Below, piece by piece: positions 1 to 64,000 of a stretch of 64,000 bases of DNA. The DNA lies in the NCBI RefSeq assembly GCF_900149695.1, contig NZ_LT703003.1, positions 434,001 to 498,000 on the forward strand, written 5' to 3'. Within the stretch, counting starts at the first letter, position 1. Every line of letters begins with the position of its first letter. Under the pieces are notes generated by a model. The model was not told the origin of the DNA and did no database searches. It worked only from the letters and a program-made list of their open reading frames with translations. A program made the translations under genes and the position numbers. This DNA is from Anderseniella sp. Alg231-50 (GTDB lineage: Bacteria > Pseudomonadota > Alphaproteobacteria > Rhizobiales > Aestuariivirgaceae).

Positions 1-431
1 TTTCGCTGCCGAAACTGCAGGCAGCCAAGCTTGAAGGTGTCTTGGGTTCGCGGCTGACGCAGCAATGGGACCCGACACTGGACAACGCAGCCAACAAGAA
101 GTTCGTTGCCGACTTCCGTGAAAAGTACAAGCGCTACCCGTCGTTTTATGCGGCACAGGCCTATGACACAATCAACCTGATCGCATCCGGTGTTGAAGCT
201 GTCGGCGGCGACATGAGCAAGACCGACGAACTGCGCGCAGCCATGGCCAAGGCCGATTATGCGTCGGTGCGCGGCAAATATACCTATGGCAAGAACCACA
301 TGCCGATACAGAACTTCTATCTGCGTGAAGTTGTTGCCGACGATGCCGGGAACTGGACGACAAAGGTGGTCAAGACGGTTTACGAAAACCACGTTGATCC
401 ATATGTCGGCGAGTGTCCGTTGGCCAAATAA
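1..431 (+). CDS. ABC transporter substrate-binding protein, branched-chain amino acid (HAAT) family, C-terminal part
   Basis: The reading frame is open from the window edge (first full codon at base 3) to TAA at 429-431, so the gene starts outside the window. The visible 142 residues resemble the C-terminal lobe of LivJ/Leu-Ile-Val binding proteins: FRxKYxRYPSFYAAQAYDTINLI followed by a RGKYTYGKNHMPIQNFYLREV stretch. The protein would be the periplasmic ligand receptor for the permease and ATPase genes that follow at 588-3958 on the same strand. A hairpin lies directly after the stop. The ligand cannot be told from the fragment; amino acids, amides and aromatic acids are all used in this family. 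Confidence 0.85.
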   Translation, partial: SLPKLQAAKLEGVLGSRLTQQWDPTLDNAANKKFVADFREKYKRYPSFYAAQAYDTINLIASGVEAVGGDMSKTDELRAAMAKADYASVRGKYTYGKNHMPIQNFYLREVVADDAGNWTTKVVKTVYENHVDPYVGECPLAK

Positions 432-460
432 GCCACACGGCGAATAGAACGCTGTTTCAT

Positions 461-483
461 GGGGAGAACTTTTTGTTCTCCCC
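461..483 (+). terminator. Hairpin between binding-protein and permease genes
   Basis: A 9-bp perfect stem (GGGGAGAAC / GTTCTCCCC) with a TTTTT loop lies 30 bases after the binding-protein stop. No U-run follows, so it is more likely a partial terminator or 3'-end stabiliser that raises binding-protein mRNA above permease mRNA than a full stop. Similar hairpins follow the binding-protein genes of three other transport operons in this window. Confidence 0.6.
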
Positions 484-587
484 GTAAACTTGTTTCATGG
501 CGGGTGGGCCATGGGATGGGTCTCTGGGATTGGCATTGGGGTTGGTGTTATTGTGGGATTGATATCCAGGCTGGGTAATTTGGGGCG

Positions 588-1508
588 ATGAGCACACTGT
601 TTTTCATTCAGTTCCTGAACGGGCTGCAACTCGGCGTATTGCTGTTCCTGCTGGCAGCAGGCCTGACGCTGGTGTTCGGCATCATGGACTTCGTCAACCT
701 GGCGCACGGCTCGCTGTACATGGTCGGTGCGTTTTTCTGCGCCACGCTGACATTCTGGACCGGGTCGTTCGTGTGGGCGGTGCTGCTGGCAATCCCGCTG
801 ACCGCGCTGGTCGGGCTGGCGCTGGAGATGGGGGTGATCCGACATCTGTACCAGCGCGACCATCTTGACCATGTACTGGCCACCTTCGGGTTCATCCTGA
901 TCGCGGACACGCTCGTGCACCTGATCTGGGGCCCGGAAGGCATTGCCATCCCGCTGCCCGACTACCTGCAGGGCCAGGTGCAGATACTGCCGGGCATCAT
1001 CTTTCCGACTTTCCGCCTGGTGATTATCAGCTGCGGACTGCTGGTGGCATTCGGGCTCTACTGGCTGATCACGCATACCCGTCTTGGCATGCTAATCCGG
1101 GCCGGCGCATCCAACCGGACCATGGTATCGGCACTCGGCATCGACATAAAAACCCTGTTTACGGCGGTTTTTGCCCTTGGTGCGGTGTTGGCCGGGCTGG
1201 CCGGCATGCTGATCGCACCGATCACCGAAGCAACCATCGGCATGGGTAATGACATTATCATCACCGCGTTCGTCGTGATCATCGTGGGCGGTATCGGTTC
1301 CATGAAAGGTGCCTTCATCGGCGCCCTGATCATCGGACTGATCGATACGCTGGGCCGTTCTTTCCTCGACGATATCCTGAAATTGTTCATCCCCGTCAAT
1401 GCGGCGGAAACCGCAGGCCCGGCAATTTCGTCAATGCTGATCTATCTCATCATGGCTGCTGTGCTGGCGTTCCGCCCGCAAGGCCTGTTTCCACCAAAGG
1501 TGCGCTAG
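588..1508 (+). CDS. ABC transporter permease, LivH type
   Basis: A 306-residue inner-membrane protein with eight or so hydrophobic segments. It has the LivH hallmarks GLTLVFGIMDFVNLAHGSLYMVGAF near the N terminus and a late IIVGGIGSMKGAFIGALIIGLIDT segment that includes the coupling helix region. Length is usual for LivH. It would pair with the LivM-type permease that starts at the base after its stop (1509) and with the two ATPases downstream to import the ligand bound by the upstream receptor. The ATG at 588 follows a GGGG stretch. Confidence 0.93.
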   Translation: MSTLFFIQFLNGLQLGVLLFLLAAGLTLVFGIMDFVNLAHGSLYMVGAFFCATLTFWTGSFVWAVLLAIPLTALVGLALEMGVIRHLYQRDHLDHVLATFGFILIADTLVHLIWGPEGIAIPLPDYLQGQVQILPGIIFPTFRLVIISCGLLVAFGLYWLITHTRLGMLIRAGASNRTMVSALGIDIKTLFTAVFALGAVLAGLAGMLIAPITEATIGMGNDIIITAFVVIIVGGIGSMKGAFIGALIIGLIDTLGRSFLDDILKLFIPVNAAETAGPAISSMLIYLIMAAVLAFRPQGLFPPKVR

Positions 1509-2513
1509 ATGACTGATACCACGTCGGCCCAGCTCAGCGAGCACCTGCGGGCGCCTGACCTTTTCGGTTCGGCCAGCGGCCGCATCATTACCCTGGTGTT
1601 CATGGCCGTCCTGCTGTGCGTGCCGCTGGCCGCCTATTTCCTCGGCATCCGCCTGCAGCTGGTTTCGCTGGATTTCATCACGCGCATCCTGTGCCTGGCA
1701 ATTGCCGCCGTCAGCCTCAACCTGATACTCGGTTTTGGCGGCATGATTTCATTCGGTCATGCGGCATATATCGGCATCGGCGCTTACTGCGTCGGCATCC
1801 CGGCCTATCACGGCTACGAATCCGGGTGGCTGCATTTCCCGCTGGCAATCTTTGCCAGTGCCGCTTTTGCCCTGGTCACCGGCGCCATCTCGCTGCGCAC
1901 CAAGGGGGTCTATTTCATCATGATCACCATGGCGTTTGCGCAGATGGGATATTATTTTTTCCTGTCGCTGGACGAGTATGGCGGGGACGATGGACTGACC
2001 ATCTATTCGCGGTCGGTGTTCAACATCATCAATATCGAAAACAAGATGGTGCTGTTCCTGTTGACCTATATCTGCCTTGCCGGGTCGATCTACCTGGTCT
2101 ACCGGATTGTCAATTCCCGCTTCGGCATGGTGGTGCGCGGCTGCCAGTCCAACGAGGCGCGCATGAAGGCGCTGGGCTACAACACCTATGCCTACAAACT
2201 CACTGCCTATGTCATCGCGGGCGGCATGTGCGGGCTGGCCGGCGCGCTGCTGGGCAATTTCACCACCTTCATCTCTCCCGACATGATGGGCTGGTCGCGC
2301 TCCGGTGAACTGATGTTCATGGTGATCCTGGGCGGTACGGGATCGCTGTTCGGCCCGGTGTTCGGGGCGGTTACGTTCGTGTTCATCGAGGAACTGCTGT
2401 CCACCTTCACCACCTACTGGGCGCTGCCGTTCGGCGTGCTGCTGGTGTTGAGCGTCCTGTTTATCAAGGGCGGCCTGAACGGCCTGATCCAGCGGGGATG
2501 GCGCCGTGGCTGA
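1509..2513 (+). CDS. ABC transporter permease, LivM type
   Basis: A 334-residue permease whose ATG directly abuts the stop of the LivH-type gene. The N-terminal 30 residues are soluble, followed by multiple membrane segments. LivM motifs include LSLNLILGFGGMISFGHAAYIGIGAY and the late VILGGTGSLFGPVFGAV coupling segment. It forms the permease heterodimer with the preceding gene. Its end overlaps the start of the following ATPase by 8 bases, implying translational coupling. Confidence 0.93.
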   Translation: MTDTTSAQLSEHLRAPDLFGSASGRIITLVFMAVLLCVPLAAYFLGIRLQLVSLDFITRILCLAIAAVSLNLILGFGGMISFGHAAYIGIGAYCVGIPAYHGYESGWLHFPLAIFASAAFALVTGAISLRTKGVYFIMITMAFAQMGYYFFLSLDEYGGDDGLTIYSRSVFNIINIENKMVLFLLTYICLAGSIYLVYRIVNSRFGMVVRGCQSNEARMKALGYNTYAYKLTAYVIAGGMCGLAGALLGNFTTFISPDMMGWSRSGELMFMVILGGTGSLFGPVFGAVTFVFIEELLSTFTTYWALPFGVLLVLSVLFIKGGLNGLIQRGWRRG

Positions 2514-3252
2514 GACCATGCTCGACATTCAGGGCCTGAAGAAATCGTTTGGCGGTGTTGTCGCGACCGACAGTGTGACACTGGGCGTTGAGGCCGGAGA
2601 ACTGCACGCGATCATCGGGCCCAATGGCGCCGGCAAGACAACGCTGATTGCACAATTGTCCGGAGACCTGACACCTGATGCTGGTCATGTGGTGTTCAAC
2701 GGCAAGGACATCACGACCGTACCAACCCATCGCCGTTCGCATTTCGGGCTGGCCCGGTCATTCCAGATCACATCCGTGTTCATGGGGCTCAGCGTCATCG
2801 ACAATGTCGCGCTGGCCGTGCAGGCCCACGACGGACATTCGTTCAGGTTCTGGCAACCGGCCACTACCCAGGCCCGGTTGCGCAAACCGGCACTTGAGGT
2901 GCTGGAAAAGGTCGGGCTGGCCAACCGGGCCGGGACGATTGCCTCGGCCATGTCGCACGGCGAACGCCGCCAGCTTGAAATCGCCATGGCCCTGGCCACG
3001 GACCCGAGCTTCCTGCTGCTTGATGAACCGATGGCCGGCATGGGCGTGGAGGAAAGTGCCGCCATGGTGTCCATACTGCGAAGCCTGAAGGGCGAGAAAA
3101 CCATTCTGCTTGTGGAACACGACATGGATGCGGTGTTTGCCCTGGCGGACCGCATTTCGGTACTTGTCTATGGCCGCATCATCGCCACCGGCAAGCCGGA
3201 AGACATTCGCAAGAATGCCGACGTGCGCAGCGCCTATCTCGGGGAGGTCTGA
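2506..3252 (+). CDS. ABC transporter ATP-binding protein, LivG type
   Basis: A 248-residue ATPase. It shows Walker A GPNGAGKTT at residues 38-46, signature MSHGERRQLEIAMALA (unusual MSHGE for LSGGQ), Walker B FLLLDEPMAGM and H-loop LLVEHDMDAVF. The 'GLARSFQITSVFMGLSVIDNV' segment is typical of LivG. The start is GTG at 2506, inside the end of the LivM gene; an ATG four codons later is an alternative. It energises import at the cytoplasmic face together with the LivF-type partner. Confidence 0.92.
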   Translation: MAETMLDIQGLKKSFGGVVATDSVTLGVEAGELHAIIGPNGAGKTTLIAQLSGDLTPDAGHVVFNGKDITTVPTHRRSHFGLARSFQITSVFMGLSVIDNVALAVQAHDGHSFRFWQPATTQARLRKPALEVLEKVGLANRAGTIASAMSHGERRQLEIAMALATDPSFLLLDEPMAGMGVEESAAMVSILRSLKGEKTILLVEHDMDAVFALADRISVLVYGRIIATGKPEDIRKNADVRSAYLGEV

Positions 3253-3256
3253 TGCA

Positions 3257-3958
3257 ATGCTGAAAGTATCCGGCCTTGAGACCTACTACGGCACTAGCCA
3301 GGCCCTGTTCGGCATGACATTTGACGTCAACTCCGGCGAGGTTGTTACCCTGATGGGCCGCAACGGCATGGGCAAGACCACAACCATCAATTCGATCATC
3401 GGCATCGTGCCGCCGACTTCAGGATCGATCGAGTTTGCCGGCCAGGAAGTATCGAAACTCGCCTCGTTCAAGACTGCAAATCTCGGCATCGGACTGGTGC
3501 CCGAAGGTCGGCAGGTCTTCCCCAACCTGTCGGTTCGCGAAAACCTGGTGGCAACCGCGTCCAATCATCAGGGGCTCGACGACCCATGGACCATCGAAAA
3601 AGTCTACTCGATGTTTCCAGAGCTTGAACTGAGGGCAACGTCAATGGGCAATCTTCTGTCCGGCGGTGAACAGCAGATGCTGGCGATCGGCCGCGCCCTG
3701 ATGACCAATCCGCGCCTGCTGGTGCTTGACGAGGCAACCGAGGGACTGGCCCCGCTGATCCGGGAGAAAATCTGGGCGGCACTTTCCGACATCCGCAAGA
3801 GCGGCCTGTCCATCCTGCTGGTCGACAAGAACCTGAAAGACCTTTTAAAACTGGCGGATCGCCACTTCATCGTCGAGAAGGGACAGGTTGTATGGAACGG
3901 TACGTCCGCACAACTTTCCAAGGCCGAAGACGTTCAACATCGTTACCTGGGTGTTTAA
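3257..3958 (+). CDS. ABC transporter ATP-binding protein, LivF type
   Basis: A 233-residue ATPase starting at ATG 3257, four bases after the LivG-type stop. Walker A is GRNGMGKTT (34-42), signature LLSGGEQQMLAIGRALM, Walker B LLVLDEATEGLAP, all typical of LivF. The switch region reads LLVDKNLKDLL, matching the family habit of an Asn where most ABC ATPases have His. It is the last gene of the operon; no clear terminator follows. Confidence 0.92.
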   Translation: MLKVSGLETYYGTSQALFGMTFDVNSGEVVTLMGRNGMGKTTTINSIIGIVPPTSGSIEFAGQEVSKLASFKTANLGIGLVPEGRQVFPNLSVRENLVATASNHQGLDDPWTIEKVYSMFPELELRATSMGNLLSGGEQQMLAIGRALMTNPRLLVLDEATEGLAPLIREKIWAALSDIRKSGLSILLVDKNLKDLLKLADRHFIVEKGQVVWNGTSAQLSKAEDVQHRYLGV

Positions 3959-4011
3959 CTGCCATTTTGCGTGTTAAAGTTCCGCCGCAATAGGAGTGTC
4001 CAATCAGGTTC

Positions 4012-4758
4012 ATGTTGCGGCGACTCGTTAAATTTCTTTCTGCCTTTGCAATTGTGCTGATCGCGCTGCCCATCGCGGCAGGTGCGGCTTATTCCTACGC
4101 CAAGGGCTGGCCCAGCAGCTGGCGTTCGGCTGACTGGTCATCTTCGGGACTTCTGCCGGAGGCTGCAACGGATGAGCCGGCTGCCATCTACATCATGGCG
4201 GCACGGTCCGGTCGCTGGAAAGGCATTTTCGCCGTTCATCACTGGCTGGTGATCAAGCCCGCCGGAGCTTCCGAATATGAGCGGTTTGAAGTGGTAGGAT
4301 GGGGCTCGCCGGTGCGCCACAACGCCTATGCACCGGACGGGCGCTGGTATTCCAACGAGCCTTACGTCGTTCATGAGGTGCATGGTGCGAAAGCAGAAGC
4401 CCTGCTTCCAAAGGTTATCACAGCAGCGCGCATCTACGAATGGTCGGCGTTCGGTGACTATGTCGTCTGGCCCGGCCCCAACTCAAATACCTTTATCGCC
4501 AGTATCGCGCGCGAGGTGCCCGAACTCGGCGCGGAACTGGACCCAGCCGGTGTCGGCAAGGACTGGCTTGGTCCTGGACTCCGAACCGGCGTGATGCCGT
4601 CGGGGACCGGTATTCAAATTTCCTATGACGGCTATATCGGGGTCGGCATAAGCCGGCGTGAAGGGATCGAACTGCACGTGCTGGGCGCAACCATCGGCGT
4701 CGATTTCGACGATCTGGCCATCAAGCTGCCGGCGCTGGGGAAGATCGGGCTGAGATAG
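4012..4758 (+). CDS. DUF3750-family protein, probably exported or membrane-anchored
   Basis: 248 residues with an N-terminal hydrophobic segment (about residues 7-30) that can act as a signal anchor. The body matches the DUF3750 pattern as I recall it: AARSGRWKGIFAVHHWLVIKP, a GWGSPVRHNAYAPDGRWYSN segment, and a late WPGPNSNTFIA. The HHW and NSNTF residues suggest an active site, but no biochemical role is established to my knowledge. It stands alone between the ABC operon and the convergent mbfA gene. Confidence 0.8.
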   Translation: MLRRLVKFLSAFAIVLIALPIAAGAAYSYAKGWPSSWRSADWSSSGLLPEAATDEPAAIYIMAARSGRWKGIFAVHHWLVIKPAGASEYERFEVVGWGSPVRHNAYAPDGRWYSNEPYVVHEVHGAKAEALLPKVITAARIYEWSAFGDYVVWPGPNSNTFIASIAREVPELGAELDPAGVGKDWLGPGLRTGVMPSGTGIQISYDGYIGVGISRREGIELHVLGATIGVDFDDLAIKLPALGKIGLR

Positions 4759-4778
4759 CTTTCGACCGCGAATCGTCG

Positions 4779-5735
4779 TCAGGCGCTGCCTATTAGTATT
4801 CCCGCCAGGAACACGATGAAGCCGCCCACGGCAATCTGGAACGCTGCGCGCATAAACGGCGTGTCCATGTATTTGAAGCGGATCCACGAGATCACCCACA
4901 GCTCGATGAACACAATGATCACGGCCAGCATTGTCGCCGTCCAGAAGTCATTGATCAGGTAGGGAAGCGTATGACCGATCCCGCCCACAGCCGTCATGAT
5001 GCCGGCTGCAGAGCCACGGATCCACGGATGCCCGCGGCCGGTCAGTTCACCATCATCCGACAGGGCTTCGGCAAAGCCCATAGAGATGCCCGCGCCGACC
5101 GAAGCAGCCATGCCCACCAGAAATGTCTGCCAAGTGTCATGGGTTGCAAACGCAGCGGCGAACAGCGGCGCCAGCGTCGACACCGACCCGTCCATCAGGC
5201 CGAGCAGGCCGGGCTGCACGATCTGCAGCAGGAACAGTTGTTTTTCAGCGTCCGCCTCTTCCAGCTTGGTGTCGGCATCAAGATGCTTCTCGGTCAACTT
5301 TGCAGCAAGGTTCTCGTGGCCCTTTTCCTCTTCGGCCAAATCAAGCAGCAGTTTTTTCACATCATCATCCGACGTGCGCTCCGCGGCCTGCTTGTAAAAC
5401 CGGTAATTCTCAAGCTCCATCACCTCGGCACGCTTGCGCACCACGTCCAGTGACAGCTGCTGCATCAGCCAGGCCGGCTTGTGCTTGACGAAACCGGCCA
5501 CATCGGACCGGCGGATCAGAGGGATGAAGTCGCCAAATTTGGTCTGGTACAATTCCGTCAGACGGCGGCGATGTTCATGCTCTTCTTCCGCCATGTCGAT
5601 GAACACACGCGCGGAGGACGGATATTGCTCCTGCAGCGAATTGGCAAATGCCATATAGGTGCGCGCATCATCGTCCTCGCTTGAAATCGCAAGGGCGAGG
5701 ATTTCTTTTTCTGAGAGGTCGGCAAAAGGTTTCAC
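4779..5735 (-). CDS. mbfA: Membrane-bound ferritin MbfA (rubrerythrin domain fused to VIT1/CCC1 domain)
   Basis: 318 residues in two parts. Residues 1 to about 150 form a ferritin-like rubrerythrin domain with paired iron-ligand motifs EEEHEHRRRL and EEEKGHENLA. Residues from about 170 form a VIT1/CCC1-type membrane domain with several hydrophobic helices and the GAGISMGFAEALSDDGELTGR segment. This architecture is that of MbfA, an inner-membrane iron exporter/detoxifier known in Bradyrhizobium and Agrobacterium, where the iron regulator Irr represses it. An Irr-type ICE box lies 51 bases upstream (5786-5802), fitting that regulation. Confidence 0.9.
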   Translation of the reverse strand: MKPFADLSEKEILALAISSEDDDARTYMAFANSLQEQYPSSARVFIDMAEEEHEHRRRLTELYQTKFGDFIPLIRRSDVAGFVKHKPAWLMQQLSLDVVRKRAEVMELENYRFYKQAAERTSDDDVKKLLLDLAEEEKGHENLAAKLTEKHLDADTKLEEADAEKQLFLLQIVQPGLLGLMDGSVSTLAPLFAAAFATHDTWQTFLVGMAASVGAGISMGFAEALSDDGELTGRGHPWIRGSAAGIMTAVGGIGHTLPYLINDFWTATMLAVIIVFIELWVISWIRFKYMDTPFMRAAFQIAVGGFIVFLAGILIGSA

Positions 5736-5785
5736 GGGCGGCGGTCTTCTTGGTCTGGAATCGATTACGGGTTTCAGGAAACGTT

Positions 5786-5802
5786 TTTAGAATAATTCCA
5801 GA
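5786..5802 (-). promoter_or_regulatory. Iron control element (ICE box) for Irr, upstream of mbfA
   Basis: The + strand reads TTTAGAATAATTCCAGA, which matches the rhizobial ICE consensus TTTRGAAYNRTTCYAAA at all but one position. It is a near-palindrome placed 51 bases upstream of the mbfA start and just past the end of the small gene at 5803-6063. Irr is known to bind such sites under low iron and repress mbfA-type genes. Confidence 0.75.
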
Positions 5803-6063
5803 TTACAGTCCAGCACTCAGGTGACCGGGACACAAATTTCTGATAACTCCGCTCTCCCTGTCTGGTGACCGGTCTATCTCGGTTCCAGGCTGGTTGGTCA
5901 GATTTTTGACGAAGCTTTCTGGCAACTGGCTTGTGTCCGCAGCAGTGATCTGGCTGTCTGCAGACTGCCCGTGCGTGCTTTCGGAGAACATGACTGCCAT
6001 CAGCAATACCAGCACAGCTGTTGCCGTCAGTCTGGTTGGTGTTCCGGATTTAACTCGTGCCAT
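5803..6063 (-). CDS. Small exported protein of unknown function
   Basis: 86 residues beginning with basic residues and a hydrophobic core (TAVLVLLMAVMFSES) ending at a plausible signal-peptidase site near THGQSADS; the mature part would be about 50 polar residues without cysteines. The ATG at 6063 is preceded by GGGGGAG with a 5-base gap, a good ribosome binding site, which is the main reason to accept the gene. I recognise no family. It lies upstream of mbfA on the same strand, but the ICE box between them argues for separate control. Confidence 0.5.
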   Translation of the reverse strand: MARVKSGTPTRLTATAVLVLLMAVMFSESTHGQSADSQITAADTSQLPESFVKNLTNQPGTEIDRSPDRESGVIRNLCPGHLSAGL

Positions 6064-6214
6064 GCCGGCTCCCCCATCAGATACAGGTGTTACACGGCAA
6101 CATGTTAGATAACATCAGACTACGGAATGTTAACCGGACTGATAAAAATGAAACCAAAGAGCGGCGATCCTTAACGCCCGTAACCGGAGTTGGCGCTCAC
6201 GGCCACACCTGATC

Positions 6215-7390
6215 CTAGTCGCGCTGCACTGCCGCCGACAGTAGTAAGTGTGCGAATGCCGCAGCCATAGCGATGGCCGCGGCCACGCCGCTTGCGGCAA
6301 TGCTCCAGGTCGATATGACCAGCGCGCCGAGGGCAGACCCCAAAGACGCACCCAGGTAGATGCAGGCTGAATTGAGCGACAGCACGACATTCTGCTGGTC
6401 CGGTGCAAGCTCGATAAGGCGGGCCTGTTGCGGCACCATGAATGACCATCCGACGACGCTCCATCCGAACATGGCCGCAGCCACCAGGGCTTCGGGAAGC
6501 GGCAGCAGTGAAAACACCGGCAATACCATAATTTGCGCCACGCACAATACGATCAATGTCCGGAATCCGCCGACACGATCGGTCAGGAAGCCGCCCAGAA
6601 TGTTGCCCACCACGGCCCCCAGCCCAAACAGTGTCAGCATGAACGTCACACCATTGCGGCCAAAGCCCATTTTTGCTTCCAGCAAGGGCGCTATATAGGT
6701 GTAGAGGATGTAATTCGCCGCCAGAAAAGAGACGGTGAAGGTAACAGCAAACAAGATGCGGGGCGCGGACAGCACCTTGCCCAGACTGGCAAGAGACGCC
6801 TGTTGAAACGGTACCCGGCCCGGGACCAGCGCCATGACTCCAACCAGGCTTACGCCGGTGATGACTGCAACAATCCAGAACGCGGCCTGCCAGCCATAGG
6901 TATAGCCGGCCCAGCTTCCCACCGGTACGCCCAGAACCTGTGCCAGAGTCAGTCCGAAGAACACCGTGGACAGCGCTCGCCCGCGTTGCGCCGGTGCACT
7001 GCACGACACGGCCACGGCGGCCGCGACAGGGGTGTAGATACCGGCTCCTGCCGCTGCCACAATGCGTGCAGCAAACAGTGTGGCGGGCGATACCGCCAGG
7101 GCACTCAATACTGCCGCCAGCAGGAACAGTGACAGGCCGGCGACAAGAACCAGGCGGCGAGGAAGCGTACCGGTCAGGCTGACCAGCAAGGGTGAGCTGA
7201 TCGCGTAAGCAATGGCATAGACCGTCAGCACAAGTCCGGCTTCGGCATTGCTCATCGCCAGGCTAGACGCCAGCGGGGTGAGAATGCCGATGACGACAAA
7301 GGCCCCCATGCCAATGGCAAAATTCCCCAGCGAAAGGATGGCCAGAAGGCCGGCACGTCCACCCGGTTGCGGTTCTGCGACCTCAACCAT
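6215..7390 (-). CDS. MFS efflux transporter, DHA1 (AraJ-like) type
   Basis: 391 residues from ATG 7390 (an upstream extension in frame lacks a ribosome site). Twelve hydrophobic segments are apparent. The A-motif loop between helices 2 and 3 is degenerate (LVSLTGTLPRRLVLVAG), and the motif-C-like segment VGSWAGYTYGWQAAFWIVAVITG marks the antiporter half. Members export sugars, purine nucleosides or drugs using the proton gradient; the substrate cannot be predicted here. The gene is divergent from lepA, sharing a short 135-base promoter region. Confidence 0.85.
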   Translation of the reverse strand: MVEVAEPQPGGRAGLLAILSLGNFAIGMGAFVVIGILTPLASSLAMSNAEAGLVLTVYAIAYAISSPLLVSLTGTLPRRLVLVAGLSLFLLAAVLSALAVSPATLFAARIVAAAGAGIYTPVAAAVAVSCSAPAQRGRALSTVFFGLTLAQVLGVPVGSWAGYTYGWQAAFWIVAVITGVSLVGVMALVPGRVPFQQASLASLGKVLSAPRILFAVTFTVSFLAANYILYTYIAPLLEAKMGFGRNGVTFMLTLFGLGAVVGNILGGFLTDRVGGFRTLIVLCVAQIMVLPVFSLLPLPEALVAAAMFGWSVVGWSFMVPQQARLIELAPDQQNVVLSLNSACIYLGASLGSALGALVISTWSIAASGVAAAIAMAAAFAHLLLSAAVQRD

Positions 7391-7525
7391 GAACCATGAA
7401 ACCCTTTCGCCGGTGTTGATCTGCCATCGTGTGTGTGTGAACGCAGTATTACCGCAACTCCAAGTTCGGCAGTAGAGCAATTTGTCCGCTTGACGGAAAC
7501 CTCATCCACTGCCAAACACCAGCCC

Positions 7526-9328
7526 ATGACAGAGACATCGCACATCCGCAATTTTTCCATTGTTGCGCATATCGACCACGGCAAGTCCACGCTGGCAGAC
7601 CGGCTGATCCAGACCTGCGGCGGGCTGACCGCGCGCGAGATGAAGGAGCAGGTACTCGATTCCATGGAGATCGAGCGTGAGCGCGGCATTACCGTCAAGG
7701 CCCAGACGGTGCGCCTCGACTATACCGCCGACAATGGCGAAACCTACGAACTGAACCTGATCGACACACCGGGCCATGTCGACTTCGCCTACGAGGTCAA
7801 CCGGTCACTGGCGGCGGTGGAAGGATCACTGCTGGTGGTCGATGCCGCCCAGGGCGTGGAAGCGCAAACGCTGGCCAATGTGTACCAGGCGATCGAGAAC
7901 GACCACGAGATCGTGCCTGTCCTCAACAAGGTGGATTTGCCCGCGGCGGAGCCCGACAGGGTGCGCCAGCAGATTGAAGACGTGATCGGGCTGGATGCAT
8001 CCGGCGCGCTGGAAATCTCCGCCAAGACCGGTATCGGCATCAAGGAAGTGCTGGAAGCAATTGTCCACCAGTTGCCCGCGCCGAAAGGCGAGGCAGACCA
8101 ACCGCTGAAAGCCATGCTGGTCGACAGCTGGTACGATGCCTATCTCGGCGTCATCGTGCTGGTGCGCATACTGGATGGCCGGCTCAAAAAGGGCATGCGC
8201 ATCAAGCTGATGTCCACCGACGCCAATTACCTGGTCGACCGGGTCGGCGTGTTCCGTCCGAAACAGGAAATGGTGACCGATCTGGGCCCCGGCGAAATCG
8301 GCTTCTTTACCGCCGCCATCAAGGAAGTCGCAGACACCCGTGTCGGTGACACGGTAACGGAAGAAAAACGCCCGTGCGCCGAAGCCCTGCCCGGTTTCAA
8401 ACCGGCTCAACCCGTGGTGTTTGCAGGTTTCTTCCCCGTAGATACGGCAGAGTTTGAAGACCTGCGTGAGGCCATGGGCAAGTTGCGCCTGAACGATGCC
8501 AGCTTCTCGTTTGAAATGGAAACCTCCGCCGCACTCGGCTTCGGTTTCCGCTGCGGGTTCTTAGGGTTGTTGCACCTGGAGATCGTGCGCGACCGGCTGG
8601 AACGGGAGTTCAACATCGACCTGATCACCACGGCACCGTCGGTGATCTACCACATCCACCAGATCAAGGGCGAGATGCTGGAACTGCACAACCCTGCCGA
8701 CATGCCCGAACCCAACTATATCGACACCATTGACGAACCGTGGATCCAGGCGACCATCCTGGTGCCGGACGAGTATCTCGGTGCGGTTCTGAAGCTGTGT
8801 GAAGACCGCCGCGGGCGTCAGAAGGAACTGACCTATGCCGGGTCGCGCGCCATGCTGATCTATGAGCTGCCGCTCAATGAAGTGGTGTTTGATTTCTATG
8901 ACCGGCTCAAGTCAGTGACGCGCGGTTATGCCAGTTTCGATTACCAGATGACCGGATACGAGCCCGGCGACCTGGTACGCATGCACGTGCTGGTCAATGA
9001 GGAGCCGGTGGATGCACTGGCCATCATCGTGCACCGGGGCCGCGCCGAACAACGCGGCCGGGTCATGGTTGAAAAACTCAAAGACCTGATCCCGCGCCAC
9101 ATGTTCAAGATTCCCATCCAGGCCGCCATCGGCGGCAGGGTGATTGCGCGTGAAACCATTTCAGCCATGCGCAAGGACGTAACGGCGAAATGTTATGGCG
9201 GCGACGTCTCACGCAAGCGCAAGCTGCTGGACAAGCAGAAGGAAGGCAAGAAGAAAATGCGCCAGTTCGGCCGCGTCGAAATTCCGCAGACCGCGTTTAT
9301 CGCAGCGTTGAAGATGGACGAGAATTAG
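7526..9328 (+). CDS. lepA: Elongation factor 4 (LepA)
   Basis: 600 residues, the normal length, from ATG 7526; an in-frame extension to 7433 is not needed. The GTPase domain shows AHIDHGKST (14-22), [20 protein letters not shown] and NKVDLP. The C-terminal LepA-specific domain is present ([22 protein letters not shown] segment). EF4 is a ribosome-associated GTPase that back-translocates or remodels stalled ribosomes. The copy looks intact. Downstream lies a dispersed inverted repeat. Confidence 0.98.
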
Positions 9329-9338
9329 AGTTTTGTAA

Positions 9339-9581
9339 CGCTCACGCAAGCAGCCTTCGGCTGCGCTCCGCGGGGGCGGGCCTGACCGGCCCGAGACCCG
9401 TCGGGTCTGGTTATTTCTAAGCAGTCGAACAGCTTATCCGCCTTCGGCGGGCCGTTCTCCGACCCCGAACAACCATAGTGATGAACTCCTCCGAGGCACG
9501 GAACGTGCTGAGGCAAGGCCGACAGGCCGCCGCGCGGAGCGCGCCCTAGCGGAGCGCAGCCGAAGGCTGCTTGCGTGAGCG
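9339..9581. repeat. 33-bp perfect inverted repeat enclosing a dispersed repeat unit
   Basis: Bases 9339-9371 and 9549-9581 are exact reverse complements, separated by 177 bases. The arms start CGCTCACGCAAGCAGCC and contain the inner palindrome AGCCTTCGGCT. The element fills the 294-base gap between the converging lepA and dcd genes, so it could also serve as a bidirectional terminator. I see no reading frame of its own. Confidence 0.85.
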
Positions 9582-9589
9582 GAATAAAC
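9424..9589 (-). repeat. Dispersed intergenic repeat, copy A (second copy at 34615-34880)
   Basis: Read on the minus strand, this 166-base stretch is nearly identical to the + strand copy at 34615-34880: both start GTTTATTCCGCTCACGCAAG, run through the AGCCTTCGGCT palindrome, CCTTGCCTC.GCAC, GTTCCGTGCCTCGGAGG and GTTGTTC.GGG.CGGAGAACGG, and end at GCTGTTCGAC. Copy B has an extra internal tandem unit of about 98 bases. Both copies lie between convergent genes. Confidence 0.85.
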
Positions 9590-9622
9590 CAGCCAGTTCG
9601 CGTGAGCGGAATCAAACCAAAC

Positions 9623-10723
9623 TCAGCCCTCAAACGCCTTGAAATGCTTCGACAGCTTCAAACCCTGCTTCTGGTAGTTCGAACCGATGCCCTGGCCGTA
9701 CACGGTTTCCGGCGGCTCGCTCAGGGGTTCGTAGACGAGGCGGCCGATGATCTGGCCGTCTTCGAGGATGAACGGCACTTCGTGGCTGCGGACTTCCAGC
9801 ACGGCGCGCGAGCCTTCACCGTCGCCCGACACGTCACCAAAACCGGGATCAAAAAAGCCGGCATAGTGCACGCGAAATTCGCCGACCAGCGGGTTGAACG
9901 GAACCATCTCCGCGGCATGTGTCGGCGGCACCCGAACCGCTTCCTTCGACGCCAGAATGTAAAACTGGTCCGGATCCAGGATCAGGGAGCCGCGCTGCCA
10001 GATCGGGTCCCAGTAGTCGAGGACTTTAAGACCTGCCTTGCGGTCCACATCTACCAGGCCGGAATGGCGCTTGGCGCGGAACCCGACCGGCTGATTGTCA
10101 CCGAAACTCGACAGGTCGACGCTCAGGGCTATGCCATTGTCTATGGAGACTTCTCCTGAAGTGACCAGCGGTTTCTGATTGTGCAGTTCGTGGATCAGAT
10201 CGTCACTGGGCGACACGGTGCCGGCGCGAAAGCGGATTTGCGACAGGCGCGAACCGGTCCGTGCCAGGATCGGAAACGTGCGCGGGGATATCTCAGCGTA
10301 AAGCGGGCCCTCGTATCCGGCAGGCACTGTGTCAAACTCGGCCGCGTTGTCGGCGATGACGCGGGTGAAGATATCCAGCCTGCCGGTTGAGCTCTTGGGA
10401 TTGGCGGCTGCCGACATGGCGGGGTCCAGCGCCAGCGACTCCAGTAGCGGCACGATATACACGCAACCAACTTCCAGTACTGCACCGTCTGTCAGGTCAA
10501 CCTTGTGCAGGGAAAGCTGATCCAGCCGGTCGGCAACAGTGTTGCGCGGGCCGGGCATGAACGACGCACGTACCCGCCAGGCTACCTCTCCCAACCGCAA
10601 ATCCAGGCTGGCAGGCTGTACCTGATCCACATCCAGGACGCTTTCGGCAATAATGTGGCCCGTTTCGACCATCTGGCGGATAATATGGGCCGGTACAATG
10701 CCATTTGCAGCTTGAGTGGTCAT
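9623..10723 (-). CDS. dcd: 2'-deoxycytidine 5'-triphosphate deaminase, long alphaproteobacterial form
   Basis: 366 residues from ATG 10723. The protein consists of two tandem dUTPase-fold segments: QPASLDLRLGEVAWRVRA at the start and the repeated NGIALSVDLSSF / YAGFFDPGFGD...AVLEVRSHEVPFILEDGQ segment in the second half, which matches the Dcd motif. Roughly twice the length of E. coli Dcd, as is usual for the alphaproteobacterial family. It converts dCTP to dUTP, feeding dTMP synthesis. The gene is divergent from apaG. The two-domain length is a family trait rather than a fusion specific to this genome. Confidence 0.9.
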   Translation of the reverse strand: MTTQAANGIVPAHIIRQMVETGHIIAESVLDVDQVQPASLDLRLGEVAWRVRASFMPGPRNTVADRLDQLSLHKVDLTDGAVLEVGCVYIVPLLESLALDPAMSAAANPKSSTGRLDIFTRVIADNAAEFDTVPAGYEGPLYAEISPRTFPILARTGSRLSQIRFRAGTVSPSDDLIHELHNQKPLVTSGEVSIDNGIALSVDLSSFGDNQPVGFRAKRHSGLVDVDRKAGLKVLDYWDPIWQRGSLILDPDQFYILASKEAVRVPPTHAAEMVPFNPLVGEFRVHYAGFFDPGFGDVSGDGEGSRAVLEVRSHEVPFILEDGQIIGRLVYEPLSEPPETVYGQGIGSNYQKQGLKLSKHFKAFEG

Positions 10724-10911
10724 CTGTAATGCTTTCTGATGCGTTTCAGACAACAGAGTTAGCATATCGGCAATTCGGAGTCGGCTGTAACGATCACTTA
10801 TCAGCCGCATACGGGTTGATTTTCGTGGATAAACAGGCGCACCAAGACGTTTGGTCCAAACTTTCATCGTATCGCCAAAGGCGCTCGGACAAACCATCGG
10901 TAAAGCGAATC

Positions 10912-11310
10912 ATGGACATGTATCAGGCAGTTACACACGACATAGAAGTATCGGTCCTGCCGCAGTACCTGGACGACCGCTCCGCGCCTGATGAAAACTA
11001 CTATGTCTGGGCCTATACGGTGTCGATTGAAAACAAGGGCGACAAAACCGTCACCCTGCGCACCCGACACTGGGAAATCATCGATGCCAACGGCCAGCGC
11101 CAGGATGTTGACGGAGAAGGCGTCATCGGCAAGCAACCGACGCTCGGCCCCGGCGAGCGGTTTGAGTATACCTCCGGCTGCCCGCTGGCCACGCCGAGCG
11201 GCTTCATGGCCGGTTTCTACACAATGGAAGGCGCCAACGGGGAAATGCTGCAGGTCGAAGTCCCGGCGTTTTCGCTGGACTCGCCAGATGCTCAACTTAC
11301 CATCAACTGA
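10912..11310 (+). CDS. apaG: ApaG (CorD) family protein
   Basis: 132 residues from ATG 10912, or 130 from ATG 10918 (MYQAVTHDIEVSV..), which fits most homologues better. The whole protein is the ApaG fold: YVWAYTVSIENKGDKTVTLRTRHWEIIDANG, GVIGKQPTLGPGERFEYTSGCPL and GFMAGFYTMEG. ApaG is a small immunoglobulin-like protein linked genetically to Co2+ resistance; its biochemical role is unsettled. A neighbouring dcd gene is common in Rhizobiales. The long in-frame upstream extension to 10705 lacks similarity to the family and was dropped. Confidence 0.93.
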   Translation: MDMYQAVTHDIEVSVLPQYLDDRSAPDENYYVWAYTVSIENKGDKTVTLRTRHWEIIDANGQRQDVDGEGVIGKQPTLGPGERFEYTSGCPLATPSGFMAGFYTMEGANGEMLQVEVPAFSLDSPDAQLTIN

Positions 11311-11342
11311 CGCGTCCTGAGAATTTTGGAGACCTTTAAGCC

Positions 11343-12506
11343 TTGAGTATCCAGCACACCATGTCGTCAGCAGAAATGCTGGGACACCTGATCAGTTTTG
11401 ACACCACGTCGTGCAACTCCAATTTTCCGCTGATCGAATTTGCCGAAGCGTTTTTGCGCGAACAGGGCATCGAAGCCGTACGGGCAGACTATGCGCCCGG
11501 CAAGACCAATCTTGTCGCCAGCATCGGGCCTGCCGTTGATGGCGGGGTCGTGCTGTCGGGCCACACCGATACTGTGCCTGTAACCGGCCAGACCTGGGCC
11601 ACCGATCCGTTCAGCATGACCGATGTCGGCGGCAATCTGTTTGGCCGCGGCACCTGTGACATGAAAGGGTTTCTGGCGTGCTGCCTGGCTGCAGTCCCGC
11701 AGCTCAAGGCACGCAACCTGAAGCGCCCGGTTCATCTGGTGTTTTCATGCGATGAGGAAGTGAGCTGTGAAGGTGTGATCCCTGCCGTCAGGCGCTTCGG
11801 CCACGACATGCCGACACCTTCGATTTGTATTGTCGGAGAGCCGACCATGATGGACGTGATGACGGGCCAGAAGGCATGCCAGGCGTTTGTGACAACCATC
11901 ACCGGTGTTGAAGCCCACTCCAGCAAACCGGCGCTGGGCTGGAGCGCGCTGAATGAAGCCAACCTGCTGATCACCGAGATCAATGCCATTGCGCAGGAAA
12001 TGCGCGACAAGGACAACGCGAACTGCCCGTTCGACCCGGCCTTCACAACCGTGCACGTGGGTGCCGTGCACTCCGGCACGACAGTGAACATCGTTCCCAA
12101 CCTGGCTACGATCTCGTGGGAGGCACGGTTGCTGCCGGATCAGGACACCAGTGAAATTCGCGACCGGGTCGCACGGTTCGTGCAAGGCCGCAACGAGGTG
12201 ATCCGTGCGACATATCCCGATGCCGGGATTGAGACCGACAATTACGTCAATGTACCCGGGCTGGAACCGGAACCGGACGGCGAGGCAAAATCACTTGCCA
12301 TGCGGCTCACCGGCACAAACCACACCGGGGTGGTGTCGTACGGCACCGAAGCCGGCCACTTCCAGGCGGCAGGCATGTCGACGGTTATCTGCGGGCCGGG
12401 ATCGATTGACCAGGCCCACAAGCCGGACGAGTTCGTTGCCGCAGGCCAGCTTGTGGAATGTGACAGGTTTCTCGACCGGCTGGGAGATGACCTCAGCGGG
12501 TCTTAA
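11343..12506 (+). CDS. argE: Acetylornithine deacetylase (ArgE-type M20 metallopeptidase)
   Basis: 387 residues from TTG 11343, favoured over ATG 11361 because GGAG (11328-11331) sits 11 bases ahead of it. Motifs of the M20/ArgE dizinc family are in place: SGHTDTVPV with metal His/Asp, GRGTCDMKGFLA, CDEEVSCEG, a lid domain, and a late GTEAGHFQ with the last His ligand. The likely reaction is N2-acetylornithine to ornithine plus acetate. argF and argD lie 4-6 kb downstream, but argE-like paralogues with other acyl amino acids are frequent in alphaproteobacteria, so the substrate is inferred. Confidence 0.85.
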   Translation: MSIQHTMSSAEMLGHLISFDTTSCNSNFPLIEFAEAFLREQGIEAVRADYAPGKTNLVASIGPAVDGGVVLSGHTDTVPVTGQTWATDPFSMTDVGGNLFGRGTCDMKGFLACCLAAVPQLKARNLKRPVHLVFSCDEEVSCEGVIPAVRRFGHDMPTPSICIVGEPTMMDVMTGQKACQAFVTTITGVEAHSSKPALGWSALNEANLLITEINAIAQEMRDKDNANCPFDPAFTTVHVGAVHSGTTVNIVPNLATISWEARLLPDQDTSEIRDRVARFVQGRNEVIRATYPDAGIETDNYVNVPGLEPEPDGEAKSLAMRLTGTNHTGVVSYGTEAGHFQAAGMSTVICGPGSIDQAHKPDEFVAAGQLVECDRFLDRLGDDLSGS

Positions 12507-12889
12507 GAGAGGTCAGATGTCTCCATATCCGTCATGCCGGCGCAGACACTCAACCAGACGGTGACAGCAAGCTGTTTTGGACCCCAGCCTTCGCCGGGGG
12601 GTGTAGTGATGTTGCAATTATCGAGCTCCAGGTTTCAGATCCATAAATCGAACAAACGTCGAATAGCTGACGTGCGGACGACGTTGTCTTTCGCCGCAGT
12701 CATGGCAATGGCCGGTTTCCACGCTTATCGCCTGAGCGTGCGATACAATTGGTGGCACTTTGAACCAAGACGGCAGATGGGTTCGCAATCGTCGCAAACC
12801 GACATGCCACTGAAATTAGCTGATATAGAGTGCTCAGGAAAAACCACTCGTATCTTTGGTATGCGTTCGCAGGAAGGGCCAGATAAACA
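12507..12889. other. 383-base gap without a supported gene
   Basis: No reading frame here has both a ribosome site and family resemblance. Bases about 12555-12602 contain a CCCAGCCTTCGCCGGGG stretch of the kind seen in short extragenic palindromes of alphaproteobacteria, but no second copy was found in this window. The remainder is probably the promoter and leader region of the gene at 12890. Confidence 0.5.
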
Positions 12890-13987
12890 TTGGAAATCCC
12901 GAAGACAATGCACGCGGTTGTGCTAACTGGCCACGGAGGTCTGGAAAAACTACAGTACCGAACCGACGCCCCGGTCCCGAAAGCCATGCCCGGTGAGGTG
13001 TTGATCCGGACGGCGGCGGCAGGCGTCAACAATACCGATATCAACACGCGTATTGGCTGGTACTCAAAGGCCGTCCAGGAAGCAACGAATTCCGGCGGGG
13101 CTGTGGGTTTTGAAAGTGTCAACGACGACGACGCCAGCTGGTCCGGCAAGCCGCTCAGTTTTCCGCGGATTCAGGGCGCGGATGTCTGTGGCTATGTCGT
13201 GGCGGTTGGCGAAGGTGTCAGCGACGACCGTATCGGCGAGCGGGTAGTGGTGCGCAATATGCTGCGATCCTATGTCGAGTATCGTCCATATGAATGCTGG
13301 ACGATCGGCAGTGAGTGTGACGGCGGCTTCGCCCAGTTTGTTGTGGCACCGGCACGCGAAACTCACTGTGTAGACTGCGATTGGACAGACGCAGAACTTG
13401 CTTCGGTTCCTTGCGCGTATTCCACCGCAGAGAACATGTTGCATCGCGCAGGCGTTGGCGCGGAACGGGTTTTGGTATCAGGCGCGTCAGGAGGTGTCGG
13501 ATCCGCCGCTGTACAACTCGCCAAGCGACGCGGGTCAAAGGTGATTGCGCTTTCATCAGCGGCCAAAGCAACAGAAGTGGAAGCTCTTGGTGCAGATCAG
13601 GTTCTCGACCGGAACGCCGATCTGGTGGCAGAACTGGGTGCCGGCTCGATCGATGTGGTGATTGATCTGGTCGCAGGGGAACAATGGCCCGCCTTTCTCG
13701 ATGTATTGCGACGCGGCGGGCGTTATGCAACCGCTGGCGCCATTGCCGGACCAATCGCTCAGATCGACGTGCGTACGCTTTATCTCAAAGATCTCACACT
13801 CATGGGATGCACCTTTCAGGAAGATGAAGTATTTGCCAATTTGATCAACTACATCGAAGCTGGTGAAATTCGTCCCGTTGTTGCCAAAACCTATCCGCTG
13901 CGCAACATCGCCCAGGCACAAGAGGACTTCCTGGCTAAGAACCATACCGGGAAACTGGTCCTGATCCCACCGGGGATTGCATCATGA
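12890..13987 (+). CDS. Zinc-independent medium-chain dehydrogenase/quinone oxidoreductase family protein
   Basis: 365 residues from TTG 12890; ATG 12908 is an alternative start. The fold is MDR: an N-terminal GroES-like domain ([39 protein letters not shown]) and a nucleotide-binding domain with [20 protein letters not shown]. The catalytic-zinc Cys/His pair of alcohol dehydrogenases is missing (NNTD at the first position), pointing to a quinone-oxidoreductase-like reductase using NAD(P)H. Its stop overlaps the next gene by four bases (ATGA), so the two are co-translated and probably share a pathway. Confidence 0.8.
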
Positions 13988-15087
13988 AAATCGCTCAGTT
14001 GCACATCTACCAACATGATCTGCCGGTTAAAAACGGCCCGTATACGATGTCCTATGGTGAAATATCGGCATTGGACACGACGCTTGTAAAGCTCGTCACG
14101 GACACAGACATCGTCGGCTGGGGCGAAACGTGCCCACTTGGACCGATCTATGCCGAAGCTCACGCTGAAGGAGCACGCGCAGCACTTTCCGGCATGGCTC
14201 CAGGTTTGATCGGAACGGAGGTTTTGCCGCTTAGTGTACATCGACGAATGGATCAGCTGCAGAATGGTCACAGCTACGCCAAAGCTGCCGTGGACATTGC
14301 TGTGCATGATGCATTGGGCAAGTCACTTGGTCTGCGCATCGCGGATCTGTTGGGGGGCGTTGTGCGTGATCGCGTCCCTTCTTACTACGCGATCGGGATT
14401 GAAACGCCTGATGATGCAGCGCGGATAGCTGCCGAGAAGCGTGCAGAGGGCTACCCGCGGCTGCAACTGAAAGTCGGCGCGCATCCTCTGGAGCTCGACC
14501 TTGAAGTCATCCACAAGGTCTGGGAAGCCATCAGGGGTAGTGGCGTGCGTCTTGCCATTGATGCCAACAGAGGATGGACCACACGCGATACCATACACAT
14601 CAGCCTTGCATGTCGTGACATCCCGCTTGTTATGGAACAACCATGCAGTACGAATGAAGAAATGCGTCAGGTGCGGTCAATGCTGCACCATCCACTTTAC
14701 ATGGATGAGAGTTCCCGTGACGTAAACACGGTTATCAGCGCTGCTGGATCCGGGTTAGTAGATGGGTTCGGGTGTAAACTCACAAGGCTGGGCGGATTGC
14801 ATCCGATGACAACGGTGCGTGACATCTGTGCCGCGAGGAATTTGCCACACACATGTGACGACGCGTGGGGTGGCGATATACTCGCGGCGGCCTGTACGCA
14901 CCTGGGGGCAACCGTGCGCCCCGATTTGTTGGAAGGCGTCTGGCTGGCCGCGCCCTATATTGATGGCCACTATTGCCCCGAAGTTTGCATAGAACCTAAA
15001 GATGGACACATCAATCTGCCCAAGGGCCCCGGGCTTGGCGTCACTCCTGATGAAGCGGCGTTTGGCCCGCCGGTTGTCGAATATTAA
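13984..15087 (+). CDS. Enolase-superfamily enzyme, cis-3-hydroxy-L-proline dehydratase / hydroxyproline-betaine epimerase-like
   Basis: 367 residues. The muconate-lactonising-enzyme type active site is visible: QLK with Lys163, metal ligands Asp193 (DANRGW), Glu218 (MEQPC) and Asp241 (MDES), and Lys265 in CKLTRLGG. Two opposed lysines are the pattern for racemases/epimerases and for cis-3-hydroxyproline dehydratase, the clade I find closest ([21 protein letters not shown]). The start overlaps the oxidoreductase stop. A proline-derivative substrate is likely but not proven; dipeptide epimerase or another MLE-type function remains possible. Confidence 0.72.
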
Positions 15088-15174
15088 AAACCCAGTCCGG
15101 CCTGAGCTCACGAAAGGTCAGACAGGTTTGCGCGTTGCAGACATTGGAACAGACTGCTCGCTACCGAGCGTGAG

Positions 15175-16161
15175 TTACTCCGCATTCAGGATCTCATCTG
15201 CGTCAAACCGGTAGCTGGCCGAGCAGAATTCGCACTTCACGTCGATGTTGCCGTCCTCGGCCATGTGCGCCTTGTCGTCGTCCGGCATGGTGGCGAGAAT
15301 GCCCTTCAGCCGGTCTGCCGAACAGGAACAATAGCGTTTGAGTTTCAGTTCCGGATAAACCGTGACGCCGTCTTCGTGAAACAACCGGTACAGCACGCGT
15401 TCCGATGACAGCAGCGGATCAATCAGCTCATGATCCTCCGCGGTTTCCAGCAGCAGTTTTGCCTTGCGCCAATTGTCGTCTTCATCGACCTCAGGCTCGC
15501 CGTTGCCTGACGGATCATCACCGGAATAGACCTGCATGGGGCTGATGCCGCCGTCTTCCGGCAGATGCTGGATCATGATGGCACCGGCGCGCCATTTGTC
15601 CTGCTGCCCGGCGCGGCCGACCAGCGGACCGGACGCGAGACGCAACAGGGTCGGGATTTGTTCGGACTGGCGGAAGTAGTCATGCGCCGCATCAACCAGC
15701 GAGGCATTGTTGAGCCCGACAATGCCCTGGTAGCGTTCCATGTCCTCACCCTGGTCAACCGTCATGGCAAGATGCCCGTTTCCGATGACGGACTGCGCCG
15801 TTACGCCACCGGTTGCCTCCAGGCGGGCAAGCGCGTCGGTATCGACACGCGCATAGCCCCTGATCTGGTCAGGCGACACGAAGTCAGCCACCAGCATAGA
15901 CACCGGCCCGTCGGTTGACGTCTGCAGGATGAACTTGCCGTCGAACTTGAGCATGGCGCCGAACATGGCAACCAGTGCGACAGCTTCCGCCAGCACGGCG
16001 GACGCGGCCATCGGGTAATCATGGCGGCCCAGAATGTCATCGAGAATGCCGCCAAGGCGCACGACCCGACCGCGCACGCCCAGCGGCTTGATGTCAAACG
16101 GCAGTACCGCGTCCTCAACCGAAATCACGGTTGTTATGTCCAGCATCGAAGGTTCCGTCAC
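15175..16161 (-). CDS. hslO: Redox-regulated holdase chaperone Hsp33 (HslO)
   Basis: 328 residues from GTG 16161, chosen because GAGGA lies 11 bases upstream. The N-terminal chaperone domain includes VRGRVVRLG and a late C-terminal zinc switch RYCSCSADR followed by CEFCSASYRF, i.e. CxC and CxxC. Oxidation releases zinc and activates the holdase against unfolded cytoplasmic proteins. The gene follows argF closely (24 bases), and the argD-argF-hslO order is conserved in Rhizobiales. Confidence 0.95.
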   Translation of the reverse strand: MTEPSMLDITTVISVEDAVLPFDIKPLGVRGRVVRLGGILDDILGRHDYPMAASAVLAEAVALVAMFGAMLKFDGKFILQTSTDGPVSMLVADFVSPDQIRGYARVDTDALARLEATGGVTAQSVIGNGHLAMTVDQGEDMERYQGIVGLNNASLVDAAHDYFRQSEQIPTLLRLASGPLVGRAGQQDKWRAGAIMIQHLPEDGGISPMQVYSGDDPSGNGEPEVDEDDNWRKAKLLLETAEDHELIDPLLSSERVLYRLFHEDGVTVYPELKLKRYCSCSADRLKGILATMPDDDKAHMAEDGNIDVKCEFCSASYRFDADEILNAE

Positions 16162-16184
16162 GACTAAATCTATCCTCAAGTTTC

Positions 16185-17120
16185 CTACAGCTTGCCGAGA
16201 CACCAGCGCAGGATGGCTTTCTGCGCGTGGAGCCGGTTTTCCGCCTCGTCAAAGACCACGGACTTCGCGCCGTCAATGACGGAGCCTGTGACCTCTTCTT
16301 CCCGGTGAGCCGGCAGGCAGTGCATGAAGACGGCGTCTTTATCCGCGCGCGCCATGAGGGCATCGTTTACCTGATAGGGCATCAGAAGATTATGACGGTT
16401 TGTTGCGTCCTGGTCGTTCATCGAAACCCAGGTGTCGGTGACCACGCAGTCGGCACCGGAGACAGCTTGCTGAGGGTCGGTTCCCAGATGCAGCCTGACG
16501 CCGTTGTCCTTGGCCCATTCAAGCGCTGCCTTGTCGGGCGCCAGCTCCGGCGGTGTTGCCACGCGGAGTTCGAAATCCAGCTTGCCGGCCGCATGTATCC
16601 ACGAGGTCAGTACATTGTTGCCGTCACCGACCCAGGCAACGGACCGGCCGGAAATCGCGCCCTTGTGCTCCTGCAGCGTGAGCAAATCCGCCATGATCTG
16701 GCAGGGATGTGATGCATCGGTCAGCCCGTTGATCACCGGCACCGTTGCTTCTGCGGCCAGTTCGTGCAGTTTTTCCTCACCATGGGTGCGCAACATGATG
16801 GCATCCACCATGCGCGACAGCACCCGGGCCGTGTCTGCCACGGTCTCGCCGCGGCCAAGCTGCAGGTCGGCAGCCGACAGCACAAGTGACTCACCACCGA
16901 GTTGCCGGATGGCAACGTCGAAAGACACCCGCGTCCGGGTAGACGGTTTTTCGAAAATCATGGCCAGCAGATGACCCTCAAGCGGGCGCTGGCCGTCTGC
17001 GACGCCCTTTGGCAATCCGGCGCGGGCGCGCTTTGCGGACAATGCGCCGGACAGTATTGCATTGAGGTCATCGGTGGAGACGCCCGAGATATCCAAAAAT
17101 GATTTCGTTGTGTCAGACAT
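16185..17120 (-). CDS. argF: Ornithine carbamoyltransferase
   Basis: 311 residues, full length. Carbamoyl-phosphate site [22 protein letters not shown], ornithine-binding SMNDQ ([10 protein letters not shown]) and HCLPAHR with the catalytic Cys are all present. The enzyme forms citrulline from ornithine and carbamoyl phosphate in arginine synthesis. It sits between argD and hslO on the minus strand and is most likely co-transcribed with both. Confidence 0.97.
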
Positions 17121-17183
17121 GATATATGCCGGAACCTCTTGAATTATTGGCCGGGACCCGGGGCCCCGAATTGAAACGGATTT

Positions 17184-18371
17184 CTAGTTGCTGGCAGTCG
17201 ATGATCGAAGCTGGCGGCAAGCTGCTTCAATGCGCGCAACCGCCTGGGAAACTTCATCGGCGCTAATATTCAGCGGCGGCAGCAGGCGCACGACATTGTC
17301 GCCTGCACCAATAACCAGAAGATCATTGGCAACACAGGCTGCCTGAACGTCGGTGTTTGGAAGCTTGCATTCCAGGCCGAGCATCAGTCCGCTGCCGCGC
17401 CCCCCGGCAAGGATATCCGGGAATTCGTCTGTCAGGCCAGCAAGCTTCTGGCTCAACAACAATGACATCTGGCCCACATGATCCAGAAAGCCGTCTTCCA
17501 GAACGATGTCGAGTACGGCATTGCCGATTGCCATGGCCATCGGGTTGCCGCCATAGGTAGAGCCGTGAGACCCTGCGACCATGCCCTTGGCGGCCTCTGA
17601 TGTGGCAAGGCAGGCTCCCAGCGGAAAACCACCGCCGATGCCTTTCGCCGACGCCATGATATCCGGCGCAATAGACGAATGCTGATGAGCAAACAGCTTG
17701 CCGGTACGTCCCATTCCACACTGGATTTCATCGAACACCAGCAGGATGCCGTGCTTGTCGCACAGTTCGCGCAAGCCTTTCAGGCATTTGGCAGGCACTG
17801 TCCTGATGCCGCCCTCACCCTGTATCGGTTCAACCAGAATACCGGCTGTTTCAGGCCCAATGGCGTTTTCAACAGCCTCGTGATCAGCAAACGGCACCTG
17901 GTCAAAGCCGTCAACGGCAGGGCCAAATCCGTCTATGTACTTTTGCTGACCACCGGCGGCGATGGTGGCCAGGGTGCGGCCATGAAAGGCACCTTCGAAT
18001 GTGATCAGACGGTATTTTTCAGGGTGACCGCAGGCTGCGTGGTACTTGCGCGCCATCTTGATGGAACACTCCATCGCTTCCGCACCGGAATTGGTGAAGA
18101 ACATGGTGTCAGCAAAGGTTGCCTCGCAGAGACGCTCGGCCAGGCGTTCGCCGTCGGGAATGCGATACAGGTTTGACGTGTGCCACAGCTTTTCAGCCTG
18201 TTTTTTCAGGGTGTCAACCAGATGCGGATGGCAGTGACCAAGCGCATTGACCGCGACACCCGCCCCGAAATCAAGCAGCGTGCGCCCGTCAGATGCCTTT
18301 ACCCACGCACCTTCGCCGCTTTCAATGGAAAACGCCGTGCGATTATATGTCGGCAGAACAGCTTGTGTCAT
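17184..18371 (-). CDS. argD: Acetylornithine aminotransferase
   Basis: 395 residues from ATG 18371; an upstream TTG (18377) is nearer the GGAAGG ribosome site and is an alternative. Class-III PLP aminotransferase features: [41 protein letters not shown], then [14 protein letters not shown] with the PLP-binding Lys. It makes N-acetylornithine in arginine synthesis and can act on succinyl-diaminopimelate. First gene of argD-argF-hslO, divergent from gcrA. Confidence 0.96.
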
Positions 18372-18787
18372 ACTCAAACAGACCTTCCGGGTACGCCAAC
18401 CCTTGAAACAGCAAACGCCACCGGCAAGCGGCGGCGTAACTTCGTGTTCCGTCAGTATATTGTGTTTTTAACACGTTGGCAACGTGAACACCGTGACGGC
18501 AAACCACCCGAAACTGATAAATCGGGTCTCAAAATCGCAATATGACGTCTGCCTGAGTCAGAACGCCGCATCGACCTGCCACAAAGCTGGGGATTAACCT
18601 GTGGTTAACCATGTTTTTGGGCCGAAGCTGGGGAAAACCGGTGAAATCCGTTGCCTGACTCTTGCACGAGATTCAGCCTATTTAGTAGGGTCCCGATCAC
18701 AGTCTACGAAATGTAGCGATTTCTGTCCGTACATATGCGTTTCACGCCGAACCGATTATGGCCGGCGAATGAAGAAGGATTCCGCTT
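18372..18787. promoter_or_regulatory. Divergent argD/gcrA control region
   Basis: A 416-base gene-free stretch. It contains a perfect CtrA-type site at 18594-18608, a DnaA-box-like TGTGGTTAA overlapping it (18600-18608, one mismatch to TGTGGATAA), and four GANTC sites at 18555-18559, 18657-18661, 18670-18674 and 18778-18782. No ArgR-type operator was recognised on the argD side. Confidence 0.6.
18594..18608 (+). promoter_or_regulatory. CtrA-type binding site upstream of gcrA
   Basis: TTAACCTGTGGTTAA is an exact TTAA-N7-TTAA, the full CtrA consensus, located 180 bases before the gcrA start. CtrA represses gcrA in Caulobacter; the same may hold here. Confidence 0.65.
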
Positions 18788-19339
18788 GTGAGCGATGAAC
18801 AATTACCGGGTGAACCCCCACAAAAACTTCCCTGGACCGACGACCGGGTCGAGGCGCTGAAGAAGATGTGGGCCGAAGGCCTGAGCGCCAGCCAGATTGC
18901 AGCGAAGCTTGCAGGCGGTGTGACCCGTAATGCCGTGATCGGCAAGGTTCATCGCATGGGGCTGTCCGGACGCGTTACCCGGGCCCGGGTTTCCACACCG
19001 CGCACCCGCAAGACACGTGAACCGAGCCATCCAGGCCGGGCGAGTTCGTCAAGCAGTACACCGCGCACGGCAGGCAATAACGCACTGAAGCCACTGGCGT
19101 CGGTGAAACCCGAACCCATCCTCGAACCGGTACCGATCCATATTGCCGATATTCCGGTCGGTGAACGGGTCACCATCCTGATGCTGTCCGACAAAACCTG
19201 CCGCTGGCCGATCGGCGATCCCGGCAGTGAGGAATTCTGCTTCTGCGGCAAGGCACCAAAGGAAGGCGCACCTTACTGCGCCGGTCACGCAGCGCTTGCC
19301 TACCAGCCGCAGCGCGACAGAAGCCGCCGCACCGGCTGA
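18788..19339 (+). CDS. gcrA: Cell cycle regulator GcrA
   Basis: 183 residues from GTG 18788. The N terminus is the GcrA helix-turn-helix: WTDDRVEALKKMWAEGLSASQIA followed by GGVTRNAVIGKVHRMGL. A basic, Ser/Arg-rich linker leads to the C-terminal sigma70-binding domain CRWPIGDPGSEEFCFCG with the conserved cysteines, then YCAGHAALAYQP. GcrA recruits RNA polymerase to promoters carrying GANTC sites methylated by CcrM; four such sites lie in its own upstream region. Confidence 0.96.
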   Translation: MSDEQLPGEPPQKLPWTDDRVEALKKMWAEGLSASQIAAKLAGGVTRNAVIGKVHRMGLSGRVTRARVSTPRTRKTREPSHPGRASSSSSTPRTAGNNALKPLASVKPEPILEPVPIHIADIPVGERVTILMLSDKTCRWPIGDPGSEEFCFCGKAPKEGAPYCAGHAALAYQPQRDRSRRTG

Positions 19340-19366
19340 ACACGAAACCGCAGCAGTTTTTAAAAG

Positions 19367-19400
19367 ATCCGGTGGCGCACCTGCTCCACCAGATTTTTTT
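19367..19400. terminator. Bidirectional terminator between gcrA and phoB
   Basis: Stem ATCCGGTGG (19367-19375) / CCACCAGAT (19386-19394) with a 10-base loop. On the + strand a run of T follows; on the minus strand the stem has a T-G instead of C-A pair, giving nine pairs followed by CTTTT. It can end both converging genes. Confidence 0.6.
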
Positions 19401-19418
19401 GTGGCTTGCGGAAAACAG

Positions 19419-20123
19419 TCAGGCCTTGACTGCGCCGAAGCGCTCGTCAAACGAGTATCCCATGCCGCGCACGGTGCGGATCGGGTTAACCTCCCGGGCC
19501 CGGCTGATGGACTTGCGCAGGCGCCCGACGTGAACATCCACCGTGCGCTCGTCCACATAGACATCCCTGCCCCACACAGAATCGAGCAATTGCGAACGGG
19601 TGTAGACACGCCCGGGCGTCTGCATCATGTGTTCCAGCAGTTTGAACTCGGTCGGCGACAGGTCTATGTCACGCCCGGAACGCTGAACCCGGCGGGTGCG
19701 GCGGTCGAGAGAGATATCGCCGGCCTGCAGCATGTCGGCGACAGCATCGGGGCTGGAGCGGCGCAATAGTGACTTGACCCGCGCCAGAAGCTCCGGCACC
19801 GAAAACGGCTTGACCACATAGTCGTCGGCACCGGTGGCCAGGCCGCGCACCCGCTCGGTTTCCTCTCCGCGCGCCGTCAACATGATGATCGGCACTTCGC
19901 GGGTTTCAGAGCGCGCCCTGAGAGACCGGCATATTTCAATGCCCGACAGGTTGGGCAGCATCCAGTCCAGCACAATTATATCAGGCGTATCATTGAGCAC
20001 GTCACGCACCACGTCCTCCGAGCCGTCGAGAGTACGCACGGTGTAGCCCTCGGCTTCAAAATTGTAGGCGAGCAGCTCCTGGATCGACTCTTCATCTTCG
20101 ACAATCAATACACTTGCAGGCAT
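19419..20123 (-). CDS. phoB: Phosphate regulon response regulator PhoB
   Basis: 234 residues. The receiver domain has acidic pair Glu9/Asp10, phospho-acceptor Asp53 (VLDWMLP), a Thr in MLTARG and Lys105 (VVKPF). The OmpR-type winged-helix domain ends RTVDVHVGRLRKSI and VRGMGYSFD. It would bind the Pho box before pstS. It is the last gene of the pst operon, 29 bases after phoU; its kinase partner phoR lies at the other end. Confidence 0.97.
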   Translation of the reverse strand: MPASVLIVEDEESIQELLAYNFEAEGYTVRTLDGSEDVVRDVLNDTPDIIVLDWMLPNLSGIEICRSLRARSETREVPIIMLTARGEETERVRGLATGADDYVVKPFSVPELLARVKSLLRRSSPDAVADMLQAGDISLDRRTRRVQRSGRDIDLSPTEFKLLEHMMQTPGRVYTRSQLLDSVWGRDVYVDERTVDVHVGRLRKSISRAREVNPIRTVRGMGYSFDERFGAVKA

Positions 20124-20152
20124 TCGCTGGCTCCGTCTAGCCGATCAAACAA

Positions 20153-20869
20153 TTACTTCTTGGCACGCGCCTCGATAGGGGTCAGGGAGGTGCTGTCCTC
20201 CTTTGGCCGGGGTCCGTCCAGCGTATCGCCGGTCACCAGATAATGGATGTTTTCAGCAATATTGGTGGTGTGATCCCCGATGCGTTCAATGTTCTTGGCG
20301 CCGAACAGCAGGTGGGTGCACATGCCGATGGTGCGCGCGTCTTCCATCATATAGGTCAAAAGTTCGCGAAACACCGAATTGTAGAGAGTGTCGATGCGGC
20401 TGTCATTATGCCAGACATCGTTGGCCTTCTGGGTATCAAGACTGGCGTAGGCATCCAGCACATCGGCCAGTTGTTCCAGGGCAAGGTCCGCCATCCGGCT
20501 CATCCCCGCATTGACCGAGCGCGGCAGTGGCTCGTTCACGGCAAGCGTCCTCTTGGCGATGTTCTTGGCCAAATCGCCGATCCGCTCCAGGTCGGACGAA
20601 ATGCGGATGGCAACCATGATGGCGCGCAAATCTGCCGCCATGGGCTGGCGCATGGCGATCAGCTTGATGGCGTTGTCCTCGACTTCCTTTTCCAGGGCAT
20701 CGATCTTGTCGTCGGCTGCAATGATATGCTCCGCCTTGGTGCGATCCGACGTGGACAATGCCTCAATGGCCTTGCCGAACTGATCTTCCGCCAGGCCGCC
20801 CATCTGGGCAATCAGATTGCGCAGCTTTCCGAGATCCTCATCGAATGCAGAAACAATGTGCGTGGTCAT
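20153..20869 (-). CDS. phoU: Phosphate signalling protein PhoU
   Basis: 238 residues, all helical, with two PhoU repeats carrying the metal-binding E/D..LA..R pattern (SSDLERIGDLAKNIAKR and GAKNIERIGDHTTNIAE). PhoU connects the Pst transporter to PhoR and damps the regulon when phosphate is plentiful. Position between pstB and phoB is canonical. Confidence 0.97.
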   Translation of the reverse strand: MTTHIVSAFDEDLGKLRNLIAQMGGLAEDQFGKAIEALSTSDRTKAEHIIAADDKIDALEKEVEDNAIKLIAMRQPMAADLRAIMVAIRISSDLERIGDLAKNIAKRTLAVNEPLPRSVNAGMSRMADLALEQLADVLDAYASLDTQKANDVWHNDSRIDTLYNSVFRELLTYMMEDARTIGMCTHLLFGAKNIERIGDHTTNIAENIHYLVTGDTLDGPRPKEDSTSLTPIEARAKK

Positions 20870-20912
20870 TCGGGGTCAACCTTTCTGATATGGATAATGC
20901 TCCGGCTGCAAC

Positions 20913-21749
20913 TCAGCCGAAGCGGCCCATGATGTAATCCTGGGTGCGACGTTCTTGCGGGTTGGTGAAAATGGCTTCGGTGTCACCCACTTCCACCAGC
21001 GTTCCCAGATGGAAGAAGGCGGTGAGCTGCGACACGCGTGCCGCCTGCTGCATGGAGTGAGTCACAATCACGATACAATAATTTTGCCGCAGCTCATCTA
21101 TGAGCTCCTCGATACGGGCTGTGGCAATCGGATCCAGTGCCGAGCACGGCTCGTCCATCAGAATGACATCCGGATTGACCGCGATGGCGCGTGCAATGCA
21201 CAGCCGCTGCTGCTGGCCGCCGGACAGCCCGGTCCCCGGCGCATCGAGACGATCTTTCACTTCCTCGAACAGACCGGCGCGCTTCAAAGAATTGACGACG
21301 ATCTCCTCAAGATCGGTTTTGGACTGGGCCAGGCCGTGAATACGCGGGCCATAGGCGACATTTTCCATGATCGATTTCGGAAACGGGTTGGGTTTCTGGA
21401 ACACCATGCCGACGCGTGCTCGCAGCTGCACGACATCAAGGTCGGGGTCGTATATGTCATTGCCGTCAATAGTGATCTCACCCCCAACCCGGCAGATCGG
21501 GATGGTGTCGTTCATGCGGTTGATACAGCGCAGGAACGTCGACTTGCCGCACCCTGACGGGCCGATAAAGGCAGACACCGCACGGTCGGGAATGGCGATG
21601 TCCAGCGGGTAGATCGCCTGCTTTTCACCATAGTGGACTGTCACATCCCTGGTCACGATTTTCGGAGTGCCCTGTTTCATGATCAGCGGCTCGGCCGGCG
21701 TCATGATGGTTTTATGGCGTGTGTCAGTTTCCATTACCGCAGCGTCCAT
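20913..21749 (-). CDS. pstB: Phosphate ABC transporter ATP-binding protein PstB
   Basis: 278 residues. Walker [10 protein letters not shown] at 63-71, [10 protein letters not shown] typical of PstB, signature [16 protein letters not shown], Walker [17 protein letters not shown] and switch [13 protein letters not shown]. The N-terminal 30 residues precede the ABC fold; internal Met at residues 6, 16 and 24 could be alternative starts. It drives high-affinity phosphate import with PstA/PstC. Confidence 0.97.
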
Positions 21750-21789
21750 TTTATTTCTCCAATCGAACCAAACTCAAGAATGACAAATA

Positions 21790-23616
21790 CTACCAACGGC
21801 GCTCAAACTGCCTGCGCAGGAAAACGGCAAGCGCATTCATCAGGAACAGAAAACCGAGCAGAACCATGATCGCGCCGGCCGTCTTGGCCTGGAATGCCGC
21901 CTCGGGCAGGTCAGACCACAGAAATATCTGAACCGGCAGAACCGTCGCGGCATCACTGAACCCGGTCGGCACATCCACGATAAAGGCGACCATGCCGATC
22001 ATCAGCAGCGGTGCCGTCTCTCCGAGCGCCTGGGCCATCCCTATGATGGTGCCGGTCAGAATCCCCGGCATGGCCAGCGGCAGAACATGATGGAAAACCG
22101 CCTGCTGGTGCGACGCACCGACCCCGAGGGCACCTTCGCGTATCGATGGCGGTACCGCGCGCAGCGCAGCACGCGAGGCAATGATGATTGTCGGCAGTGT
22201 CATAAGCGCCAGCACCATGCCGCCGACCATCGCGGATGACCTCGGCAGGCCGAAGAAATTCAGGAAAACAGCAAGCCCCAGCAAACCGAAGACAATCGAC
22301 GGTACAGCCGCGAGGTTGTTGATGTTCACCTCGATCAGGCGGGTAATACGGTTGCGGGGTGCAAACTCCTCCAGGTAAATAGCCGCCGCGACACCGATCG
22401 GCAGGGACAATATCAAGGTAACCAGCAGGGTCAGAGCCGACCCGATCATGCCGCCGAGCACGCCTGCCACTTCGGCTTCGCGACTGTCGCCACGCTGGAA
22501 GAACGGCCAGTTGAAACCGCTGTTGACCATCCCGGCATCCCGCAGACTGGTCAGCCAGATGATTTCCTTATCATTGATCCGGCGATCTGCTTCCGGCTGG
22601 GAATACTCGACCAGAGACCAGTTGCCAGCCGCAACTGCGTCGGTTGCCGCGACCGGCATGTAAGCCTGGCCGGTGATGTAGTTGCTGCCGACTTCGGCAA
22701 TCTTGACCACGCCTCTTTCAGGTAACCAGACAAAGTATGACGGCAATGCAGATGTCAGTATTTCTGCGCCTGACGGGTTTTCTATGCTCGCAGAAAGCTT
22801 GTCCGTCTGCGCTTTCAGACGCTCCAGTGCGGCCGCCACGCTGCTTGTGTCAGCCCGCAGCTTTGCCAGGCGCCGTTTCGCCGGATGGGTATCGGTTGCC
22901 GCGGTGCCTGCTTCAGCGACGGCGGCTTCGGCAACCGGAGTTTCGGCCGCCAGCCGGTCACGTACCCGCTCCAGTTTCGATGCGTCCAGCGACAATCTGG
23001 CCCGCCGGGTTTCAAGCTGTTGCTTCACCCTGGCCAGGACACCGGTAAAATCGTCACCACTTGAAGTCAGCCTGAAATCCTTGCCAACCTCTTCCACCGA
23101 GAGGCTGCCGCTCACCGGAAGAGCGGCTTCATCAGTGCTCATGCCCTGCAGGAACAGGTCCGCTTCGTCGGAGAGCTTCAGGTCAAGGCGCTGTGTCGTA
23201 CCAATGAGTGCCGGATTGGCGATGATCTCCCTGCGTACCTTGTCGGCTGCATCAAATGACAAGAGTTTCGGCAAGGCGCGTCGGTCGCTGCGCGACTTGA
23301 CACCAGGGAACTGGGCGCGGATGGCGCTGTTGACGATGGAGTTGAAGTTGCCCTTGTTGATGGCATCGGCGTCGATCTTGCTGTCATCCAGGGCGACATC
23401 AAGCGTAACCGTATTGGCCTCGAACGCCGGCAGGCCTTTCAGCAGAATGTCACTCAGCAACAGGACCAGAAACGCGCAGGCAAAACCAATCGCGGCTAGG
23501 CCGTACCAGCGAAACCTGGCTTCCGCCCGATAGCGTTTTTTGATGCGGGATGCATCGAGCGCTTGCGACATCGGCTTTCCGGGCTGTGCAGAAACTGGAT
23601 TGGCCATGTCAGTCAT
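21790..23616 (-). CDS. pstA: Phosphate ABC transporter permease PstA with long N-terminal domain
   Basis: 608 residues, about twice E. coli PstA. Residues about 1-370 hold one membrane segment (about 40-60) and a large extracytoplasmic domain (DUF3333-like) with a coiled-coil-prone stretch. The remaining part is the permease core, with GVAAAIYLEEFAPRNRITRLIEVNINNLAAVPSIVFGL and an ALGETAPLL segment. The long form is usual in alphaproteobacteria. Its start overlaps the pstC stop by 8 bases. Confidence 0.94.
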   Translation of the reverse strand: MTDMANPVSAQPGKPMSQALDASRIKKRYRAEARFRWYGLAAIGFACAFLVLLLSDILLKGLPAFEANTVTLDVALDDSKIDADAINKGNFNSIVNSAIRAQFPGVKSRSDRRALPKLLSFDAADKVRREIIANPALIGTTQRLDLKLSDEADLFLQGMSTDEAALPVSGSLSVEEVGKDFRLTSSGDDFTGVLARVKQQLETRRARLSLDASKLERVRDRLAAETPVAEAAVAEAGTAATDTHPAKRRLAKLRADTSSVAAALERLKAQTDKLSASIENPSGAEILTSALPSYFVWLPERGVVKIAEVGSNYITGQAYMPVAATDAVAAGNWSLVEYSQPEADRRINDKEIIWLTSLRDAGMVNSGFNWPFFQRGDSREAEVAGVLGGMIGSALTLLVTLILSLPIGVAAAIYLEEFAPRNRITRLIEVNINNLAAVPSIVFGLLGLAVFLNFFGLPRSSAMVGGMVLALMTLPTIIIASRAALRAVPPSIREGALGVGASHQQAVFHHVLPLAMPGILTGTIIGMAQALGETAPLLMIGMVAFIVDVPTGFSDAATVLPVQIFLWSDLPEAAFQAKTAGAIMVLLGFLFLMNALAVFLRRQFERRW

Positions 23617-25006
23617 ACTGTTCCTTAAAGCGCGACACGACGCGCAGGGCGATCATGTTCAAAATGAGCGTGAAGAAGAACAGGACGAAGCCGAGTGCAA
23701 ATGCCGATAGCGTTTTCGAGCTGTCGAATTCCTGATCGCCAACCAGGAGGGTCGCAATCTGCACGGTGACCGTTGTCACTGCCTGCAGCGGATTGAATGT
23801 CTCGATCAGGTCCCAACTGACCGCATGGGCTGCAAGACCGGCCGCCATGACCACGATCATGGTCTCTCCGACAGCACGGGAGACAGACAGCATGAAGGCC
23901 GACACAATGCCCGGCAGCGCGGCTGGCAACACCACTTTTTTCACCGTCTCAGACTTGGTGGCGCCCATGGCGTAGGACCCGTCCCGCAAGGATTGCGGCA
24001 CGGCGTTGATGACATCGTCAGACAGTGACGACATGAACGGAATGATCATCACGCCCATGACGATGCCCGCAGCCAAAGCGCTCTCAGATGCCACTTCCAG
24101 GCCGATGCTCTCACCCCATCGGCGTATCAGCGGAGCGACGGACAGGGCTGCAAAGAAGCCGAACACGACCGTTGGAATGCCAGCCAGGACTTCCAGTATC
24201 GGCTTGGCGACCGAGCGCGCGCGCGGGCTGGCGTATTCAGCCATGTAAATGGCCGCAAACAATCCGATCGGCCCCGCCACGCACATGGCAATAAACATGA
24301 CCAGCGTGGTCCCGATGAACAGCGGCACCGCACCGAATGCACCGGACGATCCTACCTGGTCTGCACGCAAGGCTGTCTGCGGGCTCCACTGGGTGCCGAA
24401 CAGGAACTCGGTAACCGGAACCTTGGCGAAAAACCGAAAGGTTTCGAATATGACCGAGAACACGATTCCAACAGTGGTCAGGATGGCGACTGCCGAACAG
24501 GCAATCAGCACCACCAGGAAAATGCGCTCCACGGAATTGCGGGCGCGGAACTTGATGGACAATTTTCGCGACGCAAGGACGGCTGTGCCGACACCGACCA
24601 GCAAGGCGACGGCAAGTTGCAGCCAGCCCGACACGGACCGGAGGTTTCCGAACACCTCACCTGCAGCACGCACGCCTTGAGGATAGGCACTTAAACGATC
24701 GGCATCAGTAATCGCGCCTGATGCGATCAACCGAATGTCGCGCATGACTGCATCGCGCGCCAGTTCGTTGGCCGGCTGCAGGTCCGCAGGCAAGGCAGAC
24801 AGTGCCTGACTTGTGATGTAGGCCCCGCCGAGGGCAGGCCATAACACCGCGATCAGCAACAGCGGAATGGCCACCATGAGGGCGACGAAGTAACCATGAT
24901 AATAGGGCAGAGAATGCAACTGGCCCGCCGTGCCGCCCAGCGCCGAGCCGCGCGACTTTCCATAAAAGAACGCCAATACGACCAGAACGGCAACAAGGAC
25001 AAGCAT
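23609..25006 (-). CDS. pstC: Phosphate ABC transporter permease PstC, long form
   Basis: 465 residues from ATG 25006, preceded by GAGG with a 5-base gap. The first 200 residues contain extra membrane segments and an exported loop not present in E. coli PstC. The C-terminal 260 residues are the permease core with AAIYMAEYASPRARSVAKPILEVLAGIPTVVFGFFA and SRAVGETMIV. Together with PstA it forms the phosphate channel. Confidence 0.94.
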   Translation of the reverse strand: MLVLVAVLVVLAFFYGKSRGSALGGTAGQLHSLPYYHGYFVALMVAIPLLLIAVLWPALGGAYITSQALSALPADLQPANELARDAVMRDIRLIASGAITDADRLSAYPQGVRAAGEVFGNLRSVSGWLQLAVALLVGVGTAVLASRKLSIKFRARNSVERIFLVVLIACSAVAILTTVGIVFSVIFETFRFFAKVPVTEFLFGTQWSPQTALRADQVGSSGAFGAVPLFIGTTLVMFIAMCVAGPIGLFAAIYMAEYASPRARSVAKPILEVLAGIPTVVFGFFAALSVAPLIRRWGESIGLEVASESALAAGIVMGVMIIPFMSSLSDDVINAVPQSLRDGSYAMGATKSETVKKVVLPAALPGIVSAFMLSVSRAVGETMIVVMAAGLAAHAVSWDLIETFNPLQAVTTVTVQIATLLVGDQEFDSSKTLSAFALGFVLFFFTLILNMIALRVVSRFKEQYD

Positions 25007-25081
25007 TACAACCTCGAAACTTTCTTGAGCCAGCGGCCTGGCGGAACATCAATCAAGCCGGAAAGCCTGCAAGGTAAAGAA

Positions 25082-25106
25082 CCGGCAACCCCTATCGGGT
25101 TGCCGG
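25082..25106 (-). terminator. Hairpin between pstS and pstC
   Basis: A perfect 10-bp stem CCGGCAACCC / GGGTTGCCGG with a 5-base loop lies 15 bases after the pstS stop. Only a weak U-run follows on the minus strand, so partial termination or mRNA stabilisation is likely, giving excess PstS over permease. Confidence 0.65.
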
Positions 25107-25121
25107 CCAAACAACGGACAA

Positions 25122-26156
25122 CTACATGGAAAGTCCGGTGCCGTTCTTGACAGCATCGCGAACCTTGGAAAGCTCTTCTTCCGGCAACGGGATCAAACCC
25201 TTGGCAGGCAGGTAGCCATCTTCGCCCATTGCGTTTTCGGACACATACTCATCCATGAATTCCTGCATGCCGGGAATGACGCCGACGTGCTGTTTCTTGG
25301 CATAGATGAACAATGGGCGCGACACCTTGTATTCACCGGATGCAATGGCGTCGAAATCCGGCTTCACGCCCTCGACAGCGGCACCCTTGATCTTGTCCTG
25401 GTTCTCTTCAAGGAACGAGTAACCGAAGATGCCGAACGCGTCAGGATTGGCTTCCAGCTTCTGAACGATCAGGTTGTCGTTCTCGCCGGCTTCAACAAAA
25501 CCACCGTCTTCACGCATTGTGTCGGAGATCTTGCGGAATGCCTTTTTGTCTTCCTTGCGCAGCGCCTTGAGGTTTTCAAAGCTCTTTGCGCCCGGACGCA
25601 TGACCAGTTCAACGAAAGCATCACGGGTACCGGACGTTGGTGGAGGGCCGAGGACCTCGATCTTGTTGGCCGGCAGCGATGCATCAATGTCAGACCACAG
25701 CTTGTTCGGGTTGGGCACCATCTTGCCGTCCGCACCCGGGACTTCCTTGGCCAGGGCCAGGAAAATCTGCTGCTTGGAAAGCGTTACGTCGGATGCACCC
25801 TTTGAGTGCGAGAATGTAATGCCGTCAAAACCGACCTTGATTTCGATAATGTCGGTGACGCCGTTCTTCTGGCACATTTCAAATTCTGATTTCTTGATTG
25901 CACGGGATGCGTTGGAAAGATCGGGATGTTCTGCACCGACGCCTGCACAAAACAGCTTCATGCCGCCGCCGGTACCGGTAGACTCCACAACCGGCGTCTT
26001 GCCGGCCGACTTGCCGAACTGTTCAGCGACAGCGGTGGTGAACGGATACACCGTGGATGAGCCAACAATGCGAATCTGGTCGCGAGCCTGCGCAGCACTT
26101 GCCGCTGCAATGGCCGCCAGTGCAACGGTGGCCGTAAGAAGGGTGCGTTTGAGCAT
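25122..26156 (-). CDS. pstS: Phosphate-binding periplasmic protein PstS
   Basis: 344 residues from ATG 26156 with a clear signal peptide (LKRTLLTATVALAAIAAASAAQA) and mature start near RDQIRIVGSSTVYPFT. Phosphate-binding features include GSSTVYPF, VESTGTGGGMKLFC and the PTSGTRDAFVEL segment. It belongs to the PstS/SphX group common in alphaproteobacteria. First gene of the pstSCAB-phoU-phoB operon and downstream of a three-repeat Pho box. The longer frame back to 26252 would run into the promoter and is rejected. Confidence 0.96.
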   Translation of the reverse strand: MLKRTLLTATVALAAIAAASAAQARDQIRIVGSSTVYPFTTAVAEQFGKSAGKTPVVESTGTGGGMKLFCAGVGAEHPDLSNASRAIKKSEFEMCQKNGVTDIIEIKVGFDGITFSHSKGASDVTLSKQQIFLALAKEVPGADGKMVPNPNKLWSDIDASLPANKIEVLGPPPTSGTRDAFVELVMRPGAKSFENLKALRKEDKKAFRKISDTMREDGGFVEAGENDNLIVQKLEANPDAFGIFGYSFLEENQDKIKGAAVEGVKPDFDAIASGEYKVSRPLFIYAKKQHVGVIPGMQEFMDEYVSENAMGEDGYLPAKGLIPLPEEELSKVRDAVKNGTGLSM

Positions 26157-26260
26157 GATGAATTCCCTGTTGTGACTGTTTAAGATTGAACAAGAGGCCC
26201 GTCGTGGACACTCTCTCAAAGCTAACGGCACAATCACTATGCCTGGCACCATGCAATTGT

Positions 26261-26289
26261 GTGACAGTTACATGACAGTTGAATGACAG
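26261..26289 (-). promoter_or_regulatory. Pho box with three repeats upstream of pstS
   Basis: On the minus strand CTGTCAT-TCAA-CTGTCAT-GTAA-CTGTCAC: three 7-base PhoB half-sites with exact 11-base periodicity, matching the CTGTCAT-N4-CTGTCAT consensus. The box is 105 bases upstream of the pstS start and just below the end of phoR. Confidence 0.9.
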
Positions 26290-26313
26290 TTTAAGTTACT
26301 GATAATAAAAAGA

Positions 26314-27462
26314 TTATTCCGCAGCTCTTGCCACTTCACCGGACACCGGCAGCGTCAGTTTGAAGATGCTGCCTTCCCCTTTGCGCGACGTTATGTCGAG
26401 TTGGCCACGATGGCGCAGCGCAATGTGCTTGACGATAGCCAGTCCGAGGCCGGTTCCACCGCCGGAACGGCTCTCCTGCACGCTCACCCGGTAAAACCTT
26501 TCCGTCAGCCTGGGCAGGTGTTGTGCATCAATGCCGGCACCGTAGTCGGCTACAGCCAGTTCAATCTGCCCGCGTCCGGAGTTGTGGGCGACAGACACGT
26601 CTATGCCACGCTCTGATGCGCCGTACTTGATGGCGTTTTCGATGAGGTTTTGCGTGACCTGGATCAGTTCGTCGCGCTCGCCATTGACGATCATGCCCAA
26701 AGGTGCATCCACCCTTACTTCGCAATCAGATTCTGATGCCCGTACGGCCAGAAGCTCCACGCAGTAGCGCGCCACTTCCGACATGTCGACATGATCGGAC
26801 GGGGTACGGTGCAAGTTCATTTCAATGCGTGACAACGACAACAGGTCGTCGATCAGCCGCCGCATGCGATGAGCCTGCTCCAGCATTCTGCCGAGAAATT
26901 TTTCGCGCGCCCTGGCATCGTTTCTGGCTGATCCCTGCAGGGTTTCGATGAACCCGGTCATGGATGCCAGCGGCGTGCGCAGCTCGTGACTGGCATTGGC
27001 AACGAAATCAGCCCGCATTTTTTCAAGCTGCTGCTGTGTACTCAGATCGCGCAACAAAACGGTTACCGCTGGCGCTCGGGGCCCGTCGATCATTGCAACC
27101 GGCGTAATGAACACTTCGAACAGCCTGCCGCCACCGGTGCGGCGTTCATAGTGCACCTGATCCGGTGCCCCACTGTCGACAACGCGCTCTATCGCTTCCA
27201 GGACTGCCGGCGCACGGATATGCTGAGACAGGTGCTGGCCAATCATGTTCTGGCCGGTCAGCTCAGCTGCCGGTTGATTGTGGGAAAGGATAGTACCGCT
27301 GTCGTCCAGCATTATGAACGGATCCGGCACAGCACGGATGATGGTATCCAGAATAGCTGCAGTATCAGGTTGCAGTCTGGTACGACCAGCCTCATCATCT
27401 GGAGGCTGGGGCCGTGCGTCATCGCCTGACGGGTGTCGGTTCCAGATCATAAAGGGAAACAT
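26314..27462 (-). CDS. phoR: Phosphate regulon sensor kinase PhoR, without membrane segments
   Basis: 382 residues from ATG 27462 (ATG 27450 also possible). A PAS domain (about 45-150, FIMLDDSGTILSHNQPAAELTGQ) is followed by HisKA with VANASHELRTPLASMTGF and an ATPase domain with NLIENAIKYG, DYGAGI and GGTGLGLAIVKH. Position next to pstS identifies it as PhoR. Unlike most PhoR proteins, no hydrophobic segment precedes the PAS domain, even if the frame is extended to 27549, so the kinase looks soluble or has lost its N terminus. Its start is only 25 bases from the divergent hydrolase gene. Confidence 0.88.
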   Translation of the reverse strand: MFPFMIWNRHPSGDDARPQPPDDEAGRTRLQPDTAAILDTIIRAVPDPFIMLDDSGTILSHNQPAAELTGQNMIGQHLSQHIRAPAVLEAIERVVDSGAPDQVHYERRTGGGRLFEVFITPVAMIDGPRAPAVTVLLRDLSTQQQLEKMRADFVANASHELRTPLASMTGFIETLQGSARNDARAREKFLGRMLEQAHRMRRLIDDLLSLSRIEMNLHRTPSDHVDMSEVARYCVELLAVRASESDCEVRVDAPLGMIVNGERDELIQVTQNLIENAIKYGASERGIDVSVAHNSGRGQIELAVADYGAGIDAQHLPRLTERFYRVSVQESRSGGGTGLGLAIVKHIALRHRGQLDITSRKGEGSIFKLTLPVSGEVARAAE

Positions 27463-27487
27463 GATCTTAAAATCATGCCATGGCAAT

Positions 27488-28453
27488 ATGACAAACTTGC
27501 AAGATGACCCACGCAGCGGTCCGGACGAAGACGAGATTTGGGACTTCATGGAGGCGGGGACACAGTTTTACCCGGCCGACACGACTGAATTGTCAATCGG
27601 CGAACAACGCCGGTGCTATGACAATTTGTGCACCCACTTTCATGCCGGGAGACCGGACGGCCTGAAGGTGACAGACCTGACCTGCCCAGGTCCGGCCGGT
27701 GTCATTGCGTTACGCCAATATGTGCCTGAAAACTGCAATGGCGGCAGCGCAATATACATGCACGGCGGCGGTTTCATTCTGGGCGGCCTCGACAGCCATG
27801 ACGATATCTGTTGCGGCATTGCCGTCGAGGCTGGCATCACCGTAATTGCAATCCACTACCGATTAGCTCCTGAACACACCTTCCCGGCGGCGTTTGATGA
27901 TTGCATGGCGGCGGTGGAGTGGGTTTTCGACAATTCAGGCATGCTGGACATCGATGCCGGCCGGATCGTGCTCGCAGGAGATTCTGCCGGTGGCAATCTG
28001 GCCGCCGCGGTCTGCATTGCAAGACGCGACCAGCGGCAGAAAATGCCGGTCGGCCAGGTGCTGGTCTATCCGGCACTCGGTGGCGACAGATCCAGAGGGT
28101 CTTATGTATCGCGACGACATGCGCCGGGGCTGACAACAGCCGACATCGAGTACTACGATCAGATGTATCTGGGGACAGTGGCAGCAGGCACCCGATCGCC
28201 CAAATTTCACGCACCTCTGCTTGAGACCGATTGTGCAGGGCTCCCGCGCGCCTTTCTGGTAGCGTGCGAATGGGACCCGCTGCGTGATGACTGTTTTGAC
28301 TATGCGGACCGCCTGCGTTCGGCAGGTGTCGCAGCGCAGGTGCGTCATGAACCGGAACTGGTGCATGCCTGCTTGCGCGCGCGCCACACATCGCCCGCGG
28401 CCAGAGCCATGTTCGAGGCGATCAGCGCTGCAATTTCAGACATGGCGCAATGA
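27488..28453 (+). CDS. Alpha/beta hydrolase, hormone-sensitive-lipase type
   Basis: 321 residues from ATG 27488. The oxyanion motif HGGGF (92-96), nucleophile Ser166 in GDSAGG, Asp in CEWDPLRDD and His in ELVHACLRA complete the catalytic set of HSL-family esterases (acetyl-hydrolase/lipase). Cytosolic; no signal peptide. The substrate is an unknown small ester or lactone. The next hydrolase starts one base after its stop, so the two are coupled. Confidence 0.85.
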   Translation: MTNLQDDPRSGPDEDEIWDFMEAGTQFYPADTTELSIGEQRRCYDNLCTHFHAGRPDGLKVTDLTCPGPAGVIALRQYVPENCNGGSAIYMHGGGFILGGLDSHDDICCGIAVEAGITVIAIHYRLAPEHTFPAAFDDCMAAVEWVFDNSGMLDIDAGRIVLAGDSAGGNLAAAVCIARRDQRQKMPVGQVLVYPALGGDRSRGSYVSRRHAPGLTTADIEYYDQMYLGTVAAGTRSPKFHAPLLETDCAGLPRAFLVACEWDPLRDDCFDYADRLRSAGVAAQVRHEPELVHACLRARHTSPAARAMFEAISAAISDMAQ

Positions 28454-28454
28454 C

Positions 28455-30479
28455 TTGAGCCAGGACACCGCAATCATCGACCAGTTCCCGCGCCAGGTGC
28501 GTGAGATTGAGAACCAGTGGATCACCCTGACGGACGGCACAAGGCTGGCGGCCCGCATCTGGCTGCCTGCTGACGCCGAAGACAACCCGGTTCCGGCAAT
28601 CCTGGAATACCTGCCTTATCGCAAGCGCGACGGTACCGTGGAGCGGGACCAGCTGACACATCCCTACTTTGCCGGCCACGGCTATGCCTGCGTGCGGGTC
28701 GATATGCGCGGCTGTGGCGAGTCCGACGGTGTGCTGGAAGACGAATACAGCCGGCAGGAACTGGATGACGGCGTCGAAGTGATCAGCTGGCTTGCCGGAC
28801 AGGCCTGGTGCAGCGGCACAGTCGGCATGATGGGAATTTCGTGGGGTGGCTTCAACGGCCTGCAGATCGCCGCCATGCGGCCTGAACCGCTAAAAGCGGT
28901 TATCACCCTGTGTTCAACCGATGACCGGTATGCAGATGACATTCATTTCAAGGGCGGTTGCCTGATCAATGAGAACCTGGGTTGGGGCGCCACCATGCTG
29001 TCGTACTCATCACGCCCGCCGGATCCGGCGCTGGTTGGCGACGGCTGGTTCGACACCTGGATGCAGCGATTGGATAACGAGCCGTTCCTGGCAGCGCGGT
29101 GGCTGCGCCATCAACGCCGTGACGACTACTGGAAGCATGGCTCGATATGCGAGGACTATTCCGGCATCGAGGCTGCTGTATTGGCGGTCGGCGGCTGGAA
29201 CGATGCCTATTCCAACGCCATATTCCGAATGCTGGCGCACCTGAAGGCACCGGTGAAAACAATTATCGGGCCGTGGGCGCACAAGTATCCGCATTTTGCC
29301 GTTCCCGGCCCGCGCATCGGTTTCCTGCAAGAAGCCCTGAGATGGTGGGATTTCTGGCTGAAAGGCGAGGCGACGGGTGTGCTGCGTGACCCGGCCGTGC
29401 GCACCTATGTCATGGCATCGACACCGCCTGCCGCCCTGCCGCCCCATATTCCGGGAAAATGGATATCGGAAGCGAGCTGGCCGGGCCAGTCGAGCCAGCC
29501 GAACCGGCTTTACCTCACCCCGGACGGATTGCGTGAGGCCCCTGGCGAAGAACAGGCTCTCAGTCTCAGTTCACCGCAGACAACCGGGCGCGACGGCGGT
29601 GAGTTCTGCGTCATCTGGATGGGACCGGAATTTGCCGGCGACCAGGCGCGCGACGATGCAGGTTCGGTTGTGTTTGACAGCCAGCCCCTGGGAGCCGACA
29701 TGGACCTGGTCGGCCCGGTCGAACTGGAGCTGGAGTTTTCCAGCGACAAGCCGGTCGCCCTGCTGGCCGTACGCCTGAACGATGTGCGTCCGGACGGCAG
29801 CGTATCGCGCATCACTTACGCACTGCAGAACCTGACCCATATTGTCAGCCACGAACATCCTGAGCCACTCGAGCCGGGTGAGAAATATTTCTGCCGGATC
29901 AGGCTGGACGACGTGGCACGCACCCTGCCAGAAGGCCACAGGCTGCGACTTTCCCTGTCCACCTGCTACTGGCCGATGATGTGGCCGGCGCCGGAACCGG
30001 TCACGCTGGATATACATACTGCCAGATCCTGGCTGACGGTGCCTGTGCGCGCACCGGTGCCCGGTGAAAATGCGCCGGTGTTTCCCGAACCGGTATCGGC
30101 ACCACCTGTGGACCTCGTCGAACTGCGCGTACCATCGAACTCGCGGGAACAGACCGAGGATGCAGATACAGGCGAAGTCACCATGTCAATCGAGGACGAT
30201 TTCGGCCTGTACCGGAATGCACAACACGGCCTGATCACAGGTGAAGTGGGCCGCGAAACCCACAGCATTCGCCCGGACGACCCGCTATCGGCCCGCATGA
30301 CAACTCACTGGACACAGGAAATCCAGCGTGATGACATTGTGCTGCGCACGGAAACCTGGTCGACAATGCATTCCTCGGCCGGTTATTTTCACCTGACCGC
30401 CCGCATTGAAGCCTGGCACAATGAAAAACTGGTGTTTGAACGTGACTTCGCAGAAGACATCGCGCGCGACCTCAACTGA
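28455..30479 (+). CDS. CocE/NonD-family hydrolase (peptidase S15-like)
   Basis: 674 residues from TTG 28455, the first start after the upstream stop and the only one consistent with family length. The N-terminal alpha/beta domain shows YLPYRKRDGT, RVDMRGCGESDG, nucleophile in MGISWGGFNG and the WNDAYS.. / GPWAHKYPH Asp-His region; the C-terminal part is the jelly-roll domain (X-Pro dipeptidyl-peptidase C-terminal type, VGPVELELEFSSDKP). Relatives hydrolyse cocaine-like esters, glutaryl amides or X-Pro peptides; here the substrate is unknown. Confidence 0.85.
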   Translation: MSQDTAIIDQFPRQVREIENQWITLTDGTRLAARIWLPADAEDNPVPAILEYLPYRKRDGTVERDQLTHPYFAGHGYACVRVDMRGCGESDGVLEDEYSRQELDDGVEVISWLAGQAWCSGTVGMMGISWGGFNGLQIAAMRPEPLKAVITLCSTDDRYADDIHFKGGCLINENLGWGATMLSYSSRPPDPALVGDGWFDTWMQRLDNEPFLAARWLRHQRRDDYWKHGSICEDYSGIEAAVLAVGGWNDAYSNAIFRMLAHLKAPVKTIIGPWAHKYPHFAVPGPRIGFLQEALRWWDFWLKGEATGVLRDPAVRTYVMASTPPAALPPHIPGKWISEASWPGQSSQPNRLYLTPDGLREAPGEEQALSLSSPQTTGRDGGEFCVIWMGPEFAGDQARDDAGSVVFDSQPLGADMDLVGPVELELEFSSDKPVALLAVRLNDVRPDGSVSRITYALQNLTHIVSHEHPEPLEPGEKYFCRIRLDDVARTLPEGHRLRLSLSTCYWPMMWPAPEPVTLDIHTARSWLTVPVRAPVPGENAPVFPEPVSAPPVDLVELRVPSNSREQTEDADTGEVTMSIEDDFGLYRNAQHGLITGEVGRETHSIRPDDPLSARMTTHWTQEIQRDDIVLRTETWSTMHSSAGYFHLTARIEAWHNEKLVFERDFAEDIARDLN

Positions 30480-30483
30480 CAAA

Positions 30484-30499
30484 ACTGTCTCCGGACAGT
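30484..30499. terminator. Small tetraloop hairpin between convergent genes
   Basis: ACTGTC-TCCG-GACAGT, a 6-bp stem closed by a UCCG loop, immediately after the hydrolase stop and before the end of the Crp/Fnr gene. No U-run follows; a weak terminator at best. Confidence 0.3.
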
Positions 30500-30508
30500 C
30501 AGGCGGTA

Positions 30509-31228
30509 CTATTTCGACTGGGCTTCGTCGATAATCGCATTGAGCCGGTCCGGCTCGACCAGCACCAGGCCACCTCGGGTCTTCTCAATAACACTCTTGC
30601 GGGCCAGGCTGGCCAGTTCACGCGTCACCACTTCGCGCTGGGTGGAAATCCTGTCAGCCAGTTCACGCTGCAGCGGCGGTGGCGACACGATACGCTGCTT
30701 TTCATTGCCCATCCTGGGACGTGACAATCGCAACAATTCGGCGCACAGGCGCTGCTTCGCCGTGAGGAAGGCATACTCGCCCAGACGCTGGTTCAAGGTT
30801 CGCACCCGATCCGCCAGCATTTTCATCACCGACAGCCCGACCGACGGTATGGTGGTGCAGGCATCGCGGAACACCGCATCCGGCATCACGCAGATCCGGG
30901 TTTTTTCCAGCGCTGTCACATTGGCCGACCGCGGCAGCCCGTCGATGGCCGCCATTTCCCCGAAATACCGGCCGCCCTGCATATCATCCAGAATAACCTC
31001 GCGACCCGAAGCCGTGCGCAGCAGAATCCGTACCCGGCCATCGACGACAAACAGCACTTCAGCCGTATCGTCTTCATAGTCGATAATAAGCTCGTTCTCG
31101 GCAACCGAACGCCAGACGCAATGCACCGACAAGCGGCGGGCGTCTCCATCCCCCAGTGCCGTAAACAATGGTATTTCTCTGATCTCATCCACGGCGGCGA
31201 TGATGTGCTGCAATGAGTTTTTTTTCAA
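30509..31228 (-). CDS. Crp/Fnr-family transcriptional regulator
   Basis: 239 residues if TTG 31228 is used; GTG 31189 is an alternative and no strong ribosome site separates them. A cyclic-nucleotide-binding fold (GRVRILLRTASGREVIL, GRYFGEMAAIDGLPRSANVTA) precedes a winged helix with ADRISTQREVVTRELASLARKS. There is no N-terminal cysteine cluster, so it is not an oxygen-sensing FNR. The cAMP-contact Arg-Ser (RSANV) is present, suggesting a nucleotide or another small ligand. A perfect 8-bp palindrome lies 21 bases upstream. Confidence 0.85.
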   Translation of the reverse strand: MKKNSLQHIIAAVDEIREIPLFTALGDGDARRLSVHCVWRSVAENELIIDYEDDTAEVLFVVDGRVRILLRTASGREVILDDMQGGRYFGEMAAIDGLPRSANVTALEKTRICVMPDAVFRDACTTIPSVGLSVMKMLADRVRTLNQRLGEYAFLTAKQRLCAELLRLSRPRMGNEKQRIVSPPPLQRELADRISTQREVVTRELASLARKSVIEKTRGGLVLVEPDRLNAIIDEAQSK

Positions 31229-31248
31229 CCATTACCGCACGTAAAATC

Positions 31249-31273
31249 GAATTTGCGCAGGATGTGCAAATTC
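31249..31273. promoter_or_regulatory. Palindromic operator candidate upstream of the Crp/Fnr gene
   Basis: GAATTTGC-N9-GCAAATTC: perfect 8-base inverted arms around a 9-base spacer, 21 bases from the regulator's first possible start codon and in the gap shared with the + strand gene at 31350. Symmetry and position suggest binding by a dimer, possibly autoregulation. Confidence 0.5.
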
Positions 31274-31349
31274 TCACATAACAAAAACGTGAGCGGTCCT
31301 AAGGTTTCAGGCAACGAAAAGACGCAGACAAACATGGAGGTGATTTGAC

Positions 31350-31604
31350 ATGACGCTTTTTGCACATAACCAAATTCTACCATTGTCGCTGATCATCGGC
31401 CTGTCTGTTGTTGCAATGATCTGGGTGACCAATGCCTCCCTCGACAGACAACCCAACATTGTTTCCAAAGTGGTGTCCATGATACCGCATCAACAGGCCG
31501 CAGAAGTCGAAAAAACCAGCTGTTACAGATACTTGCGAACAGCGAGAGCCGCAGGATCCAGTTATTGGTGGCAGAAGTATAAGAGCTGCATTGCAGCAAT
31601 TTAG
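31350..31604 (+). CDS. Small membrane or exported protein, unknown function
   Basis: 84 residues. GGAGGTGA at 31336-31343 lies six bases before the ATG, one of the best ribosome sites in the window. Residues about 9-29 form a hydrophobic segment (LPLSLIIGLSVVAMIWVTNA) that could be a signal anchor. The rest is polar with two cysteines 21 residues apart (SCYRY and KSCIAAI), compatible with a disulfide in the periplasm. I know no family for it. A hairpin follows. Confidence 0.55.
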   Translation: MTLFAHNQILPLSLIIGLSVVAMIWVTNASLDRQPNIVSKVVSMIPHQQAAEVEKTSCYRYLRTARAAGSSYWWQKYKSCIAAI

Positions 31605-31620
31605 CTGATGCAACCAATTC

Positions 31621-31655
31621 GGGATGCAGGGTTCCACCCCCGGGCCCTGCATCCC
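31621..31655. terminator. Strong hairpin between convergent genes
   Basis: Perfect 11-bp stem GGGATGCAGGG / CCCTGCATCCC around a 13-base loop, placed 17 bases after the small gene and 13 bases before the end of the hydrolase gene on the other strand. No U-run, but position fits a shared terminator. Confidence 0.6.
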
Positions 31656-31667
31656 ACAGACCTGCCC

Positions 31668-32303
31668 TCAGGTATTACCGTCGATAAAGCCTGAAATCGC
31701 CTGCGCAGCCTCGGTCCAGTTCTCCTGTGCCGTGCGGCCGGATTTTTTCGGGGGTGTAAGATCATGATTGCCCGAAGCCGACCAGAAAACCTGCATGTTG
31801 GCCGGCAGTTCATAACCTGCAACATCATCCTTGTTGCCGAACGGGTCACGCTCGCCCTGCACGATCAGCGCCGGGCAGGTGATTGCCGGCAAGTGTTGTG
31901 TCCTCAAGCTGTCAGGCTTGCCGGGCGGATGAAACGGATAGCCCAGGCATGCCAGCCCGGCTATGTTGCTGCCGTCCTGCGGGTCGGCAGCAATCATGCT
32001 GGCCACCCGCCCCCCCATGGACTTGCCGCCGATGAATACCGGACCATCCGGGAACCGGGACATGACCTGCTGAAATTCATCAATCAGGCCCGGCATGCGA
32101 GGTGGCGGCCGTCTCTTGCCGTCAGTCCGTCGTGCGCGCATATAGGCGAATTCGAATCTCACCACATGAACCCCGCAGCCAGCTAACAGGCCTGCCATCT
32201 CGGTCATGAAGTCTGAGTCCATCGGCGCACCTGCGCCGTGGGCCAGCAGCAGGATCGGGCCAGTAGCAGGACCATCCTGCAGAAGAGGTGTGGGTGCCGG
32301 CAT
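31668..32303 (-). CDS. Alpha/beta hydrolase, KANL3/Tex30-like
   Basis: 211 residues from ATG 32303, preceded by GGAGGG six bases upstream. Motifs LLAHGAGAPMDSDFM, nucleophile Ser in IGGKSMGGRVASM, LVQGERDPFG with Asp and SGNHDL with His give a full catalytic triad of the dienelactone-hydrolase-like KANL3/Tex30 group. Cytosolic. Function is unknown; it is probably an independent gene. Confidence 0.82.
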   Translation of the reverse strand: MPAPTPLLQDGPATGPILLLAHGAGAPMDSDFMTEMAGLLAGCGVHVVRFEFAYMRARRTDGKRRPPPRMPGLIDEFQQVMSRFPDGPVFIGGKSMGGRVASMIAADPQDGSNIAGLACLGYPFHPPGKPDSLRTQHLPAITCPALIVQGERDPFGNKDDVAGYELPANMQVFWSASGNHDLTPPKKSGRTAQENWTEAAQAISGFIDGNT

Positions 32304-32344
32304 GATGAACCCTCCGCTGGCCAACCCGGGTCGCGACCCCAGGA

Positions 32345-33220
32345 TCAGTATGGAGATTGCGGGAAGAAGCGATTGTAGATCAGGGTGAACCGTCCGGATG
32401 TCTGCAAGCGGTCGAGACCATAGTCCAGCACTTTGCGCAAATCATTGTCTTCGCGCCGAACTACCATAGACAGCGGCTTTGAAAACCGCGACCTGTCGAC
32501 GTATCCACGCCCGACAAAATGGCAGCACTGCCTGGAAATCGTGCCTTGCAGCCAGAACATCAGGCGAAACGCGTCATCGAACACAATATCAACCTTGCCG
32601 GTGCGGGCCGCTTCGTAAAGGCCTTCATGGTTTGGATAGGACACCAGCAATGAGCGGTTGAAATACTGCTTGATGAAGCTGGCGTGGGTTGTGCCTTCGC
32701 GAACCCCGATGCGCTTACCGGCCAGGGTGCGAACATCGGTTTTTCTGATCGGGCTTGAGGTTCGTGTCGCAAACCGCCCGAACGGGCGCAGGAACGGCCG
32801 GGTAAACTCCAGTTTTTCAAAATCCAGTTCGTCACGTCCTTTCATGTAGACCGCGACATCGGCCTCATTGGCGGTCAGGGCGCCTTCCATATTGACAGTA
32901 TCCTGGATTACGAACTCGCACTTTATCTTCAGATCGGTGCACATGGCATCGACGGACAGCGGCAGAAACCCGGTCAGGGCGCCGGCGGTATCGCGGAATG
33001 CAAACGGCGGAAACTGGGTATCGACTGCAAACCGGACACGGCGCACCTTGCGCAGGCTGGTGGTCACATCGGCCTTTTCGACCTGCCGGAACAGGGGCAG
33101 TTCATCCGCTGCGAAGGCAGGCGCGGCACTGCCTGTGACGCCGATCAGACCGGCAACAGCGGCAATCTTGATGTATGAGAGCCACCCGCTTGCGCGGATG
33201 TGCTGTGCAACAGTGTTCAT
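32345..33220 (-). CDS. Periplasmic amino-acid-type substrate-binding protein (SBP family 3)
   Basis: 291 residues with a signal peptide (basic start, then IKIAAVAGLIGVTGSAAPAFA). The mature part has the family-3 pattern: RFAVDTQFPPFAFRDTAGALTGF, ALTANEADVAVYMKGRDEL, GKRIGVREGTTHASFI and DIVFDDAFRLMFWL. It would bind polar amino acids or similar cations for an ABC importer, but no permease or ATPase gene is adjacent, so it is an orphan receptor or a sensor input. A CC pair sits in SRQCCHFV. Confidence 0.85.
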   Translation of the reverse strand: MNTVAQHIRASGWLSYIKIAAVAGLIGVTGSAAPAFAADELPLFRQVEKADVTTSLRKVRRVRFAVDTQFPPFAFRDTAGALTGFLPLSVDAMCTDLKIKCEFVIQDTVNMEGALTANEADVAVYMKGRDELDFEKLEFTRPFLRPFGRFATRTSSPIRKTDVRTLAGKRIGVREGTTHASFIKQYFNRSLLVSYPNHEGLYEAARTGKVDIVFDDAFRLMFWLQGTISRQCCHFVGRGYVDRSRFSKPLSMVVRREDNDLRKVLDYGLDRLQTSGRFTLIYNRFFPQSPY

Positions 33221-33407
33221 TCCGGCCTCGGCTCAAACCACATCGTTCATGCCACGCAAATCAACAGAGTGCGGACACGGACTAGCAGTACCCAATTTGC
33301 AGCGGCATAGAAAGACCTGACGGACTGTATTCGAGGTTAAACTGGAAAAGTAATGATCACGAGTACCCGCAAGTCAAAATACTGACGCGGCATTGGATCA
33401 GGATAGC

Positions 33408-33481
33408 TGGAGCGGGTGAAGGGAATCGAACCCTCGTCTTAAGCTTGGGAAGCTTCTGCTCTGCCATTGAGCTACACCCGC
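33408..33481 (-). tRNA. tRNA-Gly (anticodon CCC)
   Basis: Read on the minus strand: acceptor GCGGGTG / CACCCGC, D stem GCTC/GAGC, anticodon loop TTCCCAA (anticodon at 33447-33449), T-arm GAGGG-TTCGATT-CCCTT, discriminator T and an encoded CCA. Length and sequence match glycine tRNAs reading GGG. It stands alone; no integrase gene is near it. Confidence 0.95.
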
Positions 33482-33610
33482 AACACGCTTCACGAGTAAA
33501 CGACATTCCTTCTGCAATCTGTCAACCAGGATCACGCCATCCTGACAATTATGTCATCACGTGGATTTCATGGTAGTCTCTGGGCTTTGATAACGCTAGT
33601 TTCCCCGCCC

Positions 33611-34609
33611 ATGAATGAAATCTCCAATCCACTTGTCGCCGAGTTTGAACCTATCGACCCGGCGAAGTTCAAGAACCCGGACCTCACGGCCCTGGGCGAG
33701 GTGCGCGCCAGTGTCAGCCTGAGTGCGCTGGAGACGCTGTGGATCAACACCGGCACGCTGTGCAACATCACCTGTGCCAACTGCTATATTGAATCCTCGC
33801 CGACCAATGACCGGCTGGAGTATTTCAAACTGGCCGATGCGGTGTCGCTGTTCGACGAGATTGCCACCCTCAAGCTGGGCACCAGGGAAATCGCCTTTAC
33901 CGGCGGCGAACCGTTCATGAACCCGGACATGCCGGCCATGATGGAGGCAGCGCTTGCCCGCGGCCATGACGTTCTGGTGCTGACCAACGCCATGCAGCCC
34001 ATGCAGCGGCTGAAAATCAAGACCGGGCTGGTCGACCTGAACGAACGCTATCCGGGCCGCATCACCCTGCGGGTCAGCCTGGACCATTACGGCAAGGCCC
34101 TGCACGAAGCTGAGCGCGGTCCGAAAACCTGGGACAAGGCGGTTGCCGGCATGGACTGGCTCAACGCACAAGGCTTCCAGATCGCCATTGCCGGGCGCAC
34201 CTGCTGGGGCGAGACCGACGATATTTCCCGAACCGGCTACCGCGACCTGATCGCCGTGCGCGGCTGGCGCATCGACCCGGCCGACCGGGGCCAGCTGGTG
34301 CTGTTTCCGGAAATGAACGACAAGGCCGATGTGCCTGAAATAACCACCGCCTGCTGGGACATTCTGAGCAAACGCCCGGACGAGCAGATGTGCGCGACCA
34401 GCCGCATGGTGGTCAAGCGCAAGGGAGCCGATGCGCCTGCTGTATTGCCCTGCACGCTGCTGCCCTATGACGGGGATTTTGAAATGGGCCCCGACCTTGC
34501 CTCATCACTCAAGGCCGAAGGCGGCAACTTTGCCGACGGCGCGGTGAAACTGAACCACCCGCACTGTTCAAAGTTCTGCGTGCTGGGTGGAGCCAGTTGC
34601 TCGGGTTGA
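33611..34609 (+). CDS. Radical SAM protein of unknown function
   Basis: 332 residues from ATG 33611. The iron-sulfur motif CNITCANCY (CxxxCxxC) is followed by FTGGEPFMNPDM, the usual SAM-binding GGE, and RVSLDHY. The C terminus has further cysteines (PHCSKFCVLGGASCSG), reminiscent of SPASM/twitch-like auxiliary cluster ligands. Its reaction is unknown; there is no adjacent small peptide gene to suggest peptide maturation. An upstream in-frame extension to 33551 is less likely. Confidence 0.85.
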   Translation: MNEISNPLVAEFEPIDPAKFKNPDLTALGEVRASVSLSALETLWINTGTLCNITCANCYIESSPTNDRLEYFKLADAVSLFDEIATLKLGTREIAFTGGEPFMNPDMPAMMEAALARGHDVLVLTNAMQPMQRLKIKTGLVDLNERYPGRITLRVSLDHYGKALHEAERGPKTWDKAVAGMDWLNAQGFQIAIAGRTCWGETDDISRTGYRDLIAVRGWRIDPADRGQLVLFPEMNDKADVPEITTACWDILSKRPDEQMCATSRMVVKRKGADAPAVLPCTLLPYDGDFEMGPDLASSLKAEGGNFADGAVKLNHPHCSKFCVLGGASCSG

Positions 34610-34614
34610 ATTGA

Positions 34615-34880
34615 GTTTATTCCGCTCACGCAAGCAGCCTTCGGCTGCGCTCCGCTAGGGCGCGCTTCGCGCGGCGGCCAGTCGGCCTTGCCTCGGCACT
34701 AACGTGCCAGGGTTCATTCCGCTCACGCCAGCAGCCTGCGGCTGCGCTCCGCTGGGGCGCGCTTCGCGCGACGCGCAGTCGCGCTTGCCTCGGCACGTTC
34801 CGTGCCTCGGAGGGGAATTCATCACTACCGTTGTTCAGGGACGGAGAACGGCCCGAGCGAAGCGAGGAAAGCTGTTCGAC
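34615..34880 (+). repeat. Dispersed intergenic repeat, copy B with internal tandem duplication
   Basis: Near-identical to the minus-strand copy at 9424-9589 at both ends. Between them copy B carries a second version of the first unit: unit 1 at 34618-34699 and unit 2 at 34716-34796, about 82 bases each with several substitutions, both beginning ATTCCGCTCACGC. The element fills the gap between the convergent radical SAM and PfkB genes. No coding potential is supported. Confidence 0.85.
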
Positions 34881-34901
34881 CCCCAAAAAAGACTAACTAG
34901 C

Positions 34902-36002
34902 TCAAACAATATCCCATTTAGTCACCACCAACCCGTCTTCATACTTCTTCACGCGCTCGGAGACCCCCTTGCGGCTCAGCAAACCGGTCTGCGTGTCGAG
35001 ATGGCTCACTACCGAGCCTGCATTGCAGGTGGCTGACTTGAGCGCGTCTTCAATGCTGGCGCCGGCGGTAATCATGCCGGCGAACGTCGAGGCGAAAGCG
35101 TCCCCGGCGCCGGCGGTTCCCTCCACCTCAACACTCGGCACCGTGCAATGCCAGATGGCCTCGGCCGTGCCGGCATAGGCACCGTCCGACCCATTGGTGA
35201 CCAGCAGCATGTCGACGCCCAGGGACGTAATAGCCCGGACATAACTGTCAAACGGCAGGTTGAAGCCACCCGCCATCAGCCCCCTGTCGACCAGCGAATT
35301 GGGGTCTCCGGCAGGCTTGATCACGGTGCGCTGGTCGGCGGTGCCGTTGGCAATCAGGCGTGGCACAAGCTGTTCCGATTCGACCCGGTTCAGGGTCAGG
35401 ATGGAAATCCGGTCGAGGCAGGCAAAAAACTCGTCGGCGCGTGACGACAACTGCCGGATGCCGGGGTTGGTGGCAATGCGGGCGCCGGCTGCACTGGCCT
35501 TGCCGATAACGTGGGGAAAACAGTCGGCGGACTCATTGGACAATCCGGAAATGAACACCAGGTCTCGTTCAAATGCGTCATCGGCAAGGTCTCGGGGCAA
35601 CAGCGCCGTATTGGCGCCACGGGCGGTGAAAATACCGGCATTGTGTTCATGCGACGACAGCAGCACCGAAGAACCGGTTGCAAGCTCTCCGTCGCTGATC
35701 AGGAAATCCCGCGAAACGTTTTCACGTTCAAGCCGCTCGATGACGTCTTCGGCGTTGCGGCCGGCACCGGTCTTGACGAGGGCTGCGGTGTCAAAGCCCA
35801 GCCGCGACAGGGACACTGCCGTGTTGACGCCGCCGCCGCCGATATGGCGGGTCACGGATTCCGCATCGACCTTGCGGCCTTCCTCGACCAGCAGGTATGA
35901 GGCTTCCGCATTGCGCATGCGCATATGCTCGATGCGCTCCGGCGCGATGGTGACGATGATGTCTATAACGGCCGAACCGAGGGTGAGTGCCTTGAGTGTC
36001 AT
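34902..36002 (-). CDS. PfkB-family carbohydrate kinase
   Basis: 366 residues from ATG 36002. Ribokinase-fold motifs: N-terminal GSAVIDII, substrate-binding HIGGGGVNTAVSLSRLG, and the C-terminal anion-hole/catalytic EGTAGAGDAFASTFAG with the base Asp. Phosphorylates a sugar or sugar acid. It is divergent from the 3-oxo-tetronate kinase gene, with glycerate kinase 3 kb away, suggesting sugar-acid catabolism; the exact substrate cannot be read. Confidence 0.87.
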   Translation of the reverse strand: MTLKALTLGSAVIDIIVTIAPERIEHMRMRNAEASYLLVEEGRKVDAESVTRHIGGGGVNTAVSLSRLGFDTAALVKTGAGRNAEDVIERLERENVSRDFLISDGELATGSSVLLSSHEHNAGIFTARGANTALLPRDLADDAFERDLVFISGLSNESADCFPHVIGKASAAGARIATNPGIRQLSSRADEFFACLDRISILTLNRVESEQLVPRLIANGTADQRTVIKPAGDPNSLVDRGLMAGGFNLPFDSYVRAITSLGVDMLLVTNGSDGAYAGTAEAIWHCTVPSVEVEGTAGAGDAFASTFAGMITAGASIEDALKSATCNAGSVVSHLDTQTGLLSRKGVSERVKKYEDGLVVTKWDIV

Positions 36003-36097
36003 GTGGTTTACTTCTAAACAGTGAGCCAAATCGAACAACAGATGTCGCGTGCGCAACATGGCGGCATGACGCCGGGCAAGCAAGAGGGTGGCAGGAC

Positions 36098-37369
36098 ATG
36101 AGTATCGCACTGGGCTGTATCGCCGATGATTTTACCGGCGCCAGCGACCTTGCCGCCATCCTGGCCAGGTCAGGCCACAAGGTGGGCCTGCGCATCGGCG
36201 TGCCACCGGCAAACGAAGACAGCCCGCCGTCCCCGTTCGAGGTTATCGCACTCAAATGCCGGACCGAGCCGGTGGACGACGCCGTGACGGCAACCAAGAA
36301 GGCGGCCAACTGGCTGATGGCGCGCGGTGCCGGCCAGCTCTACTGGAAATACTGCTCGACCTTCGATTCAACGCCTGACGGCAATATCGGCCCGGTATCG
36401 GAAGCCCTGATGGCGCGGCTGGGCGCAGACCAGACCATCTACTGCCCGGCATTTCCCGAAAACGGCCGGTCGATCTATATGGGCAACCTGTATGTGGGCG
36501 ACGTGCCGCTTGATGAAAGCCCGATGCGGGACCATCCGCTGACGCCGATGCGAGACGCCAACCTGATGCGCCTGCTGGCCCCCCAGGTTGCGGGCAAGGT
36601 CGGACATATCGCCTGGCCGGACATTGCCAAAGGTGGTGCCTATATAGCAGGCAGATTGCGCGCGCTGGCAGACAGCGGCGTCGCTCACGTGGTACCGGAC
36701 GCCATCTCGCAGGCCGACCTGGCAGCAATCTCCGAAGCAGTGCAGGACTTCAAGCTGATCACCGGCGGCAGTGCGCTGGCTCTTGACCTGCCGCGCCTGC
36801 TGGCGGCGAAAGGCAGTGTTGCAGCCACCGACGCCGACATCATCTCGCCTGCAACCACGGACGGCAACATCGTGCTGTCGGGTTCGTGTTCTGCCATGAC
36901 CCGCGCCCAGGTTGCCGACTACAGTGCCGATGCCGCGGCTTACCGTCTCGACCCACTGACGCTGGCCGACGGTCCGGATGCGCTGGACCAGGCCCGGCAA
37001 TGGCTGGCAGAACAGGACCCGTCTGCACCGAAGATCATCTATGCCACTGCGGAGCCTGCCGATGTTGCCGCAGCACAGGAGAAGCTGGGTCGCGACAAGG
37101 CCGGCCAGGTCGTGGAAGACGCGCTTGCCACACTGGCGCGCGATGCGTTCGGCCACGGTGTCAGGCGATTTGTCGTGGCCGGCGGCGAGACTTCGGGTGC
37201 GGTGACGCAGGCGCTGGCCACGGACCGGTTGGGCGTGGGTCGCGAAATAGCGCCCGGCGTGCCGTGGTGCTTTGCCGAGCGCGACGGCCAGACGTTCGCC
37301 ATTACGCTCAAATCCGGCAATTTCGGCACGGAGGACTTCTTCACCCGTGCCCTGAAAATGCTGGGTTAG
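36098..37369 (+). CDS. otnK: 3-oxo-tetronate kinase (four-carbon acid sugar kinase family)
   Basis: 423 residues from ATG 36098. N-terminal GCIADDFTGASDLAAIL with the substrate-binding DD and the C-terminal nucleotide-binding VVAGGETSGAVTQALA identify the DUF1537/four-carbon acid sugar kinase family; YCPAFPENGRSIYMGNLYV is typical of OtnK. OtnK phosphorylates 3-oxo-tetronates, later decarboxylated to dihydroxyacetone phosphate. The usual partners OtnC and the dehydrogenase are not in the window. Confidence 0.87.
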   Translation: MSIALGCIADDFTGASDLAAILARSGHKVGLRIGVPPANEDSPPSPFEVIALKCRTEPVDDAVTATKKAANWLMARGAGQLYWKYCSTFDSTPDGNIGPVSEALMARLGADQTIYCPAFPENGRSIYMGNLYVGDVPLDESPMRDHPLTPMRDANLMRLLAPQVAGKVGHIAWPDIAKGGAYIAGRLRALADSGVAHVVPDAISQADLAAISEAVQDFKLITGGSALALDLPRLLAAKGSVAATDADIISPATTDGNIVLSGSCSAMTRAQVADYSADAAAYRLDPLTLADGPDALDQARQWLAEQDPSAPKIIYATAEPADVAAAQEKLGRDKAGQVVEDALATLARDAFGHGVRRFVVAGGETSGAVTQALATDRLGVGREIAPGVPWCFAERDGQTFAITLKSGNFGTEDFFTRALKMLG

Positions 37370-37394
37370 TATACTTGCTGCAAGATGGTAGTCA

Positions 37395-37440
37395 TTGGCA
37401 AACACGCGCTTGCCAAAAGGTCATTGGCGGATCTCGCCAA
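37395..37440 (+). terminator. Pair of small hairpins after otnK
   Basis: Two consecutive inverted repeats, TTGGCAA/TTGCCAA (37395-37416) and ATTGGCG/CGCCAA (37423-37440), each opened by the direct repeat GTCATTGGC / GGTCATTGGC. Only the first is followed by a short A run; transcription ending is plausible, not certain. Confidence 0.35.
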
Positions 37441-37564
37441 CTAACCGTGGCTAGATGTTGAAATGGGGCTTTGGATCCCTCTTTCAGGACAACTCTTGCG
37501 CATGTTTGGGTAAAAATACCTGAAATGGTTTTCCCATATTCCGGTCGACATGGCGCGGCCAGGA

Positions 37565-37972
37565 CTATTCTTCTCCCGGCATCGCCTGGCTGGTGGGGTT
37601 TTTGTCCCTATTTTCCATTTCTCTTGGGAGTACCTGAACTTCTATGTCTTCGATCTCTCTCCGCGCTCGCTGACCCCTGCCACTCTTTTCACTAATGTCC
37701 AAAACCATCCGATGCGGTGACTTCGAAATCTTGACGTTTCGGCCAGAACAGAATGCAAGAAACGCGATGTACATGATGATCACCAGGGATGGCGGCGTAA
37801 CCGTTATTGCGTCCCAGAGAAACCCGAAGGAATTTGCGGTTCTGATATCCGGGAACCACAAAGTGAAGACAAACAGGACCATGAAGACGAGTGTAGCCAC
37901 CAACATGGGCGTGTTGGCGTCTGCGGGTTGGCGCATTATGTTCAACCAAAGGTAAAACCAACGCTTTAACAT
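37565..37972 (-). CDS. Small two-helix membrane protein, unknown function
   Basis: 135 residues. AGGTGGA lies eight bases before the ATG at 37972. Two hydrophobic segments, about 22-40 (MLVATLVFMVLFVFTLWF) and about 60-76 (SLVIIMYIAFLAFC), enclose a short loop; a charged, Arg/Glu-rich C-terminal tail of some 60 residues follows and is probably cytoplasmic. No family recognised. It is the third of three minus-strand genes in an AT-richer patch. Confidence 0.55.
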   Translation of the reverse strand: MLKRWFYLWLNIMRQPADANTPMLVATLVFMVLFVFTLWFPDIRTANSFGFLWDAITVTPPSLVIIMYIAFLAFCSGRNVKISKSPHRMVLDISEKSGRGQRARREIEDIEVQVLPREMENRDKNPTSQAMPGEE

Positions 37973-37987
37973 TTTTGCCGTCCACCT

Positions 37988-38015
37988 AAAGAAAGAGCCC
38001 CGTTTTGCGGGGCTC
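37988..38015 (-). terminator. Rho-independent terminator
   Basis: GAGCCCCG (37995-38002) / CGGGGCTC (38008-38015), an 8-bp GC-rich stem with a 5-base loop, followed on the minus strand by TTTCTTT. It ends the gene at 38040-38384. Confidence 0.85.
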
Positions 38016-38039
38016 AGATTTAGTAATGCAAGCCCTGAG

Positions 38040-38384
38040 CTAGAAGAGTTTCAAACGAACTTCCTGACCAGTCTGCTTGTCCCTAAGAAAAAGTTCATTG
38101 TTGTTACTGACAATCTCCTCCACCAGAATGTCATAAACTCGCACAGCGTCTCGCACGACCTGCGCGGCAGACTCAACTTCCGTCTCTTCGACGAGCGCAA
38201 AAAGCCTGTCTTTTGCTCTGTCTCCTAGTTGAATCTGTATCTTGTACTTCTCACCGTTGGGTTTTCGACGGAGACCTTTCGATCGAGTCCTGGGCCTTTT
38301 TGCCTCTGACTCAGGAGCGTCCGCGAACTTTCCAACTTTAGCGTCCACAGTATCGACGGTTGCTTCACTCGCAATCTCGCTCAT
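38040..38384 (-). CDS. Small protein with ribbon-helix-helix-like region
   Basis: 114 residues from ATG 38384, with AAGGTGG seven bases upstream; the in-frame extension to 38480 is not needed. A basic, low-complexity N-terminal half (KRPRTRSKGLRRKPNGEKY) leads to KIQIQLGDRAKDRLFALVEETEVESAAQVVRDAVRVYDILV, a beta strand plus two helices resembling MetJ/Arc-type DNA-binding folds. It may be a small regulator, perhaps of itself or of its neighbours. Own terminator downstream. Confidence 0.6.
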   Translation of the reverse strand: MSEIASEATVDTVDAKVGKFADAPESEAKRPRTRSKGLRRKPNGEKYKIQIQLGDRAKDRLFALVEETEVESAAQVVRDAVRVYDILVEEIVSNNNELFLRDKQTGQEVRLKLF

Positions 38385-38532
38385 TGATACGCCACCTTTC
38401 ATGCTTTCTAAGTTCAGCGCCTGCTTACGGATGTAGCACGTGAGGCGCGCCGACGTACAATTGCCACTTACTCTGGGCAAAAAGTATCAAAAATTACATT
38501 CATAGTCAATGTATTTCACATTGTGGAACATT

Positions 38533-38560
38533 AAAAAAGAGGGCCAAGGCCCTCTTTATT
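38533..38560 (-). terminator. Rho-independent terminator
   Basis: Stem AAAGAGGGCC (38536-38545) / GGCCCTCTTT (38548-38557); on the minus strand the stem runs into TTTTTTAA. It follows the small gene at 38587-38796 and is a strong terminator by eye. Confidence 0.85.
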
Positions 38561-38586
38561 CACACCAAAGATCACCAACAAACGCA

Positions 38587-38796
38587 TCAGTGATGCAAAG
38601 GCATGAATTTCACCAAATTTCCCGTCAACAAACTCACCTGAACCAAAATCCTCTTTCCGTAGTGGCTCTCTATCTCATATTCTATAACAATATCAACATC
38701 TTCACACTCAAATTCACAACGCCTACTCCTGAGGTCGACTTCCCTGACCAGGTCACCCGTTCTAAAGTCGGCCTCCTTTCCGGATTTTTTCCTCAT
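38587..38796 (-). CDS. Small conserved-looking protein, unknown function
   Basis: 69 residues from ATG 38796, with GGAG seven bases upstream; a longer frame to 38919 has no ribosome site. Sequence is charged and predicted mostly beta (DFRTGDLVREVDLRSRRCEFECEDVDIVIEYEIE..). Base composition is more AT-rich than the surrounding genes. No family recognised. The strong terminator just after it supports a real transcript. Confidence 0.5.
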   Translation of the reverse strand: MRKKSGKEADFRTGDLVREVDLRSRRCEFECEDVDIVIEYEIESHYGKRILVQVSLLTGNLVKFMPLHH

Positions 38797-39034
38797 GCGA
38801 CATCTCCATTTACATAGGGGGATAAAAGGGGAGACTATAACGATACCTTTATATGACATAAATTTTACATTGTCAATATTACGTAAACTTGCGATACTGT
38901 CCGTACAAGCAACAATCAACTGCGCATTGATGTGGCGAGTTACCGCGGCAACCCACTATCATGGACACCGCTTCGGCGACCTTCGGCAGCACTTGCAACC
39001 TGAAGAGCCTGGTACTTTGGTGGGTAAAGCCGCC

Positions 39035-40273
39035 TCAGGCCCCGACGATAATGGCGCGGAAATCGTTGACGTTGGTGAGCGTCGGCCCGGTCATCACCAG
39101 ATCGCCGGTGGCCTGAAAAAACCCGTAGGCGTCGTTGTCGGCGAGCATGGCGTGCGCATCCACGCCCTTGTCCTGCGCCCGGGCCAGCACATCGGGTGAT
39201 ATGCGCGCGCCGGCATTGTCTTCGGACCCGTCAATGCCGTCGGTATCGATGGCAACGCCGGAGATGTTGCCGGCACCCTTAAGGCCGATGGCCAGGGCCA
39301 GCGCATACTCCGCATTGCGCCCGCCCCGGCCCTTGCCTTTCAGCGTCACGGTGGTTTCACCGCCGGACATGATGATGGCAGGGCCGGTGGTTTCCAGCGC
39401 AATCCGTGCGTGAGCGGCACCCACATCGCGCGCCTCGCCTTCCAGATCATCGCCCAGGTCAATGACATGATAGCCGTGCTCGCGGGCGACTTTCGCCGCT
39501 GCATCTATGGACAGGCGCGGGGTGGCGACCATGCGGGTGTCGGCGCTCGCCAGCCGGGGATCGCCAGGCTTCGGGGTTTCTGCCGCATCTGTTCCCAGGA
39601 AAGAGCGCACCGAAGGCGCAACATCCAGATTGTACTTGTCGAGAATGGCCAATGCATCGGCCCGGGTGGTCGGATCGGCCACGGTGGGGCCGGACGCAAC
39701 CGTGGAAGGATCATCACCGGGCACATCGGAAATCAGCAGGGACACGACCTTTGCAGGATAAGCACTGGCGGCCAGCCTGCCGCCCTTGATCGCAGAGAGA
39801 TGCTTGCGCAGGCAGTTCATCTCGCCAATGGGCGCCCCGCTGGCCAGCAGGGCTTTGTTGACGGCCTGTTTTTCAGCCAGGCTGATGCCGGCGGCCGGCG
39901 CGGTCAAAAGTGCCGATCCGCCCCCGGAGATCAGGCACAGCACCAGGTCATCCGGCGTCAGGTCCTGTACCATGTCGTGAATGCGGGCGGCTGCCTCGAA
40001 ACCGGCCTCGTCCGGTACCGGATGGGCTGCTTCGACAATTTCGATATGCCGGCACGGACAGCCGTGGCCGTAGCGTGTCAGCACAAGGCCTTCAAGCGGA
40101 CCTTGCCAGTTGGCTTCAACCGCAGCCGCCATGGCCGCGGACGCCTTGCCTGCCCCCACCACAATGGTCCTGCCCTTTGGTGGTGCGGGCAGATACCGGG
40201 GCAGGCACAGCAACGGCTGTGCGGCTTCTATGGCTGCATCACACAGAGTTCTCAACAGATCCCGGTCCGGCAT
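39035..40273 (-). CDS. Glycerate 2-kinase (MOFRL-type glycerate kinase)
   Basis: 412 residues. N-terminal VVGAGKASAAMAAAVE, central SGGGSALLTAPA and LLISDVPGDDPSTVASGPT, and C-terminal MOFRL segment GGRNAEYALALA...DTDGIDGSEDNAGA are diagnostic of the type-2 glycerate kinase family (GckA/TtuD). It produces 2-phosphoglycerate from glycerate, an end step of sugar-acid or glyoxylate use, and fits with the nearby OtnK and PfkB kinases. Confidence 0.92.
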   Translation of the reverse strand: MPDRDLLRTLCDAAIEAAQPLLCLPRYLPAPPKGRTIVVGAGKASAAMAAAVEANWQGPLEGLVLTRYGHGCPCRHIEIVEAAHPVPDEAGFEAAARIHDMVQDLTPDDLVLCLISGGGSALLTAPAAGISLAEKQAVNKALLASGAPIGEMNCLRKHLSAIKGGRLAASAYPAKVVSLLISDVPGDDPSTVASGPTVADPTTRADALAILDKYNLDVAPSVRSFLGTDAAETPKPGDPRLASADTRMVATPRLSIDAAAKVAREHGYHVIDLGDDLEGEARDVGAAHARIALETTGPAIIMSGGETTVTLKGKGRGGRNAEYALALAIGLKGAGNISGVAIDTDGIDGSEDNAGARISPDVLARAQDKGVDAHAMLADNDAYGFFQATGDLVMTGPTLTNVNDFRAIIVGA

Positions 40274-40343
40274 CAGGCAACTTCTCTTTATATCGGTTAG
40301 ACCAGCCTGAGTGCCCGGTACCCGGCAACAGGAAAGGCAGGCA

Positions 40344-40772
40344 TCAGTTGCGCACGATCATGACCGACTGATCTGCATGTCTCGCGACCCGGGCCGCATT
40401 GGGGCCCAGCAGATAGTCGGACATTTCAGGGCGGTGAGATGCCATCACGATCAGGTCGCAGCCCTGTTTTTTTGCGGTGTTGATGATCTCCTGATAGGCA
40501 GATCCGTGGGCGGTATGCACTTTGGCCAGCAGATCGTCAGGGACGATCTCGGATGCCAGCGAGGCGAGCTTCTCACTGCTGGACTGCAGAGCCTGTTCGG
40601 CATAATCCGACGGAAAGAAGCTCCCGACAACCGCCATACCGAAATCCGGGATAACGGTAAGCAAATGAATTTTCGCACCGTGCTGCTTTGCAAGCGCGAC
40701 GGCTTCGGGAGCGGCTTTCTCCCACGAACTCTTGTGGCCGAGATCAACCGGCAAAAGAATGGACTTGTACAT
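40344..40772 (-). CDS. Universal stress protein, UspA family
   Basis: 142 residues: SILLPVDLGHKSSWEKA at the start, then HGSAYQEIINTAKKQGCDLIVMASH and a C-terminal LGPNAARVARHADQSVMIVR. The ATP-binding G-x2-G-x9-G is only partly kept. It lies 17 bases downstream of the TRAP permease gene on the same strand; Usp genes are often linked to TRAP transporters, where TeaD regulates ectoine uptake. Confidence 0.9.
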   Translation of the reverse strand: MYKSILLPVDLGHKSSWEKAAPEAVALAKQHGAKIHLLTVIPDFGMAVVGSFFPSDYAEQALQSSSEKLASLASEIVPDDLLAKVHTAHGSAYQEIINTAKKQGCDLIVMASHRPEMSDYLLGPNAARVARHADQSVMIVRN

Positions 40773-40789
40773 CCTGTTTTTCTCCCCTG

Positions 40790-43444
40790 TTACGCCGCTG
40801 CGGCTTTAGCTTCAGCGTCGGGATCATCCTCACGGTGCCGACGCCGCTGGAGAAAGATGATCAGACCGAGAAGCAGAAGCGCTGGAATGTAGAAGACTTC
40901 CTTCGGCATGCGATCCCGCTTCACCAACACCTTCTCGATGAACAGCGGTTTATCCAGGTCACCCATGGTGAACAGCTTGTCCAGATGTTTCAGCTTGGAA
41001 TCCCAGGTCAGGCCATCGACCGCCACCTTGCCATCGTCTTCAAGAACGTTGAGGCCGGATTGGGTGAAACGGGTTTCTCCATCGCCCGACGCACCGAGGT
41101 TCAACTCAAGGAAGGTGGAATTGTTTTCATCAATGTCGTCGAAATCCGGTCCCACCAGTCTGACGCGCAAGGTTCCGCCGTCAGGCGCAGCCTCCGCCAG
41201 TTTCAATGCTTCAACACCTGGCCTTTCATCGAACGGCGGCGACACCCGGTCGAGCAGCAACCCCGGTCGGAACAGGGTCAGCGCAATCGCAAGCAGCGCA
41301 ACGGTTTCCCACATCCGGTTGCGGGTGAAGAACCACCCCTGGGTGGCCGATGCGAATAACATCATTGCAATGGTCGCGACGACGAAGACGAACAGCGCCT
41401 TCATTGGCCCGACATTGATCAGCAGAAGGTCGGTGTTGAAGAGGAACAGGAACGGCAGCAGGGCAGTTCGGATGTCATACATGAAGCCCTGGACACCGGT
41501 CTTGATCGGATCACCCTTGGAGATCGCCGCCGCTGCGTAAGCGGCGAGCCCAACCGGCGGAGTATCGTCTGCCAGGATGCCGAAGTAGAACACGAACAGA
41601 TGCACGGCAACCAGCGGCACGATCAGGCCAGATTTGGCCCCCAGTGCGACGATAACCGGTGCCATAAGCGACGACACCACCAGATAGTTGGCGGTCGTCG
41701 GCAATCCCATGCCGAGGATGAGGCTCATCACGGCGACCAGCAGCAGCATGACGATGAGAACACCGCCGGAGAGGAACTCCACCAATTCGCCAACCATGGC
41801 ATGCGCGCCGGTGAGCGAGATCGCCCCGACGATCACGCCTGCTGCGGCCGTTGCAATGCCGATTGAGATCATGTTGCGGGCGCCAGCTATCATGCCGTCC
41901 ACCCATTCCGACAAACCTTTGCGGAAGTTCGATGCCAAATCCATGTTGCCGCGGAACGCACCCTTGATTATGTGCTGCGTCAGCGCGATGAAACTCATGG
42001 CAAGGCAGGCGAAAAAGGCGGCTGTCGAGGGCGAGAGCCGGTCCGGTGTCGGCAGGATGCACCACAGCAAAATGACAATCGGCAGAATGTAGTAGAGGCC
42101 GGTCCACGCCGTGTCTGCGGCCTTCGGCAGCACCGTCATCGGGGCATCCGGATCATCTGTTTCAAGGTCGGGACGCTTCGAGGCAAACCACGCCAGCACC
42201 AGGTAGGCGATACCGGAGATGACGATGACCGAGAACATGGAGATGCCCGGGTAAGCTTCCTTGATGAAGCCGAGCGTGTAGTAGACGGCGATGAAGAGGA
42301 ACGCCAGGACCAGGAAACCGGTCAGGAAACCAATCATCTTCTGGGCCAGAGTTCTTACTATGGTGTCTTTGGGCTTCGGGATGCCCTGAAGGTTCAGCTT
42401 GCAGGCCTCCAGATGCACGATGTAGATCAGCGCAATGTAGGACACGATCGCCGGGATCAGCGCGTGCTTGAGCAGGGTTGTGTATTCCACGCCGGTAAAC
42501 TCGGCGATCAGGAAGGCGGCAGCGCCCATCACCGGGGGTGTGAGCTGCCCGTTGGTTGACGACGCCACTTCGACGGCGCCGGCCTTTTCAGCCGAAAGGC
42601 CTGTCCGCTTCATGAGGGGAATGGTAAAGGTGCCGGTCGTCACCGTGTTGGCGATCGAGGAACCCGAGTAAAGCCCGCTGAGAGCAGATGCGATCACGGC
42701 AGCCTTGGCAGGTCCTCCTCTGAAGGAGCCGAGCAGGGCGAATGCGATTTTGATGAAATAACCGCCCGCCCCGGCTTTCTCAAGGATTGAACCGAAAAGA
42801 ACAAACAGGAAGATCATCTGCGTTGAAACCGCCAGCGGTTTCCCGAACACCCCTTCTTCCTGCATCCAGAAATGCCACGTGCCTTTTACGAAGGAGGCAC
42901 CACCCCAGTTGCCGCCGCCAATATAGGCGTAGCCCATCAAAATGGCCGCAACGATCACCAGCGGCAGGCCGAGTGAGCGGTACACCGAGAGCGCCAGCGC
43001 CACCATCCCGATGACAGCAACAGTCATGTCGATACGGATATTCTCGTGGGCAAAATCGCCTGCGCGGTTGGCGATATTGGAATCCATCACCACCATGTAC
43101 AGGATGGACAAGCTGCCAAGGGCAATGAGCACCCAATCGTAAAGCGGAATCCTTTTGGTTGGTGCGCCCCTGTAGAGAGGAAATGCGAGGCAGGCGAGCA
43201 CCAGCGCGAACATTAAATGAATCTTGCGCGATATCGACAGATTGCCAATGAACTGGAAGAACGAGATTCCCGTCGAAACGGTCAGTTCGGCCGGCAGTGG
43301 TGAGGATATGTAGAGCTGGTAGATCGCCCATACGAAACAAATGATTGGAATAAGATTCTTCGTCGACCCACTTAGGTTTCTGCCTCCGGTTTCAACCTCC
43401 GCGACGAGCGCGTCTGCCTTCGACAGTTCTTGTTCCGCAGCCAT
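40790..43444 (-). CDS. TRAP transporter fused permease (4TM/12TM, DctQM fusion)
   Basis: 884 residues from ATG 43444. The N-terminal helices represent the small DctQ-like subunit; the main body is DctM-like with GSILEKAGAGGYFIKIAFALLGSFRGGPAKAAVIASALSGLYSGSSIANTVTTGTFTIPLMKRTG and MGLPTTANYLVV. The last 200 residues form an exported DUF3394-type domain closed by a final membrane helix and a charged tail. This is the sodium- or proton-driven importer that pairs with the TAXI receptor upstream. Confidence 0.94.
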   Translation of the reverse strand: MAAEQELSKADALVAEVETGGRNLSGSTKNLIPIICFVWAIYQLYISSPLPAELTVSTGISFFQFIGNLSISRKIHLMFALVLACLAFPLYRGAPTKRIPLYDWVLIALGSLSILYMVVMDSNIANRAGDFAHENIRIDMTVAVIGMVALALSVYRSLGLPLVIVAAILMGYAYIGGGNWGGASFVKGTWHFWMQEEGVFGKPLAVSTQMIFLFVLFGSILEKAGAGGYFIKIAFALLGSFRGGPAKAAVIASALSGLYSGSSIANTVTTGTFTIPLMKRTGLSAEKAGAVEVASSTNGQLTPPVMGAAAFLIAEFTGVEYTTLLKHALIPAIVSYIALIYIVHLEACKLNLQGIPKPKDTIVRTLAQKMIGFLTGFLVLAFLFIAVYYTLGFIKEAYPGISMFSVIVISGIAYLVLAWFASKRPDLETDDPDAPMTVLPKAADTAWTGLYYILPIVILLWCILPTPDRLSPSTAAFFACLAMSFIALTQHIIKGAFRGNMDLASNFRKGLSEWVDGMIAGARNMISIGIATAAAGVIVGAISLTGAHAMVGELVEFLSGGVLIVMLLLVAVMSLILGMGLPTTANYLVVSSLMAPVIVALGAKSGLIVPLVAVHLFVFYFGILADDTPPVGLAAYAAAAISKGDPIKTGVQGFMYDIRTALLPFLFLFNTDLLLINVGPMKALFVFVVATIAMMLFASATQGWFFTRNRMWETVALLAIALTLFRPGLLLDRVSPPFDERPGVEALKLAEAAPDGGTLRVRLVGPDFDDIDENNSTFLELNLGASGDGETRFTQSGLNVLEDDGKVAVDGLTWDSKLKHLDKLFTMGDLDKPLFIEKVLVKRDRMPKEVFYIPALLLLGLIIFLQRRRHREDDPDAEAKAAAA

Positions 43445-43565
43445 TTTATCCCATCTCCCTCTTGCGCCGTATCTCCCGGCACGCCAGCAACCCACCGCAT
43501 TTACGAGCTCGATTCGGTCGAGCTTCTATTTTTTTAACCAAATAAAAAGTGCCAAAAAAATGGAA

Positions 43566-43589
43566 CGGGAAGGCGTAACCGCCTTCCCG
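43566..43589 (-). terminator. Hairpin between TAXI receptor and TRAP permease genes
   Basis: 10-bp stem CGGGAAGGCG / CGCCTTCCCG with a 4-base loop, 12 bases after the receptor stop; on the minus strand TTCCATTTTTTT follows. Probably attenuates transcription into the permease gene. Confidence 0.7.
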
Positions 43590-43601
43590 CCTTAGGAGCA
43601 A

Positions 43602-44567
43602 TTACATCATGCCCTTTTCTTTGTAGTACTTCATCGCACCGTCGTGCAGCGGAGCTGAAAGGCCGTCCTTGATCATTTCTTCGGCCTTCAGGTTAGCGAA
43701 CGCGGGATGAAGTTTCTTGAACTGGTCGAGGTTTTCGAACACAGCCTTCACGACCTGGTACACAACCTCTTCCGGCACGTCAGAGCTGGTCACGAAAGTC
43801 GCGCCAACACCGAAGGTCTTTATGTCTTTATCGTTGTTGTACATGCCGGCCGGAATGGTGGCATTCCGGTAATACGGTTTGTCGGCAATCAACTTGTCGA
43901 TCGCCGGGCCGGTCACGTTGACCAGGTGCGACGCGCAAGAAGCCAGGGATTCCTGGGTCAAAGCCGAAGGATGGCCAACCAGCCAGAAATAGGCATCGAT
44001 CTTGCCATCGCACATCGCTGCGCCAGTTTCGGCAGACTTCATGCCGGCAGCCAGCGCCAGGTCTGACCGTTTCCAGCCCAAGGCTGCTTCCATCACATCC
44101 CAGGTGCCGAGCGTTCCGGACCCCGGGTTACCGATGTTGAGGCGTTTTCCCTTGGCATCGCTGATATTGCTGATGCCGGAATCGTCTCGGGCGATGACCG
44201 TTACTGGCTCCGGGTGAACGGAGAATACGGCGCGAAGCTTTTCAAACTTGCCCTTGTCCTTGAACTTGGACGTGCCGTTGTAGGCGTGATATTGCCAATC
44301 CGACTGCGCGACACCGAATTCGAGCTCGTTGGCCCGGATCGTGTTGATATTGTAGATGGAGCCACCGGTCGATTCCGCCGAGCAGCGGATGCCGTGTTCC
44401 TTGCGCTTCTTGTTCACCAGACGGCAGATGGCGCCACCGGTGGGATAATACACGCCGGTCACCCCGCCCGTGCCGATTGAGACGAATTGCTGATCAGCAG
44501 CGTTTGCCGAAACGGCAAAACCAGCAGCAACAGCTGCTGCAAGTGTGTATTTCAGAATTGATTTCAT
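43602..44567 (-). CDS. TAXI-family TRAP transporter substrate-binding protein
   Basis: 321 residues with a signal peptide ([19 protein letters not shown]). TAXI features: [65 protein letters not shown]. The family binds glutamate, 2-oxoglutarate or other acids and delivers them to fused TRAP permeases such as the next gene. Ligand is unknown. Confidence 0.94.
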
Positions 44568-44693
44568 TATGTAAACACTCCCTTTTCACGAAACAGTGAA
44601 ACGGGAGCCTATGTCGGTTCTGCGCGTGAGTCCACATGCTACGAATCTGCGCAACAAAACGACAATCTGCCTGATGGAAACCTGAAAACGAGA

Positions 44694-44770
44694 TGGTACA
44701 GGCGGATGGATTTGAACCAACGGCCTCCGGATCCACAATCCGGCGCTCTAACCAACTGAGCTACGCCTGC
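44694..44770 (-). tRNA. tRNA-His (anticodon GTG), without G-1 and with A73
   Basis: Minus strand: acceptor GCAGGCG / CGCCTGT, D arm GCTCAGTTGGTTAGAGC, anticodon loop TTGTGGA (anticodon 44734-44736), T loop TTCAAAT, encoded CCA. The base before G1 is T and position 73 is A, so the near-universal G-1:C73 pair is absent, as described for one large alphaproteobacterial clade. The T stem has one T-T mismatch. Confidence 0.95.
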
Positions 44771-45041
44771 ACAAAAACTCGTTCAGCGGGCCGCAAACTA
44801 TGCCGAAGGCCGATGTTTTGCAAGTCACAAAGGCAACGACCGAAAAGGCCCTAAAAACGCAACCTTCAGATCAGATGACAACCCCATTAACCACCCTGCT
44901 ATGCCAAGAGTCGCGACCACCTCAAGAAGTCATGGACGGCGTGCGCAAAACCGGCTTAAACTGCGCTCCGGATGCGGCGGGTGAGACAGGGACCTGATTT
45001 AGATCTCTGTTTTTGGGTAAGCCAGACCGGCCTGGGGAATT

Positions 45042-47645
45042 GTGTTGAGTGTAGAGACCGCGCCATCACTTGATGAGCTGAATAATGCTGTCACGCCGGC
45101 ATGGCTGTGGGACGGCGCACGGCTGCGTATTGTCTGGGCCAATGCCGCTGGTCTGGCGGTTTTTGGCTGTGACAGCCTGTTCGACCTCATCGACATGCCG
45201 TTCGACGAAACCGACCCCGGCGCGGGCCGTGTATCTGAACTGGCCAGAACCGCGGCAACCGGCGAAAGCTGGCAGGAAATGGTGAGCTTTGCGTCAGCCG
45301 TAAGCGACGCGCCGTTCAGCGTGACCTTGCATGTGCACGCGCTTGCCGACGGGCGCAATGGGCTTTTGATGGTTGCCGAAACGCCGCCTTCGGGCTCGGC
45401 GCAGGCTGCACAAGATACCGGGCAGGCAAATTCAGTGCTGGAGAGCCTGCCGGTTGCAACTGTGATCTGCAGTGATGATGGCGCGATCAGCTATGCCAAT
45501 GCGATGGCCCGCAGCCTGTTCGGGCAATCCACGCCGGCCTCGCTTGCGGAAATCTCCGAGCAAGACGTTGCGGCCAGGATATTTGACCGTGCGCGGCGCG
45601 CCGGCATTGCCAGCTCGATTGCAACGATGGCGACCGGGTACGGTAATCGCGAAATCAGGGTGACTGCAAAGCTGATCACCTTGCCTGACGACACTGATGG
45701 CAGGTTTTCACTGATACTGGAGGACGTTACCGAGCGCCGCGCGCTTGAGCGCGCATTACCGGCATCCGGCATGCCTGTCCCGGCACCAGCTACGGTTGGA
45801 CCCGCAGAGCAGGCAGAAACCATAAGAGAACTGCGGCAGGCGGTTGAAGCGGCAACCGCCCAGACGTCCGCAGGCACGCCGGCGAAGACTGTGGCGCCGG
45901 AAACCCCGCCTGCCCCGGCCCGGGCGAATGCGAAACCTCCGGCGCGATCCAGCGCGCCTCCAGCACGGACCGCCGCACCAGCTGCAAAAACCGCCGGCTT
46001 CGGCGTGGCCGACATCGTGCGCAAGGCACTGTCAGACATTCCCAAGGCCATCGTTTTATACCGTGCCGGCAAGCTCGTTTATGCCAACCAGGCGATCGCC
46101 GCCACATTGGGCTGCGCCAGTGAAAATGACCTGGCCGGGCGCCACGATATTGCCGCAGCTCTGGGTTCGCTGGCGAACAAGCAAGGCACAGTCACGCTCA
46201 AGCGGCGGAACGGTGAGGAAATCGAGCTCGGCGTGGATAAATCGACGTTCCCGTGGAATGACGGCGCCATGCCGATGGCAATACTGACTGAGACAGACAG
46301 CAAGAAGCCGAACGGGCCGGTCGCCGTGCCGGTTTCGCGCAGCGACGCAGCACAGCCCGACACCACAGCATCGCCCGACAGTGATACGCCCAGGGCCGCT
46401 GCGGTAACGCAGCCTGCACAATCTGCGGAGGATGACGCAAAAGAGCCGACTGCGCCAACCAGCACGAATGCAAAAACGCTGCAGCCAGAGGCGCAGGCAG
46501 GCCCGCAACCGGCCGTCAGCACATCGGAACTGATGTCTATTCTGGACACGGCGACGGACGGTATCGTGTTCCTGGCCGATGACGGCAGCATCACGCATAT
46601 GAGTGCCGGAGCAGAAGCACTGTTTGGTGTCCATGCGGCCAGTGTTATCGACAAACCGCTCGCCGGCCTGATGGACAAGGCAAGCGCCAAAGTGGTGCGT
46701 GATTATCTGGCCGCGCTCGGTGACAGCGGCCTTGCCATGCTGTTCAATGGCGGCCGGGAGATCATTGCCAACGTCAATGATGGCGGCGATGTGCCGATTT
46801 TCATCACCATGCGCAAGATCGCGGTTGGCATGCAGGGCATTCCTGCATCAGCCTATTGCGCCGTGATGCGCGACATTACCCAATGGAAGAAGACCGAAGC
46901 AGAGTTGCGCGCATCGCGCGACGAGGCCGAACACACCAGCCGGCAGAAGTCCGAATTCCTGGCGCGTATCAGCCACGAACTGCGCACGCCGCTGAATGCC
47001 ATTCTCGGATTCTCCGATATCATGCGCAACGGGCAGTTCGGCAAGCTCGGGTCGGAGCGCTACGAAGGCTACGCCAATGATATCCACACCTCGGGCGAGT
47101 ACCTGTTGTCGCTGGTCAACGACCTGCTCGACCTGTCCAAGGTGGAAGCCGGCAAGCTGGAGCTGAACTTCATCTCCGTCGACCTGGGCCAGGCGATCGA
47201 TTCCTGCATAAAACTGATGCAGGACGAAGCCACCGGGGCCCGCGTCGTGCTGCGCAAGTCGGTTGCGCCAAACCTGCCCCAGGTCGTGGCGGACATACGC
47301 TCGATCAAGCAGGTGTTGCTGAACCTGACCTCAAACGCGATCAAGTTTACCGACCCCGGCGGCCAGGTGATCATAACCGCCAAGGCGATTGATACCGGAG
47401 AGCTTCTGCTGTCCGTCACGGACACCGGCGTCGGAATGGACGAGGAACAGTTGAATACGGCACTGGAGCCGTTTCGAAGGGTCGAAGTGGCCGGACGGCC
47501 GGAAGTTCAGGGAACCGGCCTCGGCCTTCCGCTCACCAAGGCGCTGGTCGAGGCCAACCGGGCATCCTTTGAAATCTCCAGCGAAGCCCGCAAGGGCACG
47601 CGCATCGACATCACCTTCCCCACGACCCGCGTACTGGCAAGCTGA
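45042..47645 (+). CDS. Multi-PAS sensor histidine kinase, PleC/DivJ/PdhS-like
   Basis: 867 residues; start GTG 45042 or the next codon TTG. Several PAS-like segments (about 10-110, 128-225, 315-405, 490-600) are joined by Ala/Pro-rich linkers. The HisKA box FLARISHELRTPLNAILGF has His645, and the stretch FGKLGSERYEGYANDIHTSGEYLLSLVNDLLDLSKVEAGKLEL is characteristic of PdhS/PleC-type kinases. The ATPase domain has NLTSNAIKFT, DTGVGMDEEQL and GTGLGLPLTKAL. No membrane segment, so cytoplasmic. It may act in the DivK/CtrA cell-cycle phosphorelay. Its 3' end recurs as two decayed fragments downstream. Confidence 0.9.
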   Translation: MLSVETAPSLDELNNAVTPAWLWDGARLRIVWANAAGLAVFGCDSLFDLIDMPFDETDPGAGRVSELARTAATGESWQEMVSFASAVSDAPFSVTLHVHALADGRNGLLMVAETPPSGSAQAAQDTGQANSVLESLPVATVICSDDGAISYANAMARSLFGQSTPASLAEISEQDVAARIFDRARRAGIASSIATMATGYGNREIRVTAKLITLPDDTDGRFSLILEDVTERRALERALPASGMPVPAPATVGPAEQAETIRELRQAVEAATAQTSAGTPAKTVAPETPPAPARANAKPPARSSAPPARTAAPAAKTAGFGVADIVRKALSDIPKAIVLYRAGKLVYANQAIAATLGCASENDLAGRHDIAAALGSLANKQGTVTLKRRNGEEIELGVDKSTFPWNDGAMPMAILTETDSKKPNGPVAVPVSRSDAAQPDTTASPDSDTPRAAAVTQPAQSAEDDAKEPTAPTSTNAKTLQPEAQAGPQPAVSTSELMSILDTATDGIVFLADDGSITHMSAGAEALFGVHAASVIDKPLAGLMDKASAKVVRDYLAALGDSGLAMLFNGGREIIANVNDGGDVPIFITMRKIAVGMQGIPASAYCAVMRDITQWKKTEAELRASRDEAEHTSRQKSEFLARISHELRTPLNAILGFSDIMRNGQFGKLGSERYEGYANDIHTSGEYLLSLVNDLLDLSKVEAGKLELNFISVDLGQAIDSCIKLMQDEATGARVVLRKSVAPNLPQVVADIRSIKQVLLNLTSNAIKFTDPGGQVIITAKAIDTGELLLSVTDTGVGMDEEQLNTALEPFRRVEVAGRPEVQGTGLGLPLTKALVEANRASFEISSEARKGTRIDITFPTTRVLAS

Positions 47646-47877
47646 GCCGGAACAACAGCGGGAACCCGCGACTTGCCAGCGACCCTAACAAATCGCCGCA
47701 AGATTCTGTCTGGGTTGGAAACGCCCGGCGTTATGTTTCAGATTCAGGAATTTGCACTCCTTGCAAACGGCCCCATCCGGCCATTCGCGCCAAGCGGTTC
47801 TGCCGCACGGCAACATTCGTCAGCCGCGCCTGCTTGCGTGTTCAGAATCGAAACCGCCCTAAGAAAATAGCGGTCAG

Positions 47878-48603
47878 TCAGATAGCAAGACTTGAGTTTT
47901 GCTCATCTGATAACACGAACTCCGGTGAAGCATATGTCCCCAGTTTGGATGTTTTCAGACCGGCAGCAACCAGCGCTTCCACCAGAGTAACCGCACAGGC
48001 GACACCATCCACGACCGGCAAGCCAAATTCCTTTGCCAGCTGATCCATCAAATCGGTCATGCCGGCGCAGCCAAGAACAATTGCCTCGGCTTTGTCCTCG
48101 TTGATCGCCGACTTTATCTCCTGACGAATCTTGTCGATAGTCGCGACGTCTCCACGTTCAAGTTGCAGAACAGGTATGTCGGTTGCCCGGACTTTTGCGC
48201 ACCGCGATGCCAGCCCGTACCTGGTCAAATTGGTCTCGAGCCCTGATACGGACCGCGACAGTGTGGTGATGACACTGAACCTCGCCGCAATCATACTGGC
48301 GGCATGGTAGGCTGCCTCGCCAATGCCAATCACCGGCACATCAACCAGGCAGCGTACCGCGTCCAGGCCCGTGTCATCAAAACAGGCGATGACGATGGCA
48401 TCAACGTCCGGGTGCTGCTTTACCTCGGCAATCAAGCCCGGAATACACTCCGCAATATCCAGATAACCCTGAATGCTGGCAGGGCCATTTTGAGAGTTGG
48501 TGGCAATAATCTGTGTATCCGACCGGGCTGCCGCCTTTGCCGCGGTTGCTATTTTCCGCGTCATCGAGGCTGTGGTATTTGGATTAACAACAAGAATTTT
48601 CAT
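47878..48603 (-). CDS. Aspartate/glutamate/hydantoin racemase family protein
   Basis: 241 residues. N-terminal ILVVNPNTTASMTRKI, first catalytic Cys in IVIACFDDTGLDA and second in IVLGCAGMTDL form the two-cysteine racemase site of the HyuE/hydantoin racemase group. It could racemise a 5-substituted hydantoin, allantoin or related compound. Eight bases separate it from the LivF-type gene, placing it in the ABC transporter operon and suggesting that the imported compound is its substrate. Confidence 0.87.
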   Translation of the reverse strand: MKILVVNPNTTASMTRKIATAAKAAARSDTQIIATNSQNGPASIQGYLDIAECIPGLIAEVKQHPDVDAIVIACFDDTGLDAVRCLVDVPVIGIGEAAYHAASMIAARFSVITTLSRSVSGLETNLTRYGLASRCAKVRATDIPVLQLERGDVATIDKIRQEIKSAINEDKAEAIVLGCAGMTDLMDQLAKEFGLPVVDGVACAVTLVEALVAAGLKTSKLGTYASPEFVLSDEQNSSLAI

Positions 48604-48611
48604 AAGCTATC

Positions 48612-49334
48612 TCACACTTCGCTGCCCAAATACGCTGCCTTGATCCGATCATCGTGCAGCAGGTCTTTGGACACGCCTGATATGGCCACATTGCCGGTTG
48701 TCAGCGCATAGGCCCGATTGGAAATGCTAAGTGCCATTCTGGAATTCTGCTCAACCAACAGCACTGATACACCCTCATCCCGATTGATCGCGACGATCGA
48801 ACGGGCAATGTCCTGCACCAGTTTGGGAGCGATCCCCAGCGATGGTTCGTCCAGCAGCAAAAGCTTTGGCCGGGCCATAAGGGCGCGCCCGATCACCAGC
48901 ATCTGCTGCTCGCCGCCCGACAAGGTTCCTGCAGCCTGCGAATATCGTTCCCTTAGCCGCGGAAACCGTTCAAGAACGCCGTCCAGTGATTGACTGATCT
49001 CGGTTTTGTCCGACCGGGAAAATGCGCCCATCATCAGGTTGTCCTTTACCGACATATACGCAAACACGCGGCGTCCTTCGGGAACCATGGTGATGCCCCT
49101 GTTCACAACGTCAGATGCAGGCAGGCCGTCGATCTGCTCACCCATGAAGTGGATCGAGCCCTTGTCCGGCCTTGCCAGCCCGGTGATCGCTTTCAGAATG
49201 GAAGACTTGCCGGCACCGTTTGCCCCGATCAGTGCGACGGTTTCGCCCTCTTGCAGGTTTATCGTAACGCCGCGCAGCGCGTAGACATGATCGTAGTAGA
49301 GCTCGACATCTTTGAATTCCAGCATATCGCTCAT
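48612..49334 (-). CDS. ABC transporter ATP-binding protein, LivF type (second cluster)
   Basis: 240 residues with Walker A GANGAGKSS, signature LSGGEQQMLVIGRALM, Walker B LLLLDEPSLGIAPKLV and switch LLVEQNSRMAL. Typical LivF. Second ATPase of the operon 53237-47878; the LivG-type gene ends three bases upstream. Confidence 0.93.
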   Translation of the reverse strand: MSDMLEFKDVELYYDHVYALRGVTINLQEGETVALIGANGAGKSSILKAITGLARPDKGSIHFMGEQIDGLPASDVVNRGITMVPEGRRVFAYMSVKDNLMMGAFSRSDKTEISQSLDGVLERFPRLRERYSQAAGTLSGGEQQMLVIGRALMARPKLLLLDEPSLGIAPKLVQDIARSIVAINRDEGVSVLLVEQNSRMALSISNRAYALTTGNVAISGVSKDLLHDDRIKAAYLGSEV

Positions 49335-49337
49335 GGC

Positions 49338-50117
49338 CTACATCCCGATTGCATCGTCTTCGCTGCCCAGATAGGCCTCGATGACTTTGTCGTTGTTCTG
49401 GATTTCTGCTGGCGTTCCCTCGGCAATCATCTCGCCGAAATTGAGGACGACAATCCGGTCGGAGATCGACATCACGGCAGCCATGTCATGCTCGACCAGC
49501 AACACGGTAACCCCCCGGTCACGCACAGATTTGACCAAACGGACCATGTTCATGGTTTCGTCGTGGTTCATGCCTGCAAACGGTTCGTCCAGCAGCAGCA
49601 CCTTGGGATCAGTAGCCAGCCCGATGGCGACACCAAGAGCGCGCAGGTGGCCCTGGGGCAAGTTGTGGGCCAGTTCGTGGCGGATATCGCCCAGTTCCAG
49701 AAAATCAATGATCTCATCGGCATTCCTGCCGAATGTCCGGATATCCTCCCTGGCGGTTCTTGAGCCCAGGAAATACCCGGCGAGCGTTGCCTTTGCACGT
49801 AAATGCTGGGACACGATCACGCTTTCCCGCACTGTCATGCTCTTGAATATTGTGGTCTCCTGAAACGTGCGCACAACGCCTTTTCGGGCCACAATGTGGG
49901 GCCGCAGGTTTGATATCCGCTCGCCCTTGAACAGCACCTCGCCCGAAGTTGTTCGAAGAAACGAGGAAATCATCTTGAACAGCGTGGATTTGCCTGCACC
50001 GTTGGGACCGATCACAGACAGGATTTCGTGCTCGGCCACGTTGAAATTGATGTTGTTGTTGGCGGTAAGTCCGCCGAACTTTTTGGTGACGTTCCTGACT
50101 TGCAGAATGGGGGTCAT
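49338..50117 (-). CDS. ABC transporter ATP-binding protein, LivG type (second cluster)
   Basis: 259 residues. Walker A GPNGAGKST, the LivG-specific VVRTFQETTIFKSMTVRESV, signature altered to LPQGHLRALGVAIGLA (no canonical LSGGQ), Walker B VLLLDEPFAGMNH and switch LLVEHDMAAVM. The degenerate signature occurs in some LivG proteins. Its start overlaps the LivM-type stop by four bases. Confidence 0.92.
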   Translation of the reverse strand: MTPILQVRNVTKKFGGLTANNNINFNVAEHEILSVIGPNGAGKSTLFKMISSFLRTTSGEVLFKGERISNLRPHIVARKGVVRTFQETTIFKSMTVRESVIVSQHLRAKATLAGYFLGSRTAREDIRTFGRNADEIIDFLELGDIRHELAHNLPQGHLRALGVAIGLATDPKVLLLDEPFAGMNHDETMNMVRLVKSVRDRGVTVLLVEHDMAAVMSISDRIVVLNFGEMIAEGTPAEIQNNDKVIEAYLGSEDDAIGM

Positions 50118-51100
50118 TGCTTATCCCCCGTCGGCACTTTGAACCGGAGGCTCAGCAGACCGTTTGGCAAAAACCGGATTAACAGGATCATGGCAGCGGA
50201 GTAGATCAGCAACTGATACTTGCCGAATGTGAACAGCAAGTCCCAGCCGAAATACAGAACCAGCGTGCCCAGCATCGGGCCAAACACATAGCCCAGCCCG
50301 CCAAGGAAGGTGTTGAGCATGAAGTTGATTGAATCCGTGACCACGAAAGTGGACGGGTAGACCGATTGCGCGATGGAGCCGAACATCGCCCCGCCGATAC
50401 CGCCAAAGAACGACGCGATGGCAAAGATGATAATGCGGATATAGGCAATGTTGACGCCAATGGACGAGGCCAGTTCCTCGTTCTGTTGCATCGAGCGGCA
50501 CAGATGTCCCAGCCGCGTATTCACCAGCCTGTACATGGCGGCGAAAACGATCACCATCAGGATGCAGGCGGTATAGTAGAAGGCCAGCTTTGGGCTTTCC
50601 AGTGCGCCAAAATCGGGGATGAGCGTAAGCCCAAAGATCGAAACAGCCCCTGGCAGCGGTATCGAGGTGATGCCGCGGGCGCCATTGGTAATGGGCAAGG
50701 CAAGAGCGCTTAACGTGGCAACTTGAGTCAACACCAGCGTGATCATGGCAAAATAGACACCTCGCAGCCGCAGGATAGGCAGGCCGATCAGGATGCCGAT
50801 ACCGGCTGCAATCAGACCCGCAATGGGCAGGGAAATCCAGAACGAAACCCCTGCCTTGGTTACAAGAATGGCCGAAACATAGGCGCCTACAAGCGCGAAT
50901 GCGCCCTGTCCGATATGGATGCGGCCGATGTAGAATGTCAGCCATACGCCACCACTGGCGATGGCCAGCAAGGCAACCGATGTCAGGGTGAAATAGAAGT
51001 CCCATCGACCGGTGACCGAGATCAGAACCGGCACCGCCACGAATATTGCCAAAAGGAATATGACGACACCTGTGATTTGTCTGGAGCTTAAGTTGGTCAT
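50114..51100 (-). CDS. ABC transporter permease, LivM type (second cluster)
   Basis: 328 residues, hydrophobic throughout, with FYIGRIHIGQGAFALVGAYVSAIL and the coupling segment FLGGLGYVFGPMLGTLVLY. Forms the permease pair with the LivH-type gene five bases upstream. Confidence 0.92.
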   Translation of the reverse strand: MTNLSSRQITGVVIFLLAIFVAVPVLISVTGRWDFYFTLTSVALLAIASGGVWLTFYIGRIHIGQGAFALVGAYVSAILVTKAGVSFWISLPIAGLIAAGIGILIGLPILRLRGVYFAMITLVLTQVATLSALALPITNGARGITSIPLPGAVSIFGLTLIPDFGALESPKLAFYYTACILMVIVFAAMYRLVNTRLGHLCRSMQQNEELASSIGVNIAYIRIIIFAIASFFGGIGGAMFGSIAQSVYPSTFVVTDSINFMLNTFLGGLGYVFGPMLGTLVLYFGWDLLFTFGKYQLLIYSAAMILLIRFLPNGLLSLRFKVPTGDKQ

Positions 51101-51104
51101 GTCG

Positions 51105-51974
51105 CTAACCCCATGGTTTGCCCATCAGGCCATTCGGCCGGATTGCAAGAAAGATCATCAGCGAAACGAAGATCACCAGATAGGTGACGTCTCCATACGA
51201 TGCCAGCAGAACAAGTCCGGCTGCCTCCATGAAGCCAAGGATGACGCCCCCGGCGATGGCGCCGGATATCACGCCCGCTCCTCCGATCATCACCATCATG
51301 AACGCCTTGATCGAAGTCGGACCCCCCATGCCCAGATTGACACCGGTAATTGTCACCAGCAGCCCACCGACCAGCCCCGCCAGCATGGCCCCCATGGCAA
51401 AACCGATCATGGAGTAACGGTCAACATTGACACCCATCAACTCGGCCGCCACGCGGTCCTGAGCGAGAGCCCGCAAGGCACGCCCGGTCTTGCTGTACTG
51501 CATGAAAGAAATGAACGCCACGACCGACAGGATCGCCAATACGGCCACCAGTATCCGGTCATACGGCATGATGATGCGCCAGTCCCAGTTGAACACGCCA
51601 TCAACAATTTTCGGAACGCCCCGTTGTTTTTCGCCAAATACCAGCAAGATGGCAGCGTCCAGCAGAAAGGCGATTCCGGCGGCAAGGAGCATAGTGCTTT
51701 CTTCGCGCGCGGACCCTTTTATTACCGGCCCGAACAGGAATTTTTCTATCAATGCACCCAGGACTGCCAGTGTTACGCAGGATGCCAGCAGCGCCAGGAC
51801 AAACGGAATCCCAAGCTGCCCGTAAAACGTGTAAGTGATGAACCCGCCGATCACATACATTTGCCCGTGGGCAAAATTGAGCACGTTCATCAGGGCAAAT
51901 ATCAGGGTCAGCCCAAGTGCGATCATCGCATACTGGGCACCCAGATAGACGCCATTGGCCAATATCTGTTCCAT
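51105..51974 (-). CDS. ABC transporter permease, LivH type (second cluster)
   Basis: 289 residues with LGLTLIFALMNVLNFAHGQMYVIGGF at the N terminus and MIGGAGVISGAIAGGVILG before the C terminus, the LivH pattern. It follows the receptor gene after a hairpin-containing gap of 72 bases. Confidence 0.93.
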   Translation of the reverse strand: MEQILANGVYLGAQYAMIALGLTLIFALMNVLNFAHGQMYVIGGFITYTFYGQLGIPFVLALLASCVTLAVLGALIEKFLFGPVIKGSAREESTMLLAAGIAFLLDAAILLVFGEKQRGVPKIVDGVFNWDWRIIMPYDRILVAVLAILSVVAFISFMQYSKTGRALRALAQDRVAAELMGVNVDRYSMIGFAMGAMLAGLVGGLLVTITGVNLGMGGPTSIKAFMMVMIGGAGVISGAIAGGVILGFMEAAGLVLLASYGDVTYLVIFVSLMIFLAIRPNGLMGKPWG

Positions 51975-51994
51975 CGGACAGCCTTTTTAGTGAA

Positions 51995-52015
51995 CCCCGG
52001 GCGGTCAGCCCGGGG
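51995..52015 (-). terminator. Hairpin between receptor and LivH-type genes
   Basis: 8-bp all-GC stem CCCCGGGC / GCCCGGGG with a GGTCA loop, 31 bases after the receptor stop. No long U-run. Fits partial termination or 3'-end protection that favours receptor expression. Confidence 0.65.
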
Positions 52016-52046
52016 TAACCTTGTTGCACAGTCAAGGAAGTCGGGA

Positions 52047-53237
52047 TCAGTCGACCTGTGCCACGAACATGGTTTCGAATTTGCCGTTCTGATAAACGTT
52101 CACCACCAGCGGAACAGAAACCTGGCGCTTTTGCCCGAACGAAGTGGAACCGACATATGTCAACTTGGCATCGCCCTTCATGTAGGGGTTCGGCGCTTCG
52201 AATGTGTCCATTGTCGTCTTGAACGCTTCAACGTCCTTCATCGCCGCCGGGTTGGCCTTGATCGTTTCAAGAATGTACTCAAGCGCGTAAACCTTGGTGT
52301 TGGACTCGTCGTTGTACTCGCCGAACATCTTGGTGTAGCGGTCGACAAATTCCACCATCATGTCCGAGGCCAGTTCGGGCGTGGATGCACCGCCGACCGA
52401 AATGAAACCGTTGGCCAGATCACCAGCACCTTCAGCCAGCACACCGGCGTCCTGGGCGGTTTCGGTGGAAATCAAACCGGTAAACCCGAGCTCGCGCGCC
52501 GAGCGGATCAGTTGCGGTGCGTTGGCCGGGGCCACACCGGACAGGACCAGCAGATCAGGCTTGGTGCGCATGACCGGGGTCAGCACCGGGGTGAAGTCGG
52601 TGGTATCCACCTGATAGGTCACGCTGTCCGACACAACGTCCAGGCCCAGGGCCTTGGCAGCCGCAACACCACCGTCACGCTGGCTCAGCGGGTCGGATTC
52701 GTTGGCCGCAACAAAGGCCACGGTCTTTACACCGTTGTTTTCCATCAGGTGTTTGTAGATCGCCGGACCGGACTGGTAGTTGGCGATCATGCCCAGAATG
52801 GCGTTGGACGCGGGCGCCGTGTAAAGCGATTTGGGGAACGCATAGGGAAAATACATGATTCCGTTTTTTTCCGCGACCGGGCGAACGGCAGCAGCCCCGT
52901 CATCCACATTCGGCCCGACCACATAGTGAATTCCGGCCTGGGCCATCTTCTCCATGCCGGCGATTGCCCGCTTGGGGTCTTTCTGATCGTCGAACGAGAC
53001 AATTTCGATGTCATAGGTGGTCCCGCCGATGGTATAACCGCCGGTCTCGTTGATCCAGGCCGCGCGGGTTTCCATCGAGCGCTGGTTGGATATGCCCCAG
53101 GCCGCCGCCGGCCCGCTGGTTACACCGACAAACCCGATTTTCAGAACCGGGTTATCAGCCATAGCAACCGACGACAAAGCTGTCAGTGCCACGGCCGCCA
53201 GTGTTGTCTTGAACAATTCTCTGCGTTTCATGTTCAC
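52047..53237 (-). CDS. ABC transporter substrate-binding protein, LivJ/amide-binding family
   Basis: 396 residues with an export signal (KRRELFKTTLAAVALTALSSVAMA; KRR start hints at possible Tat use, but no twin-Arg-x-F-L core is complete). The mature protein is a family-5/6 periplasmic binding protein: LKIGFVGVTSGPAAAWG, AWINETGGYTIGGTTYDIEIVSFDDQKDPKRA, GPNVDDGAAAVRPVAEKNGIMYFPYAF. First gene of the operon that ends with the hydantoin-racemase-like gene, so a hydantoin, amide or amino acid derivative is a reasonable ligand. Confidence 0.9.
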   Translation of the reverse strand: MNMKRRELFKTTLAAVALTALSSVAMADNPVLKIGFVGVTSGPAAAWGISNQRSMETRAAWINETGGYTIGGTTYDIEIVSFDDQKDPKRAIAGMEKMAQAGIHYVVGPNVDDGAAAVRPVAEKNGIMYFPYAFPKSLYTAPASNAILGMIANYQSGPAIYKHLMENNGVKTVAFVAANESDPLSQRDGGVAAAKALGLDVVSDSVTYQVDTTDFTPVLTPVMRTKPDLLVLSGVAPANAPQLIRSARELGFTGLISTETAQDAGVLAEGAGDLANGFISVGGASTPELASDMMVEFVDRYTKMFGEYNDESNTKVYALEYILETIKANPAAMKDVEAFKTTMDTFEAPNPYMKGDAKLTYVGSTSFGQKRQVSVPLVVNVYQNGKFETMFVAQVD

Positions 53238-53328
53238 CTCCCATAGGGTTTCTACTTGTCCGGCGGATCACACGCCGGAATCGATCGAAAATCAGGATTC
53301 CCAAGTTTCGTATCTCGTCAATCAAACG

Positions 53329-53396
53329 ATTGTTAACAATGATCGTCAACAATTTTCGGGTCCGGCGTTAGCGATATTCTTGTTTCCGTTAACAAT
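53329..53396. promoter_or_regulatory. GTYAACAAT operator cluster between the receptor gene and the GntR gene
   Basis: Three copies of GTYAACAAT at 53332-53340, 53345-53353 and 53388-53396. The first is part of the perfect palindrome ATTGTTAACAAT (53329-53340), close to the ATTGTATACAAT type recognised by FCD-domain GntR regulators. They lie 92-160 bases from the receptor start and just upstream of the divergent GntR gene. Confidence 0.6.
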
Positions 53397-53483
53397 ACTC
53401 ATGAGCTATGATGCAAAGCGGGTTGAGCGATTCCTTGCAGAAACAGTTAGTTGACCCGGGATTTTGGACCCAGAGGATATGCC

Positions 53484-54170
53484 TTGATACATCGGTTTGC
53501 GTCAGATCCTGACGAACAGGTTATTGTTGATCGCATCTACACAGCAGTGATGGAGCAACGCCTGGCCCCGAAAACCAAGCTGAGCGAGTCGCAATTGTGT
53601 GATAGTTTCGGCGTGGGACGCATGCGTGTGCGCCGCGCACTTCTGTTGCTGGCCAGCCAGGGCATTATCGACCTTCAAGCCAACCGAGGTGCATTCGTCG
53701 CCTGTCCCGATGCGAAAGAGGCGAACGACGTTTTCGAGGCCCGCAAACTGATAGAGCCCGGCCTGATCGGCGTGGTCACCTCGGTAATCAGCAAAAGTGA
53801 TCTTGCTGATCTGAGAAAACACATAGCGATGGAAGATGCAGCGCGCAGCAACCCCGAACGGGCCGAAATCATCCGCCTGTCCGGTGAGTTTCACGTCAAG
53901 CTGGCATCCGTCAGCAGGAACGCGGTTCTGATCAGAATGATTGGCGAATTGGTAACCCGAACATCCCTGATTGTTGGTTTATTCGGCGATTCCGGCAAAT
54001 CGACATGTCCGGACGGCGAACACGCAAAGATACTTGGTGCCATTGAAGCAGGAGATGCGGCACTGGCGGAAAATCTTGTCTGCAAACACCTGATGCACAT
54101 TCAGGACGGGCTGGATTTGACGGCAACCAAACCCGACCTGCCCGACTTGAAAAAAATCCTCAGCCAATAG
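53484..54170 (+). CDS. GntR-family regulator with FCD ligand domain
   Basis: 228 residues from TTG 53484, chosen because AGAGGA (53472-53477) sits six bases ahead; a TTG at 53451 would add 11 residues. N-terminal winged helix VDRIYTAVMEQRLAPKTKLSESQLCDSFGVGRMRVRRALLLLASQGIIDLQANRGAFV; C-terminal FCD domain with DVFEARKLIEPGLI, FHVKLASVSRN and EHAKILGAIEAGDAALAE (His/Asp metal or ligand site). Divergent from the ABC operon, which it most likely controls in response to the substrate. Confidence 0.88.
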   Translation: MIHRFASDPDEQVIVDRIYTAVMEQRLAPKTKLSESQLCDSFGVGRMRVRRALLLLASQGIIDLQANRGAFVACPDAKEANDVFEARKLIEPGLIGVVTSVISKSDLADLRKHIAMEDAARSNPERAEIIRLSGEFHVKLASVSRNAVLIRMIGELVTRTSLIVGLFGDSGKSTCPDGEHAKILGAIEAGDAALAENLVCKHLMHIQDGLDLTATKPDLPDLKKILSQ

Positions 54171-54184
54171 CCGCACCTGCAGCA

Positions 54185-54357
54185 GATTGAGAACGGAGAG
54201 CTTCTGTTGTCTGTCACGGACACCGGTCTCGGGCTGCCGCTGACCGGGGCGCCGGTCGAGCCCAAACGGGCGTCCTTCAAAATCTCCAGAGAAGCCCGCA
54301 TGGGTACGCGCATCGACATCACCTTCCCCACGACCCGCCTACCGGCAAGCTGAGCCG
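54185..54357 (+). pseudogene. Decayed copy of the histidine kinase 3' end (tail copy 2)
   Basis: Bases 54185-54227 align with 47387-47429 and bases 54228-54357 with 47520-47649 of the kinase gene. The intervening 90 bases (47430-47519) are missing; both deletion edges carry ACCGGY, suggesting loss between short direct repeats. A 33-base block at 54308-54340 is identical to the parent, and the parent stop codon and the following GCCGGA are kept. No start codon or upstream domain remains, so this is a fragment, not a gene. Confidence 0.85.
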
Positions 54358-54504
54358 GAGCCAATCCGGTGGCGCGCAGGCGAGCCTGATTTCCAACAAA
54401 CAGAAGCTGTGTGACAAATATCGCATACAGCATGTGGCGATCCCTTTAGTAAAGGGTTGGGCGTATCAGGGGCGATCTCCGTGGGGGCGATCACGAGGTG
54501 CACC

Positions 54505-55962
54505 ATGACGCATAAACTGAATACAGGCTTTGTACGGGCTGCTGCATTCGCCGCGGCTCTTCTCGCACCGGCTCTTGCCCATGCGCTCGACACCAACAAT
54601 GAATTCATCTGCACATTGGTCGGCGACGGCGCGCATAACGGCACCAACCCGACATCGAACCACCAGCCGAACCTGCAACTGTACGGTACCGACCTCGGTT
54701 TCAGCTTCCGCCACCGTCACCGCCTGGTGATGCTGTTCGGAGACACCTGGGTGCAGGACAATGCGATCTGCCTGCCGCCACCGCTTTCCGACGATTCAGT
54801 CGGCTCGCTGTTTCTGGGCCTCGACAACGATCCCGACGATTGCCTGAACCTGCGCTTCCGCACGGACGCGGCGAACGGCGCCCGGCCGATCCGGGTATTG
54901 AAAGGTGCCGTCGAGCAACCGATGGGCGCGCTCCGCACGCCGATTACCGGCTGGAGCGACAACCGACGCGCCTACGGTTACTTCACCGGCAACAACGAGG
55001 TTCAATGCGGTCCCGGAAATGCGTGTCCGTCCGATCTGGCGTGCGGGGCGGCGAATGTCTGCGTCGATCCAACCAGCTCAATGCCCGCGGCAGCCGCAGC
55101 CGAACGGCACATCGCCCGCACGCCTTTACCGTTTGGATTCAACGTGCATCGCTACAGGATCCGGCACACTTTCGTGACAGGAAAATTCCTGAACGCAACA
55201 TCGCGGGCAGTGAAAACTTTCAACGAGAACAGCCCCGCGACCAACGATTACACTGCGCCAACCGCGGGGTTTGGATTGTCCAACGGCGAACTGCTGATGT
55301 GGGGGCGACCGGCTTTCAGCGCCACGGTGGGCACCTCGGCCGATCTGTATCTCCTGCACCATCCGGTCCCCGGCCTGCAGGGACCAAGCGGCGCTTCAAG
55401 CTGGCAACCGCGCTATTTCGCCGGACTGAAAGCAGGCCAGCCCATCTGGAGCAGCGATCAGGCCGACGCCGTGCCGGTTATTGAAGACGAGGAGATCGGT
55501 CAGGTCCTGCAGCACTCCATTGCCTGGGTTCCGAGCCTGAACCAGTTCGTGATGCTGTACGGAGGACGCCTGCCGTTTCCGTTCACTCTTGTCCCCAACA
55601 ACCCCAATACCGGTATCCAGCTTCGCACAGCACCGCATCCATGGGGTCCCTGGTCCGATCCGCAACTCCTCTGGAATGCAACCGCTGAAGGCGCCTATGG
55701 CGGCTGCCCGGACGGCACCCTGTATCCGGCCCTGGGTGGCGGATGCGCGCAAACCGACCCGTTTCGACCCGGTGGCCTGAACATGTGCCCGGCTCCCTCG
55801 CCAAACCCCAACCTGGATTTCGGCGTCGAATACGGGGTCAATATACTTTCGACGTTTACGAAACCGGGACCGGAAGCGAATTCAGCGACAATCTACTGGA
55901 ACATTTCGACATGGAATCCGTATCGGGTCGTGCTGATGAAATCCACACTGACACTGCCGTAA
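54505..55962 (+). CDS. Secreted DUF4185-like protein
   Basis: 485 residues from ATG 54505, preceded by GAGGTG. Signal peptide HKLNTGFVRAAAFAAALLAPALAHA. The mature protein has repeated beta-propeller-like features: TDLGFSFRHRHRLVMLFGDTW near the N terminus, GLSNGELLMWGRP, and IAWVPSLNQFVMLYGG, WGPWSDPQLLW, ending in IYWNISTWNPYRVVLMKS. This resembles DUF4185 / glycosidase-like five-bladed folds. Ten or so cysteines, including CGPGNACPSDLACGAANVC, suggest disulfides outside the cell. It stands alone between two fragments of a kinase tail, which suggests it came as a separate insertion. Confidence 0.75.
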   Translation: MTHKLNTGFVRAAAFAAALLAPALAHALDTNNEFICTLVGDGAHNGTNPTSNHQPNLQLYGTDLGFSFRHRHRLVMLFGDTWVQDNAICLPPPLSDDSVGSLFLGLDNDPDDCLNLRFRTDAANGARPIRVLKGAVEQPMGALRTPITGWSDNRRAYGYFTGNNEVQCGPGNACPSDLACGAANVCVDPTSSMPAAAAAERHIARTPLPFGFNVHRYRIRHTFVTGKFLNATSRAVKTFNENSPATNDYTAPTAGFGLSNGELLMWGRPAFSATVGTSADLYLLHHPVPGLQGPSGASSWQPRYFAGLKAGQPIWSSDQADAVPVIEDEEIGQVLQHSIAWVPSLNQFVMLYGGRLPFPFTLVPNNPNTGIQLRTAPHPWGPWSDPQLLWNATAEGAYGGCPDGTLYPALGGGCAQTDPFRPGGLNMCPAPSPNPNLDFGVEYGVNILSTFTKPGPEANSATIYWNISTWNPYRVVLMKSTLTLP

Positions 55963-55984
55963 GTGGCGCGATGCCAAGACACTT

Positions 55985-56305
55985 GCTGTCGGACCTGATA
56001 CCGGTGTCGACATGGATGAGGAACAGTTAAACACTGGGCCTGAGCCGTTTCGAAGGATCGAAGTGGCCGGCCGGCCCAACGTTCAGGGAACCCGCCTCGA
56101 GCTGCCACCCAACAATGCGCTGGTCGAGGCCGACCGGACATCGTTTGCCATTTCCGGCGAAGCCTCATGGGCACCCGCATCGACACCACGTTCCCCACGA
56201 CCCGCGTACTAACAAGCTGAGCCAGATCATCGTGGGAACCGTGACTCGCCAGCGACCATAAAAAATGGCCAGAGAATTCTATCAAGGCTGGATACGCCCA
56301 GCGCC
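55985..56305 (+). pseudogene. Decayed copy of the histidine kinase 3' end and downstream sequence (tail copy 3)
   Basis: Aligns from about 47408 of the kinase gene onward: the DTGVDMDEEQLN, EPFRRIEVAGRP and NALVEA coding segments are readable. A one-base loss near 56167 shifts the frame, and the GLGLP motif has become RLELP. Similarity continues past the stop through GGGAACCG-GACT-GCCAGCGACC and GG-TGGA-ACGCCC-GCG up to 56305, i.e. the untranslated region after the parent gene was copied too. Confidence 0.85.
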
Positions 56306-56453
56306 AAAACCTATCAATTCAGGTTGAGCGAAACGACTGTTTGAGCCCATAGTGGTCATCCTTACTAGGACATGAAGCGCTACATAATAACCATGTGAAT
56401 TTGTCATCTTCCTCTTTTCAGTTAGACTCTGAATGATACGCAAGGAGGAGTTC

Positions 56454-57458
56454 ATGGAACTGACAGAGGCCGAAATCCAAGTCCTGGCTTCCTTTGCCGT
56501 TTTAGAGGCTGAGTCAAAACCGATATCCCGAAAAGATATTGAGGCGCGTGGAGAAGCATACCGGATATACAAAGAAGACTGGTCAGGGGCCTTTGAGACA
56601 CTCACAGAGAAAGGACTGATTGAGACCGGCGAGGCGGGATTGGAATTGACTGAGACAGGCCGCCCACATGCCGAGAAGCTTCGCAAAGAACGGCCCGACA
56701 TGTACTGGTATCAATATCAAAAATTCTACGTCGCTGCGCATGCGAGCCAGGCACATTCCAAACTTTGTAAGCGTGTCTTTGGCAAGGACCTCTGTCAGGA
56801 TGGCCAGACAGATATGCCCGCCCTGATACATCTTCTGGAGTTACTTAAATTGCGCCCTAAAGACAGGGTTCTTGACCTGGGATGCGGCGCTGGTGTGATT
56901 TCCGAGTACATCTCGGATGAAACGGGTGCTGAGGTCGTTGGCCTCGACTACTCTCAGTCGGCAATTGAGGCCGCTGCAAATCGAACGCTCGCAAAAAGCG
57001 ATCGGCTGGATTTTGAAACAGGCAATTTCAATGATCTGGATTTTCCCGACGAAAGTTTTGACGCAATCGTATCACTGGATACGCTCTACTGGGCAGCGAA
57101 TCTAACGGACGTTATGGCTTGCCTGATCTCAATTTTAAAACCGGGCGGACGTATGGGCATATTCATGAACCACCATATCGCCCCACCTGAACCACCTGAT
57201 CGTCTTGCTGTAGAATACTCCGATCTGGCTGTTGCGCTGAACATGCTGGGCCATCCTTATGAGAGTTTTGACTACACCAGGCAGATTGGTGAGTTTTGGA
57301 AGAGAAACTGCGCCGCTGCAGAAGAGCTACGACCGCTTTACGAAAAAGAGGGGAACGGCTTTATTGCTGAAGGCCTCATTCGAGAGTCGCGTGAAGATTA
57401 CCTGCCGGACGTCGATGCAGGGCGCATAGCCAGATATCTCTTTCTGTTGCTGCGCTAA
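56454..57458 (+). CDS. Winged-helix / SAM-dependent methyltransferase fusion
   Basis: 334 residues from ATG 56454, preceded by AAGGAGG five bases upstream, the strongest ribosome site seen here. Residues 1-80 look like a winged helix (EIQVLASFAVLEAESKPISRKDI..FETLTEKGLIETGEAGLELTETGR). Residues from about 115 are a class I methyltransferase: VLDLGCGAGVISEYI (motif I, 139-153), VVGLDYSQSAIEAA, FDAIVSLDTLYWAANL and LKPGGRMGIF. The methyl acceptor is unknown. Composition is more AT-rich than its neighbours, so horizontal acquisition is possible. Confidence 0.8.
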   Translation: MELTEAEIQVLASFAVLEAESKPISRKDIEARGEAYRIYKEDWSGAFETLTEKGLIETGEAGLELTETGRPHAEKLRKERPDMYWYQYQKFYVAAHASQAHSKLCKRVFGKDLCQDGQTDMPALIHLLELLKLRPKDRVLDLGCGAGVISEYISDETGAEVVGLDYSQSAIEAAANRTLAKSDRLDFETGNFNDLDFPDESFDAIVSLDTLYWAANLTDVMACLISILKPGGRMGIFMNHHIAPPEPPDRLAVEYSDLAVALNMLGHPYESFDYTRQIGEFWKRNCAAAEELRPLYEKEGNGFIAEGLIRESREDYLPDVDAGRIARYLFLLLR

Positions 57459-57586
57459 TGAGGTTTGTTGACTTAGAATTTCATCATCAACCAGCCAAGC
57501 TTCAAGACAATTAGAAGCTGTAGGGAACGGCAACTTTGTCCGCTAAGCCGGCGTTGAAATTCAGCTCGATTTGGCGGATCCTGCTC

Positions 57587-59545
<1,959 letters not shown>

Positions 59546-59721
59546 GGAAAACTCGCAAAATCAGTGTGGAATTGAATCGGGGACAAGCCCTGGATAACGG
59601 GCACAATAGACACCCGGCAAACAATCCAAAACCATTTTCTGTCACTTTTTGAGAGTTCATTACGGGACATGTTCAAACGCGGCGCTCTCATTACCTTGCC
59701 TGATCTGCTAGAATCAGCACC

Positions 59722-61767
59722 ATGAAACGAATCATCATTCCCTTCCTGGTCATCGTGCTGATTGCAGCAATCGGCATCGTGTCGATTCCGTTGCTCGTGC
59801 GCGGCGAGTTTGCAACCGCCCAGCTCAGCAGCGCCGTGCAGCAGGCAACCGGCCGCAAGCTGACCCTGTTGAAGCCGCCGGAGATCAAACTGTGGCCGAA
59901 CCTCAGGCTGGAAGTTGAAGGCGCGACGCTGTCCAACCCGCCCGCCATGTTCGAGGGAACCACGATTTCCGCGCAGGCCCTGAAGGTGCAGCTGTCATGG
60001 TCAGAGCTGCTGTCCCGGCAGATCAATTTTCAGGAGCTGACGCTGGTGCGCCCGCGCCTCAACCTGGTTGTGGACAAGCAGGGCAAGGCCAACTGGAATT
60101 TCAACAAGGACGACGGTGCCGCCGAACCGTCCACCGGCTCCGGAACCGGCGCCGCAACCATTGAAAGCGTACAGATCGCGCCAATACGAATTGAGGACGG
60201 CGAAATCGTCTACGCGGACGAGCGTTCCGGTTCCGAGTTCAGGGCAACCGCGGTAAATGTGGTTGTCAGCATGGCCAACGCGCAAGCCCCGATGGACGTC
60301 AAGGGATCGCTGGTCTGGAACGGCGAGCGCATCGACCTGCAGGTGTTTGCCAAGTCACCGACACGTCTGGCCGCGAAGGGCTCACCCGTCGACCTGTCAA
60401 TCCAGTCGGCAAACCTTGACGCAGCGCTGTCGGGCCTTGCCCGGTTTGGCGACGGCCTGAACCTGGCCGGCAAGCTTGAAGTGTCATCGCCGGACTTGCG
60501 AAAGCTCGCCCGGTGGGCAGGTACTGAAATCGGCGGCCAGGCCGGGTTGAAGCAGTTTTCAGCCAAGGCCGGTGTCGACCTCAGCGGGCAGACCGTAAAG
60601 CTCAACAAGGCCACCGTTGCGATGGACGGCATGAATGCACAGGGCAATTTGGCGCTCAGCCTTGCCGGAGACCGGCCGCGCGTCAGCGCCAGCCTCGGCC
60701 TGGACCGGCTGAATACCAACATCTACACCGGCAAGCAGCCGTCATCCGGCAATGGCCAGTCGCAAGCCGACTGGAATGATGCACCGATCGATTTCAGCAG
60801 CCTGAACTCGGTGGATGCAAAATTGCGAATGCGCACTGGCGGCATTGTCTACGGCGACGTGAAATTCGGCGAAACCCTGCTTGATATCAACATGGCGGCG
60901 GGAAAACTGAATGCCGACCTGAAAAAGATTACGCTGTATGGCAGCACAGCCACCGGCAAGCTCAACCTTGACGGCTCGGCCCGTGTACCGCGACTGACCG
61001 GACAGTTCGATACAAGCGGGCTGGATGCACTGGCCCTGTTCAGGGATTTTGCCGGTACGTCGCGCTTCGAGGGCAAGCTTGCCACCACGCTCAACCTGGC
61101 GGCCAGCGGCCGGTCGCAACGCGAACTGGTGTCAACGCTGGCGGGTACAGCCAGTTTCAGGCTGACCGACGGCATTGTCCGCGGCATCGACATGGCGCGA
61201 ATGGTCAAGGGCGTGCAAAGTGCCGTGCTGGGCGGGTGGGACACATCCGACAATGCAGGCACCAGGTTTTCCAGCCTCAGCGCCAGTTTCAAATTTGCCG
61301 ACGGCATTGGCAACAATGACGATCTGAACCTGGTAGGTCCGCAGGTACGGGTGACGGGCAAGGGCACGGTCGACCTGCTGCGCAAGCGGTTGAACTACAA
61401 GGTAGCGCCAAGCGCGGCGTCAGGTCCCGGCGGTGAGTTCTCCGGGCTTGTCGTGCCGGTTATCGTGAAAGGCCCGTGGGCAAACCCGAAGGTTTACCCT
61501 GATGTGCAGGGCATTCTGGAAAACCCGCAAGCCGCGCTCGATGCGCTGAGCAAGCTCGGGGTCTCTACCGGCGACATCAATGTTGAAGCCGCCGGCAAGG
61601 AACTGAAGGAACAGGCCAAGGGCAAGGTGTCGAAAGCGATCGAGGACCAGGCACGCGGCGTGGTCGGCGACGAAGCCGCCAAGGCGCTCGGTGAACAAGG
61701 TGCCGGCAAGGCGGAAAAACTTGGTGGCGAACTGTTCAAGAACCTGCTCAGCAAGCCGCAGGAATAG
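59722..61767 (+). CDS. AsmA family protein
   Basis: 681 residues. A short N-terminal membrane anchor (IIIPFLVIVLIAAIGIVSIPLLV) is followed by the AsmA N-terminal domain (LTLLKPPEIKLWPNLRLEVEGATLSNPP) and a long beta-rich body ending with the AsmA C-terminal domain (LRKRLNYKVAPS, GPWANPKVYPD). AsmA-like proteins span the periplasm and are linked to phospholipid transport and outer-membrane assembly. The tail is Lys/Ala/Glu-rich and probably helical. Confidence 0.92.
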   Translation: MKRIIIPFLVIVLIAAIGIVSIPLLVRGEFATAQLSSAVQQATGRKLTLLKPPEIKLWPNLRLEVEGATLSNPPAMFEGTTISAQALKVQLSWSELLSRQINFQELTLVRPRLNLVVDKQGKANWNFNKDDGAAEPSTGSGTGAATIESVQIAPIRIEDGEIVYADERSGSEFRATAVNVVVSMANAQAPMDVKGSLVWNGERIDLQVFAKSPTRLAAKGSPVDLSIQSANLDAALSGLARFGDGLNLAGKLEVSSPDLRKLARWAGTEIGGQAGLKQFSAKAGVDLSGQTVKLNKATVAMDGMNAQGNLALSLAGDRPRVSASLGLDRLNTNIYTGKQPSSGNGQSQADWNDAPIDFSSLNSVDAKLRMRTGGIVYGDVKFGETLLDINMAAGKLNADLKKITLYGSTATGKLNLDGSARVPRLTGQFDTSGLDALALFRDFAGTSRFEGKLATTLNLAASGRSQRELVSTLAGTASFRLTDGIVRGIDMARMVKGVQSAVLGGWDTSDNAGTRFSSLSASFKFADGIGNNDDLNLVGPQVRVTGKGTVDLLRKRLNYKVAPSAASGPGGEFSGLVVPVIVKGPWANPKVYPDVQGILENPQAALDALSKLGVSTGDINVEAAGKELKEQAKGKVSKAIEDQARGVVGDEAAKALGEQGAGKAEKLGGELFKNLLSKPQE

Positions 61768-61781
61768 GAAATGTCCGCCAC

Positions 61782-62246
61782 ATGATACGGGTACAGGAAG
61801 AACCGTTTGACATCGCCGCAGAACTGCACGCGATACGCAGCGGCAACCACAAGATCGGCGGTACGGCGCTGTTTGCCGGCTCCGTGCGCGACCTCAACCT
61901 GGGCGAACAGGTGTCTGCCATGACACTGGAGCACTATCCCGGCATGACCGAGAAGGCGCTGGCCGGGATCGAGGCCGAGGCCAATGAGCGCTGGCCGCTG
62001 GATGCCAGCCTGATTGTGCATCGCTATGGCCGCATGCAGCCGGGCGAGGATATCGTGCTGGTGATCACCTGTTCGTCGCACCGTGAAGCCGCCTTTGAGG
62101 CCTGCCAGTTTCTGATGGACTGGCTGAAGACCAGGGCACCGTTCTGGAAGCTTGAGGAAGGCGGTGACACTGAGGCCGCCAAATGGGTTGATGCGCGCGA
62201 AAGCGACGACAAGGCGGCTGACCGCTGGAGCAGGGAAGAAAAATGA
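61782..62246 (+). CDS. moaE: Molybdopterin synthase catalytic subunit MoaE
   Basis: 154 residues. GGTALFAGSVRD, LEHYPGMTEKAL, HRYGRMQPGEDIVLVITCSSHREAAFEACQFLMDWLKTRAPFWKLE are the MoaE signature; Lys116 and Lys123 occupy the positions of the catalytic lysines of E. coli MoaE (119 and 126). With MoaD it transfers sulfur to precursor Z in molybdenum cofactor synthesis. moaD is not adjacent. The stop overlaps the next start (ATGA). Confidence 0.96.
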   Translation: MIRVQEEPFDIAAELHAIRSGNHKIGGTALFAGSVRDLNLGEQVSAMTLEHYPGMTEKALAGIEAEANERWPLDASLIVHRYGRMQPGEDIVLVITCSSHREAAFEACQFLMDWLKTRAPFWKLEEGGDTEAAKWVDARESDDKAADRWSREEK

Positions 62247-62797
62247 GCCGCCGCCGACGGGGGCGACCGCTGTGGCGCACCGGCCTCGACGCGCTGGTTG
62301 TTGTGGGTCTGACCGTGCTGGTGCTTGGCGTGATGGAATTCCTGCCCGGAAACAATGTTGCCGGCAATATGCGGGTCATCGATGGCGACAGCCTGCGCCC
62401 GGGCGACAACGGTCATGACATTCGCCTTGAAGGCATTGATGCGCCCGAGATCGGCCAGCGCTGCCGCGACAAGGCGGGACGCGATTATGATTGCGGGCGC
62501 AAAGCCAGGACACACCTGAAATCCATTATTGCCGGCCGCGATGTCAGCTGCCGTACCATGGACGTCGACCGTTATCAGCGATCGGTTTCCGTCTGCCATG
62601 CCGGTGGGACCGAGCTGAACCGGCAGATGGTGGCCGATGGATGGGCAGTGGCCTACAGGCTTCCGGTATATGTTCGTTCCGAACGTAACGCCAAGACAGC
62701 GCGCAAGGGTATGTGGCAGGGCGAGTTTGATGAACCGGAAAACTGGCGCAGGCTCAACAGGTCCGACAGTGCAGGCAGCCCGGGCGAGCCGGATTGA
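62243..62797 (+). CDS. Thermonuclease (SNase) family protein, membrane-anchored or exported
   Basis: 184 residues. An Arg-rich start and one hydrophobic segment (LDALVVVGLTVLVLGVMEFL) lead to an SNase domain: VIDGDSLRPG, IRLEGIDAPEIGQRC, DRYQRSVSVCHAGGTELNRQMVADGWAVAYR. The catalytic Arg and Glu regions of staphylococcal nuclease are recognisable, and cysteine pairs may form disulfides. Overlaps moaE by four bases, so translation is coupled, though no functional link is known. Confidence 0.87.
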   Translation: MSRRRRGRPLWRTGLDALVVVGLTVLVLGVMEFLPGNNVAGNMRVIDGDSLRPGDNGHDIRLEGIDAPEIGQRCRDKAGRDYDCGRKARTHLKSIIAGRDVSCRTMDVDRYQRSVSVCHAGGTELNRQMVADGWAVAYRLPVYVRSERNAKTARKGMWQGEFDEPENWRRLNRSDSAGSPGEPD

Positions 62798-62807
62798 GCT
62801 CGAATTG

Positions 62808-64000
62808 TCAACGCCAGAACGAGCGTGACAGGACCACAAGCACGGTGAAAAACTCCAGCCGTCCGAGCAGCATGGCCACCGTCAGCAGCAGCTTGGCGCC
62901 GGGATCCAGGTTGGCATAACTGCCGGCAGGCCCCACAATATCACCCAGGCCGGGGCCAACATTGGTGATCGTGGCCGTCGCACTGGACAGGGCGGTAATC
63001 AGGTCAAGGTTGAAAAACGACAGGGCAATGGTGAACACCATGACCGAAATGAACATGACGGTCACATAGGCCAGCACCGAGGTGGCGATTTCATTGGTGA
63101 TCCTGGTGTCGTTAAAGTTCAGGACCACGATCCGGTTCGGACTCATCAGCTGGCGAATATAGCCCGACGCCGTCATCATCATGACCTGGAGGCGGAAGGT
63201 TTTCAGACCACCGGTTGTCGATCCCGTGCACCCGCCCAGGAACATCAGGGCGAAAAACAGCCCCATGATGCCGCTGCCCCAATTGGTATAATCACCCAAG
63301 GCATATCCGGTCGTCGAAATAATCGATACGACATTGAAGCTGACGACCCGGAGAGCATCGAGGAACGGCTCGTCGTGACGCACATAATACCACAAGGTCA
63401 CGGTGAAGACTGCAAGACCGGCGATCTGAACGAAACCGCGCACCTGGGCGTCATTCCACACTGCCAGCGACCTCGACCGCACCATCTTGACGTACAGCAC
63501 CAGCGGCATGCACGAACCCAGCATGAAGACAATGGCAATCCAGTGAATGGCCTTGTTGTCGGCGAAATGCGCAAATGACCGGTCATGGGTTGAAAACCCC
63601 GCTGTCGACACGGTTGTCATGGCGTGGTTGAGCGCATCAAACGCATTCATGCCGGCCCAGTAATAGGCAAAGCCGCAGGCAAATGTCAGTGTCAGATAGG
63701 TTACCGCGATAAGGCTGATGACCTCGCCCACACGCGGCATGAACTTGTCGGAGCGGTCCGAACTTTCGGTTCTGAACAACTGCATGCCGCCAACCCGCAG
63801 AAACGGCAGCATGACCAGCGCCATGACGACGATACCGACACCGCCGATCCACTGCAGGATGGACCGCCACAGCAGCATGCCGGGCGGCAGGTGATCGAGA
63901 CCGGTCAGCACCGTTGCGCCGGTTGCCGTCAGGCCGGAAACGGCTTCAAACAGCGCATTGGCCACACTGGCATCGCGGCCCAGGAACATGAACGGGATGG
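62808..64000 (-). CDS. TrkH-family potassium transporter subunit, C-terminal part
   Basis: The frame is open to the window edge, so the start lies outside; at least 397 residues are visible. The selectivity-filter-like loops TATGATVLTG, TVSTAGFSTHD, TTGYALGDYTNWG and TNVGPGLGD are spaced as in the four TrkH/KtrB pore repeats. LMFLGGCTGSTTGGLKTFR, with the GSTTGG regulatory loop, is also typical. Inner-membrane K+ uptake with a TrkA partner, which is not in the window. The SNase gene converges on it with a 10-base gap. Confidence 0.93.
   Translation of the reverse strand, partial: IPFMFLGRDASVANALFEAVSGLTATGATVLTGLDHLPPGMLLWRSILQWIGGVGIVVMALVMLPFLRVGGMQLFRTESSDRSDKFMPRVGEVISLIAVTYLTLTFACGFAYYWAGMNAFDALNHAMTTVSTAGFSTHDRSFAHFADNKAIHWIAIVFMLGSCMPLVLYVKMVRSRSLAVWNDAQVRGFVQIAGLAVFTVTLWYYVRHDEPFLDALRVVSFNVVSIISTTGYALGDYTNWGSGIMGLFFALMFLGGCTGSTTGGLKTFRLQVMMMTASGYIRQLMSPNRIVVLNFNDTRITNEIATSVLAYVTVMFISVMVFTIALSFFNLDLITALSSATATITNVGPGLGDIVGPAGSYANLDPGAKLLLTVAMLLGRLEFFTVLVVLSRSFWR

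Follow-up and report, generated by a model that had tools for sequence, protein, structure and literature searches.

How does a chromosome come to carry the 3' end of one gene three times over on the same strand, with unrelated genes lodged between the copies? The question is raised by a sensor histidine kinase locus of the marine bacterium Anderseniella sp. Alg231-50, lying in a window of 64,000 nucleotides (contig NZ_LT703003.1, positions 434,001 to 498,000), the whole stretch of DNA that was analysed. An intact kinase gene, whose own end we term copy 1, is followed there by two displaced 3' ends, or tails (copies 2 and 3), and by genes of apparently different origin, which we term cargo (Table 1).

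An earlier note on this DNA had reported that the kinase gene's terminal ~260 bases recur at two sites downstream, and a search of the whole genome found them again at both. Queried with positions 47387-47900, the genome returned four matches in total: the kinase itself and three pieces of the two tails, namely 54185-54232 (88% identity, E = 1.2e-9) and 54214-54359 (87%, E = 5e-44) in copy 2, and 55984-56303 (80%, E = 5e-75) in copy 3. Identity to the kinase 3' end is 87-88% for copy 2 and 80% for copy 3. The loss from copy 2 of a 90-base block bounded by ACCGGY, also described earlier, is confirmed: the two ACCGGC sites that border the block in the kinase, at 47424 and 47514, have given way to a single ACCGGT at 54222, and because 90 is a multiple of three the copy is open in the kinase frame as far as the old stop. 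The frameshift ascribed to copy 3 is present as well, but in the alignment its coding part has a pair of one-base gaps rather than one, near the 5' edge and near kinase position 47586.

The edges of the tails differ. Copies 1 and 3 stay similar through ~85 bases past the stop, and in copy 2 the likeness to the kinase gives out 9-31 bases beyond the stop, with cargo starting there; a weak alignment that carried copy 2 far beyond its stop was rejected, the bases concerned being DUF4185 cargo. At the other end, copy 2 begins at kinase position 47383-47387 and copy 3 at 47398-47409, ~11-26 bases apart, and kinase sequence upstream of ~47383 is absent from both. The impression by eye that both tails start at an identical base was not borne out by a shuffle test of the leftward extension of copy 3 (p = 0.159) and by the DUF4185 locus of a sister genome (G001), which explains the bases just after the DUF4185 stop. 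As judged from these alignments, the start points appear close and not identical.

Table 1. Features of the kinase locus, in window coordinates.
Feature	Position	Strand	Basis
Sensor histidine kinase gene, intact	45042..47645	+	Pfam PAS, HisKA, HATPase_c; full-length relatives in genus
Repeat copy 1 (last ~260 bases of kinase and ~85 bases post-stop)	47383..47730	+	BLAST; alignment of the three copies
Block A: racemase, two ABC ATPases, two permeases, binding protein (all -), GntR regulator (+)	47878..54170		Pfam
Copy 2, displaced kinase 3' end with 90-base deletion, frame open	54183..54362	+	Whole-genome search, alignment
Block B: one DUF4185 gene (54505-55962) and short flanks	54385..55970	+	Pfam; G001 DNA homology
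Copy 3, displaced kinase 3' end, two one-base gaps, and ~85 bases post-stop	55975..56305	+	Search, alignment
More of the ancestral sequence downstream of the kinase, present behind copy 3 only	56306..56355	+	Match to G005
Methyltransferase gene, likely third cargo, no further tail flanking	56433..57458	+	Pfam; relatives elsewhere in G003, G004
Acetoacetyl-CoA synthetase (AACS) gene, conserved right flank of variable gap	57587..59545	-	Alongside kinase in 9/16 kinase loci

The repeat is peculiar to this locus. The whole-genome search detected no tail copy elsewhere in the genome and five genus relatives yielded one match apiece, which disposes of the alternative, raised for checking in the earlier note, that the tails are a common dispersed repeat. 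As a control, same-strand repeats of at least 100 columns were sought in 20 stretches of 20 kb, amounting to 400 kb of this 4.61-Mb genome. Eight of the 20 contained at least one repeat pair, and no pair consisted of a gene's 3' end and a copy of it further downstream; the pairs comprised adjacent whole-gene look-alikes (L091, L092), within-gene repeats (L082, L095), a dispersed repeat (L078, L079 and part of L097), two ABC-ATPase-like genes (L097), and a pair containing no ORF of at least 110 aa (L090). When the window was cut into pieces and scanned in the same way, pairs were confined to the piece with the kinase-tail locus. Viral carriers of the tail were considered and rejected, no viral contig encoding a relative of it.

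The tails separate an ABC/racemase/GntR set from a lone-gene block, much as first described. Block A is collinear over 48035-54023 with G006:C469 at 70% DNA identity, and its cluster is present also in G009; none of five genus members searched has a close relative of it. The DUF4185 assignment of the lone gene rests on a Pfam match of 61.6 bits (cut-off 39.5), and DNA homology with G001 spans the whole of block B. In that sister genome the gene lies 407 kb away from the kinase, at a site holding 3,054 bases where the matching place in our genome is empty (71 bases); here the segment fills the inter-tail space with at most ~24 bases to spare per side. The methyltransferase gene, which had been entertained as a possible native flank, has relatives that sit elsewhere in the genus members G003 and G004 and a G+C content of 50.9% against 58.2% for the window, and is likely cargo. 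Across all of these genes the Pfam repertoire is one of transport, racemase, GntR, DUF4185 and methyltransferase functions, with no toxin or immunity gene found at the locus. The absence of integrase and transposase noted at the outset holds on closer scanning: neither these nor any other recombinase was detected in ten proteins and five junction frames.

Comparison with relatives indicates that the space between kinase and AACS is variable. Sixteen kinase loci were examined, and gap content was counted in the nine that have both genes: two gaps are empty, five hold one common permease-like gene, and two hold other single genes. Eight of the nine gaps were searched for tails and contained none, the best matches, both short (39 bases, E = 0.005; 25 bases, E = 0.006), being taken as chance; the ninth, of 11 bases (L034), was too short for the search. 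Seven loci without AACS were left out of the count. In four of these (L027, L029, L036, L040) the sequence stops at or near the kinase, and in three (L032, L033, L035) 2.9-10 kb downstream of the kinase lacks AACS, so that the pairing is not universal; no tail lies behind the kinase in these three (best E = 0.18). Of the two simple arrangements that the earlier note had asked for in related genomes, a kinase directly before AACS without tails is thus provided by the two empty gaps, and a kinase followed by the methyltransferase gene occurs in no relative examined. Nor, among six genus genomes compared, was the kinase found with block A or with the DUF4185 gene in the absence of tails.

In a tree, copies 1 to 3 cluster as one group (bootstrap 92), which indicates that the tails arose in the organism's own lineage and, since they group with its own kinase, that any donors were close kin. 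Within the group, copy 1 pairs with copy 2 at bootstrap 61, alternative orders lie within 0.44 log-likelihood units, and the branches of copies 2 and 3 are of near-equal length (0.25 and 0.24). Both tails are without coding constraint; the kinase 3' end itself is constrained, because 25 of 31 differences from G005 in the tail region fall at third codon positions. The 50 bases behind copy 3 find their best match in the native post-stop sequence of G005 (69% over 55 columns, other pairs giving 29-56%), and the outermost tail thus retains ancestral downstream sequence. A post-stop motif, GAGCGAAACGAC..., stands behind the kinase in G005 (0 mismatches) and G004 (1 mismatch), the version at copy 3 being more decayed. 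We rejected it as a dispersed palindromic element, our genome having no copy within 3 mismatches. At that tolerance the sole other match was in G002, on another contig, and a reversed control pattern matched seven times across the six genomes, so that only the 0- and 1-mismatch occurrences count.

We favour, and give about an even chance to, the interpretation that the stack of tails records repeated insertion through ordinary DNA recombination, and not a mobile element, by sequential displacement. For the homologous anchoring, the donors, and the order and number of events, we infer the following course. The kinase-AACS gap would be a spot of gene turnover in which this genome has kept a stack of displaced states. 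On two or more occasions, a kinase 3' end followed by another gene, both on DNA from close kin, would have entered by homologous recombination with the resident kinase, the other end of this DNA being joined within that gene ~235-262 bases before the stop; alternatively, the DNA may have entered as a circle through one crossover. By either route the kinase would remain intact, and its former 3' end would move outward together with the gene behind it. Read outward, the kinase with block A would be newest, tail 2 with the DUF4185 gene older, and tail 3 with the ancestral downstream sequence the original side.

Repeated gene entry is supported by the varying gap content and by the location of cargo relatives at other loci; this much of the earlier proposal, that foreign DNA repeatedly entered at the kinase 3' end, stands, and the word foreign needs care with donors that were close kin. 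The unequal post-stop lengths of copies 1 and 2 are also easier to reconcile with incoming DNA in which kinase and cargo were already joined than with two insertions copied inside a single chromosome. ComEC- and DprA-family genes were detected in the genome, but discriminate little, since these families also match in 10 and 11 of 14 control genomes, respectively. Other observations weigh against displacement. The identity of the kinase to five distant relatives has no step at the tail start, hence no sign of a replaced 3' end, a candidate we rejected on this ground; the orders of the three copies differ by log-likelihoods of ~0.4; a single event would also produce the near-equal branch lengths; starts only ~11-26 bases apart are not predicted by random joining; and the simpler states, kinase with block A or with the DUF4185 gene and no tails, were not encountered in any strain. 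An extended version, in which the kinase 3' end serves as a portable homology handle and units of tail plus gene leave as circles to enter any strain's kinase by RecA alone, as an integron-like cassette stack without a dedicated recombinase, we regard as unlikely.

Several of the same observations bear on template switching during replication within the cell, whereby a replication fork that broke at the end of the kinase gene would have copied block A from another place, re-entered the kinase ~260 bases upstream of its point of departure, gone on to copy the DUF4185 gene and come back once more, both tails arising in one complex event or two. The equal decay of copies 2 and 3, the nearly equal log-likelihoods of the copy orders, the closeness of the return points and the derivation of the tails from the same lineage's kinase all accord with it. 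We nonetheless find it rather doubtful: by itself it gives no account of other genes in the same gap of sister species, block A is without a close relative in any of five genus members searched, and, were there two events, copy 1 should share the short exit of copy 2 into cargo, which it does not. Tandem duplication of the ~350-base tail, followed by separate illegitimate insertions of cargo between the copies, would suit tails near-equal in age and start point, and is very unlikely given that copy 2 stops 9-31 bases past the stop and copies 1 and 3 at ~85 or more, which is not one repeated unit, and that relatives show no cargo-free tail array.

The integrity of the kinase gene and the modest spacing of the tail starts could also reflect integrase-driven islands that used a target site near 47385 within the kinase, restored its 3' end, and later lost their integrase genes. 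The negative recombinase scan, starts that are still at least ~11 bases apart, cargo consisting of single operons or genes, and the want of a viral contig with a tail relative make this quite unlikely. The tandem kinase duplication suggested in the earlier note has, in the form of full-length genes decayed in place, general plausibility to commend it and is scarcely credible: both tails begin no further upstream than ~47383, intact cargo genes stop ~10-24 bases short of them, and no tandem kinase copy occurs in relatives, each of five genus members giving a single match.

Sequential displacement has recognizable counterparts, although the titles returned by our literature search included none describing this locus. 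When prophage e14 occupies icd, the host gene is left whole and its old 3' end lies on the far side of the insertion. The kinase is likewise whole with its old 3' ends beyond the inserts; it differs in that no integrase or prophage genes were found, in its presumed two events, and in showing no sign of a foreign restored 3' end.

Closer parallels are found in rhs and type VI secretion (T6SS) loci. According to Jackson et al. (2009; PMC2935791), rhs C-terminal displacement leaves pieces of the conserved gene, through sequential insertion, lined up behind its intact copy; they propose homologous recombination by way of a circle that bears a fragment of the gene. The kinase 3' fragments line up in the same way; unlike rhs as there described, which exchanges its own variable C-terminal tip for a foreign one, every copy here preserves the kinase end, and what is exchanged is a separate gene downstream. 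For effector-immunity arrays of Vibrio T6SS, Kirchberger et al. (2017; PMC5361080) describe a new module entering behind a conserved anchor, the old gene and a 3' remnant being pushed out, and propose homology-facilitated illegitimate recombination. Here too, cargo follows a conserved anchor with 3' remnants outward. As in both systems, an intact anchor precedes same-strand truncated 3' copies, and the unrelated modules between them vary between relatives. The anchor, however, is a PAS/HisKA/HATPase kinase, and the cargo is a transport/racemase operon plus a DUF4185 gene; no polymorphic toxin, effector or immunity gene was found, and selection that would keep displaced genes is not obvious.

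With mobile-element-free hotspots, the locus shares conserved flanks, variable content and a lack of detectable integrase or transposase. As presented by Oliveira et al. (2017; PMC5635113), these hotspots hold variable genes between conserved core genes, and many are put down to recombination within the core genes on either side. Such exchange by double crossover is scarless and normally traceless, whereas the kinase locus retains two readable scars of a flanking gene with cargo between them, so that a clean double crossover cannot account for every joint. The scars sit, moreover, at a regulatory kinase without toxin-immunity selection. Should sister strains prove to carry simpler states, they would allow a direct test of the order in which genes are captured without mobile elements and of how the DNA is joined.

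The 3' end of the sensor kinase gene recurs downstream as two truncated copies on the same strand (copies 2 and 3, copy 1 being the end within the intact gene). When positions 47387-47900 were searched against all 8 contigs of the genome (4.61 Mb), four matches were returned, including the kinase itself, all within the kinase locus; the three-tail observation of the earlier note thus holds, and its alternative of a common dispersed repeat does not. Copy 2 lacks 90 bases that in the kinase are bounded by two ACCGGC sites, an ordinary short-repeat deletion. The coding part of copy 3 contains two one-base gaps, rather than the single one-base frameshift described earlier. Among 20 control stretches of 20 kb (400 kb) from the same genome, searched for same-strand repeats of at least 100 columns, eight had some such repeat and none showed a gene 3' end repeated downstream.

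Two other kinds of repeat were encountered. One of the control stretches (L090) carries a same-strand non-coding pair (11332-11534 and 12771-12974; 74% identical, separated by 1.4 kb) in which no ORF reaches 110 aa. A dispersed intergenic family, unrelated to the kinase tails, occurs in this genome and in the relative G001 as pieces about 80-94% identical, in both orientations.

Coordinates of the kinase locus and of repeats and motifs (window positions unless a locus is named)
Feature	Position	Attributes
Sensor kinase gene	45042-47645	PAS, HisKA, HATPase_c domains
Block A	47878-54170	racemase, ABC transporter, GntR regulator set
Copy 2	54185-54362	88% and 87% identity to kinase, two pieces
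Copy 3	55984-56303 (BLAST)	80% identity, 324 columns
Methyltransferase gene	56433-57458	G+C 50.9% vs 58.2% for window
Dispersed repeat, window	9295-9599 and 34615-34900	
Dispersed repeat, own-genome loci	L078 641-1135; L079 13077-13342, 14922-15192; L081 1480-1661; L097 5139-5503	
Dispersed repeat, G001	L069 10.4-12.6 kb	
22-base motif	L018 668-689 (-); L020 15541-15562 (-)	

In a tree of 258 coding columns, the three copies split from all relatives (ultrafast bootstrap 92); grouping of copy 2 with the relative G005 was rejected (p-AU 0.027) and that of copy 3 was near rejection (p-AU 0.055 and 0.070). The tails therefore arose in this lineage or were derived from very close kin. Branch lengths were 0.25 and 0.24 for copies 2 and 3, and 0.017 for the kinase. 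At 141 sites comparable across the three copies, copy 2 stood alone at 15 (eight at codon positions 1-2, six at position 3, one past the stop), and 22 sites set copy 3 apart (11, nine and two, respectively); between the kinase tail and G005, six differences fall in positions 1-2 and 25 in position 3. This codon-position pattern indicates that the kinase gene is under constraint and the tails are not. Copies 2 and 3 have one derived base in common, copies 1 and 2 have two, and the order of events is a point estimate because alternative sister pairings differ by only 0.4 in log-likelihood.

Past the stop codon, the best match of copy 3 is native G005 sequence, at 79% across 78 columns and 69% across the next 55; copy 1 reaches 68% to G005 in 78 columns, and pairs other than those among copies 1, 3 and G005 lie at about 35-53%. 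By BLAST, copies 1 and 3 are homologous up to about 85 bases beyond the stop. Behind the kinase in G005 and G004 lies a 22-base motif that contains an inverted repeat and may be an ancient terminator or regulatory stem; behind copy 3 it is decayed. From this best match and the motif's presence also in G004, copy 3 is the side that retained the ancestral context. Copy 2 departs from kinase sequence 9-31 bases beyond the stop, at the start of the block B cargo, a single DUF4185 gene.

The cargo has separate affinities. Block A matches contig C469 of genome G006 collinearly (70% identity at the DNA level) and is present in rearranged order in G009; no genus relative has a close binding protein, G001, G003 and G005 having none and those of G002 and G004 being 29% and 27% identical. 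Among 69 family genomes a close DUF4185 relative occurs only in G001 (81%; G073 gave a partial match at 33%), 407 kb from the G001 kinase, and the whole stretch between both tails (54385-55970) is homologous to G001 at the DNA level. The corresponding place in G001 spans 3,054 bases (L069 6574-9627) and holds this DUF4185 gene with one neighbour, against 71 bases in the present genome (C1:62184-62256), so the gene either changed its location or was acquired at separate sites. Relatives of the methyltransferase gene are located elsewhere in G003 and G004.

The comparison of relatives proposed in the earlier note came out in part as it had anticipated. Nine of 16 kinase loci hold both the kinase and AACS, the acetoacetyl-CoA synthetase gene, which follows almost directly in L031 from G002 (135 bases) and L034 (11 bases). 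By eye from sequence, five gaps (L037, L038, L039, L041, L042) each encode one permease-like protein of about 555 residues, which may represent ancestral gap content; those of L028 (G001; 12628-13890) and L030 (G004; 12686-13288) encode a 420-residue Mur-ligase-like and a 200-residue nucleotidyltransferase-like protein. Eight of the gaps were of sufficient length for a search with the own-kinase tail, and none showed a copy (best E 0.005, over short stretches). Seven loci lack AACS: in four the sequence stops at the kinase or close to it, and the three with 2.9-10 kb downstream have no tail behind it.

We favour sequential displacement by kinase-anchored recombination, in which an incoming kinase 3' end with a new gene would push the old end outward, either one-sidedly, with homology at one end and illegitimate joining at the other, or from a circle bearing a kinase fragment. 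The first route has been put forward by Kirchberger et al. 2017 for Vibrio T6SS arrays (PMC5361080) and the second by Jackson et al. 2009 for rhs (PMC2935791); one-sided recombination is reported from three competent species and E. coli conjugation (PMC3240628), and Oliveira et al. 2017 (PMC5635113) report many hotspots without mobility genes, with recombination at flanking core genes. ComEC- and DprA-family genes are found in this genome, which is compatible with such a route but discriminates little, as of 14 control genomes 10 and 11, respectively, also match these families. Copy 1 lacks the short exit of copy 2, expected if block B came first and block A was copied later in the same chromosome; its absence fits the arrival of a molecule that brought a kinase-A junction along. 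Against displacement count the lack of a visible step in kinase identity at the tail start and of simpler states in six genus genomes.

The tails start close together on the kinase at different bases (47383-47387 for copy 2, 47398-47409 for copy 3), 10-24 bases beyond the stops of the preceding cargo genes, a nearness that random joining does not explain. It would suit the main rival, one template-switching event making both tails, with which their similar decay also agrees. Integrase-driven insertion would likewise account for the nearby starts, but no integrase gene was found at the locus: in agreement with the earlier note, nothing recombinase-like appeared among ten proteins (the products of the kinase gene and of the next nine, the methyltransferase being the last) or among five junction frames. 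Repeated entry at the kinase 3' end, the cause that note preferred, is upheld in part. The locus represents a variant of the displacement arrays already described, from which it differs in its unusual anchor gene, a kinase, and in its cargo of unrelated single genes or operons.
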